Shown here: piece by piece, positions 1 through 64,000 of the stretch | Layout: each line of letters starts with the position of its first letter | Position numbering within the stretch: the stretch's first letter is position 1 | Source: an uncultured bacterium | GTDB lineage: Bacteria > Krumholzibacteriota > Krumholzibacteriia > LZORAL124-64-63 | Length of the DNA: 64,000 nt | NCBI GenBank assembly: GCA_937910695.1 | Contig: CALEMW010000039.1 | Span: forward strand, 1-64,000 | Reading direction: 5' to 3' | Translations under genes and position numbers: made by a program | Notes under the pieces: model-generated | Database searches by the model: none | What the model was told of the DNA's origin: nothing | Seen by the model: the letters and a program-made list of their open reading frames with translations, nothing else

Positions 1-434
1 TCTGTGGCGTGAAACACATCCACAACGATACGGTCGGGACGGCCGCCGGCGGCCCTTAGGGGAAAATGGCGCCAACGGACATCACCTTTGAGATCCAGAA
101 CCACCTGGGCCCGGCCCCCGAGAACATTGCGCCGCACCCGCTGCAGTACGGAGTCGTCGACGCCGATGGTCCCGGAGTCCTCGAACCTCCCACCGGCGAT
201 GTTCACGGCGATCCGCTCCGGGTTATTCACCCGGCGAACCTCATACTCGGCGGATCCCGTCAGATCGAGCACGACGCGCGTATGATCCGGTGCGGTCCAG
301 ATGCGGACGGATGTAACGATCACATCGCCTGCAGCCGCTCCGACGACACCTGTCACCAGAGCCAGAACAAGCGCGAACGTCCGGAGATGAAGACTCCGGA
401 CGGCACAACGATTCAACGAGCCGCAAGGCTTCAT
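1..434 (-). CDS. AMIN-domain cell-wall amidase, N-terminal part only (runs off left edge)
   Basis: The gene starts with ATG at 434 and leaves the window, so only about 144 codons are present. Residues 1-34 look like a signal peptide (basic start, then FALVLALVTGVVGAAAG). From about residue 36 the protein reads as an AMIN domain: it opens VTSVRIWTAPDHTRVVLDL and continues with short beta-strand-like segments. In N-acetylmuramoyl-L-alanine amidases of the AmiC type, AMIN sits before the Amidase_3 domain and targets the enzyme to the envelope or septum. The catalytic domain would lie outside the window, so the amidase call is inference. PilQ-type secretins also carry AMIN domains and are the main alternative. 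It lies 85 bp downstream of an M23/LytM gene on the same strand; such proteins often activate or work with amidases. Confidence 0.7.
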   Translation of the reverse strand, partial: MKPCGSLNRCAVRSLHLRTFALVLALVTGVVGAAAGDVIVTSVRIWTAPDHTRVVLDLTGSAEYEVRRVNNPERIAVNIAGGRFEDSGTIGVDDSVLQRVRRNVLGGRAQVVLDLKGDVRWRHFPLRAAGGRPDRIVVDVFHAT

Positions 435-519
435 GCCCGGTCAACGCTCCTCTTCCCGGCCAGGACGGCCGAGCGCTGGAAAGGTACCACAGGGCGCAGG
501 GGATGCAAACAGGAGAACC

Positions 520-1443
520 TTAGCGATTCGCGTAGGAATCGAGGATATACGGCATCGGATTGGTGTGCCGGCCGTTCACGGCGACTTCGTAATGCAGATG
601 GGGTGCGGTGGAGCGTCCTGAATTGCCGGACAGCCCCAGGACCTGACCTCTGGTCACTTTCTGCCCCTGGCGAACCTGCCACTCGCTCATGTGGGCGAAG
701 GTCGTGGTGATCCTGTTGCCGTGGTCGATGCGGATCATCATGCCGAGGCCGCGGTCCCGCTTCATGGCGACCACGGTCCCGTCGGCAGTGGCGTGTACAG
801 GCGTACCGCTCGGCACCGAATAATCCATGCCGCGGTGGAATTTCTTTTTGCCCGTGAACGGGTCCTCGCGATAGCCGTAGGACGAGCTCAACCAACCCGT
901 CTCGACCGGCCGTATCGAGGGCAGCCGCCCGAGGGTATCGGAGCGCAGAGAAAGCGTGTCGATCAGGGCTCGATAGCCTTCATGCTGGATCCTGGCTTGA
1001 CGCAGCAAGGCGTTCAGGTTGCCATCCAAAGCCACGGCGAATTTCGCACCGGCTGGCAGTTCGCCTTGCACATTCATCTGCAGGGCCGTCCGACCTCCGA
1101 CGCCCGCCTCGCGGACGTTGGGATCAAGAGGGTCGAGTCCCATGGCCACCGAAACGATCTCTTGCAGCCGGTACGATTCGGCGAGGTTCACGCGAAGCAC
1201 GTCCACCTTGCTGCCGAGATGCACGATCTCGGCTGTGAGTTTGGCGTTCTCCTTCTGAAGTCGCGACCCGCCAGGCAACCAGCTCGTACCCTGATAAAGA
1301 CCGAAGACATAGAAAACCGACACCAGGACCATGGCCAGCAAGGCGCCACCTGCCGACACCACAACGAGACGAGGGATTTTCAATTCCCTAGACGACGCGT
1401 GATCATCTGGCAGATAGAGAAATCTGTAGGTCTTGCGCGGCAC
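520..1443 (-). CDS. M23 family (LytM-type) metallopeptidase, membrane anchored
   Basis: This 307-residue protein has one N-terminal membrane segment (about residues 25-49), a coiled-coil-like stretch (about 60-170) and a C-terminal Peptidase_M23 domain (about 185-295). The zinc site is intact: H203 and D207 in HRGMD, then H282 and H284 in PHLHYEV, with H251 also conserved. The family cuts peptide cross-links of peptidoglycan, or with an incomplete site activates amidases; here the residues predict an active enzyme in the periplasm. The start is GTG with AGAGG four to five bases upstream. It lies between the sigma-factor gene and the AMIN-domain gene, all on the minus strand, which suggests a shared cell-wall operon. 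Confidence 0.9.
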   Translation of the reverse strand: MPRKTYRFLYLPDDHASSRELKIPRLVVVSAGGALLAMVLVSVFYVFGLYQGTSWLPGGSRLQKENAKLTAEIVHLGSKVDVLRVNLAESYRLQEIVSVAMGLDPLDPNVREAGVGGRTALQMNVQGELPAGAKFAVALDGNLNALLRQARIQHEGYRALIDTLSLRSDTLGRLPSIRPVETGWLSSSYGYREDPFTGKKKFHRGMDYSVPSGTPVHATADGTVVAMKRDRGLGMMIRIDHGNRITTTFAHMSEWQVRQGQKVTRGQVLGLSGNSGRSTAPHLHYEVAVNGRHTNPMPYILDSYANR

Positions 1444-1538
1444 GAGCCCTCTCAGGGGATGGGACCAGGGTTTGGGGAGGAGGAATCCAAGATATCGATT
1501 CCTTCCTCCCTGTCAACTCTCCCCTGGATGATCGGTCG

Positions 1539-2387
1539 TTAAACGTGACTCCTGAGGATTTCCTGGGTCGAAGCCTGCCTCATCTTCCGCAGGGCCTTTT
1601 CCTTGATTTGACGGATGCGCTCACGCGTCAGCCCCATTTCGCCACCGATCGCCTCAAGAGTCATGGCCTCTTCCTGGGCCAGGCCGTAGTACATCACGAT
1701 GATGGAGGCTTCCCTCTCGGTCAAAACATTCAGGCTGCGGTGCACATCCTCTCGCAGAACGCGCTCATAGAGCCTGGCGTCGGCACGGGGCTGTTCGTCG
1801 TCGGCGAGCGTCTCGAGCAGAGGCCTATCGCCTGTACACTGATCGTCGAGGCCGACTTCGGCCCCCCCCAGCTCGAGGATGCGTCGGACTTCCGGCAGAT
1901 CCAGACCCGACTCCTCGGCCAGCTGCATGGCGGAGGGACTGTCCACCCCGTCGTTCTGCAGAGTGGTGCGGGCCCGGTTGATCTTCAGCAGCAGGGCCGT
2001 CTGATTCTGGGGCAGACGTACGAGCCTGGAATGATCGAGCAGCGACTGGAGGATCGACTGCCGGATCCACCACACCGCATAGGAAATGAACTTGAAGCCG
2101 CGGGTTTCGTCGAATCGGCCCCCCGCCTTCAGCAGGCCGATGTTGCCCTCGTTGATGAGGTCGGCCAATCCGAGGCCCTGGTGCATGTATCGTTTAGCAA
2201 CAGTCACAACGAACCGCAGATTCGCGTTCACGAGTTTCTTCAGTGCTTCCTCGTCGCCCCCCCTGATCCGGCGCGCGCAATCAGCCTCGTCTTCTCGGCT
2301 GAGCAGGCTATACCGGTTGATCTCCCGGAAGTAGACTTCCAGGCTCTTCTCATGGGTTGGGGGCAGGATAGCGTTACGGGACGCCAT
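1539..2387 (-). CDS. RNA polymerase sigma factor, RpoD/RpoS-type (group 1/2 sigma-70)
   Basis: 282 residues. Region 1.2 (SLEVYFREINRYSLLSREDE) is followed by region 2 (NANLRFVVTVAKRYMHQGLG through DLINEGNIGLLKAGGRFDET and the -10 reading helix FISYAVWWIRQSI), region 3, and region 4 ending in a helix-turn-helix (TLEAIGGEMGLTRERIRQIK). Region 1.1 is absent and the size matches the short primary-like sigma factors of Bacteroidota-type bacteria, so it could be the housekeeping factor or an RpoS-like one; sequence alone does not decide. The ATG at 2387 is chosen because GGAGG lies five bases upstream. A longer reading to 2468 would overlap htrA and has no such site. Confidence 0.93.
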   Translation of the reverse strand: MASRNAILPPTHEKSLEVYFREINRYSLLSREDEADCARRIRGGDEEALKKLVNANLRFVVTVAKRYMHQGLGLADLINEGNIGLLKAGGRFDETRGFKFISYAVWWIRQSILQSLLDHSRLVRLPQNQTALLLKINRARTTLQNDGVDSPSAMQLAEESGLDLPEVRRILELGGAEVGLDDQCTGDRPLLETLADDEQPRADARLYERVLREDVHRSLNVLTEREASIIVMYYGLAQEEAMTLEAIGGEMGLTRERIRQIKEKALRKMRQASTQEILRSHV

Positions 2388-2448
2388 GGTGTCCTCCAAT
2401 TGTGGTGCGGGGTGGCACCGGCTCGGAACCTGCTGCGGGGACAGCGCG

Positions 2449-3897
2449 TCAGGATCCAGGATCGACATCGATCAAGAGGTAGCTGCGCTGACCTCCCGAT
2501 TCGACCAGCAACATGATGTCGTCGGACGACAGGGACAGCTCGTCGCGCAGGCGACGGAAGGCCGTCTCGTCGTCGACGGGTCGGTCGTTCACCGCGAGGA
2601 TCAGATCCCCGGTTCTGAGACCGGCCCGCCCGGCGGGACTTTCCGTATCGACGGTCACCACCAGAACTCCCCGGTCGCCTTCGATGCCGAAGGCCTCCCG
2701 GAGACGGGCCGCACGGGGGTCGTCGCTGTCGGGCGAGACCGTGACCATACCAAGCCACGCCCCTCCCCTCGGTCGATCCACGGCGCCGGCTGGCACTTCC
2801 ACCAGCACGACCGCCAGGTCGACCCCCCGGCCCTCTCGAAGACAGCGAACGGTGATGTCCCGCCCGAGCTCCGACTCACTCACAAGAAACTGCAATTCCC
2901 GGTCATCGGCGACTTCGACGCCGCCGAAGCTCACAATGACGTCGCCAACGACGAACCCGGCCGCCATGGCAGGCGAAGCATCGATGATGGATTCCACAAC
3001 CACACCGACGATTCCCGAGTCTCCCCGGTAATCGGAGGTCACAGCGCCCAGCCAGCCGCGGATCACACGACCCTCGGCGGCGAGCTGCTCGAAGATCCGC
3101 ACGGCGAAGTTGCTCGGAATCGCGAATCCGATGCCCTGCCCCGCCTTGTTGACCGCGGTGTTCACACCGATCACCCGGCCGGCGATGTCCAGCAACGGAC
3201 CGCCGCTGTTGCCCGAATTGATGGCCGCATCAGTCTGTAGAAAATCCTGATAGCGCGGCGCCCCTCCGTGGATGGCCAGATCGTTGCGCCCTTTCGCGCT
3301 CACGACGCCGACGGTCACGCTGCCGGCGAGGTTGCCGAAGGGGTTGCCCACGGCGATGGCCCAGTCCCCGACGCGGACCGCCTCGGAATCGCCGAAGATC
3401 AGCGGTTCGATCTTGCGATCCACATCGATCTTGAGCAGCGCAAGGTCGCTTGCAGGATCGACTCCAACGATTTCGGCGGGAATATCGTGATCGTCTCCGC
3501 TGAAACGCACACTCACTGCATCGGCTCTGGTCACGACATGATTGTTGGTCAGAATATGCCCGAGGTCCGAAACCACGAACCCCGTGCCGCTACCGGATTG
3601 ACGGAACGGGCTGGCGCTCCCGTCCTGACCAGGAAAGAAGCGCCTGTAAAGATCGTCCATAGGATCGAGATTCACGCCCGGTCCACCCGAGTCGCGGATC
3701 ACGCGGATGCTCACGACCGCAGGGCCGGCGTCTCGCGCAACAGTCGCAAAAGGCGATTCCGGAGCCGCCGACCTATCGATCTTCGCAAGCCCGGCGGCGA
3801 TCGACAGCGAACTCATCCAGACCAGGACCGGCACGACCATCACGCCGCTACGGCGCAAGGTCGGTCTGATCATCCTGATGCTGGCACGAGAGTTCAC
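2449..3897 (-). CDS. HtrA/Deg-family serine protease with two PDZ domains
   Basis: 482 residues from a GTG at 3897 preceded by GGAGG at five bases; a further upstream ATG (4017) lacks this site. An N-terminal hydrophobic segment (about residues 17-37, VMVVPVLVWMSSLSIAAG) gives export. The trypsin-like domain carries the full triad: H120 (LTNNHVV), D151 (SDLALLKID) and S231 (NSGNSGGPLL). Two PDZ domains follow (about 275-365 and 385-475). This is the DegP/DegQ plan for periplasmic protein quality control. The second PDZ ends right at the stop codon. It stands 61 bp before the sigma-factor gene in the same direction, a plausible stress or envelope-linked transcription unit. Confidence 0.94.
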   Translation of the reverse strand: MNSRASIRMIRPTLRRSGVMVVPVLVWMSSLSIAAGLAKIDRSAAPESPFATVARDAGPAVVSIRVIRDSGGPGVNLDPMDDLYRRFFPGQDGSASPFRQSGSGTGFVVSDLGHILTNNHVVTRADAVSVRFSGDDHDIPAEIVGVDPASDLALLKIDVDRKIEPLIFGDSEAVRVGDWAIAVGNPFGNLAGSVTVGVVSAKGRNDLAIHGGAPRYQDFLQTDAAINSGNSGGPLLDIAGRVIGVNTAVNKAGQGIGFAIPSNFAVRIFEQLAAEGRVIRGWLGAVTSDYRGDSGIVGVVVESIIDASPAMAAGFVVGDVIVSFGGVEVADDRELQFLVSESELGRDITVRCLREGRGVDLAVVLVEVPAGAVDRPRGGAWLGMVTVSPDSDDPRAARLREAFGIEGDRGVLVVTVDTESPAGRAGLRTGDLILAVNDRPVDDETAFRRLRDELSLSSDDIMLLVESGGQRSYLLIDVDPGS

Positions 3898-4044
3898 GGG
3901 AGCCTCCGTTGATTGCCTTGCGACATCGCTGCACACAAGAACATTACGCTTTTCGAGGAAGCGTCGGAGGCGGTCGGGACGCCGGATGGGGAATCCGACG
4001 TGTTGCAGGGACATCAAGACCTTACCAGACCTGCAACGGGAAGA

Positions 4045-4482
4045 TCAACCATTATTCTCGGGTTCCTCGTCGCAGGCGTCATCGTCACCACCGCCGGTCT
4101 CATAGATCTCGACATCGATCTCATCGTCCAGATCCAGATCATCCGACCCGGCCGCGGTGCCCGCGGTTGTACCTGCCGACGCGGCCCGATCCTGACGTCG
4201 GATCTCTTCGATTTCGCTCTTCTTGTCTTTGAGCTCCTTTTCTAGGGCGCGTACCCGGTCGGCGAATCCCAACAGCAGGGAGTCGTCGGCGAAATCGGTC
4301 CTTCCGGCATTCAGTGCGGTGTAGACCAAGCTACCCATTTCGCTGAACTGACGTTCGATGTCCCGACTGATCCCGAAGATGTCGTAACGCCGCACACCTA
4401 CCTTGGCCAGCTCGTTGGTCTTGTCGGCGGCGACGCCGTACCAGTCCACCATGTTCTTCTTCACATCGTCCCATAGCGCCAT
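4045..4482 (-). CDS. Small conserved-looking cytoplasmic protein, helical with acidic tail
   Basis: 145 residues, not recognised. The first half (MALWDDVKKNMVDWYG onward) has no signal peptide and looks amphipathic and helical. Residues about 75-100 form a charged coiled coil (ADRVRALEKELKDKKSEIEE). The tail is rich in Ala/Gly/Thr and then Asp/Glu and is probably disordered. Two ATGs compete; the one at 4482 is chosen because GGAGG lies seven bases upstream, against one base for the ATG at 4488. It is divergent from lpxH. The function is unknown. Confidence 0.75.
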   Translation of the reverse strand: MALWDDVKKNMVDWYGVAADKTNELAKVGVRRYDIFGISRDIERQFSEMGSLVYTALNAGRTDFADDSLLLGFADRVRALEKELKDKKSEIEEIRRQDRAASAGTTAGTAAGSDDLDLDDEIDVEIYETGGGDDDACDEEPENNG

Positions 4483-4547
4483 GTCCATGCCTCCCGAGTC
4501 CGTTTTCCCTTGCCAACGATCCGGTATTCATATACCAAAGAACTCCC

Positions 4548-5297
4548 ATGGACAAGAACACGTCACACGTCGTCCTTTTCGTCGGCGACACCCACTTCCA
4601 TCTCGTCCCGCGATCCGGCGAGCTTGCCCGCCAGGAACGCTTCTTGTCGTTCCTGGAGATGGCCCGTCATGCGGACGAGCTGGTCCTGCTCGGCGACATC
4701 TTCGATTTCTGGTTCGACTACCCCCATTTCAGGCTTCGAGGATACGAAGAAATCCTCCACGGTCTCGATGCCGTCCATGAAGCCGGAACGCGCCTCCATT
4801 TCGTCGGCGGCAATCACGACATCTGGGGTGCAAAATATTTTCGCGATCGCTATGGCACCTCCGCCAACGGAGCGCCGGTGGACCTGGATCTCGACGGCAC
4901 CCGCCTGCGCGTGATCCACGGCGACGGTCTTTTGGCCCGCGATATGATCTACAACGGTTTCCGCTGGCTGGTGCGGCAGCGGGCCGGCGTCGCACTGGCG
5001 AAAGCCCTCCACCCCGAACTGCTCTACCACTTCTGCTGCTGGCTGAGCGGCACCAGCCGCAAAGCCTCCCGTGATGAATCCGCCATCATCGTCGAACGGG
5101 CCCAACGCCATCTGGCTGCCGCGAACGACGACTGGGACATGCTGCTGATCGGCCACGTCCACCACGCCTTCCACATTCAGAAGGACGGTCGGGCCATGGC
5201 TGCTCTCGGCAGCTGGTTCGGCGAGGAGAGCTACGGGATCTGGAGCGAGGGCCGGTTTGCGCTCAAGGACTTCGCAACCGACCCCCGTCCGTTCTGA
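4548..5297 (+). CDS. lpxH: UDP-2,3-diacylglucosamine diphosphatase (LpxH-like metallophosphatase)
   Basis: 249 residues with the complete calcineurin-like metallophosphoesterase signature in LpxH form: GDTHF (D14, H16), LLGDIFDFWF (D50), GGNHD (N89-D91), HGDG (H124) and GHVHHAF near residue 200. LpxH hydrolyses UDP-2,3-diacylglucosamine to lipid X and UMP at the inner membrane, the fourth step of lipid A synthesis, so this supports an outer membrane with lipopolysaccharide-type lipid. The length fits the family (about 240). No strong ribosome-binding site precedes the ATG. The related broader UDP-diacylglucosamine pyrophosphatase-like phosphoesterases are the alternative, but DIFDFWF favours LpxH. 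Confidence 0.85.
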   Translation: MDKNTSHVVLFVGDTHFHLVPRSGELARQERFLSFLEMARHADELVLLGDIFDFWFDYPHFRLRGYEEILHGLDAVHEAGTRLHFVGGNHDIWGAKYFRDRYGTSANGAPVDLDLDGTRLRVIHGDGLLARDMIYNGFRWLVRQRAGVALAKALHPELLYHFCCWLSGTSRKASRDESAIIVERAQRHLAAANDDWDMLLIGHVHHAFHIQKDGRAMAALGSWFGEESYGIWSEGRFALKDFATDPRPF

Positions 5298-5301
5298 AGA
5301 A

Positions 5302-6237
5302 TCAGGATTCGGGCCCAAAGGCGAATTCGACCGTGAACCTGTGCTGAGAATCGATCCCCTCCTGCACCATAGCCTCATAGGCGTAGCCGATCCCGATGGT
5401 CCCCTTGCTGAATCCGGCGCCGAAGGTCAATCCCTGAGACTCATAATTCACCTTGCTCCCGACTCGCAGGGACAACGCCGGCACGAGGCGGTATTCGGCC
5501 CCCACATGGGCTTTCTCGGTGCCGTCGTTGGGGAAAATGACATCGCCGGCGAGGGTCAGCTTGCCGTCCAGGACCTCCAGCTGGGGATCCAAGGCCATCC
5601 CGAGTCGCAGAACCGTGGGCAACGGATAGGGCTCGGCATCGACGGTGAAGTCCGAACCGACATTCGTGTACGAAGCCCCGAACCAAAGGCCTTCGATGAG
5701 GGCCTTGTGCGAGATGAAGAAATCAAAGGCGAATCCGGTGCCGGCATGAATATCGATCTCTTCGTGCAGGATTTTCACGCCAGCCCCCACGGCCAGACGC
5801 TCGTTGATCCGACGGCCGAACGTCACGCCTAGCGATATCTGCTGGGGCGCAAAGGTGCCGACGGTCTCACCGATGCTCTCCTCGGTCGTGCGGTCGATGT
5901 CGTCGGCATAGAAGCCGGAAAAAATAACTCCCAACGCTCCTAGGGGGGTGCGGTGGGACAATACCGCCGTCTCCCTGTCGAACAGGCCGAAGCTCCTCTG
6001 GTGCTGGAGCAGCAGGTCGGTTCCATCGTCCTGGAACGCCAGCCGCGCTGGATTCCAATACACTGCAGCGGCATCGTTCGATGAAGCCACGCCGGCGCCG
6101 CCCATCCCTGTCTCTCTGGCTCCCACGGGAAAACGCAACGACAGAAAGCCCGACTCACCCGGCGTGCCCGCCAGAGCCATCCCCGCCAGCAACAGCAGGA
6201 CCATGCCCGCAACCATCAACCTGGGTCCGTTCTTCAT
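5302..6237 (-). CDS. PorV/PorQ-family outer-membrane beta-barrel protein
   Basis: 311 residues with a clear signal peptide (MKNGPRLMVAGMVLLLLAGM). The mature start has the family pattern G-x-x-FL-x-x-R-FPVGARETGMGGAGVA followed by SNDAAAVYWNPARLA, typical of the PorV/UPF0164 family. The rest alternates as beta strands to a barrel-like C-terminus ending in aromatic strands (HRFTVEFAFG). In Bacteroidota PorV is the outer-membrane shuttle of the type IX secretion system, but distant relatives have other or unknown roles. It lies directly downstream of a large secreted protein with a type-IX-like C-terminal domain, which fits a secretion link. The start is chosen at 6237, with AAGGA seven bases upstream, over an upstream ATG that would put charged residues before the signal. 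Confidence 0.8.
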   Translation of the reverse strand: MKNGPRLMVAGMVLLLLAGMALAGTPGESGFLSLRFPVGARETGMGGAGVASSNDAAAVYWNPARLAFQDDGTDLLLQHQRSFGLFDRETAVLSHRTPLGALGVIFSGFYADDIDRTTEESIGETVGTFAPQQISLGVTFGRRINERLAVGAGVKILHEEIDIHAGTGFAFDFFISHKALIEGLWFGASYTNVGSDFTVDAEPYPLPTVLRLGMALDPQLEVLDGKLTLAGDVIFPNDGTEKAHVGAEYRLVPALSLRVGSKVNYESQGLTFGAGFSKGTIGIGYAYEAMVQEGIDSQHRFTVEFAFGPES

Positions 6238-6317
6238 TCCTCGATCCTTTCTAGGCGCCGTCACGACGGCCATCTCTCTTCAACACCGTCACAGTATCGC
6301 TGTGGTGGCCTTGGACA

Positions 6318-9300
6318 TCAACGCTCGATCGCCGCGGGTTTCACGATCACACTGCGCTCCCCGCCCCCTTGGACGATCATTTTACAGAAGTAGGTTCCGC
6401 TGACAGCACCGCCGACGTCGAGGACCGCCTCTGCGGGCTCTCCGGCCACGGCCGTGACGATCTCACTGCGTGCGACCTCTTCACCCTCGAGATTATACAA
6501 GATCGCCGAAAGAGTGCCCCCGTGGTTCAGGCGAACCCTGGCATACAGACGATCACCGCTAGCAGGTGTCGGGTAGAGCGAAACACTGCCCTCTTCGACC
6601 AGGGCTTGGCCACCGGGAATGGGCGACTGCTCAGGCGCCTGGTTGGTTCGTTCGGGGGTTCCACCCCACATCGGCCAGATGACGTCAGCTTGATCAGTAC
6701 CGGGCAGTTCCCACACGACAAGACGAGAAACGAGTTCAGTGACGGCATTCTCTCCGGGATCGTGTTCGAGGAGACGAGGCATCGTCCCGACTGCAACGAG
6801 CTCGAGCCCCGGCGATCCGTCCAGATCCATGACCAGCGGCGTCGCCGCCGTTTCACCAGGCCCTGCCAGAGGCCAGCCGGGAACCACATCGCCACGCTCA
6901 TCCACGAGGTAGAGACGTCCGTCTGGAGCTGCAAAAACCGTCATCTCCTTATCGGCCACTCTCCAGGCCAGAGGGCTGACAGCCGCTCGGGCGGCAGCGG
7001 TCCGCACATCGTTGACCGGTATGGCGGGCCATGAGGTTTCCGGTGCGCCGAAACGCCCCGACTTGACGAAGGCGTCGTCGCTCGCGTAGACGACGCCAGG
7101 TGCCATGGGTGACCGCACGGGGAAACCGTTGTCCCAAACACGCGCTCCGTCACGTCCCACATGAAGACACCCACCGTCGCTCATGGGGACCAGCAACCCG
7201 TCGTCTAGAGCCAAAGGAGGCCACGGAGAGGGGCGCCCTGAAAACTCGGTCAGCAACCCCTCGCCGGTGAGCGCGCCCGGCGAGCTGACATAACCGCCTT
7301 GACCATCGTAACCGATGGAAATGAGATGGCCATCCCACGTCACCGGACCGGGCAGGTCCCCCATGCCTGGAAAAGCCCTGTTCATGCCGGGCACAGAGAC
7401 AACCCTGTCGCCGGCAGCATCATAGAGCTCGTAAAAGAAACTCGAGATCGTATCGGTGTCTTGGTGGTCCTCGTTGAGGGTCGCCACGAGCCTTGGCCCG
7501 GCGACGGGCTCATCCGCGAAGGATGCCGCCAAGATCGCCGGAGTGCCCACCCTGCGAGTGATCGTGCCCGACACGGGTGCCGCCAACCCGTGACTGTCCG
7601 GGTCGAAGTCGCCGTCTCGGACTTCCGAACCATCAGCATGGAACATGTAGGTCCCGCCGGGACCGTTGACGATGATCTCGACGGATCCATCGTCATCCAC
7701 GTCCGCTGCAGCCGGCGCTCCCGTCCAGGTGACCGCATCACCGAGTGCGTCGGTTCCGGTCGTCAAATGGCCAAGAGCCTCTCCCCCTTCCAGCATGGGC
7801 GAGAGGTCGTGATGCCAGGCGAACACCCTGCCGTCCACATCCACCGCCACGATTTCCAGAGTACCGTCCGGCGGCGAATCCAAGTCGACGGCCAGGAGAT
7901 GGCTTCCTCGCAGGTCGATCCCCGGCAGATCCAAGGAAGCCGATTCGAGCGGCCGTCCGGTCTCCGGAGCCTCCTTGCGGCAACGGAACGTCATGCTGTC
8001 GGCGTAGATCAGCACCGGCCAAGGAACTTCGGGCACGACGACAGCGGAATCCACAACGACCTCGGATACCGCGTCGATCACGATCCCGGTCCACGCCCCG
8101 CCCGCCGTCGCTGTGCTCGGAAGCGTCTCCGGGCCGAATAAATCGTGATCCTCACCACGGAAACTGTCGTCGTCCCCACCAAGCATCCAAGGCGAGGGTC
8201 GCCGGGAGTCGAGGTCCTGGAGGCCGTCGGCTTCTTCGAGATCGATGGATTTCCGTTGAGGATCCGCGTTGAAGACATTGCTCTCTGCATCCAGAGCCCG
8301 GGAGATCACACCCTCGTCCACATGCCAGATATAGAGACCACTGCCGGCCCCCTTCACGCCCGGTGCCCGCGCTAAATTGTCGCTCATGAAGAAGTCCCAC
8401 TCGCCTGCGGAGAGAACCTCCTTGATGTGCAACTCAGGATCGAAAGTCGCCAGTACGACTCCTTCGTCAGACCACGGGGAAAACGTCTCGTCGTCGATAC
8501 GGGTGAAATCGGGGACGCCATTGCCGTTTCGGTCGTCCCCGAAGGAGAAGATCCTGTTCCCATCGGGATCCTGGAGACGGTACTCGACCAGCCAATATTC
8601 GCTCGGACCGATAGCGATGCGTGCAAGGGTCGAATCGGCTCCGGCGTGCTCGGCGGGAAAGAGCGAAAAAGTGCCACCAACGTCGGGATCAATGTCGTAA
8701 GGCTCGAGCCAGCCCATCAGCATCTTGTTGAAAGCGCAAGGTTCCGTCGGAATCAGGCCGCCGGCCGCGAAAAGGCCGTAACCCATCAGACCGAACTGGC
8801 CGATTCCCTGGCTGTCGGGATTACCCGAAGGCGTGAAGTCGCTCAGAGAGAGCATACCGAGCCGCAGGCCGACTTCGAAGCAATACACACCCATCGAGCC
8901 GAAATAACCGCCCAAGCCACCGGCCGAGTCCTGATATTCCGTTTCGGGAAGCACCAGAACGTGTTGGATTCGGCCCGCGACCCCTTCGTCGGTTTCAAGC
9001 CAGGGGTCGACCAGGATCTCATCTTCGACTGCAGCGAGGAAATCCTCGGGGCTCAGGTAACTGCTGTAGATCTGTTCGGGCGAGTTGCCGAGTACATCGG
9101 TTTCCTCTCCCGCCCCCGCATGGATTACCATCACGGTATCGTAGAGGCCGAAGTCCACCAGATGATCCGTGGCGGCGACCACGTCTGCGACAAGCTGGAT
9201 CTTCTGCTCACCCTCGTCGGGATGGTTGCCGTACCAAGCCATCGGATGGGGCAGGTTGGCCACTTCTCCCACCACAGTGACGTTCAAATCGAAACGTCCG

Positions 9301-9710
9301 CCGCTGGCGGCTTCGAAATAGCGTGAGATATCATCGAGAAGATGAACGAAGTAGATCGAATCATGAGCCGAATAGAGAAACTCTGTCTGAGCTGGCGCAG
9401 GGAATTCTCCCGGCAATTCTCCATGACGACCGAACATCAGGCTGTCGGAAAAATCACACATCAGAAGCACTGCTTCCAGCCTGTCGGGGGCCTTCTGTCC
9501 GAATAGTCTCTGCTTCTGAAGCATGGTCGAGCCGTCGCTGTGCAATTGATTCACGACATGCTCAGGATGGGGATACACAGCCGCCCGAGTCAGGACATCG
9601 CCCGCCGATACACTCGTGACGAGTCCGCACAGGAACATGGTCATCAGCATCATCGGCACCCGACACGGCTGAATTCCGCTCGAAGAACATCGAAATGCGG
9701 ATCGGGGCAT
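6318..9710 (-). CDS. Large secreted M6-peptidase-like protein with destroyed active site, propeller region and C-terminal sorting domain
   Basis: 1,130 residues. A signal peptide (MMLMTMFLCGLVTSVSAG) is followed by an M6/immune-inhibitor-A-like region (about 60-480). The landmark after the zinc helix is kept (GQFGLMGYGLFAAGG, then PCAFNKMLMGWLEP), but where M6 enzymes have HExxH this protein reads F-E-V-G-L (about residues 278-282). Both zinc histidines are lost, so it should not be catalytic. Residues about 530-1020 contain FG-GAP/propeller-like repeats (AAADVDDDGSVEIIVNGPGG; MDLDGSPGLELVAVG). The last 90 residues resemble a type-IX-like sorting domain (SLYPTPASG ... LYNLEGEEVARSE ... SGTYFCKM). 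The ATG at 9710 is chosen since the upstream part overlaps a promoter. The gene sits next to the PorV-type barrel. Confidence 0.82.
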   Translation of the reverse strand: MPRSAFRCSSSGIQPCRVPMMLMTMFLCGLVTSVSAGDVLTRAAVYPHPEHVVNQLHSDGSTMLQKQRLFGQKAPDRLEAVLLMCDFSDSLMFGRHGELPGEFPAPAQTEFLYSAHDSIYFVHLLDDISRYFEAASGGRFDLNVTVVGEVANLPHPMAWYGNHPDEGEQKIQLVADVVAATDHLVDFGLYDTVMVIHAGAGEETDVLGNSPEQIYSSYLSPEDFLAAVEDEILVDPWLETDEGVAGRIQHVLVLPETEYQDSAGGLGGYFGSMGVYCFEVGLRLGMLSLSDFTPSGNPDSQGIGQFGLMGYGLFAAGGLIPTEPCAFNKMLMGWLEPYDIDPDVGGTFSLFPAEHAGADSTLARIAIGPSEYWLVEYRLQDPDGNRIFSFGDDRNGNGVPDFTRIDDETFSPWSDEGVVLATFDPELHIKEVLSAGEWDFFMSDNLARAPGVKGAGSGLYIWHVDEGVISRALDAESNVFNADPQRKSIDLEEADGLQDLDSRRPSPWMLGGDDDSFRGEDHDLFGPETLPSTATAGGAWTGIVIDAVSEVVVDSAVVVPEVPWPVLIYADSMTFRCRKEAPETGRPLESASLDLPGIDLRGSHLLAVDLDSPPDGTLEIVAVDVDGRVFAWHHDLSPMLEGGEALGHLTTGTDALGDAVTWTGAPAAADVDDDGSVEIIVNGPGGTYMFHADGSEVRDGDFDPDSHGLAAPVSGTITRRVGTPAILAASFADEPVAGPRLVATLNEDHQDTDTISSFFYELYDAAGDRVVSVPGMNRAFPGMGDLPGPVTWDGHLISIGYDGQGGYVSSPGALTGEGLLTEFSGRPSPWPPLALDDGLLVPMSDGGCLHVGRDGARVWDNGFPVRSPMAPGVVYASDDAFVKSGRFGAPETSWPAIPVNDVRTAAARAAVSPLAWRVADKEMTVFAAPDGRLYLVDERGDVVPGWPLAGPGETAATPLVMDLDGSPGLELVAVGTMPRLLEHDPGENAVTELVSRLVVWELPGTDQADVIWPMWGGTPERTNQAPEQSPIPGGQALVEEGSVSLYPTPASGDRLYARVRLNHGGTLSAILYNLEGEEVARSEIVTAVAGEPAEAVLDVGGAVSGTYFCKMIVQGGGERSVIVKPAAIER

Positions 9711-9764
9711 GCCGGGACCTTTCAGGCTCGATTCATAGACTTTTTGCAGATCACAGGAACTGGT

Positions 9765-9794
9765 ATGATAGGACCGAAGGTCGTTGACAGTCAA
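9765..9794 (-). promoter_or_regulatory. Sigma-70 promoter for the M6-like gene
   Basis: Read on the minus strand: TTGACT, an 18-base spacer, then TATCAT (5 of 6 matches in each box). It lies about 50 bp upstream of the ATG at 9710, which supports that start. The rest of 9795-9994 shows no gene. Confidence 0.6.
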
Positions 9795-9994
9795 TGTGGG
9801 ACCGAAGAGCGGTGAGGCTCAGGTCTCGATTCGGCCGCCCCTGATCGGCTTCGTCGAACCTCAGCCCCACCGACACTCCAGAACTATGGCCGGCCGGATC
9901 GGTATCCCGTTCCCTCGTGGTGCCAACCTCTTCGAGAAAGGTCCTCACCGGCCAGGCCCAGCGATGGGGGGGAACCCAACGCACTCTCGACTCA

Positions 9995-11782
9995 TCATTT
10001 CTTATTCGTCCCGCCCCCGCTCTTGGACGAACCGGAACTCTTGCCGCCACCTTTCGATTTGCTCGAGCTCGAACTGCTGCCGGAGCTTTTCCCGCTGCCG
10101 GACGACTGCGGCTTGGACGCCGGCTTGCTGCCGCCTGTGCTCGGCTTGGGCTTGACGGCCTGCTGGGGGCTCCTGCTCGATCCCTTCGACCTCTCGGGCT
10201 TGATCTGCGGCCTCTGGGTCGGCCTGGATCGGCTGGGCGTGTCGTTCCTCGGCTTGACGGTGCTGCCGTCCCGGGAGCCGGAGCTGCCACCATTCCAGAT
10301 CCGCGAACCCTTGGAGCGGGGCTCCACAGGTCGAACCCGGGGACTGTCCTGATCCTTGCGGCCAGGAGTCGTCGGTCGGACGCGGTCGTCGTTCCTGGGA
10401 CTGGCACCCTCGCCCTTCATGATGTTGCCGGCTCCACCTTCGGGACGCGGTTTCGTCGCCGCAGCTCCGCCTCCGCTTGCCGAGCCTGTGCCGATGGTCC
10501 CTGGAGAATCCATGCGCGGGACCCTCAAACCACCACGGCGCTCTTCACGTTGGGGTTCGGGAATCTTCTTATGATCCCGCTTGATCTTCGAGACATCGGT
10601 AAATCGATCCCTTGCCGGCTTGACCGCCTGGTTCCGTGCGACCTCCGCTCGCGGCTGCTTCTGCAGCGCTACGCGGCTCTCCATCGCATCCCTCATCTCC
10701 TTCGACGGCCGGGGGGTCTTGCCCAAACCGCGAGGATTTCTGTAGTCGTCCCTCCCGGAGGCCTCCTTGTAACGAACCTCCTTGCCGAGGGGTCGATGGC
10801 GGCGGCTTCCGCCCTGATAGCGGACCCAGACGTCGCCGCTCCAGTAAGGGGAGTAGTTCCAGGCGTAACAGTCCCAGCCCCAGCCCCAGGCCACGTTCGG
10901 CCAGGAGTACCACGGCCGGTACCAGTAGTTCACCCAGGGACGCCAGGTCCAAGGATCGACGTAGTAGTAGACCGGGTAGTAGTAGACCGGGTAGGAGCCG
11001 TAGTTGGCGTACCAGTCGTTGTCCCAGCCGTAGTTGTGGTGAATCTCGATGGTGCAGACGTCGCGGTACGGATGGATGTCCAAACCGTCGTCGTGACACT
11101 GGCTGCACAGATATCGGGGGTGATCCACACGACTTCCCACGTACCAGCTCGTGTAGTTGGAGACAACGAAATCCTCGGCCTCCTCAAGGCCTGTGATTTC
11201 ATAATTGACGTCGTTCATGGCCAGGAAGGGATCTCCTGCGACATAGTACCTGAGCGGCTGATCGGCCTGCTCGTGATGGAAATCAATCTGGAGATCGCGC
11301 AGATCGAACGGATATGCGGAAACGAGAACCTGGACATACTCGATCCCGTCCTCCCCGGCCGTCCGCAATCGACGACTGCCCGGTGCCGGCAGGTTGTAGG
11401 TGTTGTTGGCGAAGACGAATCCGTCGTCGAGCCGGCTGCGCGGCCAGAGAATGTCGACCTCGCCCTCGCTGTCAATGCGATAGGCGACAGCGTAGGCATC
11501 GTAGTTCGTCTCGAAGTGCAGCCGCACCGATTCACCCTTGCGGTAGACTTCGTCCTCTTCACGGTCGTGCCAGACGTTTACTCGCAAGACCTGGTTTTCG
11601 TAGCCTTGCCAGCCCTGGGCCATGGCGTCTTGCAAACGCTCATCTTGGGCTCGGGCGGTTACGACGCCCAGGACCAAGGCAATGATCGCCGTCGTCAGTG
11701 CCAGGACCAGATGGTCCGCTCGGCGTGACGGCTTGTTCGCGATGGCCTGTGCGGTTGTCTGTCGTTCGCTTCGAATGTTCAT
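9995..11782 (-). CDS. Exported DUF4384-like protein with CxxCH motif, Trp/Tyr-rich segment and basic low-complexity tail
   Basis: 595 residues. A membrane or signal segment (about 25-45, ALTTAIIALVLGVVTARA) is followed by a DUF4384-like domain (about 65-180; LRVNVWHDREEDEVYRKGE, VRLHFETNYDAYAVAYRID). A single CxxCH lies at C226-H230 (LCSQCHDDG), which could bind heme c in the periplasm or be a metal knuckle. Residues about 250-320 are extremely rich in Trp and Tyr (PVYYYPVYYY, PWYSWPNVAW). The last 270 residues are Arg/Lys/Ser/Gly/Pro low complexity and very basic. ATG at 11782 has GGAGG six bases upstream (GTG at 11785 is possible). It lies 30 bp after the lipoprotein gene, so both probably share the sigma-54 promoter at 12741. 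The role is unknown; surface or envelope binding is inference. Confidence 0.8.
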   Translation of the reverse strand: MNIRSERQTTAQAIANKPSRRADHLVLALTTAIIALVLGVVTARAQDERLQDAMAQGWQGYENQVLRVNVWHDREEDEVYRKGESVRLHFETNYDAYAVAYRIDSEGEVDILWPRSRLDDGFVFANNTYNLPAPGSRRLRTAGEDGIEYVQVLVSAYPFDLRDLQIDFHHEQADQPLRYYVAGDPFLAMNDVNYEITGLEEAEDFVVSNYTSWYVGSRVDHPRYLCSQCHDDGLDIHPYRDVCTIEIHHNYGWDNDWYANYGSYPVYYYPVYYYVDPWTWRPWVNYWYRPWYSWPNVAWGWGWDCYAWNYSPYWSGDVWVRYQGGSRRHRPLGKEVRYKEASGRDDYRNPRGLGKTPRPSKEMRDAMESRVALQKQPRAEVARNQAVKPARDRFTDVSKIKRDHKKIPEPQREERRGGLRVPRMDSPGTIGTGSASGGGAAATKPRPEGGAGNIMKGEGASPRNDDRVRPTTPGRKDQDSPRVRPVEPRSKGSRIWNGGSSGSRDGSTVKPRNDTPSRSRPTQRPQIKPERSKGSSRSPQQAVKPKPSTGGSKPASKPQSSGSGKSSGSSSSSSKSKGGGKSSGSSKSGGGTNKK

Positions 11783-11812
11783 CACACACCTCCTCGCTCG
11801 TCGTTTCCAGGG

Positions 11813-12703
11813 TCAGAAGCGGACAAAGTCCACGCGAGCGTTGGATTGGTCCCGGTTGGCGGGTGCGCGCAACTCGGGGTTGTCCTCGTCGGTCTGGTAG
11901 GCCCAGTCGATCCGGACACGATTAGCTTCGAGATCCGTCACCTGGAACTTGGCGAAATGGATTCCCTGGCCGGCGATCCTGACGATGTAGGAATGCCCAT
12001 CGATCAGCTCGGCGCGGCCCGCCGCCGAATATCCGTTGCGGGGCGCATAGTCCACCCAGGCCAGCAGAATGGTGCCGTAGTCCTGGAGTTGGACGTCCGC
12101 ATCGACCGTGACCACCCAGGGGATACCACCGTCGTCGTACTCGACGAAGATATCTGTGGCTGGATTGTTCCAGGCCCGGGCTATCGACATCTGGTCGGAA
12201 AAATCGAATCCGCTCTGCGTCCATTGTGGACCCCGGCTGTCATGCAGCCAAACGTCGTATCCCTCGGGACGCGGCGTATCGAAGACATCTTCATAGCTCA
12301 GGTTGCTCTCGTTACCGCTTTCGTCTACAGAAAGGACGGCATAGAGATAGGTCTCGCCATTGTTGACTTCGTAGTCGTCAAACCAATGCGTCAGTGAAGC
12401 CGGGTCGTAGTTCTCGTTCCATGAGACTTCACCGATGAGATGGTATTCGTTGGGATCGGTGATGCTGTCGTCATGACGATAGATCCGGTAAAGGACCAGG
12501 TCCGATTCATCGATGTCGTTCCAGACGACGGTCACAAGCGCATCACCCGTAATGGAGTAGACACCCGTTGGGACTGCAGGCACGATATCAACCACGTTGG
12601 CGGGATCGTCGTCGCAGCCGCTCAGGGACATGCCGAGGATTGCCGTCAGTAGGGTGATCAGCAAGATCCTGATCTCGTGACTCTGTGCTTTCTCTCTGAT
12701 CAT
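11813..12703 (-). CDS. Lipoprotein with fibronectin-III-like domain
   Basis: 296 residues. The start is an ATG with GGAGG seven bases upstream, then a signal segment ending in lipobox LSGC (ITLLTAILGMSLSGC), so it is predicted to be lipid-anchored. Residues about 30-135 look like a fibronectin type III fold (VPAVPTGVYSITGDALVTVV, YRIYRHDDS, YLYAVLSVDESGNES). The C-terminal 150 residues (GYDVWLHDSRGPQW onward) are a beta-rich domain I do not recognise. A sigma-54 promoter lies about 40 bp upstream, and the DUF4384-like gene follows at 30 bp. The pair probably makes an envelope or surface structure controlled by the neighbouring sigma-54 activator; that is inference. Confidence 0.82.
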   Translation of the reverse strand: MIREKAQSHEIRILLITLLTAILGMSLSGCDDDPANVVDIVPAVPTGVYSITGDALVTVVWNDIDESDLVLYRIYRHDDSITDPNEYHLIGEVSWNENYDPASLTHWFDDYEVNNGETYLYAVLSVDESGNESNLSYEDVFDTPRPEGYDVWLHDSRGPQWTQSGFDFSDQMSIARAWNNPATDIFVEYDDGGIPWVVTVDADVQLQDYGTILLAWVDYAPRNGYSAAGRAELIDGHSYIVRIAGQGIHFAKFQVTDLEANRVRIDWAYQTDEDNPELRAPANRDQSNARVDFVRF

Positions 12704-12740
12704 GTCGTCACCTCCGTTCCATGTCGTGTACATCCCATAA

Positions 12741-12756
12741 GGCATGAGTCGTGCCA
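12741..12756 (-). promoter_or_regulatory. Sigma-54 (-24/-12) promoter of the lipoprotein/DUF4384 operon
   Basis: On the minus strand the site reads TGGCACGACTCATGCC. The -24 part TGGCACG is perfect, the four-base spacer is correct, and the -12 part is ATGC instead of TTGC. The start of transcription would be near 12730, giving a leader of about 27 bases that contains the ribosome-binding site of the lipoprotein gene. Confidence 0.72.
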
Positions 12757-12835
12757 GCATGATCCCTTGTAGTTCAACACTACCGGATTCGCCCACAGCA
12801 CAAATGTATTTGGCGTATTTGGAGCTAGTTAGCGG

Positions 12836-12851
12836 ACTTCAAGCCTGAAGT
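12836..12851. promoter_or_regulatory. Perfect dyad, possible activator site for the 12741 promoter
   Basis: ACTTCA-AGCC-TGAAGT is a perfect 6+4+6 inverted repeat about 80-95 bp upstream of the -24 box, the usual distance for a sigma-54 activator binding site. No protein is known to bind it. Confidence 0.35.
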
Positions 12852-12949
12852 TCGAGCGGGTGGAATACATTAATCATCAGAGGCATATGTGGCAGGATTG
12901 TCCTCACCGGGAAGCATTCGTCTCCGGGAAAGGACGCTGGGTCGAGAAC

Positions 12950-13029
12950 AAAAAAAGAAAGAGCCACAGCCCAGGAGAAGCTGATTCCGGTCCTGAGTCT
13001 CGCCCCTACAGGATCGGGTGGCTCTTTCT
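12950..13029 (-). terminator. Intrinsic terminator / structured RNA 3' end
   Basis: On the minus strand AGAAAGAGCCAC (13029-13018) pairs perfectly with GTGGCTCTTTCT (12967-12956), followed at once by a run of seven T (12956-12950). The 50-base interior can form two smaller stems (TCCTG/CAGGA and CAGC/GCTG), giving a branched shape. It closes a short transcription unit starting near 13275. No known riboswitch class was recognised. On the plus strand there is no T run, so it works in one direction only. Confidence 0.7.
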
Positions 13030-13142
13030 AAGAAGAATAGCAATGTCGAGAAAGGCATCGGATGGGGAACGGGTTCACTCGCTTTCGGCACCCGGTCCCT
13101 GGGTCGACCTGGACCCCACCTCCAGATCGTCATGGAACGAGC

Positions 13143-13256
13143 CTAGTTGTTGAAAACTTCCTCATCCAGCCGGTTGACGATGAGGGCGTGAACCTCGTTC
13201 CCCTTCCGAATTCTTTCTTGTCTTAGGTCGTCCGAGCCAATCGCTTGTCCCTGCAA
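13143..13256 (-). CDS. Possible 37-residue small protein under a sigma-54 promoter
   Basis: TTG start at 13256 with a perfect GGAGG four bases upstream, and only about 19 bases after the predicted sigma-54 transcription start; it ends at a TAG at 13145-13143. The product would be short, charged and helical (begins MQGQAIGSDDLRQER, ends NRLDEEVFNN) with no signal peptide or Cys. Position, ribosome site and the downstream terminator support a real gene. The rare start codon and the lack of a recognised family speak against. The alternative is that the transcript is a non-coding RNA. Confidence 0.4.
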   Translation of the reverse strand: MQGQAIGSDDLRQERIRKGNEVHALIVNRLDEEVFNN

Positions 13257-13285
13257 CTGACCTCCGGTCTTCCTGCTTTCATTAC

Positions 13286-13301
13286 AGCATGCGATATGCC
13301 A
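13286..13301 (-). promoter_or_regulatory. Sigma-54 (-24/-12) promoter of a short transcript
   Basis: On the minus strand: TGGCATATCGCATGCT. It fits TGGCAYR-N4-TTGCW except A for the first T of the -12 box, the same deviation as in the 12741 promoter. The predicted start near 13275 and the terminator at 12950 define a transcript of about 325 bases. Confidence 0.6.
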
Positions 13302-13374
13302 CTTATGGAAATGCAGCAACAATAGAGTCAACCTGTTGTTATTATTCATGTTAGGGCACGTAATGAGTGATGGT

Positions 13375-13397
13375 TCGAGTGGTACGAAATGACTCGA
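13375..13397. promoter_or_regulatory. Interrupted palindrome, possible activator site for the 13286 promoter
   Basis: TCGAGT-N11-ACTCGA lies about 75-95 bp upstream of the -24 box. The surrounding 13302-13510 is AT-rich and otherwise empty; together with the sites listed, this accounts for the gap between the lipoprotein gene and the activator gene (12704-13510). Confidence 0.3.
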
Positions 13398-13510
13398 TCA
13401 GGAAACAATATTAATAGCAACTCCCGGGACGCTCCAACCGGATACAACTACGCAAGTTACATGTAGTAATTATATTGATCCACAAACTCGAAATGTTCGC
13501 ATTGAGGGAG

Positions 13511-16500
13511 TCAGGAAGGACCGATGCCGTAGATCCGAATCTTCTTCAGCAGGTTCGGGTAACTGATCCCGAGCAGGCGGGATGCATGGGCCTTGTTGCC
13601 CCCGGTGACCGTGAGGGCATGAGTGATCTCACGGCTCTCCACGGCCTGAAGGGTCTTTTTGAGGGGTGCCACTGGCCCGCCGTTGTCACGATTGAGAGCA
13701 AGTCCTGCAAGCTTCGGCGGCAGGTATTCGAGACGCAGCATGCTGTCCCCGTTGGCCAGAACGATGGCCCGGTTAAGCGTTTTTTCCAGCTCCCGGACAT
13801 TGCCCGGCCAATCATAGCGTACCAGAGCGTCCATGAAGGAAGACGTCATACCCGGCGGGGGCATTGCGGTTCCCTTAATGTAGCGCTCGATGAAATAGGG
13901 TGCGAGCAACATGATATCATCGGCTCGTTGACGCAGGGGCGGTACCTGGATCGGGAAATCCAACATGCGATAGTAAAGGTCCTCGAGAAATTCGTTCCGA
14001 TCGACTTTACCCTTCAGGTCGGCCTTGGTGGCGCAGACGATCCGGACATCCACCTTCTGCTCTTGGTTCGATCCCACCGGCCGTACGGTCTTCGAGTCCA
14101 GGAAATGAAGCAGCTTGCCCTGCATGCCGATCGGGAGCTTACCGATCTCATCCAGGAATACGGTGCCGCCTTCGGCCTCTACCAATAATCCCTTTTTGTC
14201 CCCATAGGCTCCTGTGAAACTGCCTTTGACGTGCCCGAAGAGTTCGCTCTCCATAAGCATCTCGGGAATAGCAGCACAGTTGATGGCCATGAACTTCCGC
14301 TCGGAACGGCTGCTCAGAGCGTGGATGGAGTAGGCGAGCAAGCCCTTCCCTGTTCCCGTTTCGCCATGCACCAGCACGGTCAGTTCACTCGGAGCGACCC
14401 GTGTGATCAGGGCCAGCATCTCGAGCATGTCCTTGTTGCCGGTAATGATGTTGTCAAAGCAATCGATCCGTTCCTGGACCGTGACGATCGAACGATCGCG
14501 GCTTTCTTCGCAGATGTAACGGCGGTCGGCGAGAGCCAAGGCCAGGAAACCCATGGAAGTGGTCAGGAATTCGAGGGCGGGCTTCAAGGAGATGCCCTCG
14601 GGAGACTCGTTGCCTAGTGCGAGTCCCAAAAGCCCCAACAGCCGGCCCTTCAAGGAAACGGGAACGAGCAGGCAGCTCTTCAGGGTCAGTGAGATGCCCG
14701 GAACGGTTGCAAGAATCTCATGATCGTCCTCCAGCCGGGTCATCAGGACGGGTCCGGTTTCGTCGCGCTGGGCAAACCAGGTCGCGATTCCGACGGCGAG
14801 ATCCCGAGGAAGTCCGGCAAGAGTATCGACTTGGACGGCATTGGTTGTCAGGTCGAATCTGGCAATGAAGCCACGGTCGGCTCCTGTGCGGCTCAAGGCC
14901 GACTTCAACACCGGCATGAGATCGAGATCGGGCTCTTTGCCGCCGCGGACGAAATCCGAAACTGAGGACACAGCGGAAACGTGCCGCTGGAAATCCTCCA
15001 TCCCGCCGACCACGCCACTTTCTGCACGTCGTCGGATATCAGCAGTGATGTGGGACAAGGTATCGGAGCCGTTGGCTCCTACGATTCGCTCCAGCTCGCT
15101 GATGGTGATCAGAACTTCGTCATGCAGTTCGAGCCTCAGCAGAACCTCGGCGAGTCCGACCTGCAAGCGGCAGAACAAATCGTCACTGCTGCGGGCGCCT
15201 TCGTCTTCGAGAACATGGTCGATCAGTTGCCGCAGATAGCGGAGCGTTCCTTCGTTCGCCGAGTCGATCACGCCGTGTAGGTAGTGGAGAATCGCCTCAC
15301 AGGTCTGGCGCGGTAAACGCTGGCTCTGGAAGGTCTTGATGGCTTCGCGGTAGGAGGCGTCCGACTCCTCGGCTCGATCGAGATGCTGGTAGGCCTGCCC
15401 TAGGGTCAGGTGACAGAAGCCGAGCTCGTAGTCTTCACCGCAGGAGGAACAGACAGCCAGCGCGGCTTGAGCGGATTCCGCAGCTTTGTCCCAGGCGCCT
15501 TGTTTGGCGTAGGCCTGGGCGCAGCGCCGCAACAACTCACCCTCGAGGTCGGTGACCGTACCGATGTGGCGGGTCTTGTCGAGACCCAGACCGTAGTTGT
15601 AAAGCGCTCGATCATACTCGCCACGGCAGAGCAGGATGTCTCCCATGTATTCGTCGGCAATGGTCGATTCCCGGAGGAAGCCGGCCTGATCCGAAAGATG
15701 TTTGCCTTCCAGGATCAGCTCTTCTGCTCGGACCAGATTGCCATCGAGCATTTCGAGGTATCCGAGAGAGAGATTGACCTTGGACTGGCGGTCGACATCG
15801 CCGAGGCTGCGGGCCAGTCGCAGACATTTTCCGAGGCTGGCGCGGGCTTCGCCGTGTCGTTCGGACTTGCGAAGGATGATGCCCTCGTTCAGATAGAGCC
15901 GCGCGAGAAGATGAGTGGCGCCGTGGGCGTTGGCCAACTTGATGGACTTGCGCTGCTCGTCGAGGGCCTGATCCCAGAGACAGGCGTTCTTGCGCAGATT
16001 CGCGAGATTGCTATGCAGGATCGCCATGCCGAGATCGTCGTTGATCCGTCGGAAGGTCGCAAGGGCGTCCATGTAGAACTCTTCGGCCTTGTCGAGACGG
16101 CCGAGACGGTGGTGGCAGACACCCATCGTTACCTGGAGGTTGGCGACCTCGCGGTGATCGTCGGTGACGGCCAGAACGGCGAATGCGTGCTTGGCTACCC
16201 TCAAGGCATCACGATAGGCGCTGCGCTGGGTGAACAGACTTGCCTGACGGCCGAGAATGGGAGCCAGGAGGCGCTGGCGGTCCTGGGGATCGTTTTCGGT
16301 GATCTGCTCGAACAGCTTGAAGGCGCGGTGCAGCAGCTCCTCGGCGAAGGCGAGATCGCCGACGTTGAGCGAAGCGTCAATGCATTTGACCAGGACCCGA
16401 AGGCCGTGTCCCGGATCATCAGCCATCTCTCTGGTCGCATCGAGAAGTCGTTGGTAGTAGTCGAGGGCGGAGGAGAACGCCGAGGCTTCAAAATGGAGAT

Positions 16501-16609
16501 CGCCGATTTCCTCGAGACGCACCAAGGCATCATGATCCAGTCGAGCGTTCAGATCGACTCGATCCTTGTCATGACGTCGGTTGCGTTCCGATCGATGATC
16601 CATCGACAT
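13511..16609 (-). CDS. TPR-GAF-AAA+ sigma-54-dependent transcription activator
   Basis: 1,032 residues. The first about 480 residues are tetratricopeptide-type helical repeats (ALDYYQRLLDATREM, ANLQVTMGVCHHRLGRLDKA and others). Then comes a GAF-like sensor region (about 540-700), an AAA+ sigma-54 interaction domain (about 720-960) and a Fis-type HTH (about 1001-1028, NKAHASRLLGISYPNLLKKI). Walker A is GETGTGKG (749-756), the sigma-54 contact loop reads GSFTGA (796-801), Walker B is TVFLDEIG (about 816-823), and PLRQRADDI and WPGNVREL are present. There is no receiver domain, so activity is probably set by ligand or protein binding to TPR/GAF. It reads toward two sigma-54 promoters within 770 bp downstream, its likely targets. 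Confidence 0.92.
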   Translation of the reverse strand: MSMDHRSERNRRHDKDRVDLNARLDHDALVRLEEIGDLHFEASAFSSALDYYQRLLDATREMADDPGHGLRVLVKCIDASLNVGDLAFAEELLHRAFKLFEQITENDPQDRQRLLAPILGRQASLFTQRSAYRDALRVAKHAFAVLAVTDDHREVANLQVTMGVCHHRLGRLDKAEEFYMDALATFRRINDDLGMAILHSNLANLRKNACLWDQALDEQRKSIKLANAHGATHLLARLYLNEGIILRKSERHGEARASLGKCLRLARSLGDVDRQSKVNLSLGYLEMLDGNLVRAEELILEGKHLSDQAGFLRESTIADEYMGDILLCRGEYDRALYNYGLGLDKTRHIGTVTDLEGELLRRCAQAYAKQGAWDKAAESAQAALAVCSSCGEDYELGFCHLTLGQAYQHLDRAEESDASYREAIKTFQSQRLPRQTCEAILHYLHGVIDSANEGTLRYLRQLIDHVLEDEGARSSDDLFCRLQVGLAEVLLRLELHDEVLITISELERIVGANGSDTLSHITADIRRRAESGVVGGMEDFQRHVSAVSSVSDFVRGGKEPDLDLMPVLKSALSRTGADRGFIARFDLTTNAVQVDTLAGLPRDLAVGIATWFAQRDETGPVLMTRLEDDHEILATVPGISLTLKSCLLVPVSLKGRLLGLLGLALGNESPEGISLKPALEFLTTSMGFLALALADRRYICEESRDRSIVTVQERIDCFDNIITGNKDMLEMLALITRVAPSELTVLVHGETGTGKGLLAYSIHALSSRSERKFMAINCAAIPEMLMESELFGHVKGSFTGAYGDKKGLLVEAEGGTVFLDEIGKLPIGMQGKLLHFLDSKTVRPVGSNQEQKVDVRIVCATKADLKGKVDRNEFLEDLYYRMLDFPIQVPPLRQRADDIMLLAPYFIERYIKGTAMPPPGMTSSFMDALVRYDWPGNVRELEKTLNRAIVLANGDSMLRLEYLPPKLAGLALNRDNGGPVAPLKKTLQAVESREITHALTVTGGNKAHASRLLGISYPNLLKKIRIYGIGPS

Positions 16610-16676
16610 TGTCCCCCGGCGAGAAGGCGGGCAATTCGACTCCAGTACGTGACTCGAGCATTCCAGACTCCCTGAA

Positions 16677-16988
16677 TCAGGGCACTATGATCAGCATCTG
16701 GCACAAGGTCACGAACAGAGACACGGTGTCATCCTCAATATCCCAACTCACTGACGAGCCATTGCTCTGGTCTCCCCCCGTGATGCCCGTACCACGGTTC
16801 CCCGTGATCAGGTCGTCGGGATCACCATATTGGATGACGACTTCGTTCCCAGAACCCACCTGAATAGTCGAAGCGTCCTGGCCCTGTTCAACGGCGACGA
16901 TTGTCACATCCTCGCCAGCGGCCGCGAACGCTGTCGACCCTGCAAGAAGCAGGAACAGCGCGACAGAGAGTGTCCAACGTGTACTCAT
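16677..16988 (-). CDS. Small secreted protein of unknown function
   Basis: 103 residues with a clear signal peptide (LSVALFLLLAGSTAFAAAG). The mature part of about 80 residues is acidic and Gly/Asp/Ser-rich (ITGNRGTGITGGDQSNGS), with one Cys near a hydrophobic C-terminus (TLCQMLIIVP). I do not recognise a family. It lies between the NtrX-like regulator and the TPR-GAF activator on the same strand, so it may be a target or signal of one of them. There is no -24/-12 site in the 110 bp upstream, but a perfect dyad is present at 17048-17062. Confidence 0.65.
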   Translation of the reverse strand: MSTRWTLSVALFLLLAGSTAFAAAGEDVTIVAVEQGQDASTIQVGSGNEVVIQYGDPDDLITGNRGTGITGGDQSNGSSVSWDIEDDTVSLFVTLCQMLIIVP

Positions 16989-17047
16989 GGTACCACCCCA
17001 CTTCTGAAAAGACCCCTCGACTGGCCGCTAATACGGACACGGTCTTC

Positions 17048-17062
17048 ATCGGAGTCTCCGAT
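17048..17062. promoter_or_regulatory. Perfect palindrome between regulator and small secreted-protein gene
   Basis: ATCGGAG-T-CTCCGAT, 7+1+7, lies 60-75 bp upstream of the small secreted-protein start. It could be an operator or a short terminator hairpin for the upstream gene; there is no T run. Confidence 0.35.
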
Positions 17063-17098
17063 ACGATTCTACAAGGATACGGACATCGAAGGAACCTG

Positions 17099-18490
17099 TC
17101 AATCGATTCGCTCATCGGTTTGGCCCCGTTCGCCGTCTGCCTGAGTCTGCAGCTCATAGCGGGTGATCTTCTTGTAGAGGTTACTCCGCTGCATCCCGAG
17201 GGTCTCAGCAGTCTTGCTGACATTGTATTGATTTTCGATGAGTTTGGCCTGAAGAAACGAGGCCTCGGAACGAGCTTTGAACTCCTGGAAATCGTTGCAC
17301 ATCAGAATGTTGTCGTCATTGCTTGAACTGTGCCCCTCCCCCGTGATATCGGGTGGTAGGTCGGAGATCAGGATGGTTTCACCACGACTGAGGATCAGTA
17401 GACGTTCCACCAGGTTCCGCAGTTCGCGGACGTTGCCCGGCCAGGGGTGCCGGCGCAGGATGTCTAACGCGTCTGGTGAGATCTGTTTAACTGGGATTTT
17501 GGTCTGCCGGGAAAGTTCGAACATGAAATGGCTCAGGAGCAATTCGGTGTCGTCGCCTCGCTCACGCAACGGCGGCAGATGCACGGACAAGACATTGAGT
17601 CGGTAGAACAGATCACGGCGGAATCTGGAATCAGGGCCGGTCAGATCACGGTTCGTGGCAGCGACGATGCGGACATCCACTTCGCGAGGCTGCCGCCCGC
17701 CCACGCGTTCAAAACGACTTTCCTCGACTGCTTTGAGGACCTTGGCCTGGGCCTCTTCGCTCATGTCGCCGATTTCATCGAGGAACAGGGTTCCGCCATC
17801 GGCCTGTTCAAACTTGCCGATTCTTACCCGGTCAGCCCCAGTGAAGCTGCCCTTTTCGTGCCCGAAGAGCTCGCTCTCTACGAGGTCCTTGGGAATTGCG
17901 GCGCAGTTGACTTCGACGAGCGGCTTGTCCCGACGATGACTCGCAGCATGCAGGGCGCGGACGACGAGTTCCTTGCCCGTTCCATTCTCCCCGGTGATCA
18001 GTACGGTTGCATCGGTGGATGCAACACGAGTGATGAAATCCTTAACCTCGTGCATGCCCGGGCACTCGCCGACCAGGGGAGAGTCTCCCCCGGCGCGACT
18101 ACGCCACTCCCGCGCCTGATCACGGAGCTGGTGATGATTGAGACTGTTGGCGAGTGTGAGCAGGAGACGCGAGCGATCGAGGGGCTTCTCGAGGAAGTCG
18201 TAAGCCCCCTTTTTGACAGCCTCGACGGCAGTCTCAATGTTACCGTGGCCCGAGGCGACAATGACCGGAAGGTCGAGTCCCAGCTGGCGGATCCGATCAA
18301 GGACTTCGAAACCGTCCATGCCGGCCATCTTGACGTCGAGCAGCATGGCGTCGACTTTTTCCTCCTCGAGGATCCTGAGGGCTTCGACGCCTCCGGGTGC
18401 GGTCAGCACCCGGTAGGACTCATAGGTGAGGATCTGATCGAGGGCGGTGCGGATCGCAGCCTCGTCATCGACCACCAGGACGGTGTGCAA
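17099..18490 (-). CDS. NtrX/NtrC-family sigma-54 response regulator
   Basis: 463 residues: a receiver domain (VLVVDDEAAIR; phosphoacceptor D52 in LLDVKMAG; conserved Lys in LEKPLDRS), an AAA+ sigma-54 domain (GENGTGKE, HEKGSFTGA, TLFLDEIGDM, PPLRERGDD, WPGNVREL) and a Fis-type HTH. The C-terminal pattern EFKARSEASFLQAKLIENQ then SNLYKKI resembles NtrX more than NtrC. The TTG start at 18490 is chosen because GGAGG lies six bases upstream; an in-frame ATG at 18532 has none. No histidine kinase gene is next to it, so the partner is elsewhere. It starts divergently from rlmN. Confidence 0.9.
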   Translation of the reverse strand: MHTVLVVDDEAAIRTALDQILTYESYRVLTAPGGVEALRILEEEKVDAMLLDVKMAGMDGFEVLDRIRQLGLDLPVIVASGHGNIETAVEAVKKGAYDFLEKPLDRSRLLLTLANSLNHHQLRDQAREWRSRAGGDSPLVGECPGMHEVKDFITRVASTDATVLITGENGTGKELVVRALHAASHRRDKPLVEVNCAAIPKDLVESELFGHEKGSFTGADRVRIGKFEQADGGTLFLDEIGDMSEEAQAKVLKAVEESRFERVGGRQPREVDVRIVAATNRDLTGPDSRFRRDLFYRLNVLSVHLPPLRERGDDTELLLSHFMFELSRQTKIPVKQISPDALDILRRHPWPGNVRELRNLVERLLILSRGETILISDLPPDITGEGHSSSNDDNILMCNDFQEFKARSEASFLQAKLIENQYNVSKTAETLGMQRSNLYKKITRYELQTQADGERGQTDERID

Positions 18491-18599
18491 GATCGACCTC
18501 CGGTCCGCCGCTGGACGTGCGGCGTGGATCATGGGATGTTAACGTTCAGGGTGCATGGTGCGCCGAACACCTGTCAAGATCATCCGGTTGCGGAGGACC

Positions 18600-19658
18600 A
18601 TGAACATCGAACTGCCTCCCCTTCTTCACGGCCTGGCCCCGGACCACCTGGCTGATATCGTTGGCGGGATGGGACAACCGGGCTATCGGGCCAAACAACT
18701 CGCGGAGTGGATGTACCGCCATCATGCAATGGACTGGGGCACCATGTCCAACCTGCCCGGAACCCTGCTTACGAGTCTCGCCGAACGCTTTGATCCCTGC
18801 GGCCTGACCCTCCAGGAACGCCAATGCTCGCAGGATGGAACCAGGAAATACCTCTTCGAACTCAGGGACGGCCAGTCGATCGAAAGCGTCATGATCCCCA
18901 TGGAGCAACACGCCACCTTCTGCGTGTCGAGCCAAGTGGGATGTGCGATGGCCTGTTCTTTTTGCGCCACGGCCCGCGGCGGCCTCGTGAGGCAGTTGAG
19001 CCGCGGGGAAATCGTCGAACAGGTCCAGCTGCTCGCTCTGGATCTGATGGCCGACCCCGTCGAGGAACTCGGCGATCGCGCCTTCAACGTTGTCTTCATG
19101 GGCATGGGCGAACCCCTGGACAACGTCGACGAGGTGGCGGGAGCCCTGAAGATCCTGACCCACACCGACGGCCTGGCTATGTCGCCGCGGCGGATCACGA
19201 TCTCCACATCGGGTCATGCCGAGGGCCTGCGTGCGTTCCTGGACCTGCGTCTTCCGGTCGGCCTGACCGTTTCGGTCAACACGACCGATCCCGACAAGAG
19301 GAAGCGACTGATGCCCATTCCGGGAAGGACCCCGTTGTCGGAATCCCTCGATCTGGCTGAGATGCACGCTCGCCGGATCCGACGAACGGTGACGGTGGCC
19401 TATGTGGTCATCGACGGCTGGAATGACCATCCTGACGAAGCGACCGCCTTGGCGACGCTGGTCGCCAGACGCCCCTTCAAGGTGAACCTCATCCCCATGA
19501 ACAGAATCGACGACCGCTTCGGGCCGCCATCCGCAGATGCACTCCTGATCTTCCAGAAGGTCCTGGCAGATCATGATGTCCGAGCAACCATACGGATCAG
19601 CGGCGGTGACGATATCGATGCCGCCTGCGGCCAACTGAGGCGCCGTCGTACGTCCTGA
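18600..19658 (+). CDS. rlmN: Dual-specificity RNA methyltransferase RlmN (23S A2503 C2-methyltransferase)
   Basis: 352 residues. The radical-SAM cluster motif is CAMACSFC (C115, C119, C122). The methyl-carrying cysteines have matches in TFCVSSQ (C108) and in the C-terminal AACGQL (C343). The conserved NVVFMGMGEPLDN and RRITISTSGH segments are present. The enzyme methylates C2 of A2503 in 23S rRNA and A37 of some tRNAs. The ATG at 18600 is preceded by GGAGG; an upstream in-frame ATG has no such site and adds a basic extension. It is followed by a very strong hairpin. Confidence 0.96.
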   Translation: MNIELPPLLHGLAPDHLADIVGGMGQPGYRAKQLAEWMYRHHAMDWGTMSNLPGTLLTSLAERFDPCGLTLQERQCSQDGTRKYLFELRDGQSIESVMIPMEQHATFCVSSQVGCAMACSFCATARGGLVRQLSRGEIVEQVQLLALDLMADPVEELGDRAFNVVFMGMGEPLDNVDEVAGALKILTHTDGLAMSPRRITISTSGHAEGLRAFLDLRLPVGLTVSVNTTDPDKRKRLMPIPGRTPLSESLDLAEMHARRIRRTVTVAYVVIDGWNDHPDEATALATLVARRPFKVNLIPMNRIDDRFGPPSADALLIFQKVLADHDVRATIRISGGDDIDAACGQLRRRRTS

Positions 19659-19669
19659 GACTTCAGACA

Positions 19670-19708
19670 CGAAGACGGCCGTCGCCCGATGGGCGACGGC
19701 CGTCTTCG
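19670..19708. terminator. Bidirectional hairpin between convergent rlmN and Rrf2 gene
   Basis: An 18-base perfect stem with a three-base loop (19670-19687 with 19691-19708), GC-rich, between two convergent genes. It has no T run, so it could end transcripts in both directions by a factor-assisted route or by strength of the stem alone. Confidence 0.65.
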
Positions 19709-19727
19709 TCGAGAATGTCACTGCCGC

Positions 19728-20126
19728 TCAGATGAGATCGGCGAGCGTCGTGGTCTCAAGCGCCTCGACCAGGGCGGACTGGGCCTTGCCCCACACCTTG
19801 CTCATCTTGCAGTCCTCAGCACGATGACAGGGATCGACCTTGCGCAGGCAGTGGTTCAGAGCGATGCCGCCCTCGCAGATGTCGACCACCTCGCGCAGGT
19901 TGATTTCTTTGATGTCACGCCCGAGAGAGAAGCCGCCCTTCACGCCGCGATGGGATTTCACAACGTTGTGCTGGGACAGCATCTGGAAGATTTTGGCCAA
20001 AAAAGCCTCGGAGACTTCACAGGCCTCGGCAATGGTCTTCAGGCGGATGGGCGTGCCTTCATCTCGCTGGGCCAGCTCCATCAATCCTCGGATGGCATAT
20101 TCGGTCTGTCGAGTGATCTGCAGCAT
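19728..20126 (-). CDS. Rrf2/IscR-family transcription regulator
   Basis: 132 residues from an ATG with AAGGA five bases upstream. An N-terminal winged helix (TRQTEYAIRGLMELAQ, IAEACEVSEAFLAKIFQML, VKSHRGVKGGFSL) is followed by three cysteines C93, C100 and C106 in the IscR-like arrangement, so it probably holds an Fe-S cluster. Members sense iron-sulfur status, nitric oxide or redox state. There is no isc or suf gene beside it, so the targets are not given by context. A sigma-70 promoter lies at 20205-20233. Confidence 0.9.
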   Translation of the reverse strand: MLQITRQTEYAIRGLMELAQRDEGTPIRLKTIAEACEVSEAFLAKIFQMLSQHNVVKSHRGVKGGFSLGRDIKEINLREVVDICEGGIALNHCLRKVDPCHRAEDCKMSKVWGKAQSALVEALETTTLADLI

Positions 20127-20204
20127 GCTGGTCCTTCCTAGCCTCGGGATCGTGCCAGGACCGTGCCCGTTGGCTCTCGGTCTCATTCATGCCCCCAAGC
20201 CTTC

Positions 20205-20233
20205 ATGATGGAAAAGCGGACTCAGAAAGTCAA
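20205..20233 (-). promoter_or_regulatory. Sigma-70 promoter for the Rrf2-family gene
   Basis: On the minus strand: TTGACT, 17-base spacer, CATCAT. It lies between the end of mutY and the Rrf2 start at 20126, about 70 bp upstream of that start. Confidence 0.45.
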
Positions 20234-20235
20234 AT

Positions 20236-21408
20236 CTATTGGTTGGGGTCTTGATTGCCGATGGCCAGCTCAAAGGCGCGCAGCGAAGGGGTATTGAGGG
20301 GCAGATCCTTCAGCTCAGCTTCGGATACGACCACGACACCTTCCGGCACGGCTCCGCCGGGCCAACCGCATACGGACCCGGCCACGACCCGGGCCTGCAG
20401 TCGGTACCTTGTGATGGCATGCCGAAACATGCCAGCATCTCGTGGTGGTTCGGACCATGCGCCGCCCAGACGGAGCCACCACTGGGTCCAGTTATCGACA
20501 GCATCGCCGGGCTCGGCGGACCAGGCCCCGAAGGGCAGGCTCCGGTACCCACGATACAGGCTGCCGTAATCGTGACGCAGCTCCTCACCTGTATTCTCAA
20601 GAAGCGCCGGCGGGGCCTGTGGCAGAGCTACAAGGAGTCCCCCTGGAGCTCGGGCTACGAGGAGCGACCAGTGTCCCTTGATGGGTCGAGGACGGGAACG
20701 TGCAGGGGGAATCGTTTCGGGCTCACCACCGGCTTCGGCCCGGCACTGGCCTGCCAGGGGGCAGGCACTGCACTCGGGAACGGCTGTGGTACAGACGCCA
20801 GCCCCCAGATCCATGAGCGCCTGGTTCCAATCGCCTGGTCGCTGGAGATCGACCAAGGCCGTGGCGAGAATACGTACAGAGGCTGATGTCAGAGAGGCAG
20901 CCTCGTTGGCTGTATGACAGACGAGTCGGCTCAGAACCCGCACGACATTCGTATCCACGGCGGGGACGGTTTCGCCCAAACCGATGCTGGCGATGGCTCC
21001 CGCAGTGTAGGCCCCTATGCCCGGGAGCGCCGACCAGCCAGCTTCGTCCACGGGCAGACGCCCGTCGAGGGTGATGACGATCGTCTTGGCTGCCGCATGG
21101 AGCTGGCGGGCACGACGGTAGTATCCCAAACCACTCCAGGCGTTCAACACCTCGGCTTCCTCCGCTGCCGCGAGGGACCCGACATCGGGGAAGCACCTGA
21201 GAAACTCGTGCCACCTTGGTACCACGGCCGCGACGGTGGTCTGCTGGAGCATGATTTCTGAGATCCAGGTTCCGTACACGGACGGACGCTCCCGCCAGGG
21301 CAGCGGCCGTCCTGCACGGTCGTACCAGGACAACAACGCACTCCTCAATGACGGAGCATGGATGTGAGGCCACAGATCAGTGGCGACGGCGGTCCTTCTT
21401 GCGGTCAC
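20236..21408 (-). CDS. mutY: A/G-specific adenine glycosylase MutY
   Basis: 390 residues. The HhH-GPD fold shows SEIMLQQTTV (E51, the catalytic acid), the hairpin LPGIGAYTAGAI (129-140) and catalytic D152 in VDTNVVRV. The Fe-S loop C206-x6-C213-x2-C216-x5-C222 is intact, and a C-terminal NUDIX-like domain (about 240-370) should recognise 8-oxoguanine. MutY removes adenine opposite 8-oxoG. It starts with GTG at 21408 inside the end of the TPR gene (32-bp overlap), with only a weak AGAAG before it; translation may be coupled. Confidence 0.95.
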   Translation of the reverse strand: MTARRTAVATDLWPHIHAPSLRSALLSWYDRAGRPLPWRERPSVYGTWISEIMLQQTTVAAVVPRWHEFLRCFPDVGSLAAAEEAEVLNAWSGLGYYRRARQLHAAAKTIVITLDGRLPVDEAGWSALPGIGAYTAGAIASIGLGETVPAVDTNVVRVLSRLVCHTANEAASLTSASVRILATALVDLQRPGDWNQALMDLGAGVCTTAVPECSACPLAGQCRAEAGGEPETIPPARSRPRPIKGHWSLLVARAPGGLLVALPQAPPALLENTGEELRHDYGSLYRGYRSLPFGAWSAEPGDAVDNWTQWWLRLGGAWSEPPRDAGMFRHAITRYRLQARVVAGSVCGWPGGAVPEGVVVVSEAELKDLPLNTPSLRAFELAIGNQDPNQ

Positions 21409-22135
21409 TCTTCTTCTCGCACTTGAGGATGAGACGTACCGCCTCTGCTTTGTGGGCGGCGTCGTTCGGATCTGCCTCTGGCAGATACTGTGTGATCTCG
21501 AACTCCAAGAGAGCCTCGTCGTAGCGCTTCATCTTCATCCAGGTGATGCCCAGCTGAAGGTGATGGTTCACATCGTCGGGTGCGATCCTGATCGCTTCGC
21601 GGAAATGCTCGAGGGCCTTCTCGTCGCTCGCACCTTCCGGGATCCCGCCATAGACCACCTTGGCTGCTGCCTTGAGCAGCGGCCCGAGGTGGGTCACTTC
21701 GCGGTTCCAGCGCCCGAGGATGTGGTGGGATTTGTCATTATCCGGATCGCACTCGACGGCCAGCAGGGCTTCTTGACGGACTTCGCGGGACAACTCGATC
21801 TTGCGTTTTCCGCCCTCTGTCAAGGCGAGACTGCCCACGGCTGCGGCCAGGTAGTGGTGGCCCCATGTATCCCCCGGGGAAGCTGCGACAGCCCGACGCG
21901 CGTGTTCCACTGCCAGGAGATACGTGGCCTCCTTATCCTGCTTGTCTTCATATCGATTCCCCAAGTCTATCAGGACCCGTGCGAGATTCCATGAACGCTC
22001 GTAGCCCTCGGAACTGGACTCCCAGTCAACGAGCTCTCTTTCCAGATCGGCGAGAGATACGGACGCTCGGGAAGGATAAGATGTGAAGGCCAGGACGGCC
22101 AACATCGCCAGAAAAACAGCACGACGAATATGCAT
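21377..22135 (-). CDS. Exported TPR-repeat protein
   Basis: 252 residues from an ATG with GGAG upstream, and a signal peptide (AVFLAMLAVLAFTSYPSRAS). The rest is helical repeats (SWNLARVLIDLGNRYEDKQD, EHARRAVAASPGDTWGHHYL, ALEHFREAIRIAPDDVNHHL, RYDEALLEFEITQYLPEADP), resembling the tetratricopeptide fold of RMD-like proteins. The tail is Lys/Arg-rich (EKKSDRKKDRRRH). It is predicted to be periplasmic with a protein-binding role; the partner is unknown. It overlaps mutY. Confidence 0.8.
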   Translation of the reverse strand: MHIRRAVFLAMLAVLAFTSYPSRASVSLADLERELVDWESSSEGYERSWNLARVLIDLGNRYEDKQDKEATYLLAVEHARRAVAASPGDTWGHHYLAAAVGSLALTEGGKRKIELSREVRQEALLAVECDPDNDKSHHILGRWNREVTHLGPLLKAAAKVVYGGIPEGASDEKALEHFREAIRIAPDDVNHHLQLGITWMKMKRYDEALLEFEITQYLPEADPNDAAHKAEAVRLILKCEKKSDRKKDRRRH

Positions 22136-22173
22136 GGAGGGGTCTCCGGGGACGAGGATAACGTCGTTTAGCA

Positions 22174-22202
22174 TTGACACAGGCTGAGACCGCTGGTAGT
22201 GA
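22174..22202 (+). promoter_or_regulatory. Possible sigma-70 promoter for the acyl-CoA synthetase gene
   Basis: A perfect -35 box TTGACA is followed after 17 bases by the poor -10 candidate TAGTGA. It lies about 97 bp upstream of the ATG at 22299. Confidence 0.3.
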
Positions 22203-22298
22203 ATGTCAACTGTGAAAAGGGAGTTTCGAGAGGCAGTATCGGCCGCTCGGGCCTTGATTCCCTCTCATTCCGTGCCGACCTCCGACCAGGGAGTCAAC

Positions 22299-24089
22299 AT
22301 GTCCATCACGACGATCCCCCAGCTGTTTTTTGAGGCCGTCAACGAGCGTCCCCGCAACGACATGTTCAGCTCCAAAGGAGCCGACGGTCTCTTCGTCGGT
22401 GTCTCGAGCACGGAAGTTCAACGCCGGGTGCGCGCCCTGCGGCTGGGGCTGGAGTCCCTGGGTGTTCGGAGTGGCGACCGCGTGGCGATCCTCTCGGAGA
22501 ACAGGTTCGAATGGGCCCTCGCAGACCTGGCGATCCTGTCCCTGGGCGCCGCCGACGTACCTATCTATCCGACGCTGCTGGCCGAGAGCATCGACTACAT
22601 CCTACGGGACTGCGAACCCGTTGCGATCTTCGTTTCGGGCGACGAGCAGGCGGGCAAAATCGCCTCGCTCCGTGCGGGCCTGCCCTTCATCAAAGACATC
22701 GTCTCCTTCGACCACGTGCAAGTCCCCGACGTGATGGCGTTCGATAAGCTGCTCCAAATCGGGGGCAACCTGCTCGAGAAGAATCCCCAGAGTCCCGCCG
22801 ACGACGTGGGCCCTGCCGATGGCGACGATCTTTGCAGCATCATTTACACGAGCGGCACGACGGGAAACCCCAAGGGGGTCATGCTCAGCCACAACAACTT
22901 CGTCTCCAACGTGCTGCAGGCCCTCGCCCTCGTGGACGTGGGACCGAATGACCGCGGCCTTTCCTTCCTGCCCCTCTCCCACGTCTTCGAACGCATGGCC
23001 GGCTACTACCTCATGATGTATGCGGGCTGCGGCATCGCCTATGCCGAGAGCGTGGAGACCGTGGCCGCCGATATGGGAGTCGTCCGACCCACGGTGATGG
23101 TGAGCGTGCCGCGCCTCTACGAGAAGATCTACGACCGCGTGAACACCGCCGCACTGTCGGGCGGACCGATCAAGAAGATGTTCTTCAACTGGGCCAAGCG
23201 GGTGGGCAAGGAGATCTGCCATCTCGAACAGGCCGGGGCTGCGGTGTCGGGCTGGCTGCGGTTCCAGCAGAAGATTGTCGACAAGCTGGTCTTCAGCAAA
23301 TTGCGGGCGAGGACGGGCGGCAGTCTCAGGTTCTTCGTCTCGGGGGGCGCTCCCCTGGCCGTTCACATCAACGAGTTCTTCTACGCCGCCGGATTGCTGG
23401 TACTCGAAGGCTACGGCCTGACCGAGACGTCGCCGGTGATCTCGGTCAACACCTTCGAACGCAACCGAATCGGTAGCATCGGCCCGGTTATTCCCAACAC
23501 CGAGGTGCGGATCGCCGAGGACGGCGAGATCTTGGCTCGGGGACCTGGCATCATGCTGGGCTACTACAACAAACCGGAGCAGACCGCCGAGGTTCTCGAC
23601 GCCGACGGCTGGTTCTACACCGGAGACATCGGCCGTTTCGACGACGACGGCTATCTCTACATCACCGACCGCAAGAAGGACCTCATCGTGACAGCAGGCG
23701 GCAAGAACATAGCGCCGCAGCCCATCGAAAACGCTTTGAAGAAAAACAAGTTCATCGGCCAGGTGGTGGTCATCGGCGACAAACGACCGTATATGATCTG
23801 CCTGATCGTGCCCAACTTCGACCATCTCGAGATGTGGGCGAAGGAGAGTGGCCTGAGCTGGGACACTCATGACGACCTGATCGCCCTGGACTCCGTACGC
23901 GACAAGTACCAACGTGGTCTCGACCGTGCCAACGAGAAGCTGGAAAGCTTCAGCACGATCAAGAACTTCGCCCTGCTCAAGGACGAGTTCACTCTCGAAC
24001 GCGGCGAACTCACGCCGACGCTGAAGGTGAAGCGCCGCGTGATCCAGGATTCCTACGCCGAGCAGATCGACGCGCTCTATTCGTCCTGA
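22299..24089 (+). CDS. Long-chain fatty-acid-CoA ligase (AMP-forming)
   Basis: 596 residues from an ATG with GGGAG six bases upstream. The adenylate-forming signature is complete: YTSGTTGNPKGVMLSH (P-loop), YGLTETSPVI, YTGDIGRFDDDGYLYITDRK and the hinge-lysine region LIVTAGGKNIAPQPIENAL. Length and the FVSGGAPLAVHINEFFYAAG segment match the FadD15/FAA1-like long-chain branch. The enzyme activates free fatty acids to acyl-CoA at the inner membrane. It is followed six bases later by a CDF transporter gene, so the two are co-transcribed. A link with the glutaryl-CoA dehydrogenase at the right edge is only general metabolism. Confidence 0.93.
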   Translation: MSITTIPQLFFEAVNERPRNDMFSSKGADGLFVGVSSTEVQRRVRALRLGLESLGVRSGDRVAILSENRFEWALADLAILSLGAADVPIYPTLLAESIDYILRDCEPVAIFVSGDEQAGKIASLRAGLPFIKDIVSFDHVQVPDVMAFDKLLQIGGNLLEKNPQSPADDVGPADGDDLCSIIYTSGTTGNPKGVMLSHNNFVSNVLQALALVDVGPNDRGLSFLPLSHVFERMAGYYLMMYAGCGIAYAESVETVAADMGVVRPTVMVSVPRLYEKIYDRVNTAALSGGPIKKMFFNWAKRVGKEICHLEQAGAAVSGWLRFQQKIVDKLVFSKLRARTGGSLRFFVSGGAPLAVHINEFFYAAGLLVLEGYGLTETSPVISVNTFERNRIGSIGPVIPNTEVRIAEDGEILARGPGIMLGYYNKPEQTAEVLDADGWFYTGDIGRFDDDGYLYITDRKKDLIVTAGGKNIAPQPIENALKKNKFIGQVVVIGDKRPYMICLIVPNFDHLEMWAKESGLSWDTHDDLIALDSVRDKYQRGLDRANEKLESFSTIKNFALLKDEFTLERGELTPTLKVKRRVIQDSYAEQIDALYSS

Positions 24090-24095
24090 GGAACG

Positions 24096-25010
24096 ATGAC
24101 TTCGTCCAACAGACAGCCCCGGGGCCCGTTGATGCTCAGGCCGATGGTCTGCACATCCGTCGGCCTGGTTGGCAACGTGCTGCTCACCGCAGGCAAGCTG
24201 GCGGTGGGGATCATCGCCGGTTCAGCATCCCTCGTGGCTGACGGCTTCCACTCCTTCAGCGACCTGGCCGGTGACGTGGGTGTCCTCGTGGCCCTCAAGG
24301 CCAGTACCCAACCGCCCGACGACGACCATCCCTACGGACATCACAGCTTCGAGACTCTGGGCGCTCTCGGCGCCTCCCTGCTCCTCCTCGCCACCGGCGT
24401 GCTGCTGGGCCGCGAAGCGGTCATGAACTTCGTCCGTCATCACCACTCCCACCCCGAGATGCCGGCGTTGTACGCGGCCCTGGCTTCGATCGTGATCAAG
24501 GAGGGCATGGCCCGCTACACGTTCGCCGCCGGACGACTTCATAACTCTCCTGCGCTGAACGCCAACGCTGTCCATCACCGCTCCGACGCCTTGTCGTCGA
24601 TCGCCGCCGCCGTGGGCATCGGCGGCGCCCTGGCGGGACGGCCAGAACTGGACAGCCTCGCAGCATTGATGATCGCGGGCTTGATCGTGTGGATGGGATT
24701 GGGTCTTTTGCGCGACAACGCCATGATCCTGCTGGACACCCAGCCGGATGAAGCGATCCTCGAAAGGATCCGCGGCGCCGTCATGTCGGTCGATGGAATC
24801 TGTTCGGTGTCGTCGTTGAGGGTACGGCCTCAGGGGTCGGTCTACTTAGCCGATCTGGCCGTCACGGTACTGCCTGACCTGAGCGTCCATGCCGGTCACG
24901 AATTGGCCGACCTGGTCGAACAGGCGATCCACATCGCTGTGCCCGATGTAGTCGACGCCGTTGTCCATGTCGAGCCACACACGGGCCATTGCAATCGGTG
25001 CTGCACCTGA
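24096..25010 (+). CDS. Cation diffusion facilitator (CDF) family metal transporter
   Basis: 304 residues with about six membrane helices and a cytoplasmic C-terminal ferredoxin-like domain (about 215-295). The metal-binding motifs of the family are present: ADGFHSFSDLAGD in helix 2 and HHRSDALSS in helix 5, plus a His-rich loop (RHHHSHPE). CDF proteins export Zn, Fe, Mn or Co by proton antiport. The extreme C-terminus CNRCCT adds three cysteines that could bind metal. Its TGA abuts the stop of the convergent M28 gene, so the two stops share the palindrome TGATCA. Confidence 0.92.
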   Translation: MTSSNRQPRGPLMLRPMVCTSVGLVGNVLLTAGKLAVGIIAGSASLVADGFHSFSDLAGDVGVLVALKASTQPPDDDHPYGHHSFETLGALGASLLLLATGVLLGREAVMNFVRHHHSHPEMPALYAALASIVIKEGMARYTFAAGRLHNSPALNANAVHHRSDALSSIAAAVGIGGALAGRPELDSLAALMIAGLIVWMGLGLLRDNAMILLDTQPDEAILERIRGAVMSVDGICSVSSLRVRPQGSVYLADLAVTVLPDLSVHAGHELADLVEQAIHIAVPDVVDAVVHVEPHTGHCNRCCT

Positions 25011-26252
25011 TCAGCGTGGACGCGGACGCAGTGTGACCCGCAGGTCACGACGCTCGCCGTCCCGGACGAACACTACGGCGACCGTTTCCCCTTCTCCGTG
25101 GGTCTGCAGGGCGACCGTAAGATCCTGCAAGCTGCCGATCGTCACCTCACCGACCCCCACCACCACGTCGCCGGCAAGCAGACCCGCCTCCTCGGCCGGA
25201 CTCCCGGGCATCACGCCGGCCAACTTGACGCCTTGAACATCGTCGACAAAATCAGGGATGGTGCCCAGCCAAGCGCGCTTTTTACGCCCTCCCTCTGTGG
25301 GAGCCGTAGGCGTGAGATCACCCACCGCTTTGTAGCTGAGCGGATCGGGCCGCAAAGCGACCTCCCTCAGAATAGCGGCGGCGAACGCCGTGACCCGGGC
25401 CAGGGGGCCACCCTCGACCAGATCCCACCGATCGTCCAAGGAGTGATATTGCGGATGGGGCCCGGTAAAAAGGAACAGCACCGGAATGCCGGAAGTGTTG
25501 AACGAGACGTGGTCGCTGGCGTCCCAGCCCCCTTCACTGATCTGCAGATCGAAGCCGAACCCGGAATCGTTCAAGGACGTGACGATGCCTCTCAGCTCTG
25601 CGGCCGTGCCGACGCCGCCGATGTAGAGACGTTCACTCCGCAGGCGCCCTACCGAATCCAGATTCACCATGAGATCCAGCGACGAAATTGGAAACGGGGC
25701 ATGGTCGACGAACCAGCGGCTGCCCTGCAGTCCGATCTCCTCGCCGGCAAAGGCCACGAACCAGAGCGTCCTGCGATCAGCTGCTTCGTCGTAGACAGCG
25801 AGGCTGGCGATTTCACAAATGGCGGCCACACCGGAGGCATTGTCTTCGGCCCCCGGGTAGAAACCTGCCGGGCGACCCTCATCGTCGCTGCGAAGACCCA
25901 GATGATCGTAGTGGGCGCCGATCACGACGTGTCGGTCGGCGAGGGCTCCCCGCCCCGGCACGAGACCCACGACATTGCGTGCCGGCTGCCCCTGGTGCTC
26001 CTCCCCGCCGAGGCTGAACGGCTGAAACCAGCCATCTTCACCGGCAGGCACGAGTGCGGCAGCTGAGAACCAGACCGCCACCGAATCGGCGGCCGCTGCG
26101 GCACCAGGCAGGCCGTTCCCCCTCCCCCCGAGGGATTCGTCGGCCAAGGCCCTGACCCGTTCAACGAGCCGCAAAGGATCGGGTGCGCCGGCCTGAGCCC
26201 ACGAAGGGGACGCAGACAGCAGAAGGAGCAAGGAAAGAAACTTCGACGTCAT
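25011..26252 (-). CDS. Secreted M28 zinc aminopeptidase with C-terminal PDZ domain
   Basis: 413 residues. The ATG at 26252 has GGAGG four bases upstream. The signal peptide is TSKFLSLLLLLSASPSWAQAG. The M28 ligands are all visible: H and D in GAHYDHLG, D in GAEDNASG, EE in AFAGEEIGLQGS, D in MVNLDSVG and H in QYHSLDDRWD. A PDZ domain fills the last 85 residues (LAGVMPGSPAEEAGLLAGDV). Such enzymes release N-terminal amino acids outside the inner membrane. It is divergent from cca and convergent with the CDF gene. Confidence 0.92.
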   Translation of the reverse strand: MTSKFLSLLLLLSASPSWAQAGAPDPLRLVERVRALADESLGGRGNGLPGAAAAADSVAVWFSAAALVPAGEDGWFQPFSLGGEEHQGQPARNVVGLVPGRGALADRHVVIGAHYDHLGLRSDDEGRPAGFYPGAEDNASGVAAICEIASLAVYDEAADRRTLWFVAFAGEEIGLQGSRWFVDHAPFPISSLDLMVNLDSVGRLRSERLYIGGVGTAAELRGIVTSLNDSGFGFDLQISEGGWDASDHVSFNTSGIPVLFLFTGPHPQYHSLDDRWDLVEGGPLARVTAFAAAILREVALRPDPLSYKAVGDLTPTAPTEGGRKKRAWLGTIPDFVDDVQGVKLAGVMPGSPAEEAGLLAGDVVVGVGEVTIGSLQDLTVALQTHGEGETVAVVFVRDGERRDLRVTLRPRPR

Positions 26253-26340
26253 GGGGCCTCCTGTAGCGGACCTCTGCAGTCTGTGGGATACTGGTGCAGT
26301 CATACTACATCCCCGACCTTCAGGACACAACGAGGTGGCC

Positions 26341-27687
26341 TTGGAACGTCGTCCCTGGATCGAGCCCCTGCCCACCACGGCAGGCGAGGCCCTGGCTGTC
26401 GTCGGCACACTGATCGGAGCCGGGCATCGGGCCTACCTGGTCGGAGGCGCCGTGCGGGATCTGTTGGCTGGTCGGACGCCTGGGGACTGGGATGTCGTCA
26501 CCGATGCTCGGCCGGATCGACTCGGCGACCTATTCCCCGGCTCACGCCATGTCGGCGCCGCGTTCGGTGTGGTGCTGATCCAGAGCGGCGACAAGTGGAT
26601 CGAGACTGCCACTTTCCGCGAAGAGGGACGCTACCTCGACGGCCGCCATCCCCAGGACATTCGATTCACAGATGATCCCGTACGGGACGCCATGCGGCGC
26701 GACTTCACCGTCAACGCCCTGCTTCTCGATCCGATCAATGGCGAGATTCTCGACCCGGTCGGCGGCCTACGGGACGCCGAGGCAGGCCTGCTCCGGGCAG
26801 TGGGGCGACCCGATGAACGTTTCGCCGAAGACGGGCTGCGACTGTTGCGGGCAGCGCGGCTGGCAGCTCAGTGCAGCCTCGATCTCGAAGCCGAAACAGC
26901 GGCCGCCCTGGGCCGCAACGCCGGCATGGTCGACCTCCTCGCACCCGAACGCATCGCCGGCGAACTGATACGGATGGTCTGCGGACCGACACCGTCACGG
27001 GCTTTCGACATCCTCCGCGTTTCCGGCATCCTCCAACGGTTCCTGCCCGAAGTAGCCGCGCTCTACGGCGTCGAACAACCAAGCGACCATCACCCTGAAG
27101 GCTGTGTCTGGACCCACACGATGATGATGCTGGACGCCGCCGAGGCTCCGCCTCTCGAACTCGCCCTGGGCTGCTTGTTCCACGACGTGGGCAAACCGGC
27201 GGCACGCATCGTCCGCGACGGCGTGCCCCGATTCCCGGGACACGCTCCGATCGGCGCCAAGATGGCCGATGCGATCCTGACCCGCCTGAGGTTCCCCAAC
27301 CGGGTCATCGGCATCGTGACGAGTCTGGTCGGACGCCATATGATGTTCCTCGAAGTGACGCAGATGCGTCCCGCGACTTTGAAACGGTTCCTCGCCCACC
27401 CTCTGTTTCCCTTGCAACACGAGCTCCATCGCCTGGACCGTTTGGCCGGACGCGGCGATTTGACAACCTGGGAATTCTGCCGCGATCAACTCGCCGAGAT
27501 GCCAGAAGAAGAACTCCACCCCCTACCGCTGGTCAGCGGCCGCGATCTGATCCGCCTCGGATACCCGCGTGGTCCGCTATTGGGTGTGATCCTCATGGAT
27601 CTCGAGACGGCCCAATTGGAAGGAGAAATCCCGGATCGCGACGCGGCTCTCGCCTGGATCAGCGCCCATCATCCCCGCGGGCGATGA
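26341..27687 (+). CDS. cca: CCA tRNA nucleotidyltransferase / poly(A) polymerase family protein with HD domain
   Basis: About 448 residues. The nucleotidyltransferase head has LVGGAVRDLLAGRTPGDWDV with the catalytic DxD, then RRDFTVNALLLD, the neck region (DGLRLLRAARLAAQ) and a C-terminal HD domain (HTMMMLD ... CLFHDVGKPAARI). It adds or repairs the 3' CCA of tRNA; a poly(A) polymerase role cannot be excluded. The start is uncertain: TTG at 26341 is placed five bases after GAGG, GTG at 26335 is also possible, and an ATG further upstream (26251) overlaps the divergent gene's start. The last 29 bases overlap the convergent ggt gene. Confidence 0.88.
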   Translation: MERRPWIEPLPTTAGEALAVVGTLIGAGHRAYLVGGAVRDLLAGRTPGDWDVVTDARPDRLGDLFPGSRHVGAAFGVVLIQSGDKWIETATFREEGRYLDGRHPQDIRFTDDPVRDAMRRDFTVNALLLDPINGEILDPVGGLRDAEAGLLRAVGRPDERFAEDGLRLLRAARLAAQCSLDLEAETAAALGRNAGMVDLLAPERIAGELIRMVCGPTPSRAFDILRVSGILQRFLPEVAALYGVEQPSDHHPEGCVWTHTMMMLDAAEAPPLELALGCLFHDVGKPAARIVRDGVPRFPGHAPIGAKMADAILTRLRFPNRVIGIVTSLVGRHMMFLEVTQMRPATLKRFLAHPLFPLQHELHRLDRLAGRGDLTTWEFCRDQLAEMPEEELHPLPLVSGRDLIRLGYPRGPLLGVILMDLETAQLEGEIPDRDAALAWISAHHPRGR

Positions 27688-29362
27688 ATGCGGCGGCACC
27701 GATGCCGCGCGGGTCGGAAGCGCCGATGGGAATCCCCTTCGACTCGTCCACGACGATCAGTTGAACATTGCCCACGGTCTGACGATGGGTCAGGACATGG
27801 CCCATGTCCTCGAGAGCTTGTGTGAGTCCGTCGACCGCGCCCGTCTCGAAGAAGAGATCCGGTGGCGACCACTGGTGGTGGATGCGCGGACGGCTCACCG
27901 CCGTCACAGGATCGAGATCGTCGACCAGAACATTGAGCAGGGCCTGCAACGTGGCGGTGATGATGCGGGAGCCTCCCGGGCTGCCGCAGACCGCATGGAC
28001 TCCGGCGTCGCCCAGCACGAGCGTGGGGGTCATGCTCGACAACGGCCGCTTGCCGGGAGCCACGGCATTGGCCTCGCTGCCCAGCAGTCCAAATGCGTTG
28101 GCCACGCCGGGAGCCGCGGCGAAATCGTCCATCTCGTCGTTGAGGATGACGCCCGTTCCCGCCGCCACCATTCCCGATCCGAAGCTGAGGTTGATCGTGA
28201 GGGTTGCGGCGACGGCGTTGCCGTCGGCGTCGATGATGCTCAGATGCGTGGTGTCGTCGCTCTCGTGAGGGCCGATGCCGACTCCGGCGACGAGGTGACG
28301 GGGGTAGATCGAATCAAGGCCGATCAGGGCCTGCAAGCTGTCGGTTCGGGCGGGGTCGAGCAGCATGTCCACCGGAACGTCCACGAAGTCCGGATCGCCG
28401 AGCCAGCGGCTGCGGTCTGCATAGGCGAAGGTCATGGCCTGCGCCATCACGTGGATGCGCTCGGCGGCCGTGAGTTCCCTCAGCGACCAGCCGTTCAGGA
28501 TGTCCAACATCTGTTGCAGATGCAGGCCGCCGGAACTGGGGGGAGGCATGCCGATCACGGTCCAGTTGCGGAAACGTCCCCGAATCGGATCACGCCAGAC
28601 CGGGGCGCTCCCCGCGAGATCATCGAGGGTCAACGACCCGCCGGCGTCGGCGATGGCCGCCACGATCCGTTCGGCCACCTCACCGCGGTGAAACCCATCG
28701 GCGCCTTCGCTGCGGATCTGGTGAAGAGTCTTCGCCAAGTCCACCTGGCGCAACACATCACCAATACCAGGTATTTCGTTATTGAAAAGAAAGATACGCT
28801 TTGATTCGGCGTCGAACCGTTCCCTCTCCTCCACGATGTGCTCCACCAGCCTAGCATCGACAGGGAAACCCTCTCTGGCCAAGCGCTCCGCTGCCTCGAT
28901 CAACTGCGCCCAGGGCAGACGGCCATGTTCTCTGTGCAGCACTTCGAGCCCGCGCACCAATGAAGGCACCGCCACCGAATGAGCACCGTCCCGGCTGCGC
29001 AGGGGGTCGACAACACCATCGACGAGATACATATCCCGCGTCGCCGCTGCCGGAGCGGTTTCGCGGGCATCGAGGGCGAACTGGCGGTCCGTTGCCGCAT
29101 CGTGCAGAACGAAGAATCCGCCCCCGCCGAGGCCCGAAGAGTAGGGTTCGACGACGGCCAAGGTGAAGGCGGCGGCGACGGCGGCGTCGACGGCGTTGCC
29201 GCCGCTTCGCAGCACTTCCGCTGCAGCGGCGGTGGCCAGAGGATGGGCCGTGACGACACAGCCACCTGTCAGACACCGCCCGGACTCGTGCTGCGACAAA
29301 CATCCCGACACCAGGATGAAGCCCGCACAGACCAGCCACGCATGGAGCATCCGTTTCGTCAT
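27659..29362 (-). CDS. ggt: Gamma-glutamyltransferase, lipoprotein form
   Basis: 567 residues. ATG at 29362 overlaps the stop of the upstream gene by four bases (ATGA). The signal ends in lipobox VSGC (C21), so it should be lipid-anchored. The GGT fold is clear: GGNAVDAAVAAAF, GLGGGGFFVLHD, MPPPSSGGLHLQQML, and catalytic Thr371 at TTHLS, where self-cleavage makes the two subunits, then NDEMDDF and the active-site GKRPLSSMTPT. It cleaves and transfers gamma-glutamyl groups, e.g. from glutathione, outside the inner membrane. It is the last gene of the btpA-rmlB-B3/4-ggt operon. Confidence 0.95.
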   Translation of the reverse strand: MTKRMLHAWLVCAGFILVSGCLSQHESGRCLTGGCVVTAHPLATAAAAEVLRSGGNAVDAAVAAAFTLAVVEPYSSGLGGGGFFVLHDAATDRQFALDARETAPAAATRDMYLVDGVVDPLRSRDGAHSVAVPSLVRGLEVLHREHGRLPWAQLIEAAERLAREGFPVDARLVEHIVEERERFDAESKRIFLFNNEIPGIGDVLRQVDLAKTLHQIRSEGADGFHRGEVAERIVAAIADAGGSLTLDDLAGSAPVWRDPIRGRFRNWTVIGMPPPSSGGLHLQQMLDILNGWSLRELTAAERIHVMAQAMTFAYADRSRWLGDPDFVDVPVDMLLDPARTDSLQALIGLDSIYPRHLVAGVGIGPHESDDTTHLSIIDADGNAVAATLTINLSFGSGMVAAGTGVILNDEMDDFAAAPGVANAFGLLGSEANAVAPGKRPLSSMTPTLVLGDAGVHAVCGSPGGSRIITATLQALLNVLVDDLDPVTAVSRPRIHHQWSPPDLFFETGAVDGLTQALEDMGHVLTHRQTVGNVQLIVVDESKGIPIGASDPRGIGAAAFIARGDDGR

Positions 29363-30051
29363 GACTTCCCCAGTCTGGCGTAGGACGCCACGGTTCCACC
29401 GCAATAGTCGCAGAGGCATCGCGAGAGCAACGCAGCGGCACGCTCCAGTTCTTCGCCGGGATAGCCCGCCGTCGCCATGACCACCGCCAGCAGTCGTGTG
29501 GTCGTCTCGTCGACGCAGGTGCGGGAAGAATCACTGGTGGGCGAGCCGAAGGGACCTTCGTCGTCGAACAAGCCGAGGCGCCCCTCGAGATGAACAGGGC
29601 CCTTGCGGATCCCCGGGTACTCCTCTCCCGGACATCCGAGACGCAGAACCGTGTCGCCGCTGATTTTGTCAAGATCATAGAGGCCGACCGGCAGCAGGAA
29701 GGTGAGGCTGGCCAGGTTGCAGGCATCGACGGCGTTGCTGATTGAATAGAGATCGTGGCCGTGCAGAACCCTGCGCAACAGGGCTTCCGAACTGGGCCGG
29801 ATGCGCGTGGGCGGAATGCCGACGGAGCGGTAAAGACGGCGGGCTTCCTGGAGCGGTTCGATCTCCGATGGCAGACAACCCGACCAGCGTTCCCTGGCGA
29901 CGGCGGAGACCCGGTCGATTTCGGGACGGACGGCGACGCCCGGCCCGACGATCACACCGTCGATGACCGCAACCGTCACACTGAGCAACTCGAGGAGATC
30001 GGTGGCGATGCCGACGCTGCGTCCGTCGGGCAGCAGCGTCGACGCGCTCAT
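29359..30051 (-). CDS. Stand-alone B3/B4 (tRNA-synthetase editing-like) domain protein
   Basis: 230 residues. The core matches the B3/4 domain of phenylalanyl-tRNA synthetase beta chain: YRSVGIPPTRIRPSSEALLR, ISNAVDACNLASL, LPVGLYDLDKISGDTVLRLG, and the C-terminal DSSRTCVDETTTRLLAVVMA. Stand-alone members are thought to edit mischarged tRNA or act on amino-acid derivatives, but few are characterised. It overlaps both neighbours by four bases (rmlB stop and ggt start), so translation is coupled. A pairing with gamma-glutamyltransferase may mean amino-acid derivative turnover; that is speculation. Confidence 0.85.
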   Translation of the reverse strand: MSASTLLPDGRSVGIATDLLELLSVTVAVIDGVIVGPGVAVRPEIDRVSAVARERWSGCLPSEIEPLQEARRLYRSVGIPPTRIRPSSEALLRRVLHGHDLYSISNAVDACNLASLTFLLPVGLYDLDKISGDTVLRLGCPGEEYPGIRKGPVHLEGRLGLFDDEGPFGSPTSDSSRTCVDETTTRLLAVVMATAGYPGEELERAAALLSRCLCDYCGGTVASYARLGKS

Positions 30052-31073
30052 GAAGATCCGTGCCGGCCTTCGGCGCCGTACATGCGGTCGTAGTAGCTTT
30101 GATATGTGCCGTCCCGAACGGACTCCCACCAGCTCCGATTGTCGAGGTACCAGGCCACGGTGGCGGCGATGCCATCGTCGAAGCGATGGGCGGGCGTCCA
30201 GCCCAAGTCCCGTTCGATCTTCGAAGCATCAATGGCGTAGCGCCGATCATGCCCGGGACGGTCGGTGACGTAGGTGATCAGAGACTCATCCTTTTCCAGC
30301 AGTCCGAGCAGCCGTCTGATGATGGCGATGTTCTCCATCTCGTTGCAGCCGCCGATGTTGTAGACCTCGCCGGGGGTGCCGCGTCGCAACACCGTGTCGA
30401 TGGCCGAACAATGGTCTGCGACGTAGAGCCAGTCGCGCACATTGCGACCGTCGCCGTAGACGGGCAGCGGCCGATCCTCGAGGGCATTGGCGATCATCAG
30501 CGGAATCAGTTTTTCGGGAAACTGGTAGGGACCGTAATTGTTGCTGCAGCGGGTGATCAGGACCGGGAACCCATAGGTATGAAAATAGGCTCGACAAACG
30601 AGATCGGCGGCGGCCTTGCTTGCCGCGTAGGGTGAGTTGGGCTGGATCGGACTCGCCTCGGTGAAGAGCCCCTCGGCTCCCAAAGAACCGTATACCTCAT
30701 CGGTGCTCACCTGCAGGAACCGAGCGACTCCGGCCTGACGTGCTGCTTCGAGCAGGCATTGGGTGCCCATGATGTTTGCCTCGAGGAATTCGCGGGGGCC
30801 ATCGATGGAACGGTCCACATGGCTTTCGGCCGCGAAGTTCACGACAGCTTCGATCCGTTCCTCGGCGAACAAGGCGTCGAGCAAGTCACGGTCTCGAATG
30901 TCGCCGCGGACGAAACGGTAGTCGGGGTTTTCATCGTAACCTGCAAGATTCTCAAGATTGCCGGCATAGGTCAATGCGTCCAGGTTGACGATGCGGTCAC
31001 CGCCCGCGTCGAGTACCTGACGGACGTAGTTGGCGCCGATGAAGCCGGCACCGCCGGTCACGAGGATGTTCAT
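30048..31073 (-). CDS. rmlB: dTDP-glucose 4,6-dehydratase
   Basis: 341 residues of the extended short-chain dehydrogenase fold: nucleotide loop TGGAGFIGANYVRQ, VVNFAAESHVDRSI, STDEVYG with the family's active-site T-D-E, and the YxxxK pair in SPYAASKAAADLV, then CSNNYGPYQFPEKLIP and DRPGHDRRYAIDA. It converts dTDP-glucose to dTDP-4-keto-6-deoxyglucose for deoxysugar (e.g. rhamnose) synthesis. rmlA, C and D are not in the window. SD GGGAG precedes the ATG. Four-base overlaps on both sides place it in the btpA-rmlB-B3/4-ggt operon. Confidence 0.95.
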   Translation of the reverse strand: MNILVTGGAGFIGANYVRQVLDAGGDRIVNLDALTYAGNLENLAGYDENPDYRFVRGDIRDRDLLDALFAEERIEAVVNFAAESHVDRSIDGPREFLEANIMGTQCLLEAARQAGVARFLQVSTDEVYGSLGAEGLFTEASPIQPNSPYAASKAAADLVCRAYFHTYGFPVLITRCSNNYGPYQFPEKLIPLMIANALEDRPLPVYGDGRNVRDWLYVADHCSAIDTVLRRGTPGEVYNIGGCNEMENIAIIRRLLGLLEKDESLITYVTDRPGHDRRYAIDASKIERDLGWTPAHRFDDGIAATVAWYLDNRSWWESVRDGTYQSYYDRMYGAEGRHGSS

Positions 31074-31915
31074 GTCTGCTCCCGGTATGAGGTGTCGCGC
31101 ATGCCCACGGCGGCGTCGACGAAGGAACCCACTAGGTGGCGATCGATGGTCGCCCGGCCGTCGAGCCCCACCCTCTTGAGAGATGATCCCACAATGAAAG
31201 CATCGGCCAGTCCCTCATAAGCGGAGAGGTTTTCGATCGTCATGCCGCTACCCACCATCAGCGGACACTCGGGCATGTGTCGACGGATTTCGGCCAGAAG
31301 AGCTGGATCGGTTACGGCACCCGTCGCCGCTCCAGTCAAGACGAGTGCATCGGCATGGGCGCGCAGACGCAGATCCTCGGCCTCTTCCACCAAAGGACGT
31401 TCGGCGAGAGAGGCCGCGTGCTTGACGCGCAGGTCGGCCAGCAAGCCAACATCGACGCCGAGTTCGCGGCGACGGCGCAGGACCTCGGCGGCGCGTCCCT
31501 CAATGATCCCCTGATCGGTCAGCATGGCACCCGCGAGGACGTTGATCCGCACGAAGGACGCTTCGAGAGCCGCGGCGATGCCGAGGGCGGCCAGAGCGTC
31601 GTTGCGCAGGACATTGACCCCCAGCGGCAGATCTGGCCAGGAATGGCGCAGGGCGGCGCCGATGCGCGTCATGGCGGCGATGGTCTCGGGAGGCACCCTG
31701 TCCTTGTAGAAGGGAACGTCGCCGTAGTTCTCGAGCATCAGCGCCCCGATGCCGCCGAGGCCCAGGGCTTCGGCATCGTCGAGGGCCGCGTCTTCGACGG
31801 CCTGGATGTTGCCATCCCAATCCGGAGAACCGGGCAGGGGGCGCAGATGAATCATGCCGATAACGGGGGCTGCGAGCAGGCCCCTCCATGTCGTTTGTGT
31901 CCACATGCGGGACAT
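31070..31915 (-). CDS. BtpA/SgcQ family TIM-barrel protein
   Basis: 281 residues. The start IGMIHLRPLPGSP, the motifs LGGIGALMLENYGDVPFYKD and LGVNVLRNDALAALGIAAA, and VGSGMTIENLSAYEGLADAF are the BtpA signature. BtpA is known for photosystem I biogenesis in cyanobacteria, but most members occur in non-photosynthetic bacteria where the reaction is unknown; a sugar-phosphate or nucleoside role has been proposed from neighbours. It heads the four-gene operon and overlaps rmlB by four bases. ATG at 31915 is chosen; ATG at 31906 is a close alternative. Confidence 0.87.
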   Translation of the reverse strand: MSRMWTQTTWRGLLAAPVIGMIHLRPLPGSPDWDGNIQAVEDAALDDAEALGLGGIGALMLENYGDVPFYKDRVPPETIAAMTRIGAALRHSWPDLPLGVNVLRNDALAALGIAAALEASFVRINVLAGAMLTDQGIIEGRAAEVLRRRRELGVDVGLLADLRVKHAASLAERPLVEEAEDLRLRAHADALVLTGAATGAVTDPALLAEIRRHMPECPLMVGSGMTIENLSAYEGLADAFIVGSSLKRVGLDGRATIDRHLVGSFVDAAVGMRDTSYREQT

Positions 31916-31961
31916 GGTAACACCCAGGCCCCGCCCCCCCAAGTCGATTCCGGGTTTTTGG

Positions 31962-31990
31962 TTGGCTGCTCTTCCACTGTCGCGTACATT
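31962..31990 (+). promoter_or_regulatory. Possible sigma-70 promoter of tdk
   Basis: TTGGCT, 17-base spacer, TACATT (4 of 6 in each box), 55 bp upstream of the tdk ATG, in the divergent gap with the btpA gene. Confidence 0.4.
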
Positions 31991-32044
31991 CCATTCGTCA
32001 ACGGTCTCGGGCCATTTCGAGACGGTAGCCATCAGGAGAACGAC

Positions 32045-32641
32045 ATGCAGGTCATTCAGGGACGCAGCGGTTGGCTCGAAGTCATCTGCGGGCCCATGTT
32101 CAGCGGCAAGAGCGAGGAGCTGATCCGCCGGATCCGTCGGGCCGAGATCGCCCGTCAGCGCATCCAGCTGTTCAAGCCTAAGGTCGACGACCGCTACTCG
32201 GAGACGGAGATCGTCTCCCACAGCCAGCAGCGCCTGCCGAGCACACCGGTGGCCTCCAGCCTCGATATCCTAGCTTGTGTGGACGACAAGACCGAAGTCG
32301 TGGGAATCGACGAAGTCCAGTTCTTCGATGAGGGAATCGTGGAGGTTTGTGATCGACTGGCGAACATGGGCAAGCGCGTCATGGCCGCCGGGTTGGACAT
32401 GGACTACCTCGGCCGACCCTTCGCGCCGATGCCCAATCTCATGGCCATCGCCGAATACGTCACCAAGCAGCTCGCCATCTGTATGCGTTGTGGCGATCCC
32501 GCCGTCCATACCCAGCGACTGACCGACAGCACCGACACCATCGTCGTCGGCGCCCAAGGCACCTACGAGGCTAGATGCCGTCGTTGCTTCGTGTTACCGG
32601 ATGTATCTCAAGAAGAACCCAAGGACGTCGCAAAGGGCTAG
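32045..32641 (+). CDS. tdk: Thymidine kinase, type II
   Basis: 198 residues. P-loop GPMFSGKSEELIRRI begins at residue 16, followed by the Walker B/catalytic segment GIDEVQFFD and a four-cysteine zinc lasso (CMRC and CRRC). The lid region AGLDMDYLGRPFAPMPNLMA is typical. It phosphorylates thymidine in the salvage pathway. The ATG at 32045 has AGGAG six bases upstream; the open frame extends 768 bases further left but lies antisense to btpA. The family length is about 190-200. Confidence 0.95.
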   Translation: MQVIQGRSGWLEVICGPMFSGKSEELIRRIRRAEIARQRIQLFKPKVDDRYSETEIVSHSQQRLPSTPVASSLDILACVDDKTEVVGIDEVQFFDEGIVEVCDRLANMGKRVMAAGLDMDYLGRPFAPMPNLMAIAEYVTKQLAICMRCGDPAVHTQRLTDSTDTIVVGAQGTYEARCRRCFVLPDVSQEEPKDVAKG

Positions 32642-32664
32642 GGCCAACGCAGATTCTCCCTGGA

Positions 32665-34245
32665 TCACAGGCAGGCATCGGTTTCGGCGAGACCGACCCG
32701 CTCCCAGATGCTATGAAAAACCGGCCAGTCGACTGCGAGAATCCTGGCGGCCTCGCTGACTTCCCAGACCTCCTGCACCCGTTGCTCATCTTCTTCACCG
32801 ACACACGTCGCCGCCTCTTCACCCAGAGCGATCATGGCGGCCATGTGGTTGGGGTCCTGATCGTTCACCAGATCGTGGTGATAACGGACTCCCTTGGCCA
32901 CATCATCGCTCAGGTTCCAGGCCTTGATCAACAAAGCGCCCAGAGCACCATGGTCATAACCGAGTCTCTCCTGCTCCACCTTCCACAACGGCTTATCCTG
33001 TTCCCGCGCGATCTCCTCCATCTTTTCGAAAAGCCCGGGCAGAGCTCTGGCCATGATCAACTGGCCGATGTTCTGGATCAGACCACCGACGAACACGATT
33101 TCTCGGTCCCCGTATCCGACCTCGTCGGCCACCAGCTGTGCCCCATAAGCCGAACGGATCGACTGGACCCAGATCCTGTGCATGACCGAATCGGAACTCA
33201 CACCAGGAAACGCCGTCTGTGAAGCGTTGACCAGAGTCCAGTTACGCACACTCTTGAAACCGAGCCGCACGATGGCGTCGCGGATCGTCTTGACTTCGCT
33301 GACCGATTCGTAGAACGAGGAGTTGGAGATGCGCAGGATCTTGGTGGTCAGGACCAGATCCTTGACGATCTCCTTCTCGAGCTGCAGAGCGGTGGTCGAC
33401 GGATCGTTCAGCATGCGCAGGATGTGTCCTGCGACCTGGGGCATGGCCGTCAGTTCGCCGACTTTCTGGTAAATAGCCTCGGGAGTGATGTCACCGGGCT
33501 TCAGATCCTCATAGCCCGCCTTGACCCGCTCACGTTGCCGACCGCGTTCCCGCGACAGGATCTCCTGGGTATGGGAACCGATCGATAAAAGACCCTCTTC
33601 GACACAATGAAGACGGAGCACCGCGTAGCGAGCCAGGAGCGTCGCTTCGATGATCCGATCATCGGCCATGAAATCGATCCAATCGATATACAGGAAGGTA
33701 CCCCAGCGGCCGCGCAGCGGCAGGGGAATCACCAGGATGGGTCGGTTCTCGTCGCCGCCGAGCTCCCGGGAGAGCTCGCGCGAGAAGTTTTCCCGAGGAA
33801 AAGGTCCGCTGTAGATCACTTTCTCTTCAGCCACAACATTGAAGATGTCGTCGTCGCGAAGTGGGATGACCCGGGGGTTCGCCGCCTTTTGATCGAGCAT
33901 GCGTTCGGGTAGCTGGATCCCCTCGGCGAGCATGACCCGCAACCCTGTGGTCCACTGACGCAGCAGCAGCAGACGTCCCCCCTGAGCCCGGATAAGGCTG
34001 AGGAAGAACTGGACGACGTCGCTGGCTTCAACCATGTCGTCCAGGGCGGTTAGACCCGTACGCAATGCAGCAAGACGCTCATCGGGTGCGTCGGCCTTGG
34101 TCGTCGGACCAGAAACCATTGCCCCGGACAGCTCGAAGATCTCGGCTTCCGCCGCTTTCTCCTGATGATGCTGCTTGATCAGCATATCGAGATTCAATTC
34201 AATAACCCCGTTCTCAATGGACGAGATCGTAGCTTCATGATTCAT
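32665..34245 (-). CDS. HDOD-domain signalling protein with N-terminal GAF-like region
   Basis: 526 residues. The N-terminal half (about 60-235) looks like a GAF-type sensor (DVVQFFLSLIRAQGGRLLLL, PILVIPLPLRGRWGTFLYID). The C-terminal HDOD domain (about 270-480) shows LTAMPQVAGHILRMLNDPST, LVLTTKILRISNSSFYES, RDAIVRLGFKSVRNW and FVGGLIQNIGQLIM. HDOD is a divergent HD domain without the catalytic pair, used in signalling with two-component or second-messenger systems. There is no nearby kinase or GGDEF gene. It is divergent from queD. Confidence 0.88.
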   Translation of the reverse strand: MNHEATISSIENGVIELNLDMLIKQHHQEKAAEAEIFELSGAMVSGPTTKADAPDERLAALRTGLTALDDMVEASDVVQFFLSLIRAQGGRLLLLRQWTTGLRVMLAEGIQLPERMLDQKAANPRVIPLRDDDIFNVVAEEKVIYSGPFPRENFSRELSRELGGDENRPILVIPLPLRGRWGTFLYIDWIDFMADDRIIEATLLARYAVLRLHCVEEGLLSIGSHTQEILSRERGRQRERVKAGYEDLKPGDITPEAIYQKVGELTAMPQVAGHILRMLNDPSTTALQLEKEIVKDLVLTTKILRISNSSFYESVSEVKTIRDAIVRLGFKSVRNWTLVNASQTAFPGVSSDSVMHRIWVQSIRSAYGAQLVADEVGYGDREIVFVGGLIQNIGQLIMARALPGLFEKMEEIAREQDKPLWKVEQERLGYDHGALGALLIKAWNLSDDVAKGVRYHHDLVNDQDPNHMAAMIALGEEAATCVGEEDEQRVQEVWEVSEAARILAVDWPVFHSIWERVGLAETDACL

Positions 34246-34353
34246 GATCGGCAGACAACCGCCGGGGTTGAGTCGTTTCCTGTGGCGATGTGCGGCACAT
34301 GGGTTATCCTGGATCGAATCGCATCATCCCGTCGGTATTCCAGGAGGACGCCC

Positions 34354-34713
34354 ATGGCGCACCGCATCACCAAATCGTTCACCTTCGATTCGGCTCATTG
34401 GCTGCCCAACGTTCCGGAAGGCCACAAGTGCGGGCGCCTGCACGGTCATACATATTGCGTGACCCTGGCCGTGGAAGGTGAGTTGGATCCCGTGATGGGT
34501 TGGATCGTGGATTTCGGCGATTTGAAGGAGGCCTGGAAGCCTCTTGAGAAGCGGATGGATCATTTCTGCCTGAACGACATCGAGGGCCTCGAAAACCCCA
34601 CCGCCGAGACGATGGCCCGCTGGATCTACGAGCAGCTCCGGCCCGTCCTGCCCGTATTGGCCGACGTCACGGTGAGCGAGACCGCAAGCACCACGGCCGT
34701 CTACCGACCTTGA
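34354..34713 (+). CDS. queD: 6-carboxy-5,6,7,8-tetrahydropterin synthase QueD
   Basis: 119 residues from an ATG with AGGAGG upstream. Zinc ligands H15 (FDSAHWL), H30 and H32 (CGRLHGH), catalytic C26, H70 (MDHFCLND) and E109 (VSETAS) are present. It converts 7,8-dihydroneopterin triphosphate to 6-carboxytetrahydropterin in queuosine synthesis. queC, E and F are not in the window. I looked for a preQ1 riboswitch in the 108 bp upstream and saw none. Confidence 0.93.
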   Translation: MAHRITKSFTFDSAHWLPNVPEGHKCGRLHGHTYCVTLAVEGELDPVMGWIVDFGDLKEAWKPLEKRMDHFCLNDIEGLENPTAETMARWIYEQLRPVLPVLADVTVSETASTTAVYRP

Positions 34714-34719
34714 GCGGGG

Positions 34720-36750
34720 TCAACGCGCCGTAGCGGGATGAGCGGACAACCACTCTCTGGCCCGAGCATCCCCAGGCCTGAGACGCAGCAACTGTCCATA
34801 GGCCCCTCCGGCCTCATCGATCCGCCCCGTACGTTCATAGATGCCGGCCAGGTTGCCCCAGGCCTGCCAGGACGTCGGCTCGAGTCTGACCACGTTCAGG
34901 AACGCCCGTTCCGCCCCTTGCAGCTGCTCCAACTCGATCAGACACAACCCGACCCCGAATTCGGCGCGAGGGTCGTCCCCTTGGGATATCAGTTGACGGA
35001 ATCGTCGGAGCGCCGTGGCCGTCTGACCATTGCGTTGCAGCACCCAGGCGTTGCCGAGCAGGGCACCGGGATCATCGGGGTCGGCACGCAACAGGAATTC
35101 GAATTGGGCCGACGCCTGATCTGTCTGACCCGCCTCCAGAAGCATGTTGCCGTACCAGAGTCTGGACTCACGATCCCCATCTCCGTCGCGGACCCAAGCT
35201 GCCGCAACGGCGAGGGCATCCTCCGAGCTGGACATCTTGGCAAGAGCTGACGAAAGCGACTTGTACAGGGGCCCGCTGATCATCTCGAAATGCTTTTGGG
35301 GGTATCTCTGCTGGATGGTCAGCGCCTCCCGCCAAGCGGCGACAGCGCGGGTGTCGTCGCCGAGGTCGGCATAGGCGTTGCCGAGGGTGAAGGCATGGAA
35401 GGGATTGGCATCCGTGCGCCGTTCCTTGAAATCGAGGAGATCAGCCAGGGATAAGCCGCCCACGAGCGCTGCGATCAACAGAGGTATCAGTGGTACAGGC
35501 TTCAGCCGACCGCGGAATATACGCCAAAGATAGTCCACGCCTGCGCCCGCCGGCACCACCAGCAAGGCCGCCACCGGCAGCCGGAAACGGGCGTTGACGA
35601 AGAACAGCAGAACCGACACTGCGTAAGCCGCCGCCATGCCCAACACGAGCAGACGTCCGCCAGGACGAAGCGGCTTCACGAACGCGCCGAGGACACCCAG
35701 GGCCAGCACGAGGGGCCAGCCGGCTAAAAGAGGCAGCTTCAAGATCGGCGACCAGTCACGCCAGGCGTAGATGAACTTGTTGTTCGACCGTTCCCCTGCA
35801 CCGAAGAACATGCGGAGCTTTTTCCCGTAGAGCGCGACTGCCTGCCCGGGTTCCTCGATCCAAAATGCAAGTCCCTTGCGCAGGAAGTAGCGATCCACTT
35901 CGGACGGCTTGAGAGTCCGACCAGCATCCCGTTCCGCCATGGCGATGGTGTCGTCGAAGCCACCCTGCCATGTGGGCCGAGTTCCGGGAACTACGGCAGT
36001 GCGCCCATCGGAGTCGGCATTGTTGCCGATGTAGAAGTTGACGCCGCCCTGACTGGAGATCAGAACGGAATCGCCGCCCCTGACGACGTTCGAGACCGTG
36101 ACCGGTAGGATCGGCACCGCCAGCCCCAAGAGCAACAGCAGCCAGAGACGCCACGGGGTGCGGCGCCCAACCGAGAACGCGAGGAACGCGAGCACGATTG
36201 GAATCACGATCAGGATATTGGGACGGGAGATGGCCGACAGTCCCAACAGAAACCCAGCCGTCAGCACCCTCGGTGGATTTACCCTGACGTCGCCGCCGAC
36301 AAAGACGGCCAAAGCCAGCAGATTCAGGGTGACCGGCAGGGTCACGATCAGCAGTTCCGCCGAGAAGTAGATGCTCGTCCAAAGAGTCGCAAAGAGCACT
36401 CCGGCGCTCCAGCCAGCACGACGGCCCCAGAGGTGGTCGGCCGCATAAGCCGCCGCACCAGCCCCCACGGCCGAGATCAGGATATGGACGAGCTGCACGG
36501 CAAAGCGGTCGGCGTCGCAGATCCCGTAGAGGCCCGCGAGCAGATAGGGATAGAGCGGTGCCCGGAAGAACGGCTCAGGTGGAGGCCAGGTGCCCGAGAG
36601 TAGACCGCGCGCCCAGGTGTCATGCATCAGGGCGTCCATGATGGGCCGCTCGAAGAGGGGGTTGGAGCGCATCGCCAGCAGATGGGCCAGGCGCAGGACG
36701 AACGCGCAAGCAACCGTCGTGGCCACGAGGACCCGTTGCCCCCGCATCAT
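34720..36750 (-). CDS. GT39-type membrane glycosyltransferase with C-terminal TPR domain
   Basis: 676 residues. The first about 425 residues carry 10-11 membrane helices with the C-type glycosyltransferase plan: an acidic first loop (NPLFERPIMDALMHD), RAPLYPYLLAGLY and FVNARFRLPVAALLVV. The last 220 residues are TPR-like (NPFHAFTLGNAYADLGDDTR, ALLGNAWVLQRNGQTATALR, WGNLAGIYERTGRIDEAGGA). Family members use lipid-linked sugars on the periplasmic side. ATG at 36750 overlaps the BatD-E stop by four bases, so it is translated with the Bat operon, which is unusual; a role in glycosylating a surface component of that system is speculation. Confidence 0.82.
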   Translation of the reverse strand: MMRGQRVLVATTVACAFVLRLAHLLAMRSNPLFERPIMDALMHDTWARGLLSGTWPPPEPFFRAPLYPYLLAGLYGICDADRFAVQLVHILISAVGAGAAAYAADHLWGRRAGWSAGVLFATLWTSIYFSAELLIVTLPVTLNLLALAVFVGGDVRVNPPRVLTAGFLLGLSAISRPNILIVIPIVLAFLAFSVGRRTPWRLWLLLLLGLAVPILPVTVSNVVRGGDSVLISSQGGVNFYIGNNADSDGRTAVVPGTRPTWQGGFDDTIAMAERDAGRTLKPSEVDRYFLRKGLAFWIEEPGQAVALYGKKLRMFFGAGERSNNKFIYAWRDWSPILKLPLLAGWPLVLALGVLGAFVKPLRPGGRLLVLGMAAAYAVSVLLFFVNARFRLPVAALLVVPAGAGVDYLWRIFRGRLKPVPLIPLLIAALVGGLSLADLLDFKERRTDANPFHAFTLGNAYADLGDDTRAVAAWREALTIQQRYPQKHFEMISGPLYKSLSSALAKMSSSEDALAVAAAWVRDGDGDRESRLWYGNMLLEAGQTDQASAQFEFLLRADPDDPGALLGNAWVLQRNGQTATALRRFRQLISQGDDPRAEFGVGLCLIELEQLQGAERAFLNVVRLEPTSWQAWGNLAGIYERTGRIDEAGGAYGQLLRLRPGDARAREWLSAHPATAR

Positions 36751-39392
36751 CTTTCGGCTCTTCTGTGAAGCTCGTGATTTCGATCGACAGCCGCCACCGA
36801 CGCAGCCGGCAGCCAGCCTCGCCACTCTCCGCCGAGTGTGACCTGGCTCCAACCTTCCCGTTCGTCTTCGATCCTCAGAGCGAGGCCGGCATGGGCCTCG
36901 AACAGGACGGGGAACGACGTCTCAGGGCCGCTCCGGACAGCAACCTCGTCTACTAGAACGACTGCATGGACGATCTTGCGTTCGTCGTACCAGCGTCCGG
37001 CCAGGACCGCAGAGGCGATCAGCAACGCCACACCTCCCCCGACCAGAACACGTCGCTGCCATACGGCGAGGAAGCCGCGCCACCAGGCATGAGCCACGCC
37101 ACAGGTGACCAACCAGGCCAGAATCGCGACGACAACGGCCCATTCGTCCACCGTCCACCTGCTCAGCAGACCAACCAGGAACGCGACTGCCGCCGTTGTT
37201 CCGCCCGACTGCTCAGAATCGGCGAGACGGTTGCGGACATGGTCAAGATTGGTGGCGATGTCGCCGTCCCTGGGACGGCCGCGAGACGCCCGTTCCAGAT
37301 ACAGCATGGCGGCGCCGAGGTCGCCTTGACGTGCACAGGTTGTCGCAAGATCGAAAGTCACGATGGGATCGCCCGTCAGAGAGTCGGCTCGAGCGAAGAG
37401 ATCTCGAGCAAGGTCCAACTCACCGTTCGTATAGGCCTGAACCCCTTCCGCCGTAAGGCGGTCGGGATCAGGTGCGGCATGGAGGTCAGCGGCACCCAGC
37501 AAGGCGCTCGAAACCGCCAAAGGCAGCAGCCAACCCTGGACACGAGTACCGCGTCGGAGCCCGCTGCCCACGCTGGAAGCCAGCACCTGCAGGGATCGCT
37601 CGGCATCATCGAGTATTTCGTCGGTCACGTTCCCCGATCCGCCGACCGACCCGAAGCGCGCCAACTCACAGATTCCGAGGATCTCCACCAGCCTCGTGGC
37701 CGCGGCGTCCGCTCCACACATCGCCCCGAGATCTATGAGATCGCCACGTCCCACTGCGGCTCGCGGCGAGCCTAGACGGTCCGCAACAAAACCGAGGATA
37801 CCCTTCTGGACGCACTCGGCCCGCACAGCTGGATCGGATGCCTTGCGAGAGGCTGCCAGCAGCCCCAGCGCCGTGGTCAAAGCGAAGCGGCGGCGACGGC
37901 CGACGGGATCGCGCAACTCGGCGTCTTTTCGGGCCAAAATGTAACGCCAGATCAGAAGAAGGATCAGCGGCGCCATGACGACGAACCACCAGAGCCGAGT
38001 CTCGACAAAGGGAACGGTTCGTGCAGCGACGACCCCTGAAGGAGTTTTCACGAAGGCAAGATCCTCGCCGAGGCGTTCGAGGGCCCGGCGATGGCTGCTG
38101 CCGGCGCTGTCTCCGGTGGCCGGAAGGTCGCTGGGTGTGACCGTCAGTGTCAGGGGTTTGCTGCTGACACGGAGAAAACGATTCTCGCCCGTGTCGAAAT
38201 AACTCATCTGGATCGGAGGCAGCGTCCAAGTGCCTTCCTGCTTGGGTTGGAGAATCCTTTCCTGGCGCATAGCTCCCCGCAGACGACCGTCCACAGGTCT
38301 CTGATCGACGCTCCCACCCGCCTCGTGGATCGTGAAGTCATCGGAAAGGTCCCATGCCGGAAGATGGACGTTTTTGAGAGATCCGTCGCCCACGAGTTCG
38401 ATGGTGACACTGACCGCTTCCCCGCGGGGAACGATCTCGCGGTCCAAGACGGCCCGCAGGCTCACGTCGCTGCCGACGAGGCCGGAATAGTCGTCGGGAA
38501 TCGGCGCGGGCAGATCGTCCACATGGACCTGCAGACTGTTCGTCCACAATTCCCGCACCCCGCCCCGACTGCGTCGATTGTTAGCAAAAAAATCGCTGAA
38601 TACGTCGTGCGGCAGCACGACGCGAGCCGGTTCCACGATCAGCTCACCGGGCCGGGTCGGGACTAGGGAGTAGCGAATCCGGGACACCTGGTAGAGCACG
38701 CCCCCCCGACGCTCACGATATGTTTCGGTCTCGCCCAGATTCTCCCGCCAGAAGCCCTCGGTTCGCGGCGGCGTGTATTCAGGACGGTCGAAGCCGCGGC
38801 TGGCGACGTTCTCGTAGTAACGGAACGTCAGCACGATCTGTTCACCGACGTGGGCGCGATCCTTGTCCATTGCAAGGGTAACAAAGCGCTCGTCTCCGGG
38901 CCCGGGCTGGTCAGGAGCTGGTTCATCGTCGCCGGGAATTCCTGATGGCGCCGATGTGCCGCCGTCGGCTGCAGGCACCGCGGCCGCAGCATCCACACGC
39001 AGCTTCAGGGCCTGGGTCCGATGTGTTGTCCCGTCGATGACGACTTCGAAAGGCGGGATGTCCACGTCGGTCATGCCGTGGGGAGCAATCAACCAGGTCC
39101 AGGACTTGGTAATGCTGACGGAACTTCCGGACATCTGATAGCTCTGGCTGGTCCCACCCCCGCTCACTTCGGCGCCTGCGAGAACCGGTGCCTGGACATC
39201 AGGCAGGTTGGCTGCATCCCCTGACAATGTCACGGTGAGCACGGAATGTCGTCCCAATGGAACCACGCCGGGATCGAGCTTGGCATCGAAGGTCACGACG
39301 GCGAAGGCGGCAGCTGCACAAGACGCCAGGACCATCAGGATCATCGCACCGGTGGATAGGATTCTCGGCCATCGCCCCCGACTGCTCACCAT
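36747..39392 (-). CDS. BatD-BatE fusion protein
   Basis: 881 residues. After a signal segment (GAMILMVLASCAAAAFA), residues about 30-420 are BatD-like beta domains (VTFDAKLDPGVVPLGRHSVL, RFVTLAMDKDRAHVGEQIVL). A membrane helix follows near 470 (LWWFVVMAPLILLLIWRYIL). The C-terminal third is BatE-like: TPR (AVQ-type GELDLARDLFARADSLTG), two helices, and an SH3 domain (VAVRSGPETSFPVLFEAHAG). In Bacteroides and Leptospira these are separate genes linked to aerotolerance and oxidative stress. Here the fusion is in frame with no gap. It overlaps the following glycosyltransferase gene and the preceding BatB-C gene by a few bases. Confidence 0.88.
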   Translation of the reverse strand: MVSSRGRWPRILSTGAMILMVLASCAAAAFAVVTFDAKLDPGVVPLGRHSVLTVTLSGDAANLPDVQAPVLAGAEVSGGGTSQSYQMSGSSVSITKSWTWLIAPHGMTDVDIPPFEVVIDGTTHRTQALKLRVDAAAAVPAADGGTSAPSGIPGDDEPAPDQPGPGDERFVTLAMDKDRAHVGEQIVLTFRYYENVASRGFDRPEYTPPRTEGFWRENLGETETYRERRGGVLYQVSRIRYSLVPTRPGELIVEPARVVLPHDVFSDFFANNRRSRGGVRELWTNSLQVHVDDLPAPIPDDYSGLVGSDVSLRAVLDREIVPRGEAVSVTIELVGDGSLKNVHLPAWDLSDDFTIHEAGGSVDQRPVDGRLRGAMRQERILQPKQEGTWTLPPIQMSYFDTGENRFLRVSSKPLTLTVTPSDLPATGDSAGSSHRRALERLGEDLAFVKTPSGVVAARTVPFVETRLWWFVVMAPLILLLIWRYILARKDAELRDPVGRRRRFALTTALGLLAASRKASDPAVRAECVQKGILGFVADRLGSPRAAVGRGDLIDLGAMCGADAAATRLVEILGICELARFGSVGGSGNVTDEILDDAERSLQVLASSVGSGLRRGTRVQGWLLPLAVSSALLGAADLHAAPDPDRLTAEGVQAYTNGELDLARDLFARADSLTGDPIVTFDLATTCARQGDLGAAMLYLERASRGRPRDGDIATNLDHVRNRLADSEQSGGTTAAVAFLVGLLSRWTVDEWAVVVAILAWLVTCGVAHAWWRGFLAVWQRRVLVGGGVALLIASAVLAGRWYDERKIVHAVVLVDEVAVRSGPETSFPVLFEAHAGLALRIEDEREGWSQVTLGGEWRGWLPAASVAAVDRNHELHRRAER

Positions 39393-41212
39393 CTTCTCCC
39401 GCTCCTGGGCTTAACCCCTTTGAGTCGTTGACGAACAGATCGCCGCAATTCCTCTTCATCCTTGTCGAGGCCCCTGAGGATGGACTCCGCCCGTTGACGG
39501 CTCATCTCCTCCGCCTCCTGCTCCGAAGGCTCGGGGGGTTGGGGCTGTACTTCCTCATCCTGTTCCGGTTCGTCCTCTTCTGCCCGCTCTTGCTGCTGCT
39601 CTTGCTGGTTTTCTTCGCTCTGTTCGTCCTGCTGCTGCTCTTCCTGTTCCTGTTGAGTCTGTTGTTCCTGATCCTGCTGCTCTTGCTCCTGGTTCTGCTG
39701 CTCTTGATTTTCCTGGTCCTGCGAATCTTCGCCCTCTTCGCCTTCCTCTCCCTGTTGCTGCTGCTGGGGAGGCTGCTGCTCGATGGCGGTCATGGCATGC
39801 TCGAGGTTGCGCAAGGCGTCTTCGCGATCCGGTTCGATGTCCAAGGCACGACGCAACGATTCCACCGCTCCGCCCAGGTCGCCGGCGTTGAGGGCTGCGG
39901 TTCCTGCATTGTAGTGTCCTTCAGCCTGCAGCCTGGGCTCGTCGCCCAGGGCCAGAGCTCTCTCGAACTCCCGCGATGCTTCGTCCCAGCGCTCGAGACG
40001 GGCCAGTGTTTCACCCACGGCCATGGCAAGATGGGGATCGTCGGGCCTCTCGGCTCGGCTGGACTCGAACAGTTCAAGGGCCTCTTCGTAGTTTCCGGTT
40101 TCATAGAGATCGACGGCCTTGTTCACCTCGGCTCCGTACCTGTCTAAGAGGTCAAAGGCGGACACCGGCGCCGAGGCGAACAGCAGGATCAGCAACGAAC
40201 CCGTGACAGCCGCCGGCACGGTTCGACGGGCGCGGAGAATGAACCGCAAGAATAACATCAACAGGGACAGAGCCAGCGGCCAGATGTAGCGTTCACGATA
40301 GGCTGCCACGTGTCGGCTGGTCAGTTCGTGTTCGCCGAGGCCCGATAACGCCAAACCGAGACCATCGCGGTCGAGAGAGCCGGGTCCGATGCGGAAGGCC
40401 GTGCCACCTGTTGCACGGGCCAGGCCGGCGAGGGCGTCTGCGTCGAGACGACTGAGCACCACATTCCCTTCCTGGTCCTTCATGTAACCCTCCTGCCCGT
40501 CGCCTAGGGGCACCAGACCACCGGTTTCGAGTCCGACCCCGACGGGAAAAACACTCACGCCTTCTTCCACACAGCGTTCGGCAGCCTGTTCCCAGCTGCC
40601 CTCGAGGTTTTCACCGTCGGTCACGAGAATAACAGCACGACGGGTCGGCTGAGCGTCCTCACCCATTGCGAGCATGTCGACGGATGTTTCCAAGGCCGCA
40701 CCGAGGGCGGTCCCCTGTTCGGAGATCATATCGGTATCGGCCATTCGCAGGAAGAGCTCGACGGCGCCGAGGTCGAGGGTCAAAGGACATTGTACAAAGG
40801 CCTGCCCGGCGAAGAGAACAAGCCCTACTTGACCGCGATCGAAGTCGGCAAGAAACGAAGCGATCTCGGCACGGGCCCGCACCAGGCGGCTCGGCGAAAC
40901 ATCTTGAGCGAGCATGGAGTTGGAAATGTCCAGGGCGATCACCACGTCTGTGCCGTGCTGTACGACCTCCACCTCGTCGGCACCCCACTGAGGCCTCGCG
41001 ATAGCGATGATCAGGAACGCAAGACCCCAGAGCATCAGAATGCGTCGCCAAGTTCCATAACCGGCCGCCCGATCCTCCACATGCGCTTCGGCGCGCGGCC
41101 CGAGCAGCGCTGAGAGCCGTCGTGCGGAGCGACGATCGGCGATCCGCAGCGTCACCCAGAGGGCTGGAACAGCCGCAAGGAGCCAGAGCCATTGCTGTGA
41201 GCCGAAGATCAA
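39386..41212 (-). CDS. BatB-BatC fusion: von Willebrand A domain plus TPR and Gln/Glu-rich tail
   Basis: 608 residues starting at TTG with GGAGG upstream. Residues 1-75 contain two membrane segments; the VWA domain (about 85-300) has an intact MIDAS (DISNSM, and a late TDGE). A third membrane segment (about 325-355) leads to BatC: TPR repeats (AVDLYETGNYEEALELFESS, GHYNAGTAALNAGDLGGAVE) and about 90 residues of almost pure Gln/Glu/Asp, then a basic end. BatB and BatC are usually separate. VWA and TPR suggest a protein-assembly role in the periplasm; partners are unknown. Confidence 0.9.
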   Translation of the reverse strand: MIFGSQQWLWLLAAVPALWVTLRIADRRSARRLSALLGPRAEAHVEDRAAGYGTWRRILMLWGLAFLIIAIARPQWGADEVEVVQHGTDVVIALDISNSMLAQDVSPSRLVRARAEIASFLADFDRGQVGLVLFAGQAFVQCPLTLDLGAVELFLRMADTDMISEQGTALGAALETSVDMLAMGEDAQPTRRAVILVTDGENLEGSWEQAAERCVEEGVSVFPVGVGLETGGLVPLGDGQEGYMKDQEGNVVLSRLDADALAGLARATGGTAFRIGPGSLDRDGLGLALSGLGEHELTSRHVAAYRERYIWPLALSLLMLFLRFILRARRTVPAAVTGSLLILLFASAPVSAFDLLDRYGAEVNKAVDLYETGNYEEALELFESSRAERPDDPHLAMAVGETLARLERWDEASREFERALALGDEPRLQAEGHYNAGTAALNAGDLGGAVESLRRALDIEPDREDALRNLEHAMTAIEQQPPQQQQQGEEGEEGEDSQDQENQEQQNQEQEQQDQEQQTQQEQEEQQQDEQSEENQQEQQQERAEEDEPEQDEEVQPQPPEPSEQEAEEMSRQRAESILRGLDKDEEELRRSVRQRLKGVKPRSGRRW

Positions 41213-41222
41213 CGGTCCTCCT

Positions 41223-42209
41223 TCAAGGCAACCGACGCAAGACGACGCCGGCGAGCAGGGCTTCGAGCAGGATCAGAGCCAGGGCGGGCAACGCCGCCCA
41301 CGCCATGCGCTCCTCGTACCAGGTACTCACGTTCGTACGGTATCGACTGGTTTCGAGTTCGTCGATGGTGGCGAAGATCTGGGCCAGAGCATCGGGATTT
41401 TCAGCCCGCCAGTACGATCCCCCAGTGGTGGCTGCGATGGATTGCAGCAAAGCCTCGTCGATGGGCATCTCGGCCATCACCGTCCGTGTTCCGAATGGAG
41501 TCTGGCGTGGGAAAGGCACCTTGCCCTTCTTCCCGACGCCAATCGTGTAGACGCGGACACCCAGCGCACTGGCCAACTCGGCTGCCGTTTCCGGCTCAAG
41601 CGTCGGTACGTTGTTGCTGCCGTCGGTGAGCAGGATGACCGTTCTGCTCTCGGCTTCCGAATGCCGCAATCGATTGACGGCCGTTGCCAGACCCAGTCCG
41701 ATGGCAGTGCCGTCTTCGATCAGTCCGATTTCGATCTCCTCGAGGAATCCCGAAAGGATGGGCCGGTCGAGCGTCAGAGGACACTGGGTGAAGGCGCGCG
41801 AGGCGAAGACCACAAGACCGATACGGTCGCGGGGGCGCCCTTGCACGAAATCGTTGATGATGCGCTTAGCCACGACGAGGCGATTGTCGGGCTGGAAATC
41901 GAGGGCCCGCATGCTGCCGCTGATGTCCAGCGCCACCACGATGTCGATGCCTTCGCCCTCCACCTCCTGCATCGAATGTGGAACACGGGGCCCGGCGAGG
42001 GCCACCACCAACAGCAGCAGCGAGATCACCCGCATCCAGGGCACGAGACTCCGCAACCGGACACGCCAGCTCGTCCCGGCGGCGGCCGCGAGGGCCAGGT
42101 GGGTATGCCGGGCCGAGGCGGGATCAGCATGACGACGGCGAGCGCCGAAGGCGAAGGCCAACACGGGCACAACCAGAAGGAGTAAGTACGGGCGCGCCAA
42201 TTCGATCAC
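41223..42209 (-). CDS. BatA-type von Willebrand factor A protein
   Basis: 328 residues from a GTG that overlaps the upstream stop by four bases, with AGGAGG nine bases before. Two membrane segments lie at the N-terminus (YLLLLVVPVLAFAFGA and VISLLLLVVALAG), then a VWA domain with full MIDAS (DISGSM, T in EDGTAIG, TDGSNN), and a C-terminal helix (LPALALILLEALLAGVVLRR). BatA and BatB form a complex in Leptospira/Bacteroides-type systems. A longer reading to 42332 is rejected because it would lie inside the previous gene and is Arg-rich out-of-frame sequence. Confidence 0.9.
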   Translation of the reverse strand: MIELARPYLLLLVVPVLAFAFGARRRHADPASARHTHLALAAAAGTSWRVRLRSLVPWMRVISLLLLVVALAGPRVPHSMQEVEGEGIDIVVALDISGSMRALDFQPDNRLVVAKRIINDFVQGRPRDRIGLVVFASRAFTQCPLTLDRPILSGFLEEIEIGLIEDGTAIGLGLATAVNRLRHSEAESRTVILLTDGSNNVPTLEPETAAELASALGVRVYTIGVGKKGKVPFPRQTPFGTRTVMAEMPIDEALLQSIAATTGGSYWRAENPDALAQIFATIDELETSRYRTNVSTWYEERMAWAALPALALILLEALLAGVVLRRLP

Positions 42210-43228
42210 GAAGCCGCACCTCCTCCGAGTACACCGCGCAGCTTGCGTCGAGCGGCCTCGCCTGCCAATCCGGCTCGTGCGGACGAAGCGCCGGTTGACG
42301 CGTCGATGCCGGTTGCCTCCACTGCGTGACATGCTGCATTGAGAAGACTGCGCGTCCGTCCCGGCGGCGAATCCGCGGTGGGGGCGTAACGCCAGATATC
42401 GAGATCCCGGAACAACGCATCGAATGCGGCACCGGTCCCCCGAGGATATCTTCGATCGACCAGGGCGCTGTCGATCTCACCAGGAGCGAGAGCCGTCCCG
42501 TCGATGCCGAAACGGTTCCGCAGATATGCCCTCAACATGGCGTCCAGACGGTCCATGACTGGACGGGCACCCGGTCCATCGGGCAGTCCGGCTTCGGCGA
42601 GCGCCGCCGCATCGATCATGAACCTGGCCCAGGCTGGATCCGGAACAGGATCTGTGATCCGTTCGATCTCGGTGGTGCTTCGACCAAGCAGAGCCCTACG
42701 TAGCAGGAGGCCTAACACAACGACAGCCGAAACCAGGAGAAAAAGGGGCCACCGCCGACGCTCTAGGCGCCAGGGATCACGGACCGGAGCCAGCTCCGAT
42801 TCGGCACCCAGTCGGCCTCCTACGGTTAGGACTTGGCTCAAAGTGGTCGGATCCCGATCCAGGCCGAGCCGAAATGGACCCACTCTGTAAACACGGGCGA
42901 TGAAGCCTCCGCCATCGGGAGCAATGTCCCGCCGAACACTGATCCAGGGAACGGAGACGGTCAGCGAGTCCGGCGTCGTCACACCGTCATCGGCGATGGC
43001 ATCCAAATGCCAGGACTCTCCGAAGCCCAACGAGGAAATCTCGTCAAGCCTGAGATCACTCAGGGCTGCGCCGCCGCCCGCAGACAACCATACGTCGAGG
43101 GTTTCTGGCGGAGCCGTAGAGGGCGCTCCGGCGGAGCCCATGCCGGGCGGCAATCCCTGTGCACTGGCACGGGGATTTGTCAGAAATACGATGGCCGCCA
43201 GGATGACGACCCACATCGACCCCTTCAT
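42206..43228 (-). CDS. DUF4381-like membrane protein of the MoxR/Bat operon
   Basis: 340 residues: signal peptide (VVILAAIVFLTNPRASAQ), a beta-rich outer domain (about 40-155), one membrane helix near 165 (PLFLLVSAVVVLGLLLRRAL) and a helical cytoplasmic region (DRLDAMLRAYLRNRFGIDG, RYPRGTGAAFDALFRDLDIW). Layout and position between DUF58 and BatA genes match the poorly known DUF4381-type component. Four-base overlaps on both sides show tight coupling. Confidence 0.7.
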   Translation of the reverse strand: MKGSMWVVILAAIVFLTNPRASAQGLPPGMGSAGAPSTAPPETLDVWLSAGGGAALSDLRLDEISSLGFGESWHLDAIADDGVTTPDSLTVSVPWISVRRDIAPDGGGFIARVYRVGPFRLGLDRDPTTLSQVLTVGGRLGAESELAPVRDPWRLERRRWPLFLLVSAVVVLGLLLRRALLGRSTTEIERITDPVPDPAWARFMIDAAALAEAGLPDGPGARPVMDRLDAMLRAYLRNRFGIDGTALAPGEIDSALVDRRYPRGTGAAFDALFRDLDIWRYAPTADSPPGRTRSLLNAACHAVEATGIDASTGASSARAGLAGEAARRKLRGVLGGGAAS

Positions 43229-44152
43229 CGTCGCCTCCCCCGTCGACCCGAGCGGGCTGAGAAGAAGCGAGACAAGGGATCCACGTAGGACCGGTCGGTA
43301 CGGATGTCCACGACATCCACCCGCGCCCGGCGCAACGTGGTTTCGAGATTGCGGTCATGAGCGAGTCGAGCCTCAGTGACGGATCGGCGCGAGGCCGCGT
43401 CGGACGTGTCGAGAACACGTTCCTCTCCCGTCTCCGCGTCTCGCCAGCGGACCAAACCGGCTTCCGGCAGATCCATCTCCAGAGGGTCACGCACGCGGAC
43501 AGCGACACAATCGTGTCTTCGCGACAATGTTTGCAAGGGAGCTTCAAAGCCCTCGGCCCAGAAGTCCGAGACCAGAAAGATCGTCGCTTTGCGTTTTAGG
43601 ACCGAGCCCAACAGATCGAGGGGTGCAGCGAAGTCAGTGCCCCGCCCCTCCGGCACCCAGGCCAGAAGCTCGCGGATCAAGCGGAGCACATGGCTGCGGC
43701 CAGGCGCAGGCGGTACATAGAGCTCCACACGATCTGAGAAGAGCAGCAAACCCACCTTGTCCTTATTCGCCACCGCTGCAAGGGCCAAAACACCACAGAT
43801 TTCAGCGATGATCTCGCGCCGCGTCTTGTCGCCCGAACCGAATTCTCCGGATCGGCTCACGTCGGCCGCGAGCACCACAGTCAGCTCGCGTTCCTCATCG
43901 AACACTTTGACGTGGGGACGGTCCGAGCGGGCAGTCACGTTCCAGTCGATGGCGCGCACGTCGTCACCGGGCACGTACTCCCGCACTTCTCGGAATTCGA
44001 TACCCGCCCCCTTGAACACCGAGTGGTATTCCCCCGAAAGGGATTCATCCACGAGGCGGCGGGCGCGGATCTCGATGCGGCGCACGGCTTCGATGACTTC
44101 CGGAGGGATGCCGCTGGCGCCGGGGCGCGGGGGCGGTTCGGGCCGCCTGCGT

Positions 44153-44169
<17 letters not shown>
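43225..44169 (-). CDS. DUF58 domain protein of the MoxR/Bat operon
   Basis: 314 residues. The family signature FREVREYVPGDDVRAIDWNVTAR is followed by a VWA-like part (TVVLAADVSRSGEFGS, KVGLLLFSDRVELYVPP, TIFLVSDFWAEGF). DUF58 proteins sit beside MoxR ATPases nearly everywhere and are thought to be its substrate-side partner. There is no membrane helix here, so it is likely cytoplasmic. Its start overlaps the MoxR gene end by 17 bp. Confidence 0.93.
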
Positions 44170-45133
<964 letters not shown>

Positions 45134-45158
45134 GTTACCTCCTCGGGGCCTTGACTAG

Positions 45159-45176
45159 GAGAGCGGGTACGCTCTC
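45159..45176. repeat. Perfect hairpin in the divergent moxR/DUF507 gap
   Basis: GAGAGCG-GGTA-CGCTCTC, 7-bp stem with a four-base loop, about 26 bp upstream of the moxR GTG. It could be an operator or a leader hairpin for the Bat operon. The rest of 45134-45336 shows no gene. Confidence 0.35.
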
Positions 45177-45336
45177 TGCTGACTCACACGGGCGCCTTCT
45201 ACGTCGGGACGGAGTTCTGTGTTCCAACGTATCGACCCTCCAGGGTATGTCAGACATTCGCCCTTGCCAAGCCCGGGAAAAACACGTTTCATGGTCCGGT
45301 TGCATCCAGGAACCGATCCGCAGCCCGGAGGCGCTC

Positions 45337-45618
45337 GTGAGGCTCTCACCGAATAAGATCGAATTCATCGCCGATGAGACGGTGCTGATGCTAGAAAAGG
45401 CGCACGGCGTTCACATCCAGACCAACGCCGACCTCGTGTTCCGCGTCATCGCAGACATCTTTTTCGAGAACATGCAGGCCGAAGAGGCCATCGATGCCGA
45501 AGTCGACGAACTGCTGACCGAGTACAAAGGTCATATCAGCGCGATGGAAATGGACTTCGGGGCGCTGCGCTCCTCGATGAAGCGAGAGATCATCAAGAAG
45601 AAGGGCTTCATCCTCTAA
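45337..45618 (+). CDS. DUF507 family protein, first copy
   Basis: 93 residues from a GTG with GGAGG five bases upstream (an ATG further left at 45151 lacks one). It begins MRLSPNKIEFIADETVLMLE and ends SSMKREIIKKKGFIL, the DUF507 layout with helical, acidic middle (EEAIDAEVDELLTEY). The function of the family is unknown. It is cytoplasmic and is followed 23 bp later by a second copy. Confidence 0.85.
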   Translation: MRLSPNKIEFIADETVLMLEKAHGVHIQTNADLVFRVIADIFFENMQAEEAIDAEVDELLTEYKGHISAMEMDFGALRSSMKREIIKKKGFIL

Positions 45619-45641
45619 CGAGGGTGCAGGAAGGTCATCTC

Positions 45642-45926
45642 ATGCGGTTGTCTGAAGAACGCATCGCCCATCTCGCCAAGCTAATCGCTGACGAGCTCCT
45701 CAATGAAGAGCACGTGGATCTCGAGATCGACGAGGACCGTTTTCAGTTCCTCATTGAAGACAAGATCACTCAGCTGCTGCGCACCGAGGACCAAATCGAC
45801 GAAGAAGCCGCTGCTTGGATGCACCAGCACAAGCCCAATCTTGAAGACGGTTCCTACGAGTTCGAAATCGAGCTCGAACGTGTTAAAAAGACCCTCGCCG
45901 AGCAAAAGGGCTATCTCCTCTATTGA
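45642..45926 (+). CDS. DUF507 family protein, second copy
   Basis: 94 residues, starting MRLSEERIAHLAKLIADELL and ending LERVKKTLAEQKGYLLY. AGGAAGG precedes the ATG. It is clearly related to the preceding gene (same MRLS start, same K-x-x-G-[FY]-[IL]-L end) but diverged in the middle, so an old tandem duplication. The two may form a heterodimer. The glycosyltransferase gene follows at 32 bp. Confidence 0.87.
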   Translation: MRLSEERIAHLAKLIADELLNEEHVDLEIDEDRFQFLIEDKITQLLRTEDQIDEEAAAWMHQHKPNLEDGSYEFEIELERVKKTLAEQKGYLLY

Positions 45927-45958
45927 TCCGCAGATCGCCGGCGCGGAAGGGAAGCCGC

Positions 45959-47212
45959 ATGCGCGTCCTGCTCCTGACCCCCTATCTCCCCCACGCCCGG
46001 GTCGGCCACGGCGGCGGAACCGCCGTGCGCGAGATGTGCCGTCAGCTGGCCAAGGTCCACGAGCTCCATGTCATCAGCCTTGTCCGTTCCGGAGAATCCG
46101 ACCTTGTCGAGGCCACCGCCGCCGACCTGGGTTGCAGGATCCACCCTCTCGACTTCCATGACCAGAACGTCACGGGAATCCACAAACCGGCTCTCATCCT
46201 TTCCAGGCTTTGGGCCGGAGGACGAGGGATCCTGCGCGGATACCCCTATTACGTTGAGAAATACTGGTCTAAGGGCCTCTCGCGCCGCATCCTCGCCTTG
46301 GTCGAGGACATTCAGCCCGATGCCGTGCAGATCGAATACCTGCAACTCTCCTTGCTGACCAAAGACCTGCGCACTTGGAAGACCCGGCAACTCGCAGCCG
46401 GTCACAAGACACCCGTGCTTTGCGCCAGCACCCACGAACTGGGCTCTGTCCCCCGTTTGAGGCGAGCCAAGTTGACAACCAACCCATTATCCCGTCTCAT
46501 GTTGCGCGCTCAAGCCGCTGCTTGGCGGCGGTTGCAGCGTGATGCGACCCACTGGAGCGATCTCACTTTTTGTGTGACTGATGACGACCGTGCCATTCTG
46601 GAAGCCGACGGCGGCCTCCATTGCTTGACAGTGCCTTTGGGCATGGATACCGACACCCTCCAACCTGACCGGGCTCCCGCCGATTCGCCCAGACTTCTGT
46701 TCGTGGGCAGTTTCGGCCACGGCCCCAACAGGACGGCTGCCAAGTTTTTGATTGACAATGTTTGGCCCCAAGTCGCCAAATATCGTACGGATGCGGTTCT
46801 GGATGTGGTCGGGAGAGGTTCCCGGCGCTTCCTGGACGATCTCGGCGTGACCGACAGCCGGGTTCGCGGCCACGGATTCGTGGAGGACCTCAGCGATTTC
46901 TACCGGTACGGGACCTTGTTCGTGGCCCCCCTGCCCGAGGGCGGTGGGATCAAAATCAAGATCCTTGAAGCGATGGCGCGTGGCATCCCCGTGGTGACCA
47001 CGCCCGTCGGCGCCGAGGGCATCGTCCTGCCCCGGGACGACGCCGCCTGGATCGTGCCTGCCGACGATCGTTTCCATGAAACGGTCATCGCAGCCTTGGA
47101 CGATCCGGCCCAAGCAGTCCTGAAGGCGACCAAAGCCCGCAGGATCATGGAGGAGCAGTTCAGCTGGCGGGGAATCGTCAACCGGCTGACCGAGCACTAC
47201 GGAGGGGGGTGA
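45959..47212 (+). CDS. GT4-family (GT-B fold) glycosyltransferase
   Basis: 417 residues. The N-terminal Rossmann half starts MRVLLLTPYLPHARVGHGGG; the C-terminal half has RLLFVGSFGHGPNRTAAKFL, VVGRGS, GFVEDLSDFYRYGTLFVAPL and the donor-binding E-x7-E type segment GGGIKIKILEAMARGIPVVT. Members transfer a sugar from a nucleotide donor to polysaccharide or lipid. It is cytoplasmic or membrane-associated, and the acceptor is unknown. The ATG at 45959 aligns with the usual family start; the region to 45927 has only a weak GGAAGGG site. Confidence 0.9.
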   Translation: MRVLLLTPYLPHARVGHGGGTAVREMCRQLAKVHELHVISLVRSGESDLVEATAADLGCRIHPLDFHDQNVTGIHKPALILSRLWAGGRGILRGYPYYVEKYWSKGLSRRILALVEDIQPDAVQIEYLQLSLLTKDLRTWKTRQLAAGHKTPVLCASTHELGSVPRLRRAKLTTNPLSRLMLRAQAAAWRRLQRDATHWSDLTFCVTDDDRAILEADGGLHCLTVPLGMDTDTLQPDRAPADSPRLLFVGSFGHGPNRTAAKFLIDNVWPQVAKYRTDAVLDVVGRGSRRFLDDLGVTDSRVRGHGFVEDLSDFYRYGTLFVAPLPEGGGIKIKILEAMARGIPVVTTPVGAEGIVLPRDDAAWIVPADDRFHETVIAALDDPAQAVLKATKARRIMEEQFSWRGIVNRLTEHYGGG

Positions 47213-47307
47213 TATCGGTCTGTGAGGGAATTCCGACCGTTTCGGCGGTCATCCAGCGCATGATCGTTTCATCCCGAGCCGCAGTTCATTCATGGAGGAG
47301 TGTAAAC

Positions 47308-48573
47308 ATGTTTAAGCGTCTGATGATCTTGCTCGCCGCCCTGGCCCTGATGGTGGGTGTGGGAGCAGTGACCACTGCCCAAGCGACCGACGTCAATGGC
47401 AGCATGGTCTACCGTTGGGAAGGCTTCAACAACTACGACCAGGACAGCGACCTCGACGACGGCCTCGGCTTCTCGCAGCTTCGCACCCGCGTCGGCTTCG
47501 GCGGCGACGTCGGCTCCAACGCCTCTTACATGCTGATGATCGAGAACTATCGCGTGATGGGCGACCCGACCAGCAGCATCGATCAGCTCTACCAGGCCAC
47601 CTTCACCGCCCGCGACTTCCTGTTCGACGACTACGACGTGACTTTCGGCCGCATGCCCGTAGCCTACGGCCGCGAGCGCATCATCGGCAAGGAGGACTGG
47701 TCCCTCGATCCCAGCGAGCGGACGATCTTTGAGGGCTACCATAGTCGCTACTCCTTCGAGAACGGCTGGTTCGACTTCTTCAACTTCAAGCTGGGCGAAG
47801 CCTACGACGGCCGCTATGCCGCCGGCGAAGGCGACGCCAACCTCTCCGGCTTCTACATGCACTACGACGCCAACGAGAAGTTCTGGTTCGAACCTTACGC
47901 CCTGCTGACCACCCAGGACAACTATGACGTCGGCGTCGACGACGCCGACAACGACAAGACCCTGTTGTTCGGAGCCCTTGTCGACTACATGCACAACGGT
48001 CTGCACTTCTACGGCGAAGCCACCGCCGTCAGCGGAACCAACTATGAACTGGCCGACGCAGGGAAGGCGGCCGACTACGACGAGCAAGACATCAGCGCCC
48101 TCGGCTGGTACCTAGGCCTGTTCTACGACTTCGACTCGACCGCTGAGCCCTACATCGGCTTCGAGTACAACGTCGCCAGCGGCGATGAAGACGCCACCGA
48201 CGCCGAGAGCGGCACCTTCGCCTCGCCCTTCGGCTCTTCCCGCGACTACCTGGGCATCATGAACATCGTGCCCTGGAGCAACGTCAAGGCCATGCGCTTC
48301 GCCGGCGGCTTCATGCCGACCGACGGCCTCGACGTGGGCATCGACTACTTCATGTTCGACGCCGAGCAGGGCGATGTCACCATCGGCACCGAGCTGGATA
48401 TCACCCTCGACTACATGCTCAACGACGACGTGGATCTCCACGGCGGCGTCGGCCTGTTCACCTTCGACGACTCTGGCGCAGCGGCGACCAAGAGCCCCAT
48501 GGCCCCCTACGGCTATAGCGCTCCCGGCGACCCCTTGGCCTTCGCTTGGCTGGGAGCCAGCGTCGCTTTCTAG
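47308..48573 (+). CDS. Outer-membrane porin, alginate-export-like barrel
   Basis: 421 residues. ATG at 47308 has GGAGG nine bases upstream. The signal peptide is RLMILLAALALMVGVGAVTTAQA. The mature protein is beta-rich with many aromatic and acidic residues, FGRMPVAYGRERIIG resembles the family's barrel-interior motif, and it ends in a classical C-terminal aromatic (ASVAF). It is predicted as a barrel for passive diffusion of small acidic or sugar molecules; the substrate is unknown. Codons are strongly biased (GCC, GAC, GGC), which suggests high expression, as does the strong terminator that follows. Confidence 0.82.
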   Translation: MFKRLMILLAALALMVGVGAVTTAQATDVNGSMVYRWEGFNNYDQDSDLDDGLGFSQLRTRVGFGGDVGSNASYMLMIENYRVMGDPTSSIDQLYQATFTARDFLFDDYDVTFGRMPVAYGRERIIGKEDWSLDPSERTIFEGYHSRYSFENGWFDFFNFKLGEAYDGRYAAGEGDANLSGFYMHYDANEKFWFEPYALLTTQDNYDVGVDDADNDKTLLFGALVDYMHNGLHFYGEATAVSGTNYELADAGKAADYDEQDISALGWYLGLFYDFDSTAEPYIGFEYNVASGDEDATDAESGTFASPFGSSRDYLGIMNIVPWSNVKAMRFAGGFMPTDGLDVGIDYFMFDAEQGDVTIGTELDITLDYMLNDDVDLHGGVGLFTFDDSGAAATKSPMAPYGYSAPGDPLAFAWLGASVAF

Positions 48574-48596
48574 ATCACTTGGCTTCAAAGAAAAAA

Positions 48597-48625
48597 GGGG
48601 AGGGCTCAGGCCCTCCCCTTTTTTT
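48597..48625 (+). terminator. Intrinsic terminator of the porin gene
   Basis: GGGGAGGGC-TCAG-GCCCTCCCC is a 9-bp GC-rich stem followed by seven T. A run of A directly before the stem means it can also end transcripts from the other strand (the aldolase gene). Confidence 0.9.
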
Positions 48626-48654
48626 GTATCGAGCGGCGAAGCAGGCGACCCCGA

Positions 48655-49278
48655 TCAGTCCAGGAGCTTGCGCACGTCGCTCCTGGTCAACCGCACGCCC
48701 CCTCCCAGGGGCGCCGCCAGCAACGCCACCTCGGCGACCCGCTCGAGGGTCTCCATGCGCTGCAGGGCCGTGGGGAGATCACGGGCGCAGGCCACTGCGC
48801 CGTGGTTCGCCAGGAGCAGGACATCATGGACGGCGATGACCTCGCGGATCGAGGCCGCCACCTCGTCGGTGCCCGGCGTGGCGTAGGGCGCCACTGGCAC
48901 GTCCTCCCCTAGAACGACGACGGCTTCCGGCATCAGGCTGGTGGGAATTTTACGGCGGGCGACGGCAAAGGCCAGAGCATAGGGTGGATGGGCGTGGCAG
49001 ACCGCCATCAAATCGGGGCGCCGCAGATAGATCTCCCTATGGAGCCCCCACTCGGAACTCGGCCTGCTCCCCCCAGCCTGCGGACGGCCTTCCAGATCGA
49101 CGACCACGAGGTCGTCTGTTCCGAGGCGCCCCTTCTCGCAACCGGCCGGCGTCGTCAAAAAGAAATCGCCGCCGAGGCGAACCGAGAGGTTCCCTTCAGC
49201 GGCGACGATCAAGTTCCGTTCGGAGAGGCGGCGCCCGGCCTCGACGATGGCAGTGCGCGCCTCGCGTTCGGTGATCAT
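48655..49278 (-). CDS. Class II aldolase/adducin family protein
   Basis: 207 residues. Motifs are AAEGNLSVRLGGDFFLTTPA, the acid of SSEWGLHREIY, zinc histidines in VCHAHPPYALAFA and the later LLLANHGAVACARDL. These fit L-fuculose-phosphate aldolase or rhamnulose-phosphate aldolase-like zinc enzymes, or methylthioribulose-phosphate dehydratase; substrate is not set by sequence. It lies one base from the propeller lipoprotein gene upstream. Confidence 0.87.
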   Translation of the reverse strand: MITEREARTAIVEAGRRLSERNLIVAAEGNLSVRLGGDFFLTTPAGCEKGRLGTDDLVVVDLEGRPQAGGSRPSSEWGLHREIYLRRPDLMAVCHAHPPYALAFAVARRKIPTSLMPEAVVVLGEDVPVAPYATPGTDEVAASIREVIAVHDVLLLANHGAVACARDLPTALQRMETLERVAEVALLAAPLGGGVRLTRSDVRKLLD

Positions 49279-49279
49279 C

Positions 49280-50692
49280 CTACCAGTTGGACAACAGGTA
49301 CACGTGGCTCATGACGCCCTCGAAGAACTCCAATTCTTCACGCTCTCCGGTGGCGATGGCTTCGGCTTGCACCTGGTTGAGGTAGGTGATCTCATCTGTA
49401 TCCTCGTCCACGATCGGCGTGGCCAGCAGACGCTGTACGGATTCATCCCAAAGACGCTGGAGCATCTCCGTGGGAAATCCCATGGCACTGGACATCAGCA
49501 CTTCGTTGCCGGGACCACCGGTCATCATGGGATCCACATCGTCCGAGCGGGTGAAGAACACAAGCTGAGGATCGAGGCTGCCGTCCTGGGGAATCCACCA
49601 GATATTGCGGTCCACGTAGGTCAAAGTCGGGACGCGGCGGTCCGAGACGAAGATGATGCGGGTTCCGTCCATGGAGAAGGACGCACTTTCGTTCCGGACG
49701 TAGATCGGGCTGCCCTCCTGGGGCGGAGAGAACGTCCGTCGAACGAGATTCTTGTTCAGCTCGACGACACCGTCGGCCGCCAGACCCGTCGTATCGAAGT
49801 CGACCGTGAAGATCTCCTTCGTGAAGATGTCGCTGGACGACTGGATCAGATCCAAGCCGGCGTGGAACACCAGATGGCGACCATCCGGGGACCAGCTCGG
49901 GCCATCCACTTGGGAGGCGATCGATGTGATCTGAAAAGCCTGATCGCTGATTTCACCCTCGGTCGGCATGCGTGCGATCCAGATGCTCTGCCCCGTTGCG
50001 GTGTTGAGCGAGTCGACGTCCACATAACCGTAGCGGCTGAACGCCAGCCAGTTGCCGTCAGGGGATAACGAAGGGGATAGGTGCTCCCAGAACGGAATAG
50101 CCGTGAACTGTTGGTCGTCGCTGGGCTCCCTGAAGACGATCTGAGGCTCGATGAGATCGTCGCTGGTGAAGCCCACCGGCACATGACACCGGAACAGCCG
50201 CGCGCCGCGTGGTGTCTCGATCCAGAACAGGATGTTGTCGTCATCGATCCAGATCGGCTGGCCCTTTTGCTGCTGCTCATGAGCGTCGATGGTCACGGGG
50301 TTGTCGCCCACGCGGAATCTGAACGGCCGCAGGTGAACGAGTTCGGCTCCGACTTCAAAGATGCTGAGCTTAGGTTCCAGCTGGCTGCCGACGGGCATCA
50401 CGACAATCTGGCGCAGCAAAGGAATCGGGTCGGGTAAGTGACCAGGCGGCGGTACGGCATCCCAGTCGGCCGTCAGCACGATGCGTTGGGCATCGGGAGA
50501 CAAACTGGGTTCGAGATAGTGGTATCCGTCCGAAGACGTGTCCGCCGTGACCATCACCAGGTCGCCACGGCTGTGGTTGCCTTCCATGACCAGCGTTTCG
50601 GACGGTTCGGGGCGTGTCGTACAACCGATGGCGAGCAGTAAAACAGCCAAGGCCGTCGCGGCAACAAGGAGGAACCTCATGTCCAATCGCAT
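49280..50692 (-). CDS. TolB-like beta-propeller lipoprotein
   Basis: 470 residues. The signal ends in lipobox LAIGC (LLVAATALAVLLLAIGC). The body has WD40-like/TolB-type blades: EPSLSPDAQRIVLTADW, SPSLSPDGNWLAFSRYG, GPSWSPDGRHLVFHAG, SASFSMDGTRIIFVSD. Such propellers bind proteins or peptidoglycan-associated partners in the periplasm. The start is uncertain: ATG at 50692, or a TTG at 50698 that is eight bases from GGAGG; an upstream ATG at 50752 is less likely. No tol/pal genes are nearby, so it need not be TolB itself. Confidence 0.78.
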   Translation of the reverse strand: MRLDMRFLLVAATALAVLLLAIGCTTRPEPSETLVMEGNHSRGDLVMVTADTSSDGYHYLEPSLSPDAQRIVLTADWDAVPPPGHLPDPIPLLRQIVVMPVGSQLEPKLSIFEVGAELVHLRPFRFRVGDNPVTIDAHEQQQKGQPIWIDDDNILFWIETPRGARLFRCHVPVGFTSDDLIEPQIVFREPSDDQQFTAIPFWEHLSPSLSPDGNWLAFSRYGYVDVDSLNTATGQSIWIARMPTEGEISDQAFQITSIASQVDGPSWSPDGRHLVFHAGLDLIQSSSDIFTKEIFTVDFDTTGLAADGVVELNKNLVRRTFSPPQEGSPIYVRNESASFSMDGTRIIFVSDRRVPTLTYVDRNIWWIPQDGSLDPQLVFFTRSDDVDPMMTGGPGNEVLMSSAMGFPTEMLQRLWDESVQRLLATPIVDEDTDEITYLNQVQAEAIATGEREELEFFEGVMSHVYLLSNW

Positions 50693-50842
50693 CTTCAAGA
50701 CCGTGACCTCCGGGTGCGGAGCGTGCGTCCATGGCGTGGATCGATGTCCCATGATCCCGCTTTCAACAGTGACTCACAGGGAAAAGCCGAGAGCCCACTG
50801 AAAATAAGGACACACCCCCGCGGAAATCAACACGCGATTCTC

Positions 50843-51745
50843 TCAGCGGAAGACGACGCTCGTCCTCTGCCAGGCCCAAATCTGGTATTTTCCGATCCGT
50901 GCCGCCTCAAAACGGACATCTTTGAAGGCTGCGACGGCCGCTTCTCCAAGCAGACGTCCCGGTCGTTTCACAGTCTCGATCTGGTGCACACGTCCGTCGG
51001 GAGCGATCAAAAGGTCCAATTCGACCTCCCCGCCCTTGGTCACCCCCGTCGGCCAAACAGGCTGGGCGGGTGTCAGCTGCCGCGGCGGTGTGCGGACGAG
51101 GTCCTGATGCTTGCGCAGGATATCAAAGCTCGCCGTCAGCGTGCAGCCTTGTTGGGCATCTTCCACCGCGGCGGCGCCTCCTGCGAGATCTCCCCGTGCG
51201 CGGCGGCAGTCTCCGAGCAAGTAGTCCAGCACGGCATCATCAGGCCGCGACGGTCGGCATCGTTCTATCAAATCTTCGGCCCTACTCAGAAAGCGGGCCT
51301 TGTTCCGCTCCCAGTTTCCGGTATCCGCAGCCGGGCCCTCGCGAGGCACCAGCTCCGGGACTCCCTGCCCAGCCATAACGTAGAGTTGAGCGAGGGTCAA
51401 GAGCACCAGCCCACCTGCTCGTGGACGCTCCCCTATGGAAAGCTCGAGCTCAGCAATGGCATCGGCACCCTCGCCCGCCTGAAACAGATCCCAGGCAACT
51501 TCGAGGTCATGTCGTTCCGCCGTTGCCGGCTGCCGCTGTTCAAGGGAACTGCACGCCTGCAGAACATGGGGACGCCATGACCCGTCGGGCGGAGGCACCT
51601 CCCGCATCGACATCGTCCGTTCACCGTGTTCTGTGTCCTGGGGTACCGGCGGCACGGTGCAGCCGATGATCAGTGCCGCGGCCAGAACCGTCGTCAGTAA
51701 ACATGTGTTTTTGGAGATTGAGGAAAAACGATTCAACATCTGCAT
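50843..51745 (-). CDS. Lipoprotein with TPR-like region and TonB C-terminal domain
   Basis: 300 residues. The signal ends in lipobox LIIGC (CLLTTVLAAALIIGC). The middle is helical (SLEQRQPATAERHDLEVAWD, KARFLSRAEDLIERC). The last 75 residues are a TonB C-terminal fold (GEVELDLLIAPDGRVHQIET, LLGEAAVAAFKDVRFEAARI, WAWQRTSVVF). Normal TonB has an inner-membrane anchor and a Pro-rich linker; this one is a lipoprotein without a linker, so it probably is not an energy-coupling TonB. No exbB, exbD or TonB receptor is near. Confidence 0.75.
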   Translation of the reverse strand: MQMLNRFSSISKNTCLLTTVLAAALIIGCTVPPVPQDTEHGERTMSMREVPPPDGSWRPHVLQACSSLEQRQPATAERHDLEVAWDLFQAGEGADAIAELELSIGERPRAGGLVLLTLAQLYVMAGQGVPELVPREGPAADTGNWERNKARFLSRAEDLIERCRPSRPDDAVLDYLLGDCRRARGDLAGGAAAVEDAQQGCTLTASFDILRKHQDLVRTPPRQLTPAQPVWPTGVTKGGEVELDLLIAPDGRVHQIETVKRPGRLLGEAAVAAFKDVRFEAARIGKYQIWAWQRTSVVFR

Positions 51746-51832
51746 GGATGCGGCCTTTCGGGCCCCGGAAATTCCTCGGGCCTCAGACGCACTTTAACCT
51801 TCACGCCCCTCCCCCACAAGCCGAGACGAACG

Positions 51833-51860
51833 ACGCCGCCGCGAAGAATCGCGACGGCGT
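51833..51860 (-). terminator. Terminator-like hairpin after the gene ending at 51896
   Basis: A 12-position stem with one mismatch and the loop AGAA (51833-51844 with 51849-51860). No T run follows on the minus strand. It lies 36 bases after the stop codon. Confidence 0.4.
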
Positions 51861-51895
51861 GAGAATCTCTTGCCGGGGTGATGATCCGTCTCTTT

Positions 51896-52879
51896 TTAGC
51901 GAAAGCGCTGCTTGAACGCACCCCAGCTCAATGTTTCGTTGGAAATGCTCTCGTCGACGGATGCCGTGGTGAACGATCCACACTCCAGCAGACTGCTCTG
52001 GGTGACCTCGCTGCCATCCAGCCGTACGCTGAACGCTGTGTACCAGTATTCCGGAACCTCGGGATTCGTATGAACGATGCTCTGCCATTGACCCGCGACG
52101 GCCGGAAACGCCACCAGCAATTCGCCATCGTAGATGGATGTTGGATGTTCTCCATCGCTGCGATATCTGATCATGGTGGCATCCCCCTCACCGGCAGTCC
52201 ATCCCAGCTCTATGACGGTGCCCCCGCTCTGAACCGACGAGAGGTCCGTGATCGCCGCAAGAGGTTCGGCGCAGAGGGCCGGCTGACAATGGTAGAGATC
52301 CTGGTCGCCGGCATAGGCTCCGTGGAAAGGAGAAATCGCAGGAACGTCCGGTCCTGCGACAAGAAAGAGGGTCGCCGTACCTGTGCCGGCATAACCGTCA
52401 ATGTCCACATACACACCCGAGGACCCGGTGGTCGGCGACACCGCTATGGTGCCGAGTTCGACGGGACCACACTCGGCCAAGCCCGCAAGTTCCACATCAA
52501 TGACAGTCAGCGTTCCATCAGGCATCGCAACTGAGGATCCGACCAATCCGAACTCGGATCCCGGCGTGAAGCCCTCGATGTCGCCGTTACTCACCAGGCG
52601 AAACGAAGCTCCTGAAATCCCTAGCCCCAGGTTCCAGGCGTAGAGAGTCATTTCGGTGGCTGCTTCAACCGCGAGTGGGATCACACAGGAGACATCGGCA
52701 TCGGACACCTGGAAGCCGATCCTAGGTCGATGATCGAGCCCATAGTTCCCGACATTCTCGCTGGCGGGCGAAAGCTTTTCACAGACGCTTGCGACCGAAG
52801 CGGTCGCCGTCCCGATCACGGCCGCAAGGATCAACAAGGTCGCAACAGTTCGTCGGGCTTGATATGCCATCGATACCAT
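51896..52879 (-). CDS. Secreted protein with C-terminal WxxFKxxFR tag
   Basis: 327 residues: signal peptide (RTVATLLILAAVIGTATASVAS), then a beta-rich cohesin-like or adhesin-like body (PAVYV-type strands: EMTLYAWNLGLGISGASFRL, VIDVELAGLAECGPVELGTI) with about seven Cys, and FN3-like strands near 210-300. The extreme C-terminus SNETLSWGAFKQRFR has the same pattern as the protein at 54240. That tag is not the FlgD-like domain, LPXTG, PEP-CTERM or other tag I know. GGAGG lies 11 bases before the ATG. It has an AT-rich promoter region upstream. Confidence 0.72.
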   Translation of the reverse strand: MVSMAYQARRTVATLLILAAVIGTATASVASVCEKLSPASENVGNYGLDHRPRIGFQVSDADVSCVIPLAVEAATEMTLYAWNLGLGISGASFRLVSNGDIEGFTPGSEFGLVGSSVAMPDGTLTVIDVELAGLAECGPVELGTIAVSPTTGSSGVYVDIDGYAGTGTATLFLVAGPDVPAISPFHGAYAGDQDLYHCQPALCAEPLAAITDLSSVQSGGTVIELGWTAGEGDATMIRYRSDGEHPTSIYDGELLVAFPAVAGQWQSIVHTNPEVPEYWYTAFSVRLDGSEVTQSSLLECGSFTTASVDESISNETLSWGAFKQRFR

Positions 52880-52962
52880 GATTAAGGTTTCCTCCCTGTC
52901 ATCGATCTAGCACAGTGCAGCAGGGGCACTCCACAGGTTGCTCCATCACAATCATAGAAACA

Positions 52963-52971
52963 AGTATATCA
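52963..52971 (-). promoter_or_regulatory. Extended -10 promoter in an AT-rich block
   Basis: On the minus strand TGATATACT, an extended -10 box, lies in an AT-rich stretch (about 52950-53015) between the TPR gene and the C-terminal-tag gene. The block is bracketed by TCACAATC and GATTGTGA, an inverted repeat. Confidence 0.4.
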
Positions 52972-53020
52972 TATATTTTCTCAATATAAAACATTATTAA
53001 TCAAATATAATGGATTGTGA

Positions 53021-54052
53021 TCAGTCTCGACGGTTGTCGACAAGGGAGGGATCGAGTTGCAGGACGATGCCCCATTCGACATCGGCGTCTTCTCGGCGGC
53101 CTAATTTGAGCAACATCGCAACCCGATTGTTGCGCAAGGCAGCGCTCTGAGGAGCAAGGGCAATGGCGCGTTCTACAAGAAACAAGGCGGATTCATCCTC
53201 TCCTGCCTCGAAACAGATCAAGGACGCCAGCCCCCAGAAGTCCGCGCCGTCATCCTCGACACCCCCTGAAACCGCCAGGGCCAAGGCCCGTGAGTCATCT
53301 CCCAATTGTTGATCGGCTTCCAGGACGATTCGTCGCTCGTTGGCACTCAAAGCATCGGGCCAGAGATTCAGAAGCATGGCGCGGGCTGCTTCGGGTTGGC
53401 CCGTCTTGAGCAGGATCAAAGCCATCTGCTCCCGAGTCTCCGATGTTGGATTGCTACCATGAAGAATCGTGATGTAAGGAAGAGCGCGGTTGTAATCCCT
53501 ACGAACCAAGGAGAGGCGCACCAAGGCCCTAGCCACATCCGGGCAATCGGAGCAACGGGTTTCGGCTTCCTCGAGGATTGAGGCGGCACGGTCGATCTGC
53601 TCGTAATCCAACAGGACATGGCCGAACTCCACACGCACGGACCAATCGTCCAGCGCCAGGGAGCAGGCGTCCCGGTACTCGGAAAACGCACGGCCGCGTT
53701 TACCGAGTTGAAGCAGCAGATGAGCGAGATTGCGGTGGTTGACGGGATCTTGCTGAGCCCAGAGAACAGCTCGTTCCAGGTGAGGCAAAGCCTCTTCGAA
53801 ACGCCCTAAGGCCTGATAGGCCAGGCCCAGACGTTGTTCGAGGGGCCACAGGACCTCGGCTCCGAGACGGTCGTCGTTCAACAGCGGCGGCAAGAGTTCG
53901 ACGACCTCGTCCGCCCTTCCGCATGCAAGAAGAGAATCTGTTGTCGCCATGACCTCCTGCAAACGGTCCACACGCTGGCTCCAGTTCGGATTAGCGAACA
54001 CGAAACCGGCCGTCATGACCAAAACGAGAACACAGGCCTTGGCGTTCATCAT
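53021..54052 (-). CDS. Exported TPR protein
   Basis: 343 residues, signal peptide (ACVLVLVMTAGFVFA) and then about eight TPR-like repeats (LGLAYQALGRFEEALPHLER, RNLAHLLLQLGKRGRAFSEY, LICFEAGEDESALFLVERAI, RNNRVAMLLKLGRREDADVE). It lies among secreted-protein genes in the 50.8-58 kb patch. The role is unknown; TPRs are protein-binding. The start is divergent from the gene at 54240. Confidence 0.8.
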   Translation of the reverse strand: MMNAKACVLVLVMTAGFVFANPNWSQRVDRLQEVMATTDSLLACGRADEVVELLPPLLNDDRLGAEVLWPLEQRLGLAYQALGRFEEALPHLERAVLWAQQDPVNHRNLAHLLLQLGKRGRAFSEYRDACSLALDDWSVRVEFGHVLLDYEQIDRAASILEEAETRCSDCPDVARALVRLSLVRRDYNRALPYITILHGSNPTSETREQMALILLKTGQPEAARAMLLNLWPDALSANERRIVLEADQQLGDDSRALALAVSGGVEDDGADFWGLASLICFEAGEDESALFLVERAIALAPQSAALRNNRVAMLLKLGRREDADVEWGIVLQLDPSLVDNRRD

Positions 54053-54164
54053 CGTTCCTCCTCACCTACCTTCAAGCATACCCCCTTGGGAATTCGGATG
54101 CCAGAACAGCCAGATATCCGCCAAGCCTTAAAAATATTCCATCTCGTGATTGATGCAATCTTTA

Positions 54165-54194
54165 TTGATATTTTATATGTTTTCATGCTATAAT
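54165..54194 (+). promoter_or_regulatory. Strong sigma-70 promoter for the C-terminal-tag gene at 54240
   Basis: TTGATA, an 18-base spacer, and a perfect TATAAT, in an AT-rich stretch upstream of the 54240 ATG. The predicted start of transcription is near 54202. Confidence 0.7.
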
Positions 54195-54239
54195 ATCATT
54201 TCTTCGACGGATCGACCCCAGATGAAGGAATGGAACACC

Positions 54240-54953
54240 ATGGTGACCAGTCGACGCATGTCCTCACATACTGTCTTGATCGCTGTGATTGGATCGTTCG
54301 TGTTGATGCCGGGTATCGCTTCTGGCTTCCAAAGCAACCACAATGCCATGGACATGGTCTGGAACTCGAGTTCGTTCGATTGCGAGTCCGTAGCGATGAC
54401 CCTTGTGGATGATTTCGTTTGGGAATGTGTCGCCCCAGCTCCATCAGCCGAGACGTACTATCTTCAGTTTTGGCCCGGAAGCAGCATGGAGCCCAAATAC
54501 GGAGCCGATATCAACGATCCCCTGGGGCTCATTCTGGACGACGATCCCAGTCAGGTTCCCGTCTCCCTGGCTAACTCGGGGTACTACACGATCCGTCTCC
54601 TGGAAGCCGCGCCCTCCTTCGAACTTGTCGGTGCTCCCGGCTCCATCGTTGTGAGTCTGGTTTTCAGCGATGATCCCATCTCACCCCCCACAGATTCATC
54701 AGTCATGGTGCTGGACCTGGATTTCGACATTATGTTAGGATTCTTCACAGTCGGCGGGGGCACTGGAATCGACGTTGTGAATTTGATACCTGATCACACA
54801 TACCGCCTGAGTGTGACAGCGACCGGCTACCGTGACGAATCCTTGACGGTGAGCGTACCGGATGCCAGCCCGGTTCCGGTGACCGTGGCCCTCGACCGAC
54901 TTGTCGCCAATGAGAACACCACTTGGAGCGGGTTCAAGGCCTTATTCCGTTGA
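54240..54953 (+). CDS. Secreted protein with C-terminal WxxFKxxFR tag
   Basis: 237 residues: signal peptide (TVLIAVIGSFVLMPGIASG), a beta-rich acidic body with two Cys and a late carboxypeptidase-regulatory-like stretch (YRLSVTATGYRDESLTVSVP), ending ANENTTWSGFKALFR. The C-terminus matches that of the 51896-52879 protein; the rest does not. The ATG at 54240 is chosen because earlier ATGs fall inside or next to the promoter; GGA lies five bases upstream. The glycosidase-like gene follows at 38 bp on the same strand. Confidence 0.72.
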   Translation: MVTSRRMSSHTVLIAVIGSFVLMPGIASGFQSNHNAMDMVWNSSSFDCESVAMTLVDDFVWECVAPAPSAETYYLQFWPGSSMEPKYGADINDPLGLILDDDPSQVPVSLANSGYYTIRLLEAAPSFELVGAPGSIVVSLVFSDDPISPPTDSSVMVLDLDFDIMLGFFTVGGGTGIDVVNLIPDHTYRLSVTATGYRDESLTVSVPDASPVPVTVALDRLVANENTTWSGFKALFR

Positions 54954-54991
54954 GGCGATCGCCCGCCGGTAATAAAGAGGCCCTTTTGACC

Positions 54992-56794
54992 ATGACACCC
55001 ATTCGCCAAATTCCCGTTCGACGCCGAATATCCCGTTCGGCGCTCTTGATGTTGTTCGGAACATGCCTAATCGTTCAAGCCTTCACGCCCCAAACTGCTA
55101 CGGCACTTGTAAAACTGGATTTCGAACAGACTTTCTTCCGTATTCCTGGTCGAGAGATCTGGGATTTCTGCATCGTCCAGCAGGACGGCCTCTACCACAT
55201 CTTCTATATCGACGTCGATGAGAACGCCCCAGGCAACAAAACAGATTGGCTAGGACACGCCACGAGCCCGGACCTCACCCACTGGGACGTCCAGCCACCT
55301 GCACTGTATGCCGGACCCTCCTGGTGGGACGATTGGAGCGTCTGGGCACCTCACGTGGTCCGCGACGAGCCCAACTCACGCTGGGTCATGGCCTACACGG
55401 GTGTCGACTCCCTCCGCGTCCAGCGAGCATGCATGGCCTATTCCACAGACCTCGCGACCTGGACCAAGGAACCGGCGAATCCCGTGTTCGAGCCAGACTC
55501 TCTGAGCTACTTCTGGAGCCCGACGACCGCGTGGAGTTCGTTCCGGGATCCGTTCCTCTACTTCGAATCCGGCGAGTGGCATATGCTCAGCACCGCCGCC
55601 CTCCGCCTCGGCGGATTTCCCGGCTACCGAAAAGCCATCGTCCACCACGCGTCGAGCTCCGATTTCGTGACCTGGACAGACCAGGGAGCACTCTACGTTC
55701 ACGATGGTCCTGCACAAAACCGCGATCTCGAAAGCCCCTTCTACATCCACCGCAACGGACTCGACCACCTCTTCTTCACCGAGTACTACTCCGGGGGCGT
55801 GAGCCACATCGCCGCACCGACCCCCGCCGGCTGGACTTTTGCTGACCGTACGGTGTTGGACGATTCCGCAGCTCCCGAAATCCTGGACATCGGCGGCACC
55901 GACATCCTCGGGCGTTACGTCACCTATCAGCATCCCTCCACCGGCGAGTTTTCGTTCGTCGCCAGATTCGACACCCTGCATTGGCTCGCACCGGATTCCT
56001 GCATGATCTACAAACCGGATCCTCTGCTGCGGAACTGGCCCGACCACAGCGGCACCGCCTGCTTGGGCAACCCTGTCTTCGGAGACAACCCCGCCGAACG
56101 CGGAGCACAGACCGCAGGCCCGATAGGAACCTTCTCCTTCAGCAGCCAGGAATACTACCAAGGTCCCATGAGCGGCATCGGAGCACCGGGAGCCTACCTT
56201 GGAGATTTCGCCCAAGGCCATGCCCAGAGCCGGCCCTTCGTCGTCGCTGGCGACATCATGACCTTGATGGTCGGAGGCGGCGCCTACCCGACAACCTGTT
56301 ATGTAGCCTTGATGGACGCCGTCGCCGACACCATCCTGTTGCGCGAAACCGGAACCGGCGTGGAGTTGATGAGTCAGCGAATCTGGGATATCAGTCCCTA
56401 CCAGGGAATGACCGCAACGATCAAGATCGTGGATGCTGAAAACGGTGCGATGGGTCACATCTGCGTGGATGAAATCGTGGAGTCCATGGTCCCCTCTTCA
56501 GCGGCACCGACGCCCCGCAACGTCCGAGTCGCCACCGTCCCCAATCCATTCAATCCACGGACCGAGTTCCGATTCCAGCTCGCTGGCCAGGTGTCCGCCC
56601 AAGTGCAGATCCATGACCTGAGAGGACGGAGAGTCTGGTCGTCCCCGTCCCGGACCCTCGATGTCGGGACACAGGCGATCCCCTGGAACGGAATCCATGA
56701 CGACGGTCGGGCCATGCCCGGCGGAACCTACATATTCCGTCTGGTCCTCGACGGCCGTACCGCTTCGACGGGACGCCTCACCCTCATCCGATAA
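54992..56794 (+). CDS. Secreted GH32/GH43-like five-bladed propeller protein with FlgD-like sorting domain
   Basis: 600 residues. After a signal peptide, a propeller of the GH32/43/68 type carries three acidic marks: W57-D58 (EIWDFCIVQQDG), RDP at 185-187 (SSFRDPFLYF) and E247 (DLESPFYIHRNG), the positions of nucleophile, transition-state stabiliser and acid/base. The C-terminal 80 residues are a FlgD-like/type-IX-like domain (VPNPFNPRTEFRFQL, VQIHDLRGRRVW, DGRAMPGGTYIFRL). It likely cuts or binds a glycan at the cell surface. A TTG at 54986 with GAGG upstream is an alternative start. Confidence 0.8.
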   Translation: MTPIRQIPVRRRISRSALLMLFGTCLIVQAFTPQTATALVKLDFEQTFFRIPGREIWDFCIVQQDGLYHIFYIDVDENAPGNKTDWLGHATSPDLTHWDVQPPALYAGPSWWDDWSVWAPHVVRDEPNSRWVMAYTGVDSLRVQRACMAYSTDLATWTKEPANPVFEPDSLSYFWSPTTAWSSFRDPFLYFESGEWHMLSTAALRLGGFPGYRKAIVHHASSSDFVTWTDQGALYVHDGPAQNRDLESPFYIHRNGLDHLFFTEYYSGGVSHIAAPTPAGWTFADRTVLDDSAAPEILDIGGTDILGRYVTYQHPSTGEFSFVARFDTLHWLAPDSCMIYKPDPLLRNWPDHSGTACLGNPVFGDNPAERGAQTAGPIGTFSFSSQEYYQGPMSGIGAPGAYLGDFAQGHAQSRPFVVAGDIMTLMVGGGAYPTTCYVALMDAVADTILLRETGTGVELMSQRIWDISPYQGMTATIKIVDAENGAMGHICVDEIVESMVPSSAAPTPRNVRVATVPNPFNPRTEFRFQLAGQVSAQVQIHDLRGRRVWSSPSRTLDVGTQAIPWNGIHDDGRAMPGGTYIFRLVLDGRTASTGRLTLIR

Positions 56795-56825
56795 TAAAGA
56801 ACCGCCGCCCCTACCCTGAATAAAA

Positions 56826-56855
56826 AACGAGGGCTCCGGCACCGGAGCTCTCGTT
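56826..56855 (-). terminator. Intrinsic terminator of the metalloprotease gene
   Basis: On the minus strand AACGAG-x-GCTCCGG repeats as a stem of about 14 pairs, followed by six or more T (TTTTTTA). It lies 40 bases after the stop at 56895. Confidence 0.75.
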
Positions 56856-56894
56856 CCATCTGCAATGCATGATCGCAACGACCGCGATTGTCCC

Positions 56895-57923
56895 TCAACG
56901 CACCACGGCAACGGTGCCCGTCGTCTCGTATCCGACCCAGCCGATGCGGAAGAAATACTGGCCCGAGGCCACACGACGGCCGTCCTGACCACTGCCATCC
57001 CACGAAATGCTCAGAATGCTGTTCTCGAGTCTCCCACCCTGAAGAGTGCGCACTACCCGGCCTCGCATGTCGAGGATCTGCAGTCGTGAGGACGAAGCAT
57101 CCCGGTTCACTGATTCGTCCAGATTCAGCTGGATGACCGTCAAGGGGTTGCAAGGGTTCGGAAATGCGGAGGCAGTCAGCATCGGCCCCATATACGGACG
57201 ACCGCTGATCACGGTGCGTAAGAACGCATCGAGACCATCCACCTCATCAGGAAGATCCAAACGACTGTTCTCGATCCGTCCCTGCTGCGTGGCGAGATCG
57301 CCGCCGATGAGATAGCGCAGGTCTTCGGCCAAGATCTCCCTGGCACGATCGGCATGGGCCGCGGTCGGACCGTTGAATACAGGGTCGAGACCACGTAAAG
57401 ACATGTAGCGGTTCCAAGCATCGGCGGATCGGTCGAAAAAGGCCCAGGTCAGAACATGGCCGAATTCGTGGACGACGAGTTCAGCAACTGTTTCCGGGTG
57501 GACGGGCCCGAAAGAAGGGGATAACACGATCGCCTGACGTCGGGCAAAGCTGCTGAGGATTTCAGCTGGAGGAGCGGGCAGCAGGAACACGTCCACGGTC
57601 AGCTCGACGCCGTCGATATGAAGATCCGCGAAGGTTTCGAACACGGTCTCGGCATCGATGGGCAGGAATTCGCTGACGCCCTGACGAGGCAGACGGGGAT
57701 CATCCACGCCATCGAGCAGCTCGAGGCTGCCCAGGGTAGCGTGACGCAAGGTCCGCTCACCATTTTCTTGACTGATCATGGATTGGATATCTTCGGCCGA
57801 GTGGATGCGAACCGTCAGACCGTTTTCGTAGAGGCGGGACGCAGCATCCGCAGACGGCACCAGAGAGGTCACCACTGTCGCTGTGAAGATCATTGTGAGG
57901 AATATCTGGTTCATCTGCGCCAT
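56895..57923 (-). CDS. Secreted HExxH metalloprotease-like protein with FlgD-like sorting domain
   Basis: 342 residues, signal peptide (TMIFTATVVTSLVPSADA). Zinc motif H152-E153-x-x-H156 (VVHEFGHVLTWAF) with a possible third ligand E200 (EILAEDLRYL) gives a gluzincin-like enzyme. The last about 90 residues are FlgD-like (ASAFPNPCNPLTVIQL, LQILDMRGRVVRTL, DGRRVASGQYFFRI). No exact family is recognised. It shares the C-terminal type with the GH-like and M6-like proteins. An ATG with AAGG upstream is used. A promoter was not clear in the 270 bp upstream (57924-58191). Confidence 0.8.
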   Translation of the reverse strand: MAQMNQIFLTMIFTATVVTSLVPSADAASRLYENGLTVRIHSAEDIQSMISQENGERTLRHATLGSLELLDGVDDPRLPRQGVSEFLPIDAETVFETFADLHIDGVELTVDVFLLPAPPAEILSSFARRQAIVLSPSFGPVHPETVAELVVHEFGHVLTWAFFDRSADAWNRYMSLRGLDPVFNGPTAAHADRAREILAEDLRYLIGGDLATQQGRIENSRLDLPDEVDGLDAFLRTVISGRPYMGPMLTASAFPNPCNPLTVIQLNLDESVNRDASSSRLQILDMRGRVVRTLQGGRLENSILSISWDGSGQDGRRVASGQYFFRIGWVGYETTGTVAVVR

Positions 57924-58191
57924 CCTGGCCCTTTCTGCTCCATCGTTCCCCCCTGTGGGGCATCGAACCCGATCCTACTTCATCATACCGCAGGGACCGT
58001 ACCCGACACGGCATGGGATCCAGATAGGATCGTACAGCAGGGCTGCAGACATACCAAAATGTTGCATTTACGTGTGTTATGAAATAATCAAACCGACAAT
58101 ATCTTCGGAGTCATTGCTAGCATCGCAGCATGAAAAAGGGGGATTGGGGCTTTCGACCCAGAAGAGGGTGGGGGCGGATCCCCGGTCGGGG

Positions 58192-59580
58192 TCATTCACC
58201 CACAGAGGAACGAGCACCGAAGCGGCTGATGAACACGGCACCGGTACCGAGACAGTAGACCAGGGCGTGGACACATAGTCCCAGCAGCACGAGCAGGTTG
58301 CCAGGGATCGAACCATCGGGCATCCAGATTCGGATCGATGCACCCAGGAAACCGGGCACGGAGACGACGATCAGTCCGACCAGCACCGGAAGCATGGTGC
58401 CTTCTCGACAAAACGCCCCGCAGATTCTACGCCCGACACGTCTGAGCACCATACCGACGGACAGCAGCCCCAGCACGAGATACGCCAGGCCTACAAGCAA
58501 TGCGAGAGGAATGCCGATGACGGTGGCGACCAACACGACCATGACGATGAGCACCAGGAGATGTCCCAGCACAAACCACAGGGAACCGACCAAGAAGCTC
58601 CGCCCGGCCGATCCCGCGAGGGCCGCGTCGATGGCCACAAGCCTGCGGGCTGGAATGACGGCCAATGTGATCAACAACAGGACGGCCAGAACAGTCAGGC
58701 CCGTCGATTTGACGACCAGGCTGGTCGGTCCGCTGGACATCATGCCCCAGAACCCGTCGACGGCGCCGCTGCTGACTTCGTAGACGTCGCCGTCGATGAC
58801 CGCGGCTGCATCCCGCATAAGGTCACCGAGCACCACGTAGACTTCTCCGTGAACCGAGGAATCCTCACCGAGAATGAGATCGCCTCCGACAACAGTGATC
58901 GTGCCGTCCACCTCGCCGAGGATGGTGGCGTCGCCCAAAAGCACGATCACATCGCCGGTCACCCTCTCGTCGTCGCTTACGAGCAGACCCTTGCGCAAAG
59001 CGAACATATCGTCGCCGATGATCTTCTTGGGCTTCGGTCGATCGGGCTGGCCGAACAGGTTGAGGTTCCAGCCGCTGGCGGCTTCCTGAAAGCGTTCGAT
59101 CTCTCTCTGGATATCGAGGGAGTCCGGCATCTCACCAAGGATCGTGGCTGTCACGGCGCTGATGCCTTCGCTCACCCGCTGACCGATATCCTCGGGGAGC
59201 TCGATGCGGAAGTCGCCGGAAGTGTTGGAAAAGAGAATCGTATTCTCGTCGACCTTGACCTGGATGCCGGACAACTCTCCTTCGAGCTCCTTGATGATCG
59301 ACTGGAGGTCCTCGAGAGCCGCGTTGATTTCGTGATCATCGGAGTTGTGCACCCGATCGCGGAGCTGGGACAGTCGGTCCTGACGCAGGCGGATTTCATT
59401 GCGGATGGAGTCCTCGAAAGCCAGGTTCCGGGGCGGGGGCGGCGTAGGCTGCTGGGCATGGAGAGCAATGGGAACCGCCAGGCAGAACACCGCGACGACG
59501 ATGCTCAGGGACATCCTCGTCGCGGCCGTTCTCGACCCGAAGGTCTTAGGCGTGATCGTTCCTTTGAACCGCTCCAACAT
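58192..59580 (-). CDS. Bactofilin-like polymer-domain membrane protein
   Basis: 462 residues. A signal or membrane segment (MSLSIVVAVFCLAVPIALHA) is followed by a charged coiled coil (about 60-110), then a bactofilin-type right-handed beta-helix region (LLVSDDERVTGDVIVLLGDA, ILGEVDGTITVVGGDLILGE, SVHGEVYVVLGDL). About five membrane helices follow (VLAVLLLITLAVIPA and others). The gene overlaps the anti-sigma gene end by 35 bp, with GGAGG before its ATG, so it is translated with it. It probably is a membrane-linked structural protein controlled by the ECF sigma factor; that is inference. Confidence 0.78.
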   Translation of the reverse strand: MLERFKGTITPKTFGSRTAATRMSLSIVVAVFCLAVPIALHAQQPTPPPPRNLAFEDSIRNEIRLRQDRLSQLRDRVHNSDDHEINAALEDLQSIIKELEGELSGIQVKVDENTILFSNTSGDFRIELPEDIGQRVSEGISAVTATILGEMPDSLDIQREIERFQEAASGWNLNLFGQPDRPKPKKIIGDDMFALRKGLLVSDDERVTGDVIVLLGDATILGEVDGTITVVGGDLILGEDSSVHGEVYVVLGDLMRDAAAVIDGDVYEVSSGAVDGFWGMMSSGPTSLVVKSTGLTVLAVLLLITLAVIPARRLVAIDAALAGSAGRSFLVGSLWFVLGHLLVLIVMVVLVATVIGIPLALLVGLAYLVLGLLSVGMVLRRVGRRICGAFCREGTMLPVLVGLIVVSVPGFLGASIRIWMPDGSIPGNLLVLLGLCVHALVYCLGTGAVFISRFGARSSVGE

Positions 59581-60061
59581 AGATCCTCCGGCTCAGCTGC
59601 TGCACGCGCACGAGCGCTTCTGGCAACAGTCCCAGTCCCACCGCAGCGACGGCGATGTCGGGTACGCGGCTCATAGCCAGGGCCGCTGCAGTGGCGGCGG
59701 CCAGGACTAGGCCGGCGGCGCGGGTCGCGCCGGAGCGGACGAAGTCGGGGAGGCTCTCTTCCTCAAGAATCACAGGCATCCTTGGTGCACGCAGCTCGGC
59801 CATCTCTCGATAGGCCGCATACGGCACCGATGCCAGAATCTTCTCGTCGAAGTCGGCGGGTGGCTCAATCGCCGGCATGGCGTTGAGCATCCCGAACATG
59901 GCCTTCTGCTCGTCCAGCTCCTTGCAGCATGCGTCGCAGTCCCTGACATGCAGGAAGAGACGAGTGGCCACGGGCCCGAGCAACGTCTCGTCCAGGTAGT
60001 CCTGCATGTTTGCACGAGTCGTCTCGCACGTCCAAGGCTTTGCGTCATTCATCTTGTCCAT
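59546..60061 (-). CDS. Zinc-finger anti-sigma factor
   Basis: 171 residues. The ZAS motif H38-x3-C42-x2-C45 with upstream C12 (TCETTRANMQDYLDE, LHVRDCDACCKEL) binds zinc and the sigma factor. A hydrophobic segment near 115-145 (AAGLVLAAATAAALAMS) should cross the membrane. A GGAGG site precedes the ATG. It lies 148 bp after the sigma gene. The gap has no gene but holds GC-rich inverted repeats. Confidence 0.9.
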   Translation of the reverse strand: MDKMNDAKPWTCETTRANMQDYLDETLLGPVATRLFLHVRDCDACCKELDEQKAMFGMLNAMPAIEPPADFDEKILASVPYAAYREMAELRAPRMPVILEEESLPDFVRSGATRAAGLVLAAATAAALAMSRVPDIAVAAVGLGLLPEALVRVQQLSRRIYVGAVQRNDHA

Positions 60062-60209
60062 CGTTTCCCTCCAGGGTCTCCATCCCCCATCGCGTCCGCA
60101 GGGCCCGGGCGGGGCCTTTGAATCTTGGCTGCGACCGGCTGAAACCGCGCCGCAGATGTCCCTACGCGATATGGAACTGGAGGTTTCACCCTGATTTTGT
60201 CTTTTTTCA

Positions 60210-60797
60210 TCAAATGTGGTACTCCCGCTCGGCCAGAATCTTCGTGATCATGTTCCTGGCCCGGTGGATCCTGGCCTTGACGGTGCCAAGGGGCAGATCC
60301 AGCACGGTCGCGATGTCCTCATAAGACAGATCCTGGTCGTGTCGCAGCAAGATGATCGATCTGTAGTGCGGCGGGAGATCAGCGACGACCTCCTCGAGCC
60401 TCATCATCGCTTCGCTGCGTTCGAGGATCGTATCGGGCTCCGGGCCCTTGTCCGGCAACTGGAACTCGATCTCATCGCCGTCCTTGTCGGTATGTCCGTC
60501 GAGGGACAGGAACCGCATGCGGTTGCGGCGCAGATGGTCAATGCAGTGATTCGTGGCGATCCTGAAGATCCAGCTCGAAAACGCGTAGGTCTCGTCGTAA
60601 CGGTCGAGAAGCGAAAAGACCTTGATGAAAACTTCCTGGGCCAAGTCCCTGGCGTCTTCGGATTTCCTGGTCATGCGGAAGCATAGGCCGTAGATGGCGC
60701 CACGATATCGCCCGAGGAGTTCGGCGAACGCCGCCTCTTCCCCGCGCTTACAGCGCTTGATGACCTTCAGATCCTCATGCTTGTCGAACATCGCCAT
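60210..60797 (-). CDS. ECF-type sigma-70 factor
   Basis: 195 residues. Region 2 is clear (FAELLGRYRGAIYGLCFRMT, SEDARDLAQEVFIKVFSLLD, SSWIFRIATNHCIDHLRRNR), then a short linker and region 4 (LPPHYRSIILLRHDQDLSYE, LDLPLGTVKARIHRARNMI). Regions 1 and 3 are absent. It is paired with the downstream anti-sigma gene. The ATG at 60797 is chosen over one 14 codons earlier because of the promoter position. Confidence 0.93.
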   Translation of the reverse strand: MAMFDKHEDLKVIKRCKRGEEAAFAELLGRYRGAIYGLCFRMTRKSEDARDLAQEVFIKVFSLLDRYDETYAFSSWIFRIATNHCIDHLRRNRMRFLSLDGHTDKDGDEIEFQLPDKGPEPDTILERSEAMMRLEEVVADLPPHYRSIILLRHDQDLSYEDIATVLDLPLGTVKARIHRARNMITKILAEREYHI

Positions 60798-60828
60798 GGT
60801 CACGTCCCGGGGGTTGAACAACCCGGCG

Positions 60829-60858
60829 AAGATACGCACGCACCTACGGAGTGGTCAA
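60829..60858 (-). promoter_or_regulatory. Sigma-70-like promoter of the ECF sigma gene
   Basis: On the minus strand TTGACC, 18 bases, TATCTT. The leader between it and the ATG contains the hairpin GGGTT-GAAC-AACCC (about 60810-60825), which could affect translation. Confidence 0.45.
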
Positions 60859-60881
60859 CCCAATCCCCAGCGCGGCCGACC

Positions 60882-60910
60882 TTGACACTCCAGAAACCGG
60901 GACCTAGACT
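60882..60910 (+). promoter_or_regulatory. Sigma-70 promoter of eno
   Basis: TTGACA, 17 bases, TAGACT: a perfect -35 and a 4 of 6 -10 box, about 48 bp before the eno ATG. Confidence 0.65.
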
Positions 60911-60925
60911 CGCGCTGAACCATGA

Positions 60926-62242
<1,317 letters not shown>

Positions 62243-62258
62243 TTCGAGGACCTGATCC

Positions 62259-62281
62259 GGGGCCGCCAGCGGTGCGGCCCC
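62259..62281 (+). other. GC hairpin between eno and ftsB
   Basis: GGGGCCGC and GCGGCCCC with a seven-base loop, no T run. It may attenuate read-through into ftsB or protect the eno mRNA end. Confidence 0.4.
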
Positions 62282-62303
62282 GGGCCCGACTCAAGGAGGA
62301 GGC

Positions 62304-62690
62304 ATGGGCCAGGCGATGCATCGATCCACTCCCGGCTCGGGACAATTCTACCGCGGTGCTCAAGGTGGCCGTCGCCTCCAGCGCCCGGCCGTGATCATTG
62401 CCGGGGCCATCGCAGCGATTGCCATCGGCGGTGCCCTGTTGGGCGATCACGGCATCCCGGCGTTCATCAAGCTGCGCACCGAACGCCAAGCCCTGGAGGC
62501 GGACGTCGAGAGCCTCAAGAACAGAGAGGCTTCCCTGGCCGCCGACATCGAGGCCCTGGCTAGCGATCCAGAGACCGTGGAGCGTGTCGCCCGTGAACGC
62601 TACCGCTGGCACAAGCCAGGGGAGACCGTGATCGAAGTGATCGGCGGCCCCGAAAACGAGACCGCGGACAATCCCCCCCCGTCGCCTTGA
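62304..62690 (+). CDS. ftsB: FtsB/DivIC-type septum formation initiator
   Basis: 128 residues. A single membrane helix (about 29-45, AVIIAGAIAAIAIGGALLG) is followed by a coiled coil (LRTERQALEADVESLKNREA, LAADIEALASDPETVERVAR) and the conserved end VARERYRWHKPGE. It is a divisome scaffold that pairs with FtsL and FtsQ. GGAGGAGGC precedes the ATG. The N-terminal 28 residues are longer than usual and Gly/Arg/Gln-rich. It lies after eno. Confidence 0.87.
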   Translation: MGQAMHRSTPGSGQFYRGAQGGRRLQRPAVIIAGAIAAIAIGGALLGDHGIPAFIKLRTERQALEADVESLKNREASLAADIEALASDPETVERVARERYRWHKPGETVIEVIGGPENETADNPPPSP

Positions 62691-62715
62691 CAGTCCCAGG
62701 TGCGGCTCATATATT
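62687..62715 (+). promoter_or_regulatory. Sigma-70 promoter of the initiator tRNA
   Basis: TTGACA, 17 bases, TATATT (6 of 6 and 5 of 6). The -35 box overlaps the ftsB stop codon. The predicted start is near 62722, about 30 bases before the tRNA. Confidence 0.75.
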
Positions 62716-62752
62716 CGGGCTCCCTCGCCGGAGGGATGACATTCGATACGGT

Positions 62753-62829
<77 letters not shown>

Positions 62830-62838
62830 AATCAAGAA

Positions 62839-62868
62839 GGACCTCGGTCATTTGACCGGGGTCCTTTT
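62839..62868 (+). terminator. Intrinsic terminator of the tRNA
   Basis: GGACCTCGGTCA and TGACCGGGGTCC with a two-base loop, a 12-pair stem with one G-T, then TTTT. It lies ten bases after CCA. The remaining gap to 63124 shows no other gene. Confidence 0.9.
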
Positions 62869-63124
62869 CTCATCTACCAGGCCGTGTTCAAGATCGATAC
62901 GATGGTGACTGTATATCGAGAGCACTCAACCTGTTCAACTCCAAGCCCAACTGCTTCGCACGTCGTTTTTCGATCACTTGTTCGATTTATCTTGAGTTCG
63001 CATCCTGGAATCGCCTACTGTCCAACGGTCGATTCAGTTGCGTCGTTGCGGACCAGGATCCGTCGCGGCACCTCGTTGCTCAAGGACCGGATCTCTGGGA
63101 TCCCCGCGAATCGAGACGTACGAC

Positions 63125-64000
63125 ATGGCAGATCCCCAAAGCGTTGACTTCTACCGCTTTTCGCGAAACCTGAGCGACGAAGAACGGAGTGTCCGCGACA
63201 CCGTCCGTCGCTTCGTCGAGCAATCCTTCATGCTGGACATCCGCCGGCATTTCGCCGACGGCACCTTCCCCGTCGAGATCATCCCCGAACTCGGAGCGAT
63301 GGGACTGCTCGGTCCTTCGATCCACGGCCCGGGGTGCGCCGGCCTGAGCGCGACGATATACGGCCTGATCTGCCAGGAACTCGAGTGGGGCGACAGCGGT
63401 CTGCGCAGCTTCGCGTCGGTGCAGGGCAGTCTGGTGATGTGGCCCATCGCCACCTACGGTTCCGACGAGCAGAAGAACACGTGGCTGCCCGAACTGGCGG
63501 CCGGCAGGAAGATCGGCTGCTTCGGACTGACCGAGGCGGACCACGGCTCCGATCCCGGCGGCATGGAGACCCGGGCGGTGCGCGACGGCGACGGCTGGGT
63601 GCTCAACGGCAGCAAGCTGTGGATCACCAACGCCAACATGAGCGACGTGGCCGTGGTGTGGGCGCGGTGCGACGAAGGCGTCGTCGGATTCCTCGTCGAA
63701 CGGGGGGTGGACGGTTTCTCGACCAACACGATCCACGGCAAGTACAGCCTGCGCGCCAGCGACACCGGCGAGCTGGTGTTCGACGAGGTGCGTCTGCCCG
63801 AGAGCAGCCGCCTGCCCGACGCCCGCGGCCTCAAGGCCCCCCTCGCCTGCCTGAACCAGGCGCGCTACGGCATCGCCTGGGGCGTGGTCGGCGCCGCGAT
63901 CGACTGCTACGAGACCGCACTGCGCTATGCGCAGGAGCGCAAGCAGTTCGACAAGCCCATCGCCGGCTTCCAGCTGGTCCAGCAGAAGCTCGTGACCATG
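63125..64000 (+). CDS. Glutaryl-CoA dehydrogenase-like acyl-CoA dehydrogenase (cut by right edge)
   Basis: 292 codons are present, without a stop. The start is an ATG (MADPQSVDFYRFSRNL) with a poor ribosome site. The acyl-CoA dehydrogenase fold is clear: GLRSFASVQGSLVMWPI, CFGLTEADHGSDPGGM, KLWITNANMSDVAVVWARC, KYSLRASDTGELVFDEV, CLNQARYGIAWGVVGAA and ERKQFDKPIAGFQLVQQKL. These are closer to glutaryl-CoA dehydrogenase than to butyryl-type. The catalytic Glu would lie beyond the edge. It oxidises glutaryl-CoA in lysine or aromatic breakdown with electron-transfer flavoprotein. It starts downstream of the tRNA terminator. Confidence 0.88.
   Translation, partial: MADPQSVDFYRFSRNLSDEERSVRDTVRRFVEQSFMLDIRRHFADGTFPVEIIPELGAMGLLGPSIHGPGCAGLSATIYGLICQELEWGDSGLRSFASVQGSLVMWPIATYGSDEQKNTWLPELAAGRKIGCFGLTEADHGSDPGGMETRAVRDGDGWVLNGSKLWITNANMSDVAVVWARCDEGVVGFLVERGVDGFSTNTIHGKYSLRASDTGELVFDEVRLPESSRLPDARGLKAPLACLNQARYGIAWGVVGAAIDCYETALRYAQERKQFDKPIAGFQLVQQKLVTM

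Follow-up and report, generated by a model that had tools for sequence, protein, structure and literature searches.

The window, by which we mean the whole 64 kb stretch of DNA analysed here, contains a locus that is likely to represent a phylum-wide sigma-54 module: an enhancer-binding protein (EBP) with TPR and GAF domains would open two promoters, A for a structured RNA and B for an envelope operon, and the RNA would act in trans. The features of the locus and the evidence for each of them are collected in Table 1.

Table 1 Features of the sigma-54 locus, with window coordinates
Feature	Position	Strand	Evidence
PorV/PorQ family outer-membrane protein, next in conserved block	5302..6273	-	NF033709 above cut-off; synteny in some relatives
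M6-metalloprotease-like secreted protein, next in conserved block	6318..9794	-	NF052323 E 4e-50, below cut-off; synteny
DUF4384 protein, second gene behind promoter B	9995..11785	-	PF14326 E 1.4e-12; synteny
Lipoprotein, first gene behind promoter B	11813..12703	-	Ribosome-binding site, signal/lipobox, synteny; no Pfam match
Putative sigma-54 promoter B, -24/-12 (TGGCACGACTCATGCC)	12741..12756	-	Matrix rank 5th; conserved
Conserved GTCC-type element upstream of promoter B, -208 here	12905..12938	-	Motif sampling
Structured non-coding RNA, ~325 nt, predicted start ~13275, U-run end ~12950	12950..13275	-	Covariation, fold, no Rfam match, no conserved ORF
3' three-way-junction terminator hairpin with GGCGAGA (13004-12998), then U-run	12950..13029	-	Sequence, fold, helix 9 covariation
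Multibranch core domain of RNA; GUGGGG of invariant loop at 13119-13114	13056..13211	-	Covariance model from relatives
Putative sigma-54 promoter A, -24/-12 (TGGCATATCGCATGCT)	13286..13301	-	Matrix rank 2nd; position conserved
Conserved upstream dyad TAACnnGTTG-N6-CAACgAgTTA, weak window copy, first base -80 of start A	13326..13355	-	Motif sampling, leave-one-out scan
TPR-GAF-AAA+-HTH sigma-54 activator (predicted EBP), 1032 aa	13511..16609	-	Pfam domains; orthologs; G[SA]FTGA
NtrC-type response regulator, second EBP	17099..18532	-	Response_reg + Sigma54_activat + HTH_8; kept beside activator

The activator is an enhancer-binding protein as predicted from its domains and motifs. Pfam searches identified TPR_12, GAF_2, Sigma54_activat (PF00158, E 9e-63), AAA_lid_14 and HTH_8 (PF02954, E 9.5e-9), i.e., an AAA+ sigma-54 interaction domain with Walker A and B motifs and a GAFTGA-type loop, together with a Fis-type DNA-binding HTH. 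The intact GSFTGA and Walker motifs mentioned in a preliminary description of this DNA were confirmed by Pfam and by a motif check: GETGTGK, GSFTGA and GGTVFLDE are all present in the sequence, and G[SA]FTGA is conserved in the activators of 40 of the 41 loci. NorR and NifA were among the best NCBIfam matches, none of which reached its family cut-off; the GAF sensor, the AAA+ domain with a GAFTGA loop and the Fis-type HTH are common to NorR/NifA-type activators and the window protein, but the latter has a TPR array of about 500 residues before the GAF domain. Full-length orthologs were present throughout the class, and of 80 genomes sampled from the phylum 73 had the gene, in a single syntenic block; a search of genome contigs for related loci gave only one weak match (Spirochaetales TPR). 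The source genome has one sigma-54 gene (rpoN). The designation of the activator as an orphan needs care, for a second EBP, the NtrC-type response regulator, adjoins it both here and in relatives.

Both sigma-54 promoter matches reported earlier were recovered when a sigma-54 matrix scored all positions of the 64 kb window on either strand (ranks in Table 1). The -12 variant ATGC had been noted as common to the two; this holds for the window promoters but is not conserved, the relatives having CTGC, GTGC, ATGC or TTGC. At least two matches on the activator strand (>9 bits, no more than 1100 bp downstream of the activator) were found in 35/41 orthologous loci versus 1.5% of 2262 control windows, and these paired sites occupy near-constant positions among relatives. 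In every locus the TPR-GAF gene is immediately followed by promoter A. Promoter B is about 28 nt upstream of ATG 12703 of the lipoprotein gene, a start codon with a good ribosome-binding site (GGAGGTGA at 12715-12708). In locus L081 the lipoprotein gene is displaced by 3.3 kb and has its own sigma-54 site upstream, while promoter A is still beside the activator. From the promoter-like -24/-12 sequences, their conservation and the activator-site motif upstream of them, in a genome with rpoN, we infer sigma-54 transcription from both sites.

Two dyads (12836-12851 and 13375-13397) had been proposed as sites for the activator. Both palindromes are present in the sequence; conservation, however, falls on other dyads, and these two were rejected as activator sites. 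The conserved dyads upstream of A begin at about -78 and -138, with window copies at -80 and -143. In a leave-one-out scan the window's own dyads were weak, its copy of the -78 dyad scoring 10.3 bits (p 0.07), and the copies of the relatives were stronger. The dyad learned upstream of A was found again upstream of B in 21 of the 25 family loci (p<=0.03), at positions about one helical turn apart. A and B have one dyad in common, and therefore one activator probably serves both promoters; adjacency and the common dyad lend indirect support to activation of the RNA promoter by the TPR-GAF EBP. We consider it unlikely that the NtrC-type regulator activates A, B or both in its place, or that the two EBPs split or share them in the way that two EBPs activate qrr1 transcription in Vibrio fischeri (PMC10162802). 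The NtrC-type gene is conserved beside the activator, in most genomes its linkage to the locus is just as close, and a further conserved element, of GTCC type (motif sampling score 491 vs about 240 on shuffled input), accompanies promoter B but not promoter A; however, promoter A is directly behind the TPR-GAF gene even where the NtrC-type gene is 2-3 kb off (L075 and L081), and the shared dyad also speaks for a single activator.

Promoter A appears to make a structured non-coding RNA instead of a protein message. The preliminary description spoke here of a short transcript and so passed over the most unusual element of the locus, which covariation marks as a conserved RNA composed of a hairpin at the 5' end, a multibranch domain that presents GUGGGG and a terminator that presents GGCGAGA. 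The predicted fold of the window RNA had a z of -3.4. The consensus fold was derived from 16 closer relatives that were picked after the sequences had been seen; MAFFT and RNAalifold over all 25 family RNAs together gave a poor consensus, and the restriction to 16 gave a good one. In the RNA consensus 33 of 68 pairs covaried, a number reached by none of 500 shuffles, and compensating changes across relatives, beyond those in controls, were seen in 38 of 44 core pairs; in helix 9 of the relatives covariation extended to 10 of the 11 pairs. A covariance model built without the window detected the window RNA as the sole match in its genome (49 bits, E 1.8e-8), and the window and eight further loci were recovered although absent from the training set. 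A simple scan for terminators overlooked this one, as it allows loops of no more than 8 nt; the hairpin is plain in the sequence and the fold.

The covariance model R2 matched 34 loci and reached families 1 and 5 only, so that RNA homology in the other families is drawn from place, promoter and short loop motifs. In most family members a CAGGRA loop occupies +16 to +23 relative to the predicted start. GGCGAGA is missing from families 6 and 8, and in families 3 and 7 the first RNA domain is closed by its own terminator and followed by a second RNA. No Rfam 15 covariance model, 6S included, gave a credible match at the locus, and an identity with 6S was rejected, the 6S match of the genome being on another contig. 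Hfq was absent from 58 of 58 genomes tested, in searches whose controls were detected, and an Hfq-dependent sRNA of the CrcZ/Qrr type was rejected on these grounds. Pairing of GUGGGG with the anti-Shine-Dalgarno end of 16S was dropped, as the flanking bases that it requires are not conserved. Taken as a whole, the locus points to a previously undescribed RNA regulator kept across the whole phylum.

It is improbable that this RNA is a CsrB/RsmZ-like sponge of CsrA. Its 5' loop reads (U)UACAGGGAU in the family, near the CsrA consensus RUACARGGAUGU, and most family-1 genomes, the source genome included, have a CsrA gene, but there is one obvious CsrA-type loop where CsrB-type RNAs carry many GGA loops, and CsrA does not accompany the RNA everywhere: families 6, 7 and 8 and most members of family 3 keep the locus although CsrA was not found in them. 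As a general function the sponge was rejected for this last reason. It seems very improbable to us that the RNA is a leader acting in cis on the lipoprotein operon (a riboswitch or attenuator), with transcription from promoter A running on into the genes; it does precede the operon, on the same strand, and has a terminator hairpin at its end as attenuators do, yet promoter B separates the two in nearly all loci, the arrangement in L081 leaves promoter A by the activator and far from the lipoprotein gene, and the first domain of families 3 and 7, with its own terminator, is followed by another RNA. That promoter A serves a small protein and no functional RNA can practically be dismissed, for although the window has a 37-codon TTG ORF ending at 13143 with a GGAGGT ribosome-binding-like site, no ORF is conserved among the 25 family members, whose longest ORFs vary in reading frame, position, length and sequence, and the base pairs are kept by compensating changes.

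In the module that we favour, with the TPR-GAF EBP acting on both promoters, a signal would switch on the EBP, which would then bind the TAAC...GTTA dyad upstream of A and B and open both. Promoter A would yield the terminated structured RNA and promoter B the lipoprotein/DUF4384 transcript. By analogy we infer that the RNA most likely acts in trans, independently of Hfq and by means of the conserved loops that it exposes, GUGGGG and GGCGAGA, which may pair with C-rich mRNA stretches or titrate an RNA-binding protein. In this way the envelope response would gain a post-transcriptional arm, comparable to the part that CrcZ plays for CbrB. A wider proposal, which we advance only tentatively, is a phylum-wide new class of large structured Hfq-free regulatory RNA with two conserved G-rich loops and a TPR-GAF sigma-54 activator as switch, split in some families into two RNAs, one induced through sigma-54 and with a GGUGGGG loop, the other driven by sigma-70 and with a CCCCUCC stretch, that could form a decoy-target pair by binding one another. 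With promoter, dyad, fold and loops all conserved, the circuit lends itself to a direct test by reconstitution.

The layout resembles that of CbrB/CrcZ-CrcY in Pseudomonas and Azotobacter, where crcZ lies near cbrB, but the RNAs are unrelated, no sequence or Rfam relation to CrcZ having been found. Direct activation by CbrB, a sigma-54 EBP, covers protein genes as well as a non-coding RNA, and CrcZ sequesters Crc/Hfq (PMC6296734, PMC6292655), a mode of action at odds with the Hfq-free genomes of the window phylum. CbrB is also without a TPR array, unlike the window EBP. Qrr RNAs are Hfq-dependent and shorter than ~325 nt, whereas the window RNA has about that length, is multibranched and belongs to a genome without Hfq. 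The LuxO/Qrr layout of Vibrio is otherwise similar, an EBP activating the sigma-54 promoter of a regulatory RNA (PMC10162802), but LuxO has a receiver domain in place of TPR and GAF. GlmY and GlmZ of Enterobacteria work with RapZ; the window RNA differs from them and no relation was found. They are under sigma-54 control through GlrR. These small RNAs are tied to envelope precursor supply (PMC7073468). In the window locus the same circuit position is held by an unrelated RNA, in a group without Hfq in all genomes tested; the comparison suggests that the arrangement of an EBP switching on an adjacent RNA has more than one origin, and that bacteria without Hfq possess RNA regulators of their own. 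To our knowledge, the sigma-54-controlled RNAs that are well known come from Proteobacteria, where they are regulators linked to Hfq or RapZ, and large structured bacterial RNAs conserved across a whole phylum are uncommon.

A local envelope regulon, with TPR/GAF as its putative sensor, had been suggested for this region, and as a whole the suggestion is partly supported. Its first half, a local sigma-54 unit whose activator would act on its neighbours, is well supported by position-conserved promoters, the upstream motif that they have in common and phylum-wide synteny. The putative envelope link is derived solely from the nature of the promoter B genes, which are predicted to encode the lipoprotein and the DUF4384, M6-like and PorV/PorQ proteins. 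Features resembling T9SS may place the source organism in the FCB group. The M6-like protein of the block is of the T9SS cargo type.

The locus combines a sigma-54 activator gene (EBP), two position-conserved sigma-54 sites, a dyad common to both, an RNA selected for its structure and an envelope operon. It lies in a 4.14-Mb draft genome, 94% complete, that contains one sigma-54 gene. The activator carries TPR repeats, a GAF_2 domain, a Sigma54_activat AAA+ domain with its lid and a Fis-type HTH; as the preliminary description had stated, its GSFTGA and Walker motifs are intact (GETGTGK, GSFTGA and GGTVFLDE), and a GAFTGA-type loop was present in 40 of 41 loci. Most genomes of the same family had full-length orthologs with 47-55% identity, with fragments in some broken assemblies, and identity was 33-38% in other families of the class. 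The activator was found at E<=1e-90 in 73 of 80 genomes, including 45 of the 46 good assemblies, in a "phylum" sample identical to the "class" sample. The gene order rlmN, NtrC-type regulator, TPR-GAF activator, gap, lipoprotein, DUF4384 and M6-like protein was largely kept among 40 extracted loci, a comparison bounded by contig ends and similarity. A small predicted secreted protein encoded between the two EBP genes had no match in a Pfam search, and ORFs resembling it were confined to L047-L049, the three closest relatives.

A sigma-54 matrix, with weights hand-set from the published consensus, ranked promoters A and B, both already proposed in the preliminary description, 2nd and 5th among all window positions on both strands. 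Each predicted start is 12 nt from the GC of the -12 element. Both promoters lie in the gap downstream of the activator's stop, at distances across loci of about 200-360 bp for A and about 700-1035 bp for B. On the activator strand, 35/41 loci had two or more matches exceeding 9 bits within 1100 bp, vs 1.5% of 2262 control windows drawn from the same loci. Promoter B appears to follow the lipoprotein gene, since in one relative (L081), where this gene is 3.3 kb further off, a sigma-54 site, TGGCATGGCCTATGCG, lies immediately upstream of it. The window's strongest sigma-54-like match (16 bits) is located elsewhere, within an ORF on the opposite strand.

Coordinates of the features in the window and in related loci
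Feature	Position (strand)	Properties
Activator gene	13511-16609 (-)	1032-residue protein
Small predicted secreted protein	16677-16988 (-)	
Promoter A	13286-13301 (-)	predicted start ~13275
Promoter B	12741-12756 (-)	predicted start ~12730, 28 nt before lipoprotein ATG 12703; ribosome-binding site GGAGGTGA
R1 match	13056-13211 (-)	49 bits, E 1.8e-8 in 704 kb
RNA terminator	12950-13029	AGAAAGAGCCAC...GUGGCUCUUUCUUUUUUU
Conserved element, with equivalents in relatives	12905-12938	GTCCC-N5-GGGGA-type, then TGTCC; 184-275 bp upstream of start B
Strongest sigma-54-like match	54333-54348 (-)	TGGCATTGTGGTTGCT; about 270 bp upstream of TPR protein 53021-54052 (-)
Extra activator copy in one relative	G012:C1:2050693-2053695	45% identity to the window's; one in-frame TGA
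Second small RNA (hairpins GGAAUGGCGAGAUCC and AUGGACAUCCCCUCCGGU)	L129:762-866; L082:9500-9624; equivalents in families 3 and 7	sigma-70-like promoter, terminator

Downstream of promoter A the sequence appears to be non-coding: there was no conserved ORF, and from one family member to another the longest ORFs varied in sequence, frame and place. When 16 family sequences were aligned, 68 pairs emerged, 33 of them with compensating double changes, and 94% of cells were paired; none of 500 shuffles reached the observed value on any measure, and shifting the partners by one column lowered pairing to 49-58%. Double changes affected 38 of 44 core pairs when 24 sequences were aligned to the core model, an alignment fitted to, and leaning towards, that model. 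At the 5' end of the RNA is a hairpin whose loop reads CAGGRA. A helix (UUCGUGUUUUCGGGAGA/UCUCCCGAAACACGAA) closes a set of branches, and AGAGGUGGGGUCU is displayed on one of them; the 3' terminator is a three-way junction in which one hairpin displays GGCGAGA. The 5' loop maps to +16 to +23 of predicted start A in most family members, so that the promoter call and the RNA 5' end support each other. A covariance model of 16 relatives, with the window left out (R1), had its only match in the whole genome at this locus, and the window RNA's own fold gave z = -3.4. The model from 24 sequences (R2) found exactly one copy per genome in 34 of 80 genomes, all of families 1 and 5, adjoining the activator wherever the place was examined; the antisense of the same loci scored far lower.

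Motif sampling in 26 family members revealed the dyad TAACnnGTTG-N6-CAACgAgTTAAAA upstream of promoter A, with its first base between -77 and -80 in 18 members. With each sequence left out of its own scoring and 100 dinucleotide-preserving shuffles each (p floor 0.01), it was found at p<=0.03 upstream of A in 25/26, a few best matches lying elsewhere, around -182, and upstream of B, whose sequences were absent from training, in 21/25. The B dyads begin mostly at -90/-92, -102, -122/-124 or -135/-137, a spacing of about one helical turn. Several loci outside the family also have the dyad, at -86 to -89 for A; the window's own copies are weak for both promoters. Two further elements were conserved: TGTAAAnnnnnTTTATAg near -138 of A (score 308 vs 165 on shuffled input) and CGTCCCnTTTTGGGGAannTGTCCc between -184 and -275 of B (491 vs about 240). 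The palindromes previously proposed as activator sites (12836-12851 and 13375-13397) differ from the dyad and from both these elements, and that proposal was not sustained. Most probably, the active EBP would bind the dyads and open promoters A and B, and the RNA would regulate in trans via its exposed loops; possibly the NtrC-type neighbour activates A, B or both.

EBPs turn on regulatory RNAs in CbrB/CrcZ (PMC6296734) and LuxO/Qrr (PMC10162802), and as far as layout tells the window locus would work alike, but its RNA is built differently and Hfq use is impossible here. Hfq was not found in any of 58 genomes, and CsrA, present in 40/58, went undetected in several families that retain the locus; therefore neither is likely to be a general partner of the RNA. 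The RNA matched none of the Rfam 15 families; the circuit would therefore be of a known kind, and the RNA in it appears to represent a new family. A literature search for Krumholzibacteria and noncoding RNA found none; 6S RNA is encoded elsewhere in the genome.

All 40 unmasked loci had GTGGGG at 37-259 nt downstream of the predicted start, and 36 of the 40 had GGCGAG farther on, at 226-317 nt, some chance matches being expected because both motifs are short; GGCGAGA was absent from the family-6 and family-8 loci read. The GGUGGGGUCU domain of families 3 and 7 closes with a U-run of its own. Behind it come a promoter resembling TTGAC...TATAAT and a second RNA, which is highly conserved (GUCAGGGGUAU...GGAAUGGCGAGAUCC...AUGGACAUCCCCUCCGGU...CCCCUGAC, then Us). 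Its core matched no Rfam family and was found once, at the activator locus, in most genomes of these two families. As a lead only, the first RNA could base-pair through its GGUGGGG with CCCCUCC in the second, leaving one U-U mismatch.

Follow-up and report, generated by a model that had tools for sequence, protein, structure and literature searches.

The window, a stretch of 64,000 nucleotides from a Krumholzibacteriota genome, encodes two secreted proteins that end alike, which raises the question of whether this end is a sorting signal and, if so, which enzyme would read it. The two genes and their tags are located as follows.

51899..51940, minus strand: tag NETLSWGAFKQRFR, the C-terminal end of protein 1 (from translation; pattern match G000:C39:51896-51925; stop codon 51896-51898)
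51896..52879, minus strand: ORF of protein 1, 327 aa, with signal peptide and tag
54909..54950, plus strand: tag NENTTWSGFKALFR, the C-terminal end of protein 2 (from translation; pattern match G000:C39:54924-54953; stop codon 54951-54953)
54222..54953, plus strand: ORF of protein 2, with signal peptide and tag; likely start ATG 54222 or 54240

An earlier note on this DNA had reported that the two proteins share their extreme C-terminal ends, possess signal peptides and are unrelated elsewhere. All of this was borne out by the translations: NETLSWGAFKQRFR and NENTTWSGFKALFR are each followed directly by a stop codon, both N-termini look like signal peptides, and the proteins have nothing else in common. 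Protein 1 matched no Pfam or NCBIfam family and had no relative at E ≤ 1e-5 among 37 other genomes of the source genome's family, so that the tag is the sole part connecting it to anything. Protein 2 contains a weak CarboxypepD_reg-like domain ahead of the tag. The motif deduced from the pair, N-E-x-x-[ST]-W-[GS]-[AG]-F-K-x-x-F-R-stop, captured a real shared end, but neither its initial N-E nor the F that follows W-x-x holds generally, and the last R is not strict.

Abundance and spread of the tag

Genomes were searched with the DNA pattern TGG-NNN-NNN-NTN-AAR-NNN-NNN-TWY-MGN-stop, which encodes W-x-x-h-K-x-x-[FY]-R-stop with h taken as [IVLMF]. The source genome (4.14 Mb, Krumholzibacteriota) contained 44 matches, compared with none for the reversed pattern. 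By a simple rule, a signal peptide was recognisable in 40 of the 44 tagged proteins (10 when the proteins were reversed), and two of the other four were truncated by contig ends. After removal of signal peptide and tail, the 44 proteins fell into 32 clusters, and a larger set of 95 tagged proteins fell into 64, which argues against common descent of full-length proteins as the origin of the shared end. The source genome carries the tag on dozens of unrelated signal-peptide proteins, as would be expected of a dedicated sorting signal.

Tag matches were found in all 80 phylum genomes searched, with controls mostly at 0 and at most 3 per genome; family f1 had 6–54 matches per genome. A stricter pattern, scanned against 85,000 species genomes, gave at least 119 stretches, where about seven chance matches were expected by our own estimate. 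These stretches sit in records named Krumholzibacteriota, Candidatus Eisenbacteria and others, although several records named Latescibacterota, Fibrobacter or Gemmatimonadales share SprA coordinates with phylum genomes and are thus equal to them. Each of the 33 genomes behind the scan loci, many named Candidatus Eisenbacteria, contained tag matches, and genomes named Eisenbacteria had 18–82 each. Genomes with apparently one strict tag proved to contain many variant tags. Three hits were also located on viral contigs. These counts refer to draft or metagenome assemblies with simple ORFs as gene calls, and the loci described below are a sample. The earlier note had named rarity of the motif and common descent of the proteins as grounds for abandoning its proposal; neither applies, and its observation was correct and far larger than stated.

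Sequence and predicted structure of the tag

The wider consensus of 315 tagged ORFs was V-[PA]-[VT]-E-E-S-[ST]-W-[GS]-A-[IV]-K-[SA]-L-[YF]-R-stop, in which W and K are set by the search pattern itself. Serine or threonine precedes W in 88% of these ORFs, G or S follows it in 93%, position +7 is Y or F in 91%, and the protein ends at +8 in 258 of the 315. The tag core lay within 5 residues of the stop in 129 of 131 occurrences across approximately 247,000 residues of ORFs; many of the loci counted were chosen for stop-adjacent tags, but about 20 unselected endings were terminal as well. The motif is therefore confined to C-termini, a point on which the earlier proposal could also have fallen.

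The last residues vary among lineages. Some tags are one residue shorter or have 1–4 extra residues, with endings such as K, Q, E, D, QP, AR or slightly longer strings; in family f3 the terminal R is mostly missing, and in some f1 genomes F replaces W. As the endings vary, a fixed terminal carboxylate is not read, a point that counts against the reading preferred below. No transmembrane segment follows the tag in the 95 tagged proteins: a transmembrane-like window within the last 50 residues was absent in 90 and lay ahead of the tag in the other five. In a structure model with a pLDDT of 85, a low-confidence linker (lowest at residues 166–171) is followed by an isolated helix, residues 173–179, starting at the Trp. 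The tag is thus predicted to comprise a flexible linker and, after it, a short helix in which an N-cap Ser/Thr is followed by Trp, Ile/Val, Lys and Tyr/Phe-Arg.

Tagged proteins and their relatives

The earlier note held that the tag does not match the FlgD-like/type IX, LPXTG, PEP-CTERM or GlyGly-CTERM signals, and scans of the tagged proteins against Pfam and NCBIfam agreed, as no tag model in either collection covers it. Among the 95 tagged proteins, none matched a T9SS tail (FlgD_ig, Por_Secre_tail, CHU_C and TIGR04183; E ≤ 1e-3 for Pfam or 0.01 for NCBIfam) and none matched a CTERM model. A description of the tag was not found in the open-licence literature.

The domains found in these 95 proteins include beta-helix, PMP repeats, CBM20, X25 and one Pfam cohesin. 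Also present are the NCBI domains choice-of-anchor E (3e-43), F and X, and some of the proteins are related to M36 peptidases that depend on rhombosortase or myxosortase. Choice-of-anchor is the NCBI name for domains that are found with alternative sorting signals. Over the main domain, tagged beta-helix proteins can be aligned with others whose C-terminus is a FlgD-like T9SS tail. L136 also has such a tail, and its N-terminal domain corresponds to the tagged domain of L097 and L103. Because relatives of tagged proteins carry T9SS tails, the tagged proteins themselves include choice-of-anchor domains and M36 peptidase relatives, and none of the 95 has a T9SS tail as well, the tag occupies the place of other sorting signals. 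Counting against a sorting role, one tagged protein is a lipoprotein, which would need no second anchor.

A clade of PorU-like C25 peptidases linked to the tag

The earlier note had suggested looking for a co-occurring processing enzyme, and a candidate was found. The lead came from f5 genomes poor in strict tags, where tagged genes stand directly before a gene for a C25 peptidase. The C25 genes of the phylum were then collected irrespective of tags, so that most loci of the clade described here came from C25 searches and two or three were first found via tags. In the C25 tree, the linked genes form one clade of 31 rows (SH-aLRT 97), apart from the PorU genes that adjoin PorV-like genes. A tagged signal-peptide protein was encoded no more than 4 kb upstream at 26 of 31 clade loci, which come from two phyla, whereas none of the 22 C25 loci outside the clade had one (Fisher 2e-10). 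The loci counted have 2.5 kb or more of upstream sequence, and they stem from related genomes that are not phylogenetically independent. The adjacent tag was absent at the other five testable clade loci. Canonical PorU loci, considered as partners of the tag, had no tagged neighbours, and a match next to the C25 gene of L234 was discarded as spurious, being a 108-aa ORF that lacks a signal peptide, at a locus outside the clade.

Gene order at the locus is conserved: a dockerin-like gene comes first, then between one and five tagged genes, and finally the peptidase gene, after which several genomes have SpoIID, GH3 (NagZ-like) or AnmK genes. In the source genome it lies on contig C155, where SpoIID and GH3 genes come after C25.

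About 3099-7403: C25 peptidase
About 7.5-9.8 kb: three tagged genes
About 9.9-10.6 kb: dockerin-like gene

With a profile of 13 members, clear orthologues were detected in 15 of 16 genomes and, for the phylum of G088, in 18 of 20; in this second phylum the locus has the same layout. The C155 protein matched Peptidase_C25 at 1.4e-52. The catalytic His and Cys are conserved in the clade, with GH and GC invariant in alignment A1, and in most genomes the peptidase itself bears a T9SS-type tail. PorU (6za2) was the best PDB match of the clade at 5e-32, whereas the NCBI PorU equivalog NF033707 scored below its cut-off (L080, 131 bits against 420). On the basis of these comparisons, the clade is related to PorU but distinct from the canonical enzyme. 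It is the probable partner of the tag, newly found here.

Cohesin-like and dockerin-like proteins at the C25 locus

Sequence models fail to recognise the cohesin-like proteins of the C25 locus. Structure models of two tagged C25 neighbours from different phyla, with pLDDT values of 65 and 85, had cohesins as their best PDB matches; for the second model, the first 30 PDB matches were all cohesins, with TM scores (target) of up to 0.68. The tagged neighbours are accordingly modelled with a cohesin fold. A profile of the dockerin-like neighbours matched X-dockerins, among them 4wi0 (3e-9) and 2b59, the partners of type II cohesins matched by the cohesin-like models. Pfam Dockerin_1 was detected in 3 of 18 dockerin-like neighbours, and the C-terminus contains the two calcium-loop repeats, D-x-N-x-D, expected of a dockerin. 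We infer that the cohesin-like proteins bind the dockerin encoded by the adjacent gene.

Since nearly all tagged C25 neighbours have this cohesin-like fold, the linkage to C25 could be with the domain and not with the tag. At the sampled loci, 94 of 96 proteins with the fold of the C25 neighbours were tagged, and the same fold occurred in only 8 of the 95 tagged proteins genome-wide. The form of the tag bears on this question. In family f3, tags mostly lack the R both at the C25 locus and elsewhere in the genome. In G039, G066 and G103, the locus tag has F for W and a final R, and F-for-W variants also occur elsewhere in these genomes; none were found in six tested genomes in which the locus tag has a different form, although the source genome has three F variants while its locus has W. 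The agreement between the locus tag and the genome-wide form is suggestive but short of proof: it would be expected if a single reader served every tag in a genome. Only these matching variants favour the tag over the domain.

Proposed function of the tag

The reading that we prefer, with a probability of roughly 0.6, is that the tag is a new, non-tripartite C-terminal sorting signal that is read or processed by the PorU-like C25 peptidase and serves surface display, including that of cohesin docking sites. The signal peptide would take the tagged proteins across the inner membrane, and the last 14 or so residues would be recognised at the outer membrane or cell surface, most likely by the dedicated C25 cysteine peptidase. 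This enzyme would cut the tag, for which the conserved Lys may be the site, and then either free the protein or attach it to a glycan on the surface in the manner of PorU. The cut site is a low-confidence guess from gingipain specificity, and it does not fit the preference of Bacteroidota PorU for small residues at the cleavage site (PMC11969387). The core cargo beside the peptidase would be single-domain cohesin-like proteins with their dockerin protein, so that the pathway may, among other products, furnish the cell surface with docking sites. What the analysis shows is the tag itself, its terminal position, its wide occurrence on unrelated families and its genetic linkage to the C25/cohesin/dockerin locus; that tagged proteins reach the surface, that C25 recognises and cuts the tag and that the cargo is then attached is what we infer.

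A more specific version can be offered tentatively, and we would not bet on it at even odds: Krumholzibacteriota and Eisenbacteria may possess a second pathway beside the T9SS, in which a dedicated PorU-like C25 transpeptidase reads a 14-residue helical tag and mounts the dozens of tagged proteins, single cohesin modules among them, covalently on the outside of the cell. If true, this would be a surface-display system whose signal has no membrane-spanning part.

Alternative explanations

The T9SS is represented in the window itself by the following genes.

54923..56794, plus strand: GH32-like secreted protein with FlgD-like/T9SS tail (Pfam Glyco_hydro_32N 1e-17, FlgD_ig 7e-6; TIGR04183 22.0 bits)
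56895..57923, minus strand: secreted protein with FlgD-like/T9SS tail (Pfam FlgD_ig 9.5e-10)
5302..6273, minus strand: PorV/PorQ-family protein, the T9SS shuttle family (NF033709 148 bits, cut-off 90)
6318..9794, minus strand: T9SS-type M6-like protein adjoining the PorV-family gene (NF052323 3.8e-50, under its cut-off)

The GH32-like gene, whose true start is probably inside the ORF, adjoins the tagged gene of protein 2, so that the two tail types stand side by side there. SprA was present in 78 of 78 phylum genomes and in 27 of 28 other tag-bearing genomes. Its presence or absence was considered as a means of relating the tag to the T9SS and is uninformative, as SprA is nearly universal; since it is nearly always present, the T9SS may perform the export of tagged proteins.

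The alternative that survives best, though we regard it as unlikely, is that the linked C25 peptidase is merely another cargo or a paralogue. The near-constant presence of SprA would agree with this, as would the PorV-family proteins and FlgD-like tails that share the window with the tag, the exchange of tag and T9SS tail between paralogues, and a tendency of both tail types toward a terminal Arg in the source genome. Against it, the tag is a predicted helix of about 14 residues, whereas the known T9SS signals are beta domains, the shortest of 43–55 aa (PMC11969387); canonical PorU loci are free of tagged neighbours; and G103 has 14 tags and no SprA match, though its assembly may be incomplete.

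It is distinctly improbable, in our view, that the tag is a non-covalent docking helix, which would remain part of the protein and fit without cleavage into a groove of a receptor or scaffold at the surface, in the fashion of dockerin and cohesin. A short amphipathic C-terminal helix after a disordered linker, as predicted here, would suit such a role; extensions of 1–4 residues are tolerated, and the cohesin-dockerin neighbours show that the locus is concerned with docking. However, the closest linked gene encodes a peptidase with intact catalytic His and Cys and not a binding protein, and the analysis yielded no candidate for a receptor. The idea that the tag marks proteins for quality control or turnover by a periplasmic protease, unrelated to sorting, can be largely set aside: its extreme C-terminal position and hydrophobic face recall tail-specific protease substrates, in which the extreme C-terminus is hydrophobic, but the tag occurs on selected proteins, relatives of which bear anchoring signals, is lineage-tuned genome-wide and is linked to a PorU-like peptidase, not to a Prc/CtpA-type protease.

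Under the preferred reading of a sorting signal, the tag would be of practical use, as sorting tags reveal which proteins a cell displays outside. It would make the surface proteome of two phyla readable from sequence, on proteins that databases leave unnamed; we know of no cultured model for either phylum. The peptidase would be a PorU relative with a signal short enough for peptide tests, which bears on cargo recognition by C25 sortases, and the cohesin-dockerin locus suggests a compact, modular mounting of proteins on diderm cells.

Comparison with known systems

PorU of Bacteroidota removes the C-terminal signal by cleavage and is able to link the cargo to lipopolysaccharide (PMC11285876, PMC11969387). 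The tag resembles the type A (FlgD-like) and type B signals of that system in being a C-terminal signal on dozens of signal-peptide proteins per genome with diverse cargo and in having a C25-family peptidase, here a candidate, as its processing enzyme; both systems occur in the source genome. A T9SS signal is a beta domain of at least 43 aa, Ig-like or with three or more strands, that carries motifs B, D and E, whereas the tag has about 14 residues, is predicted to be helical and has no matching motif, and its linked C25 forms a clade separate from canonical PorU.

With LPXTG, PEP-CTERM, GlyGly-CTERM and MYXO-CTERM, the tag has in common that one short motif occurs on dozens of unrelated exported proteins. 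As with the tripartite CTERM tags, tagged genes adjoin a sorting enzyme, here a candidate; in tag-poor myxobacteria, for example, tagged genes are reported to adjoin mrtX (PMC11980579). Unlike those tags, it has no transmembrane helix or basic cluster after the motif, and its candidate enzyme is a secreted C25 peptidase and not a membrane protease or sortase.

Cellulosomal cohesin-dockerin systems are similar in combining cohesin-like domains with an X-dockerin-like protein destined for the cell surface, as would be the case here, and a T9SS-anchored cohesin scaffoldin has been reported in Candidatus Stygibacter (PMC8542988); the present lineage is also diderm. A tandem scaffoldin was not seen at the C25/cohesin/dockerin locus. 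In contrast to these systems, single cohesin-like proteins, each with its own tag, are encoded together with a peptidase at one conserved locus.

Tagged proteins at C25 peptidase and lipoprotein loci

The genome to which the window belongs (G000) carries the following features outside the window:

Contig C155, about 0.3-10.6 kb: G000 copy of the conserved locus (L270), with dockerin-like, C25 peptidase, SpoIID and GH3 genes and three tagged cohesin-like proteins
Contig C233, around 51.2 kb (L043): a lipoprotein (LIGCSDD) that carries the tag

SpoIID and GH3 are cell-wall turnover genes, and on C155 they adjoin a putative surface-display locus. The tagged lipoprotein is neighboured by a paralogue of 55% identity that lacks the tag. 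In another tag-bearing genome (G007, contig C17, L228), the C25 gene is adjoined by an array of proteins with C-terminal SFGAVKGRF, an F-variant of the tag (F in place of W) in shortened form.

Distribution in public records

Records L099, L100, L116, L125 and L129 apparently represent genomes from the same phylum as the window; their labels, Latescibacterota, Fibrobacter or Gemmatimonadales, look wrong or outdated. A contig of the IMG/VR viral collection (L094), encoding a short signal-peptide protein with C-terminal EEKTWSEIKAMYR, is probably host DNA.

Sigma factor-like and T9SS genes

Two gene pairs of the window were considered:

59546-60839, (-) strand: zinc-finger anti-sigma factor-like gene and RNA polymerase sigma-factor-like gene
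5302-9794, (-) strand: PorV/PorQ-family gene and adjoining T9SS-type M6-like protein

Several loci of Eisenbacteria (L098, L117, L166 and L175) have similar-looking sigma/anti-sigma-like genes in the neighbourhood of tagged ones, with identity and likeness, including those of the window pair, judged by eye only. A search for the T9SS translocon SprA gave no match in G103 (the record of L147), a genome with 14 tags and the C25 orthologue, which may reflect either loss of the T9SS or an incomplete assembly. The pair at 5302-9794 is an ordinary T9SS combination of cargo and shuttle.
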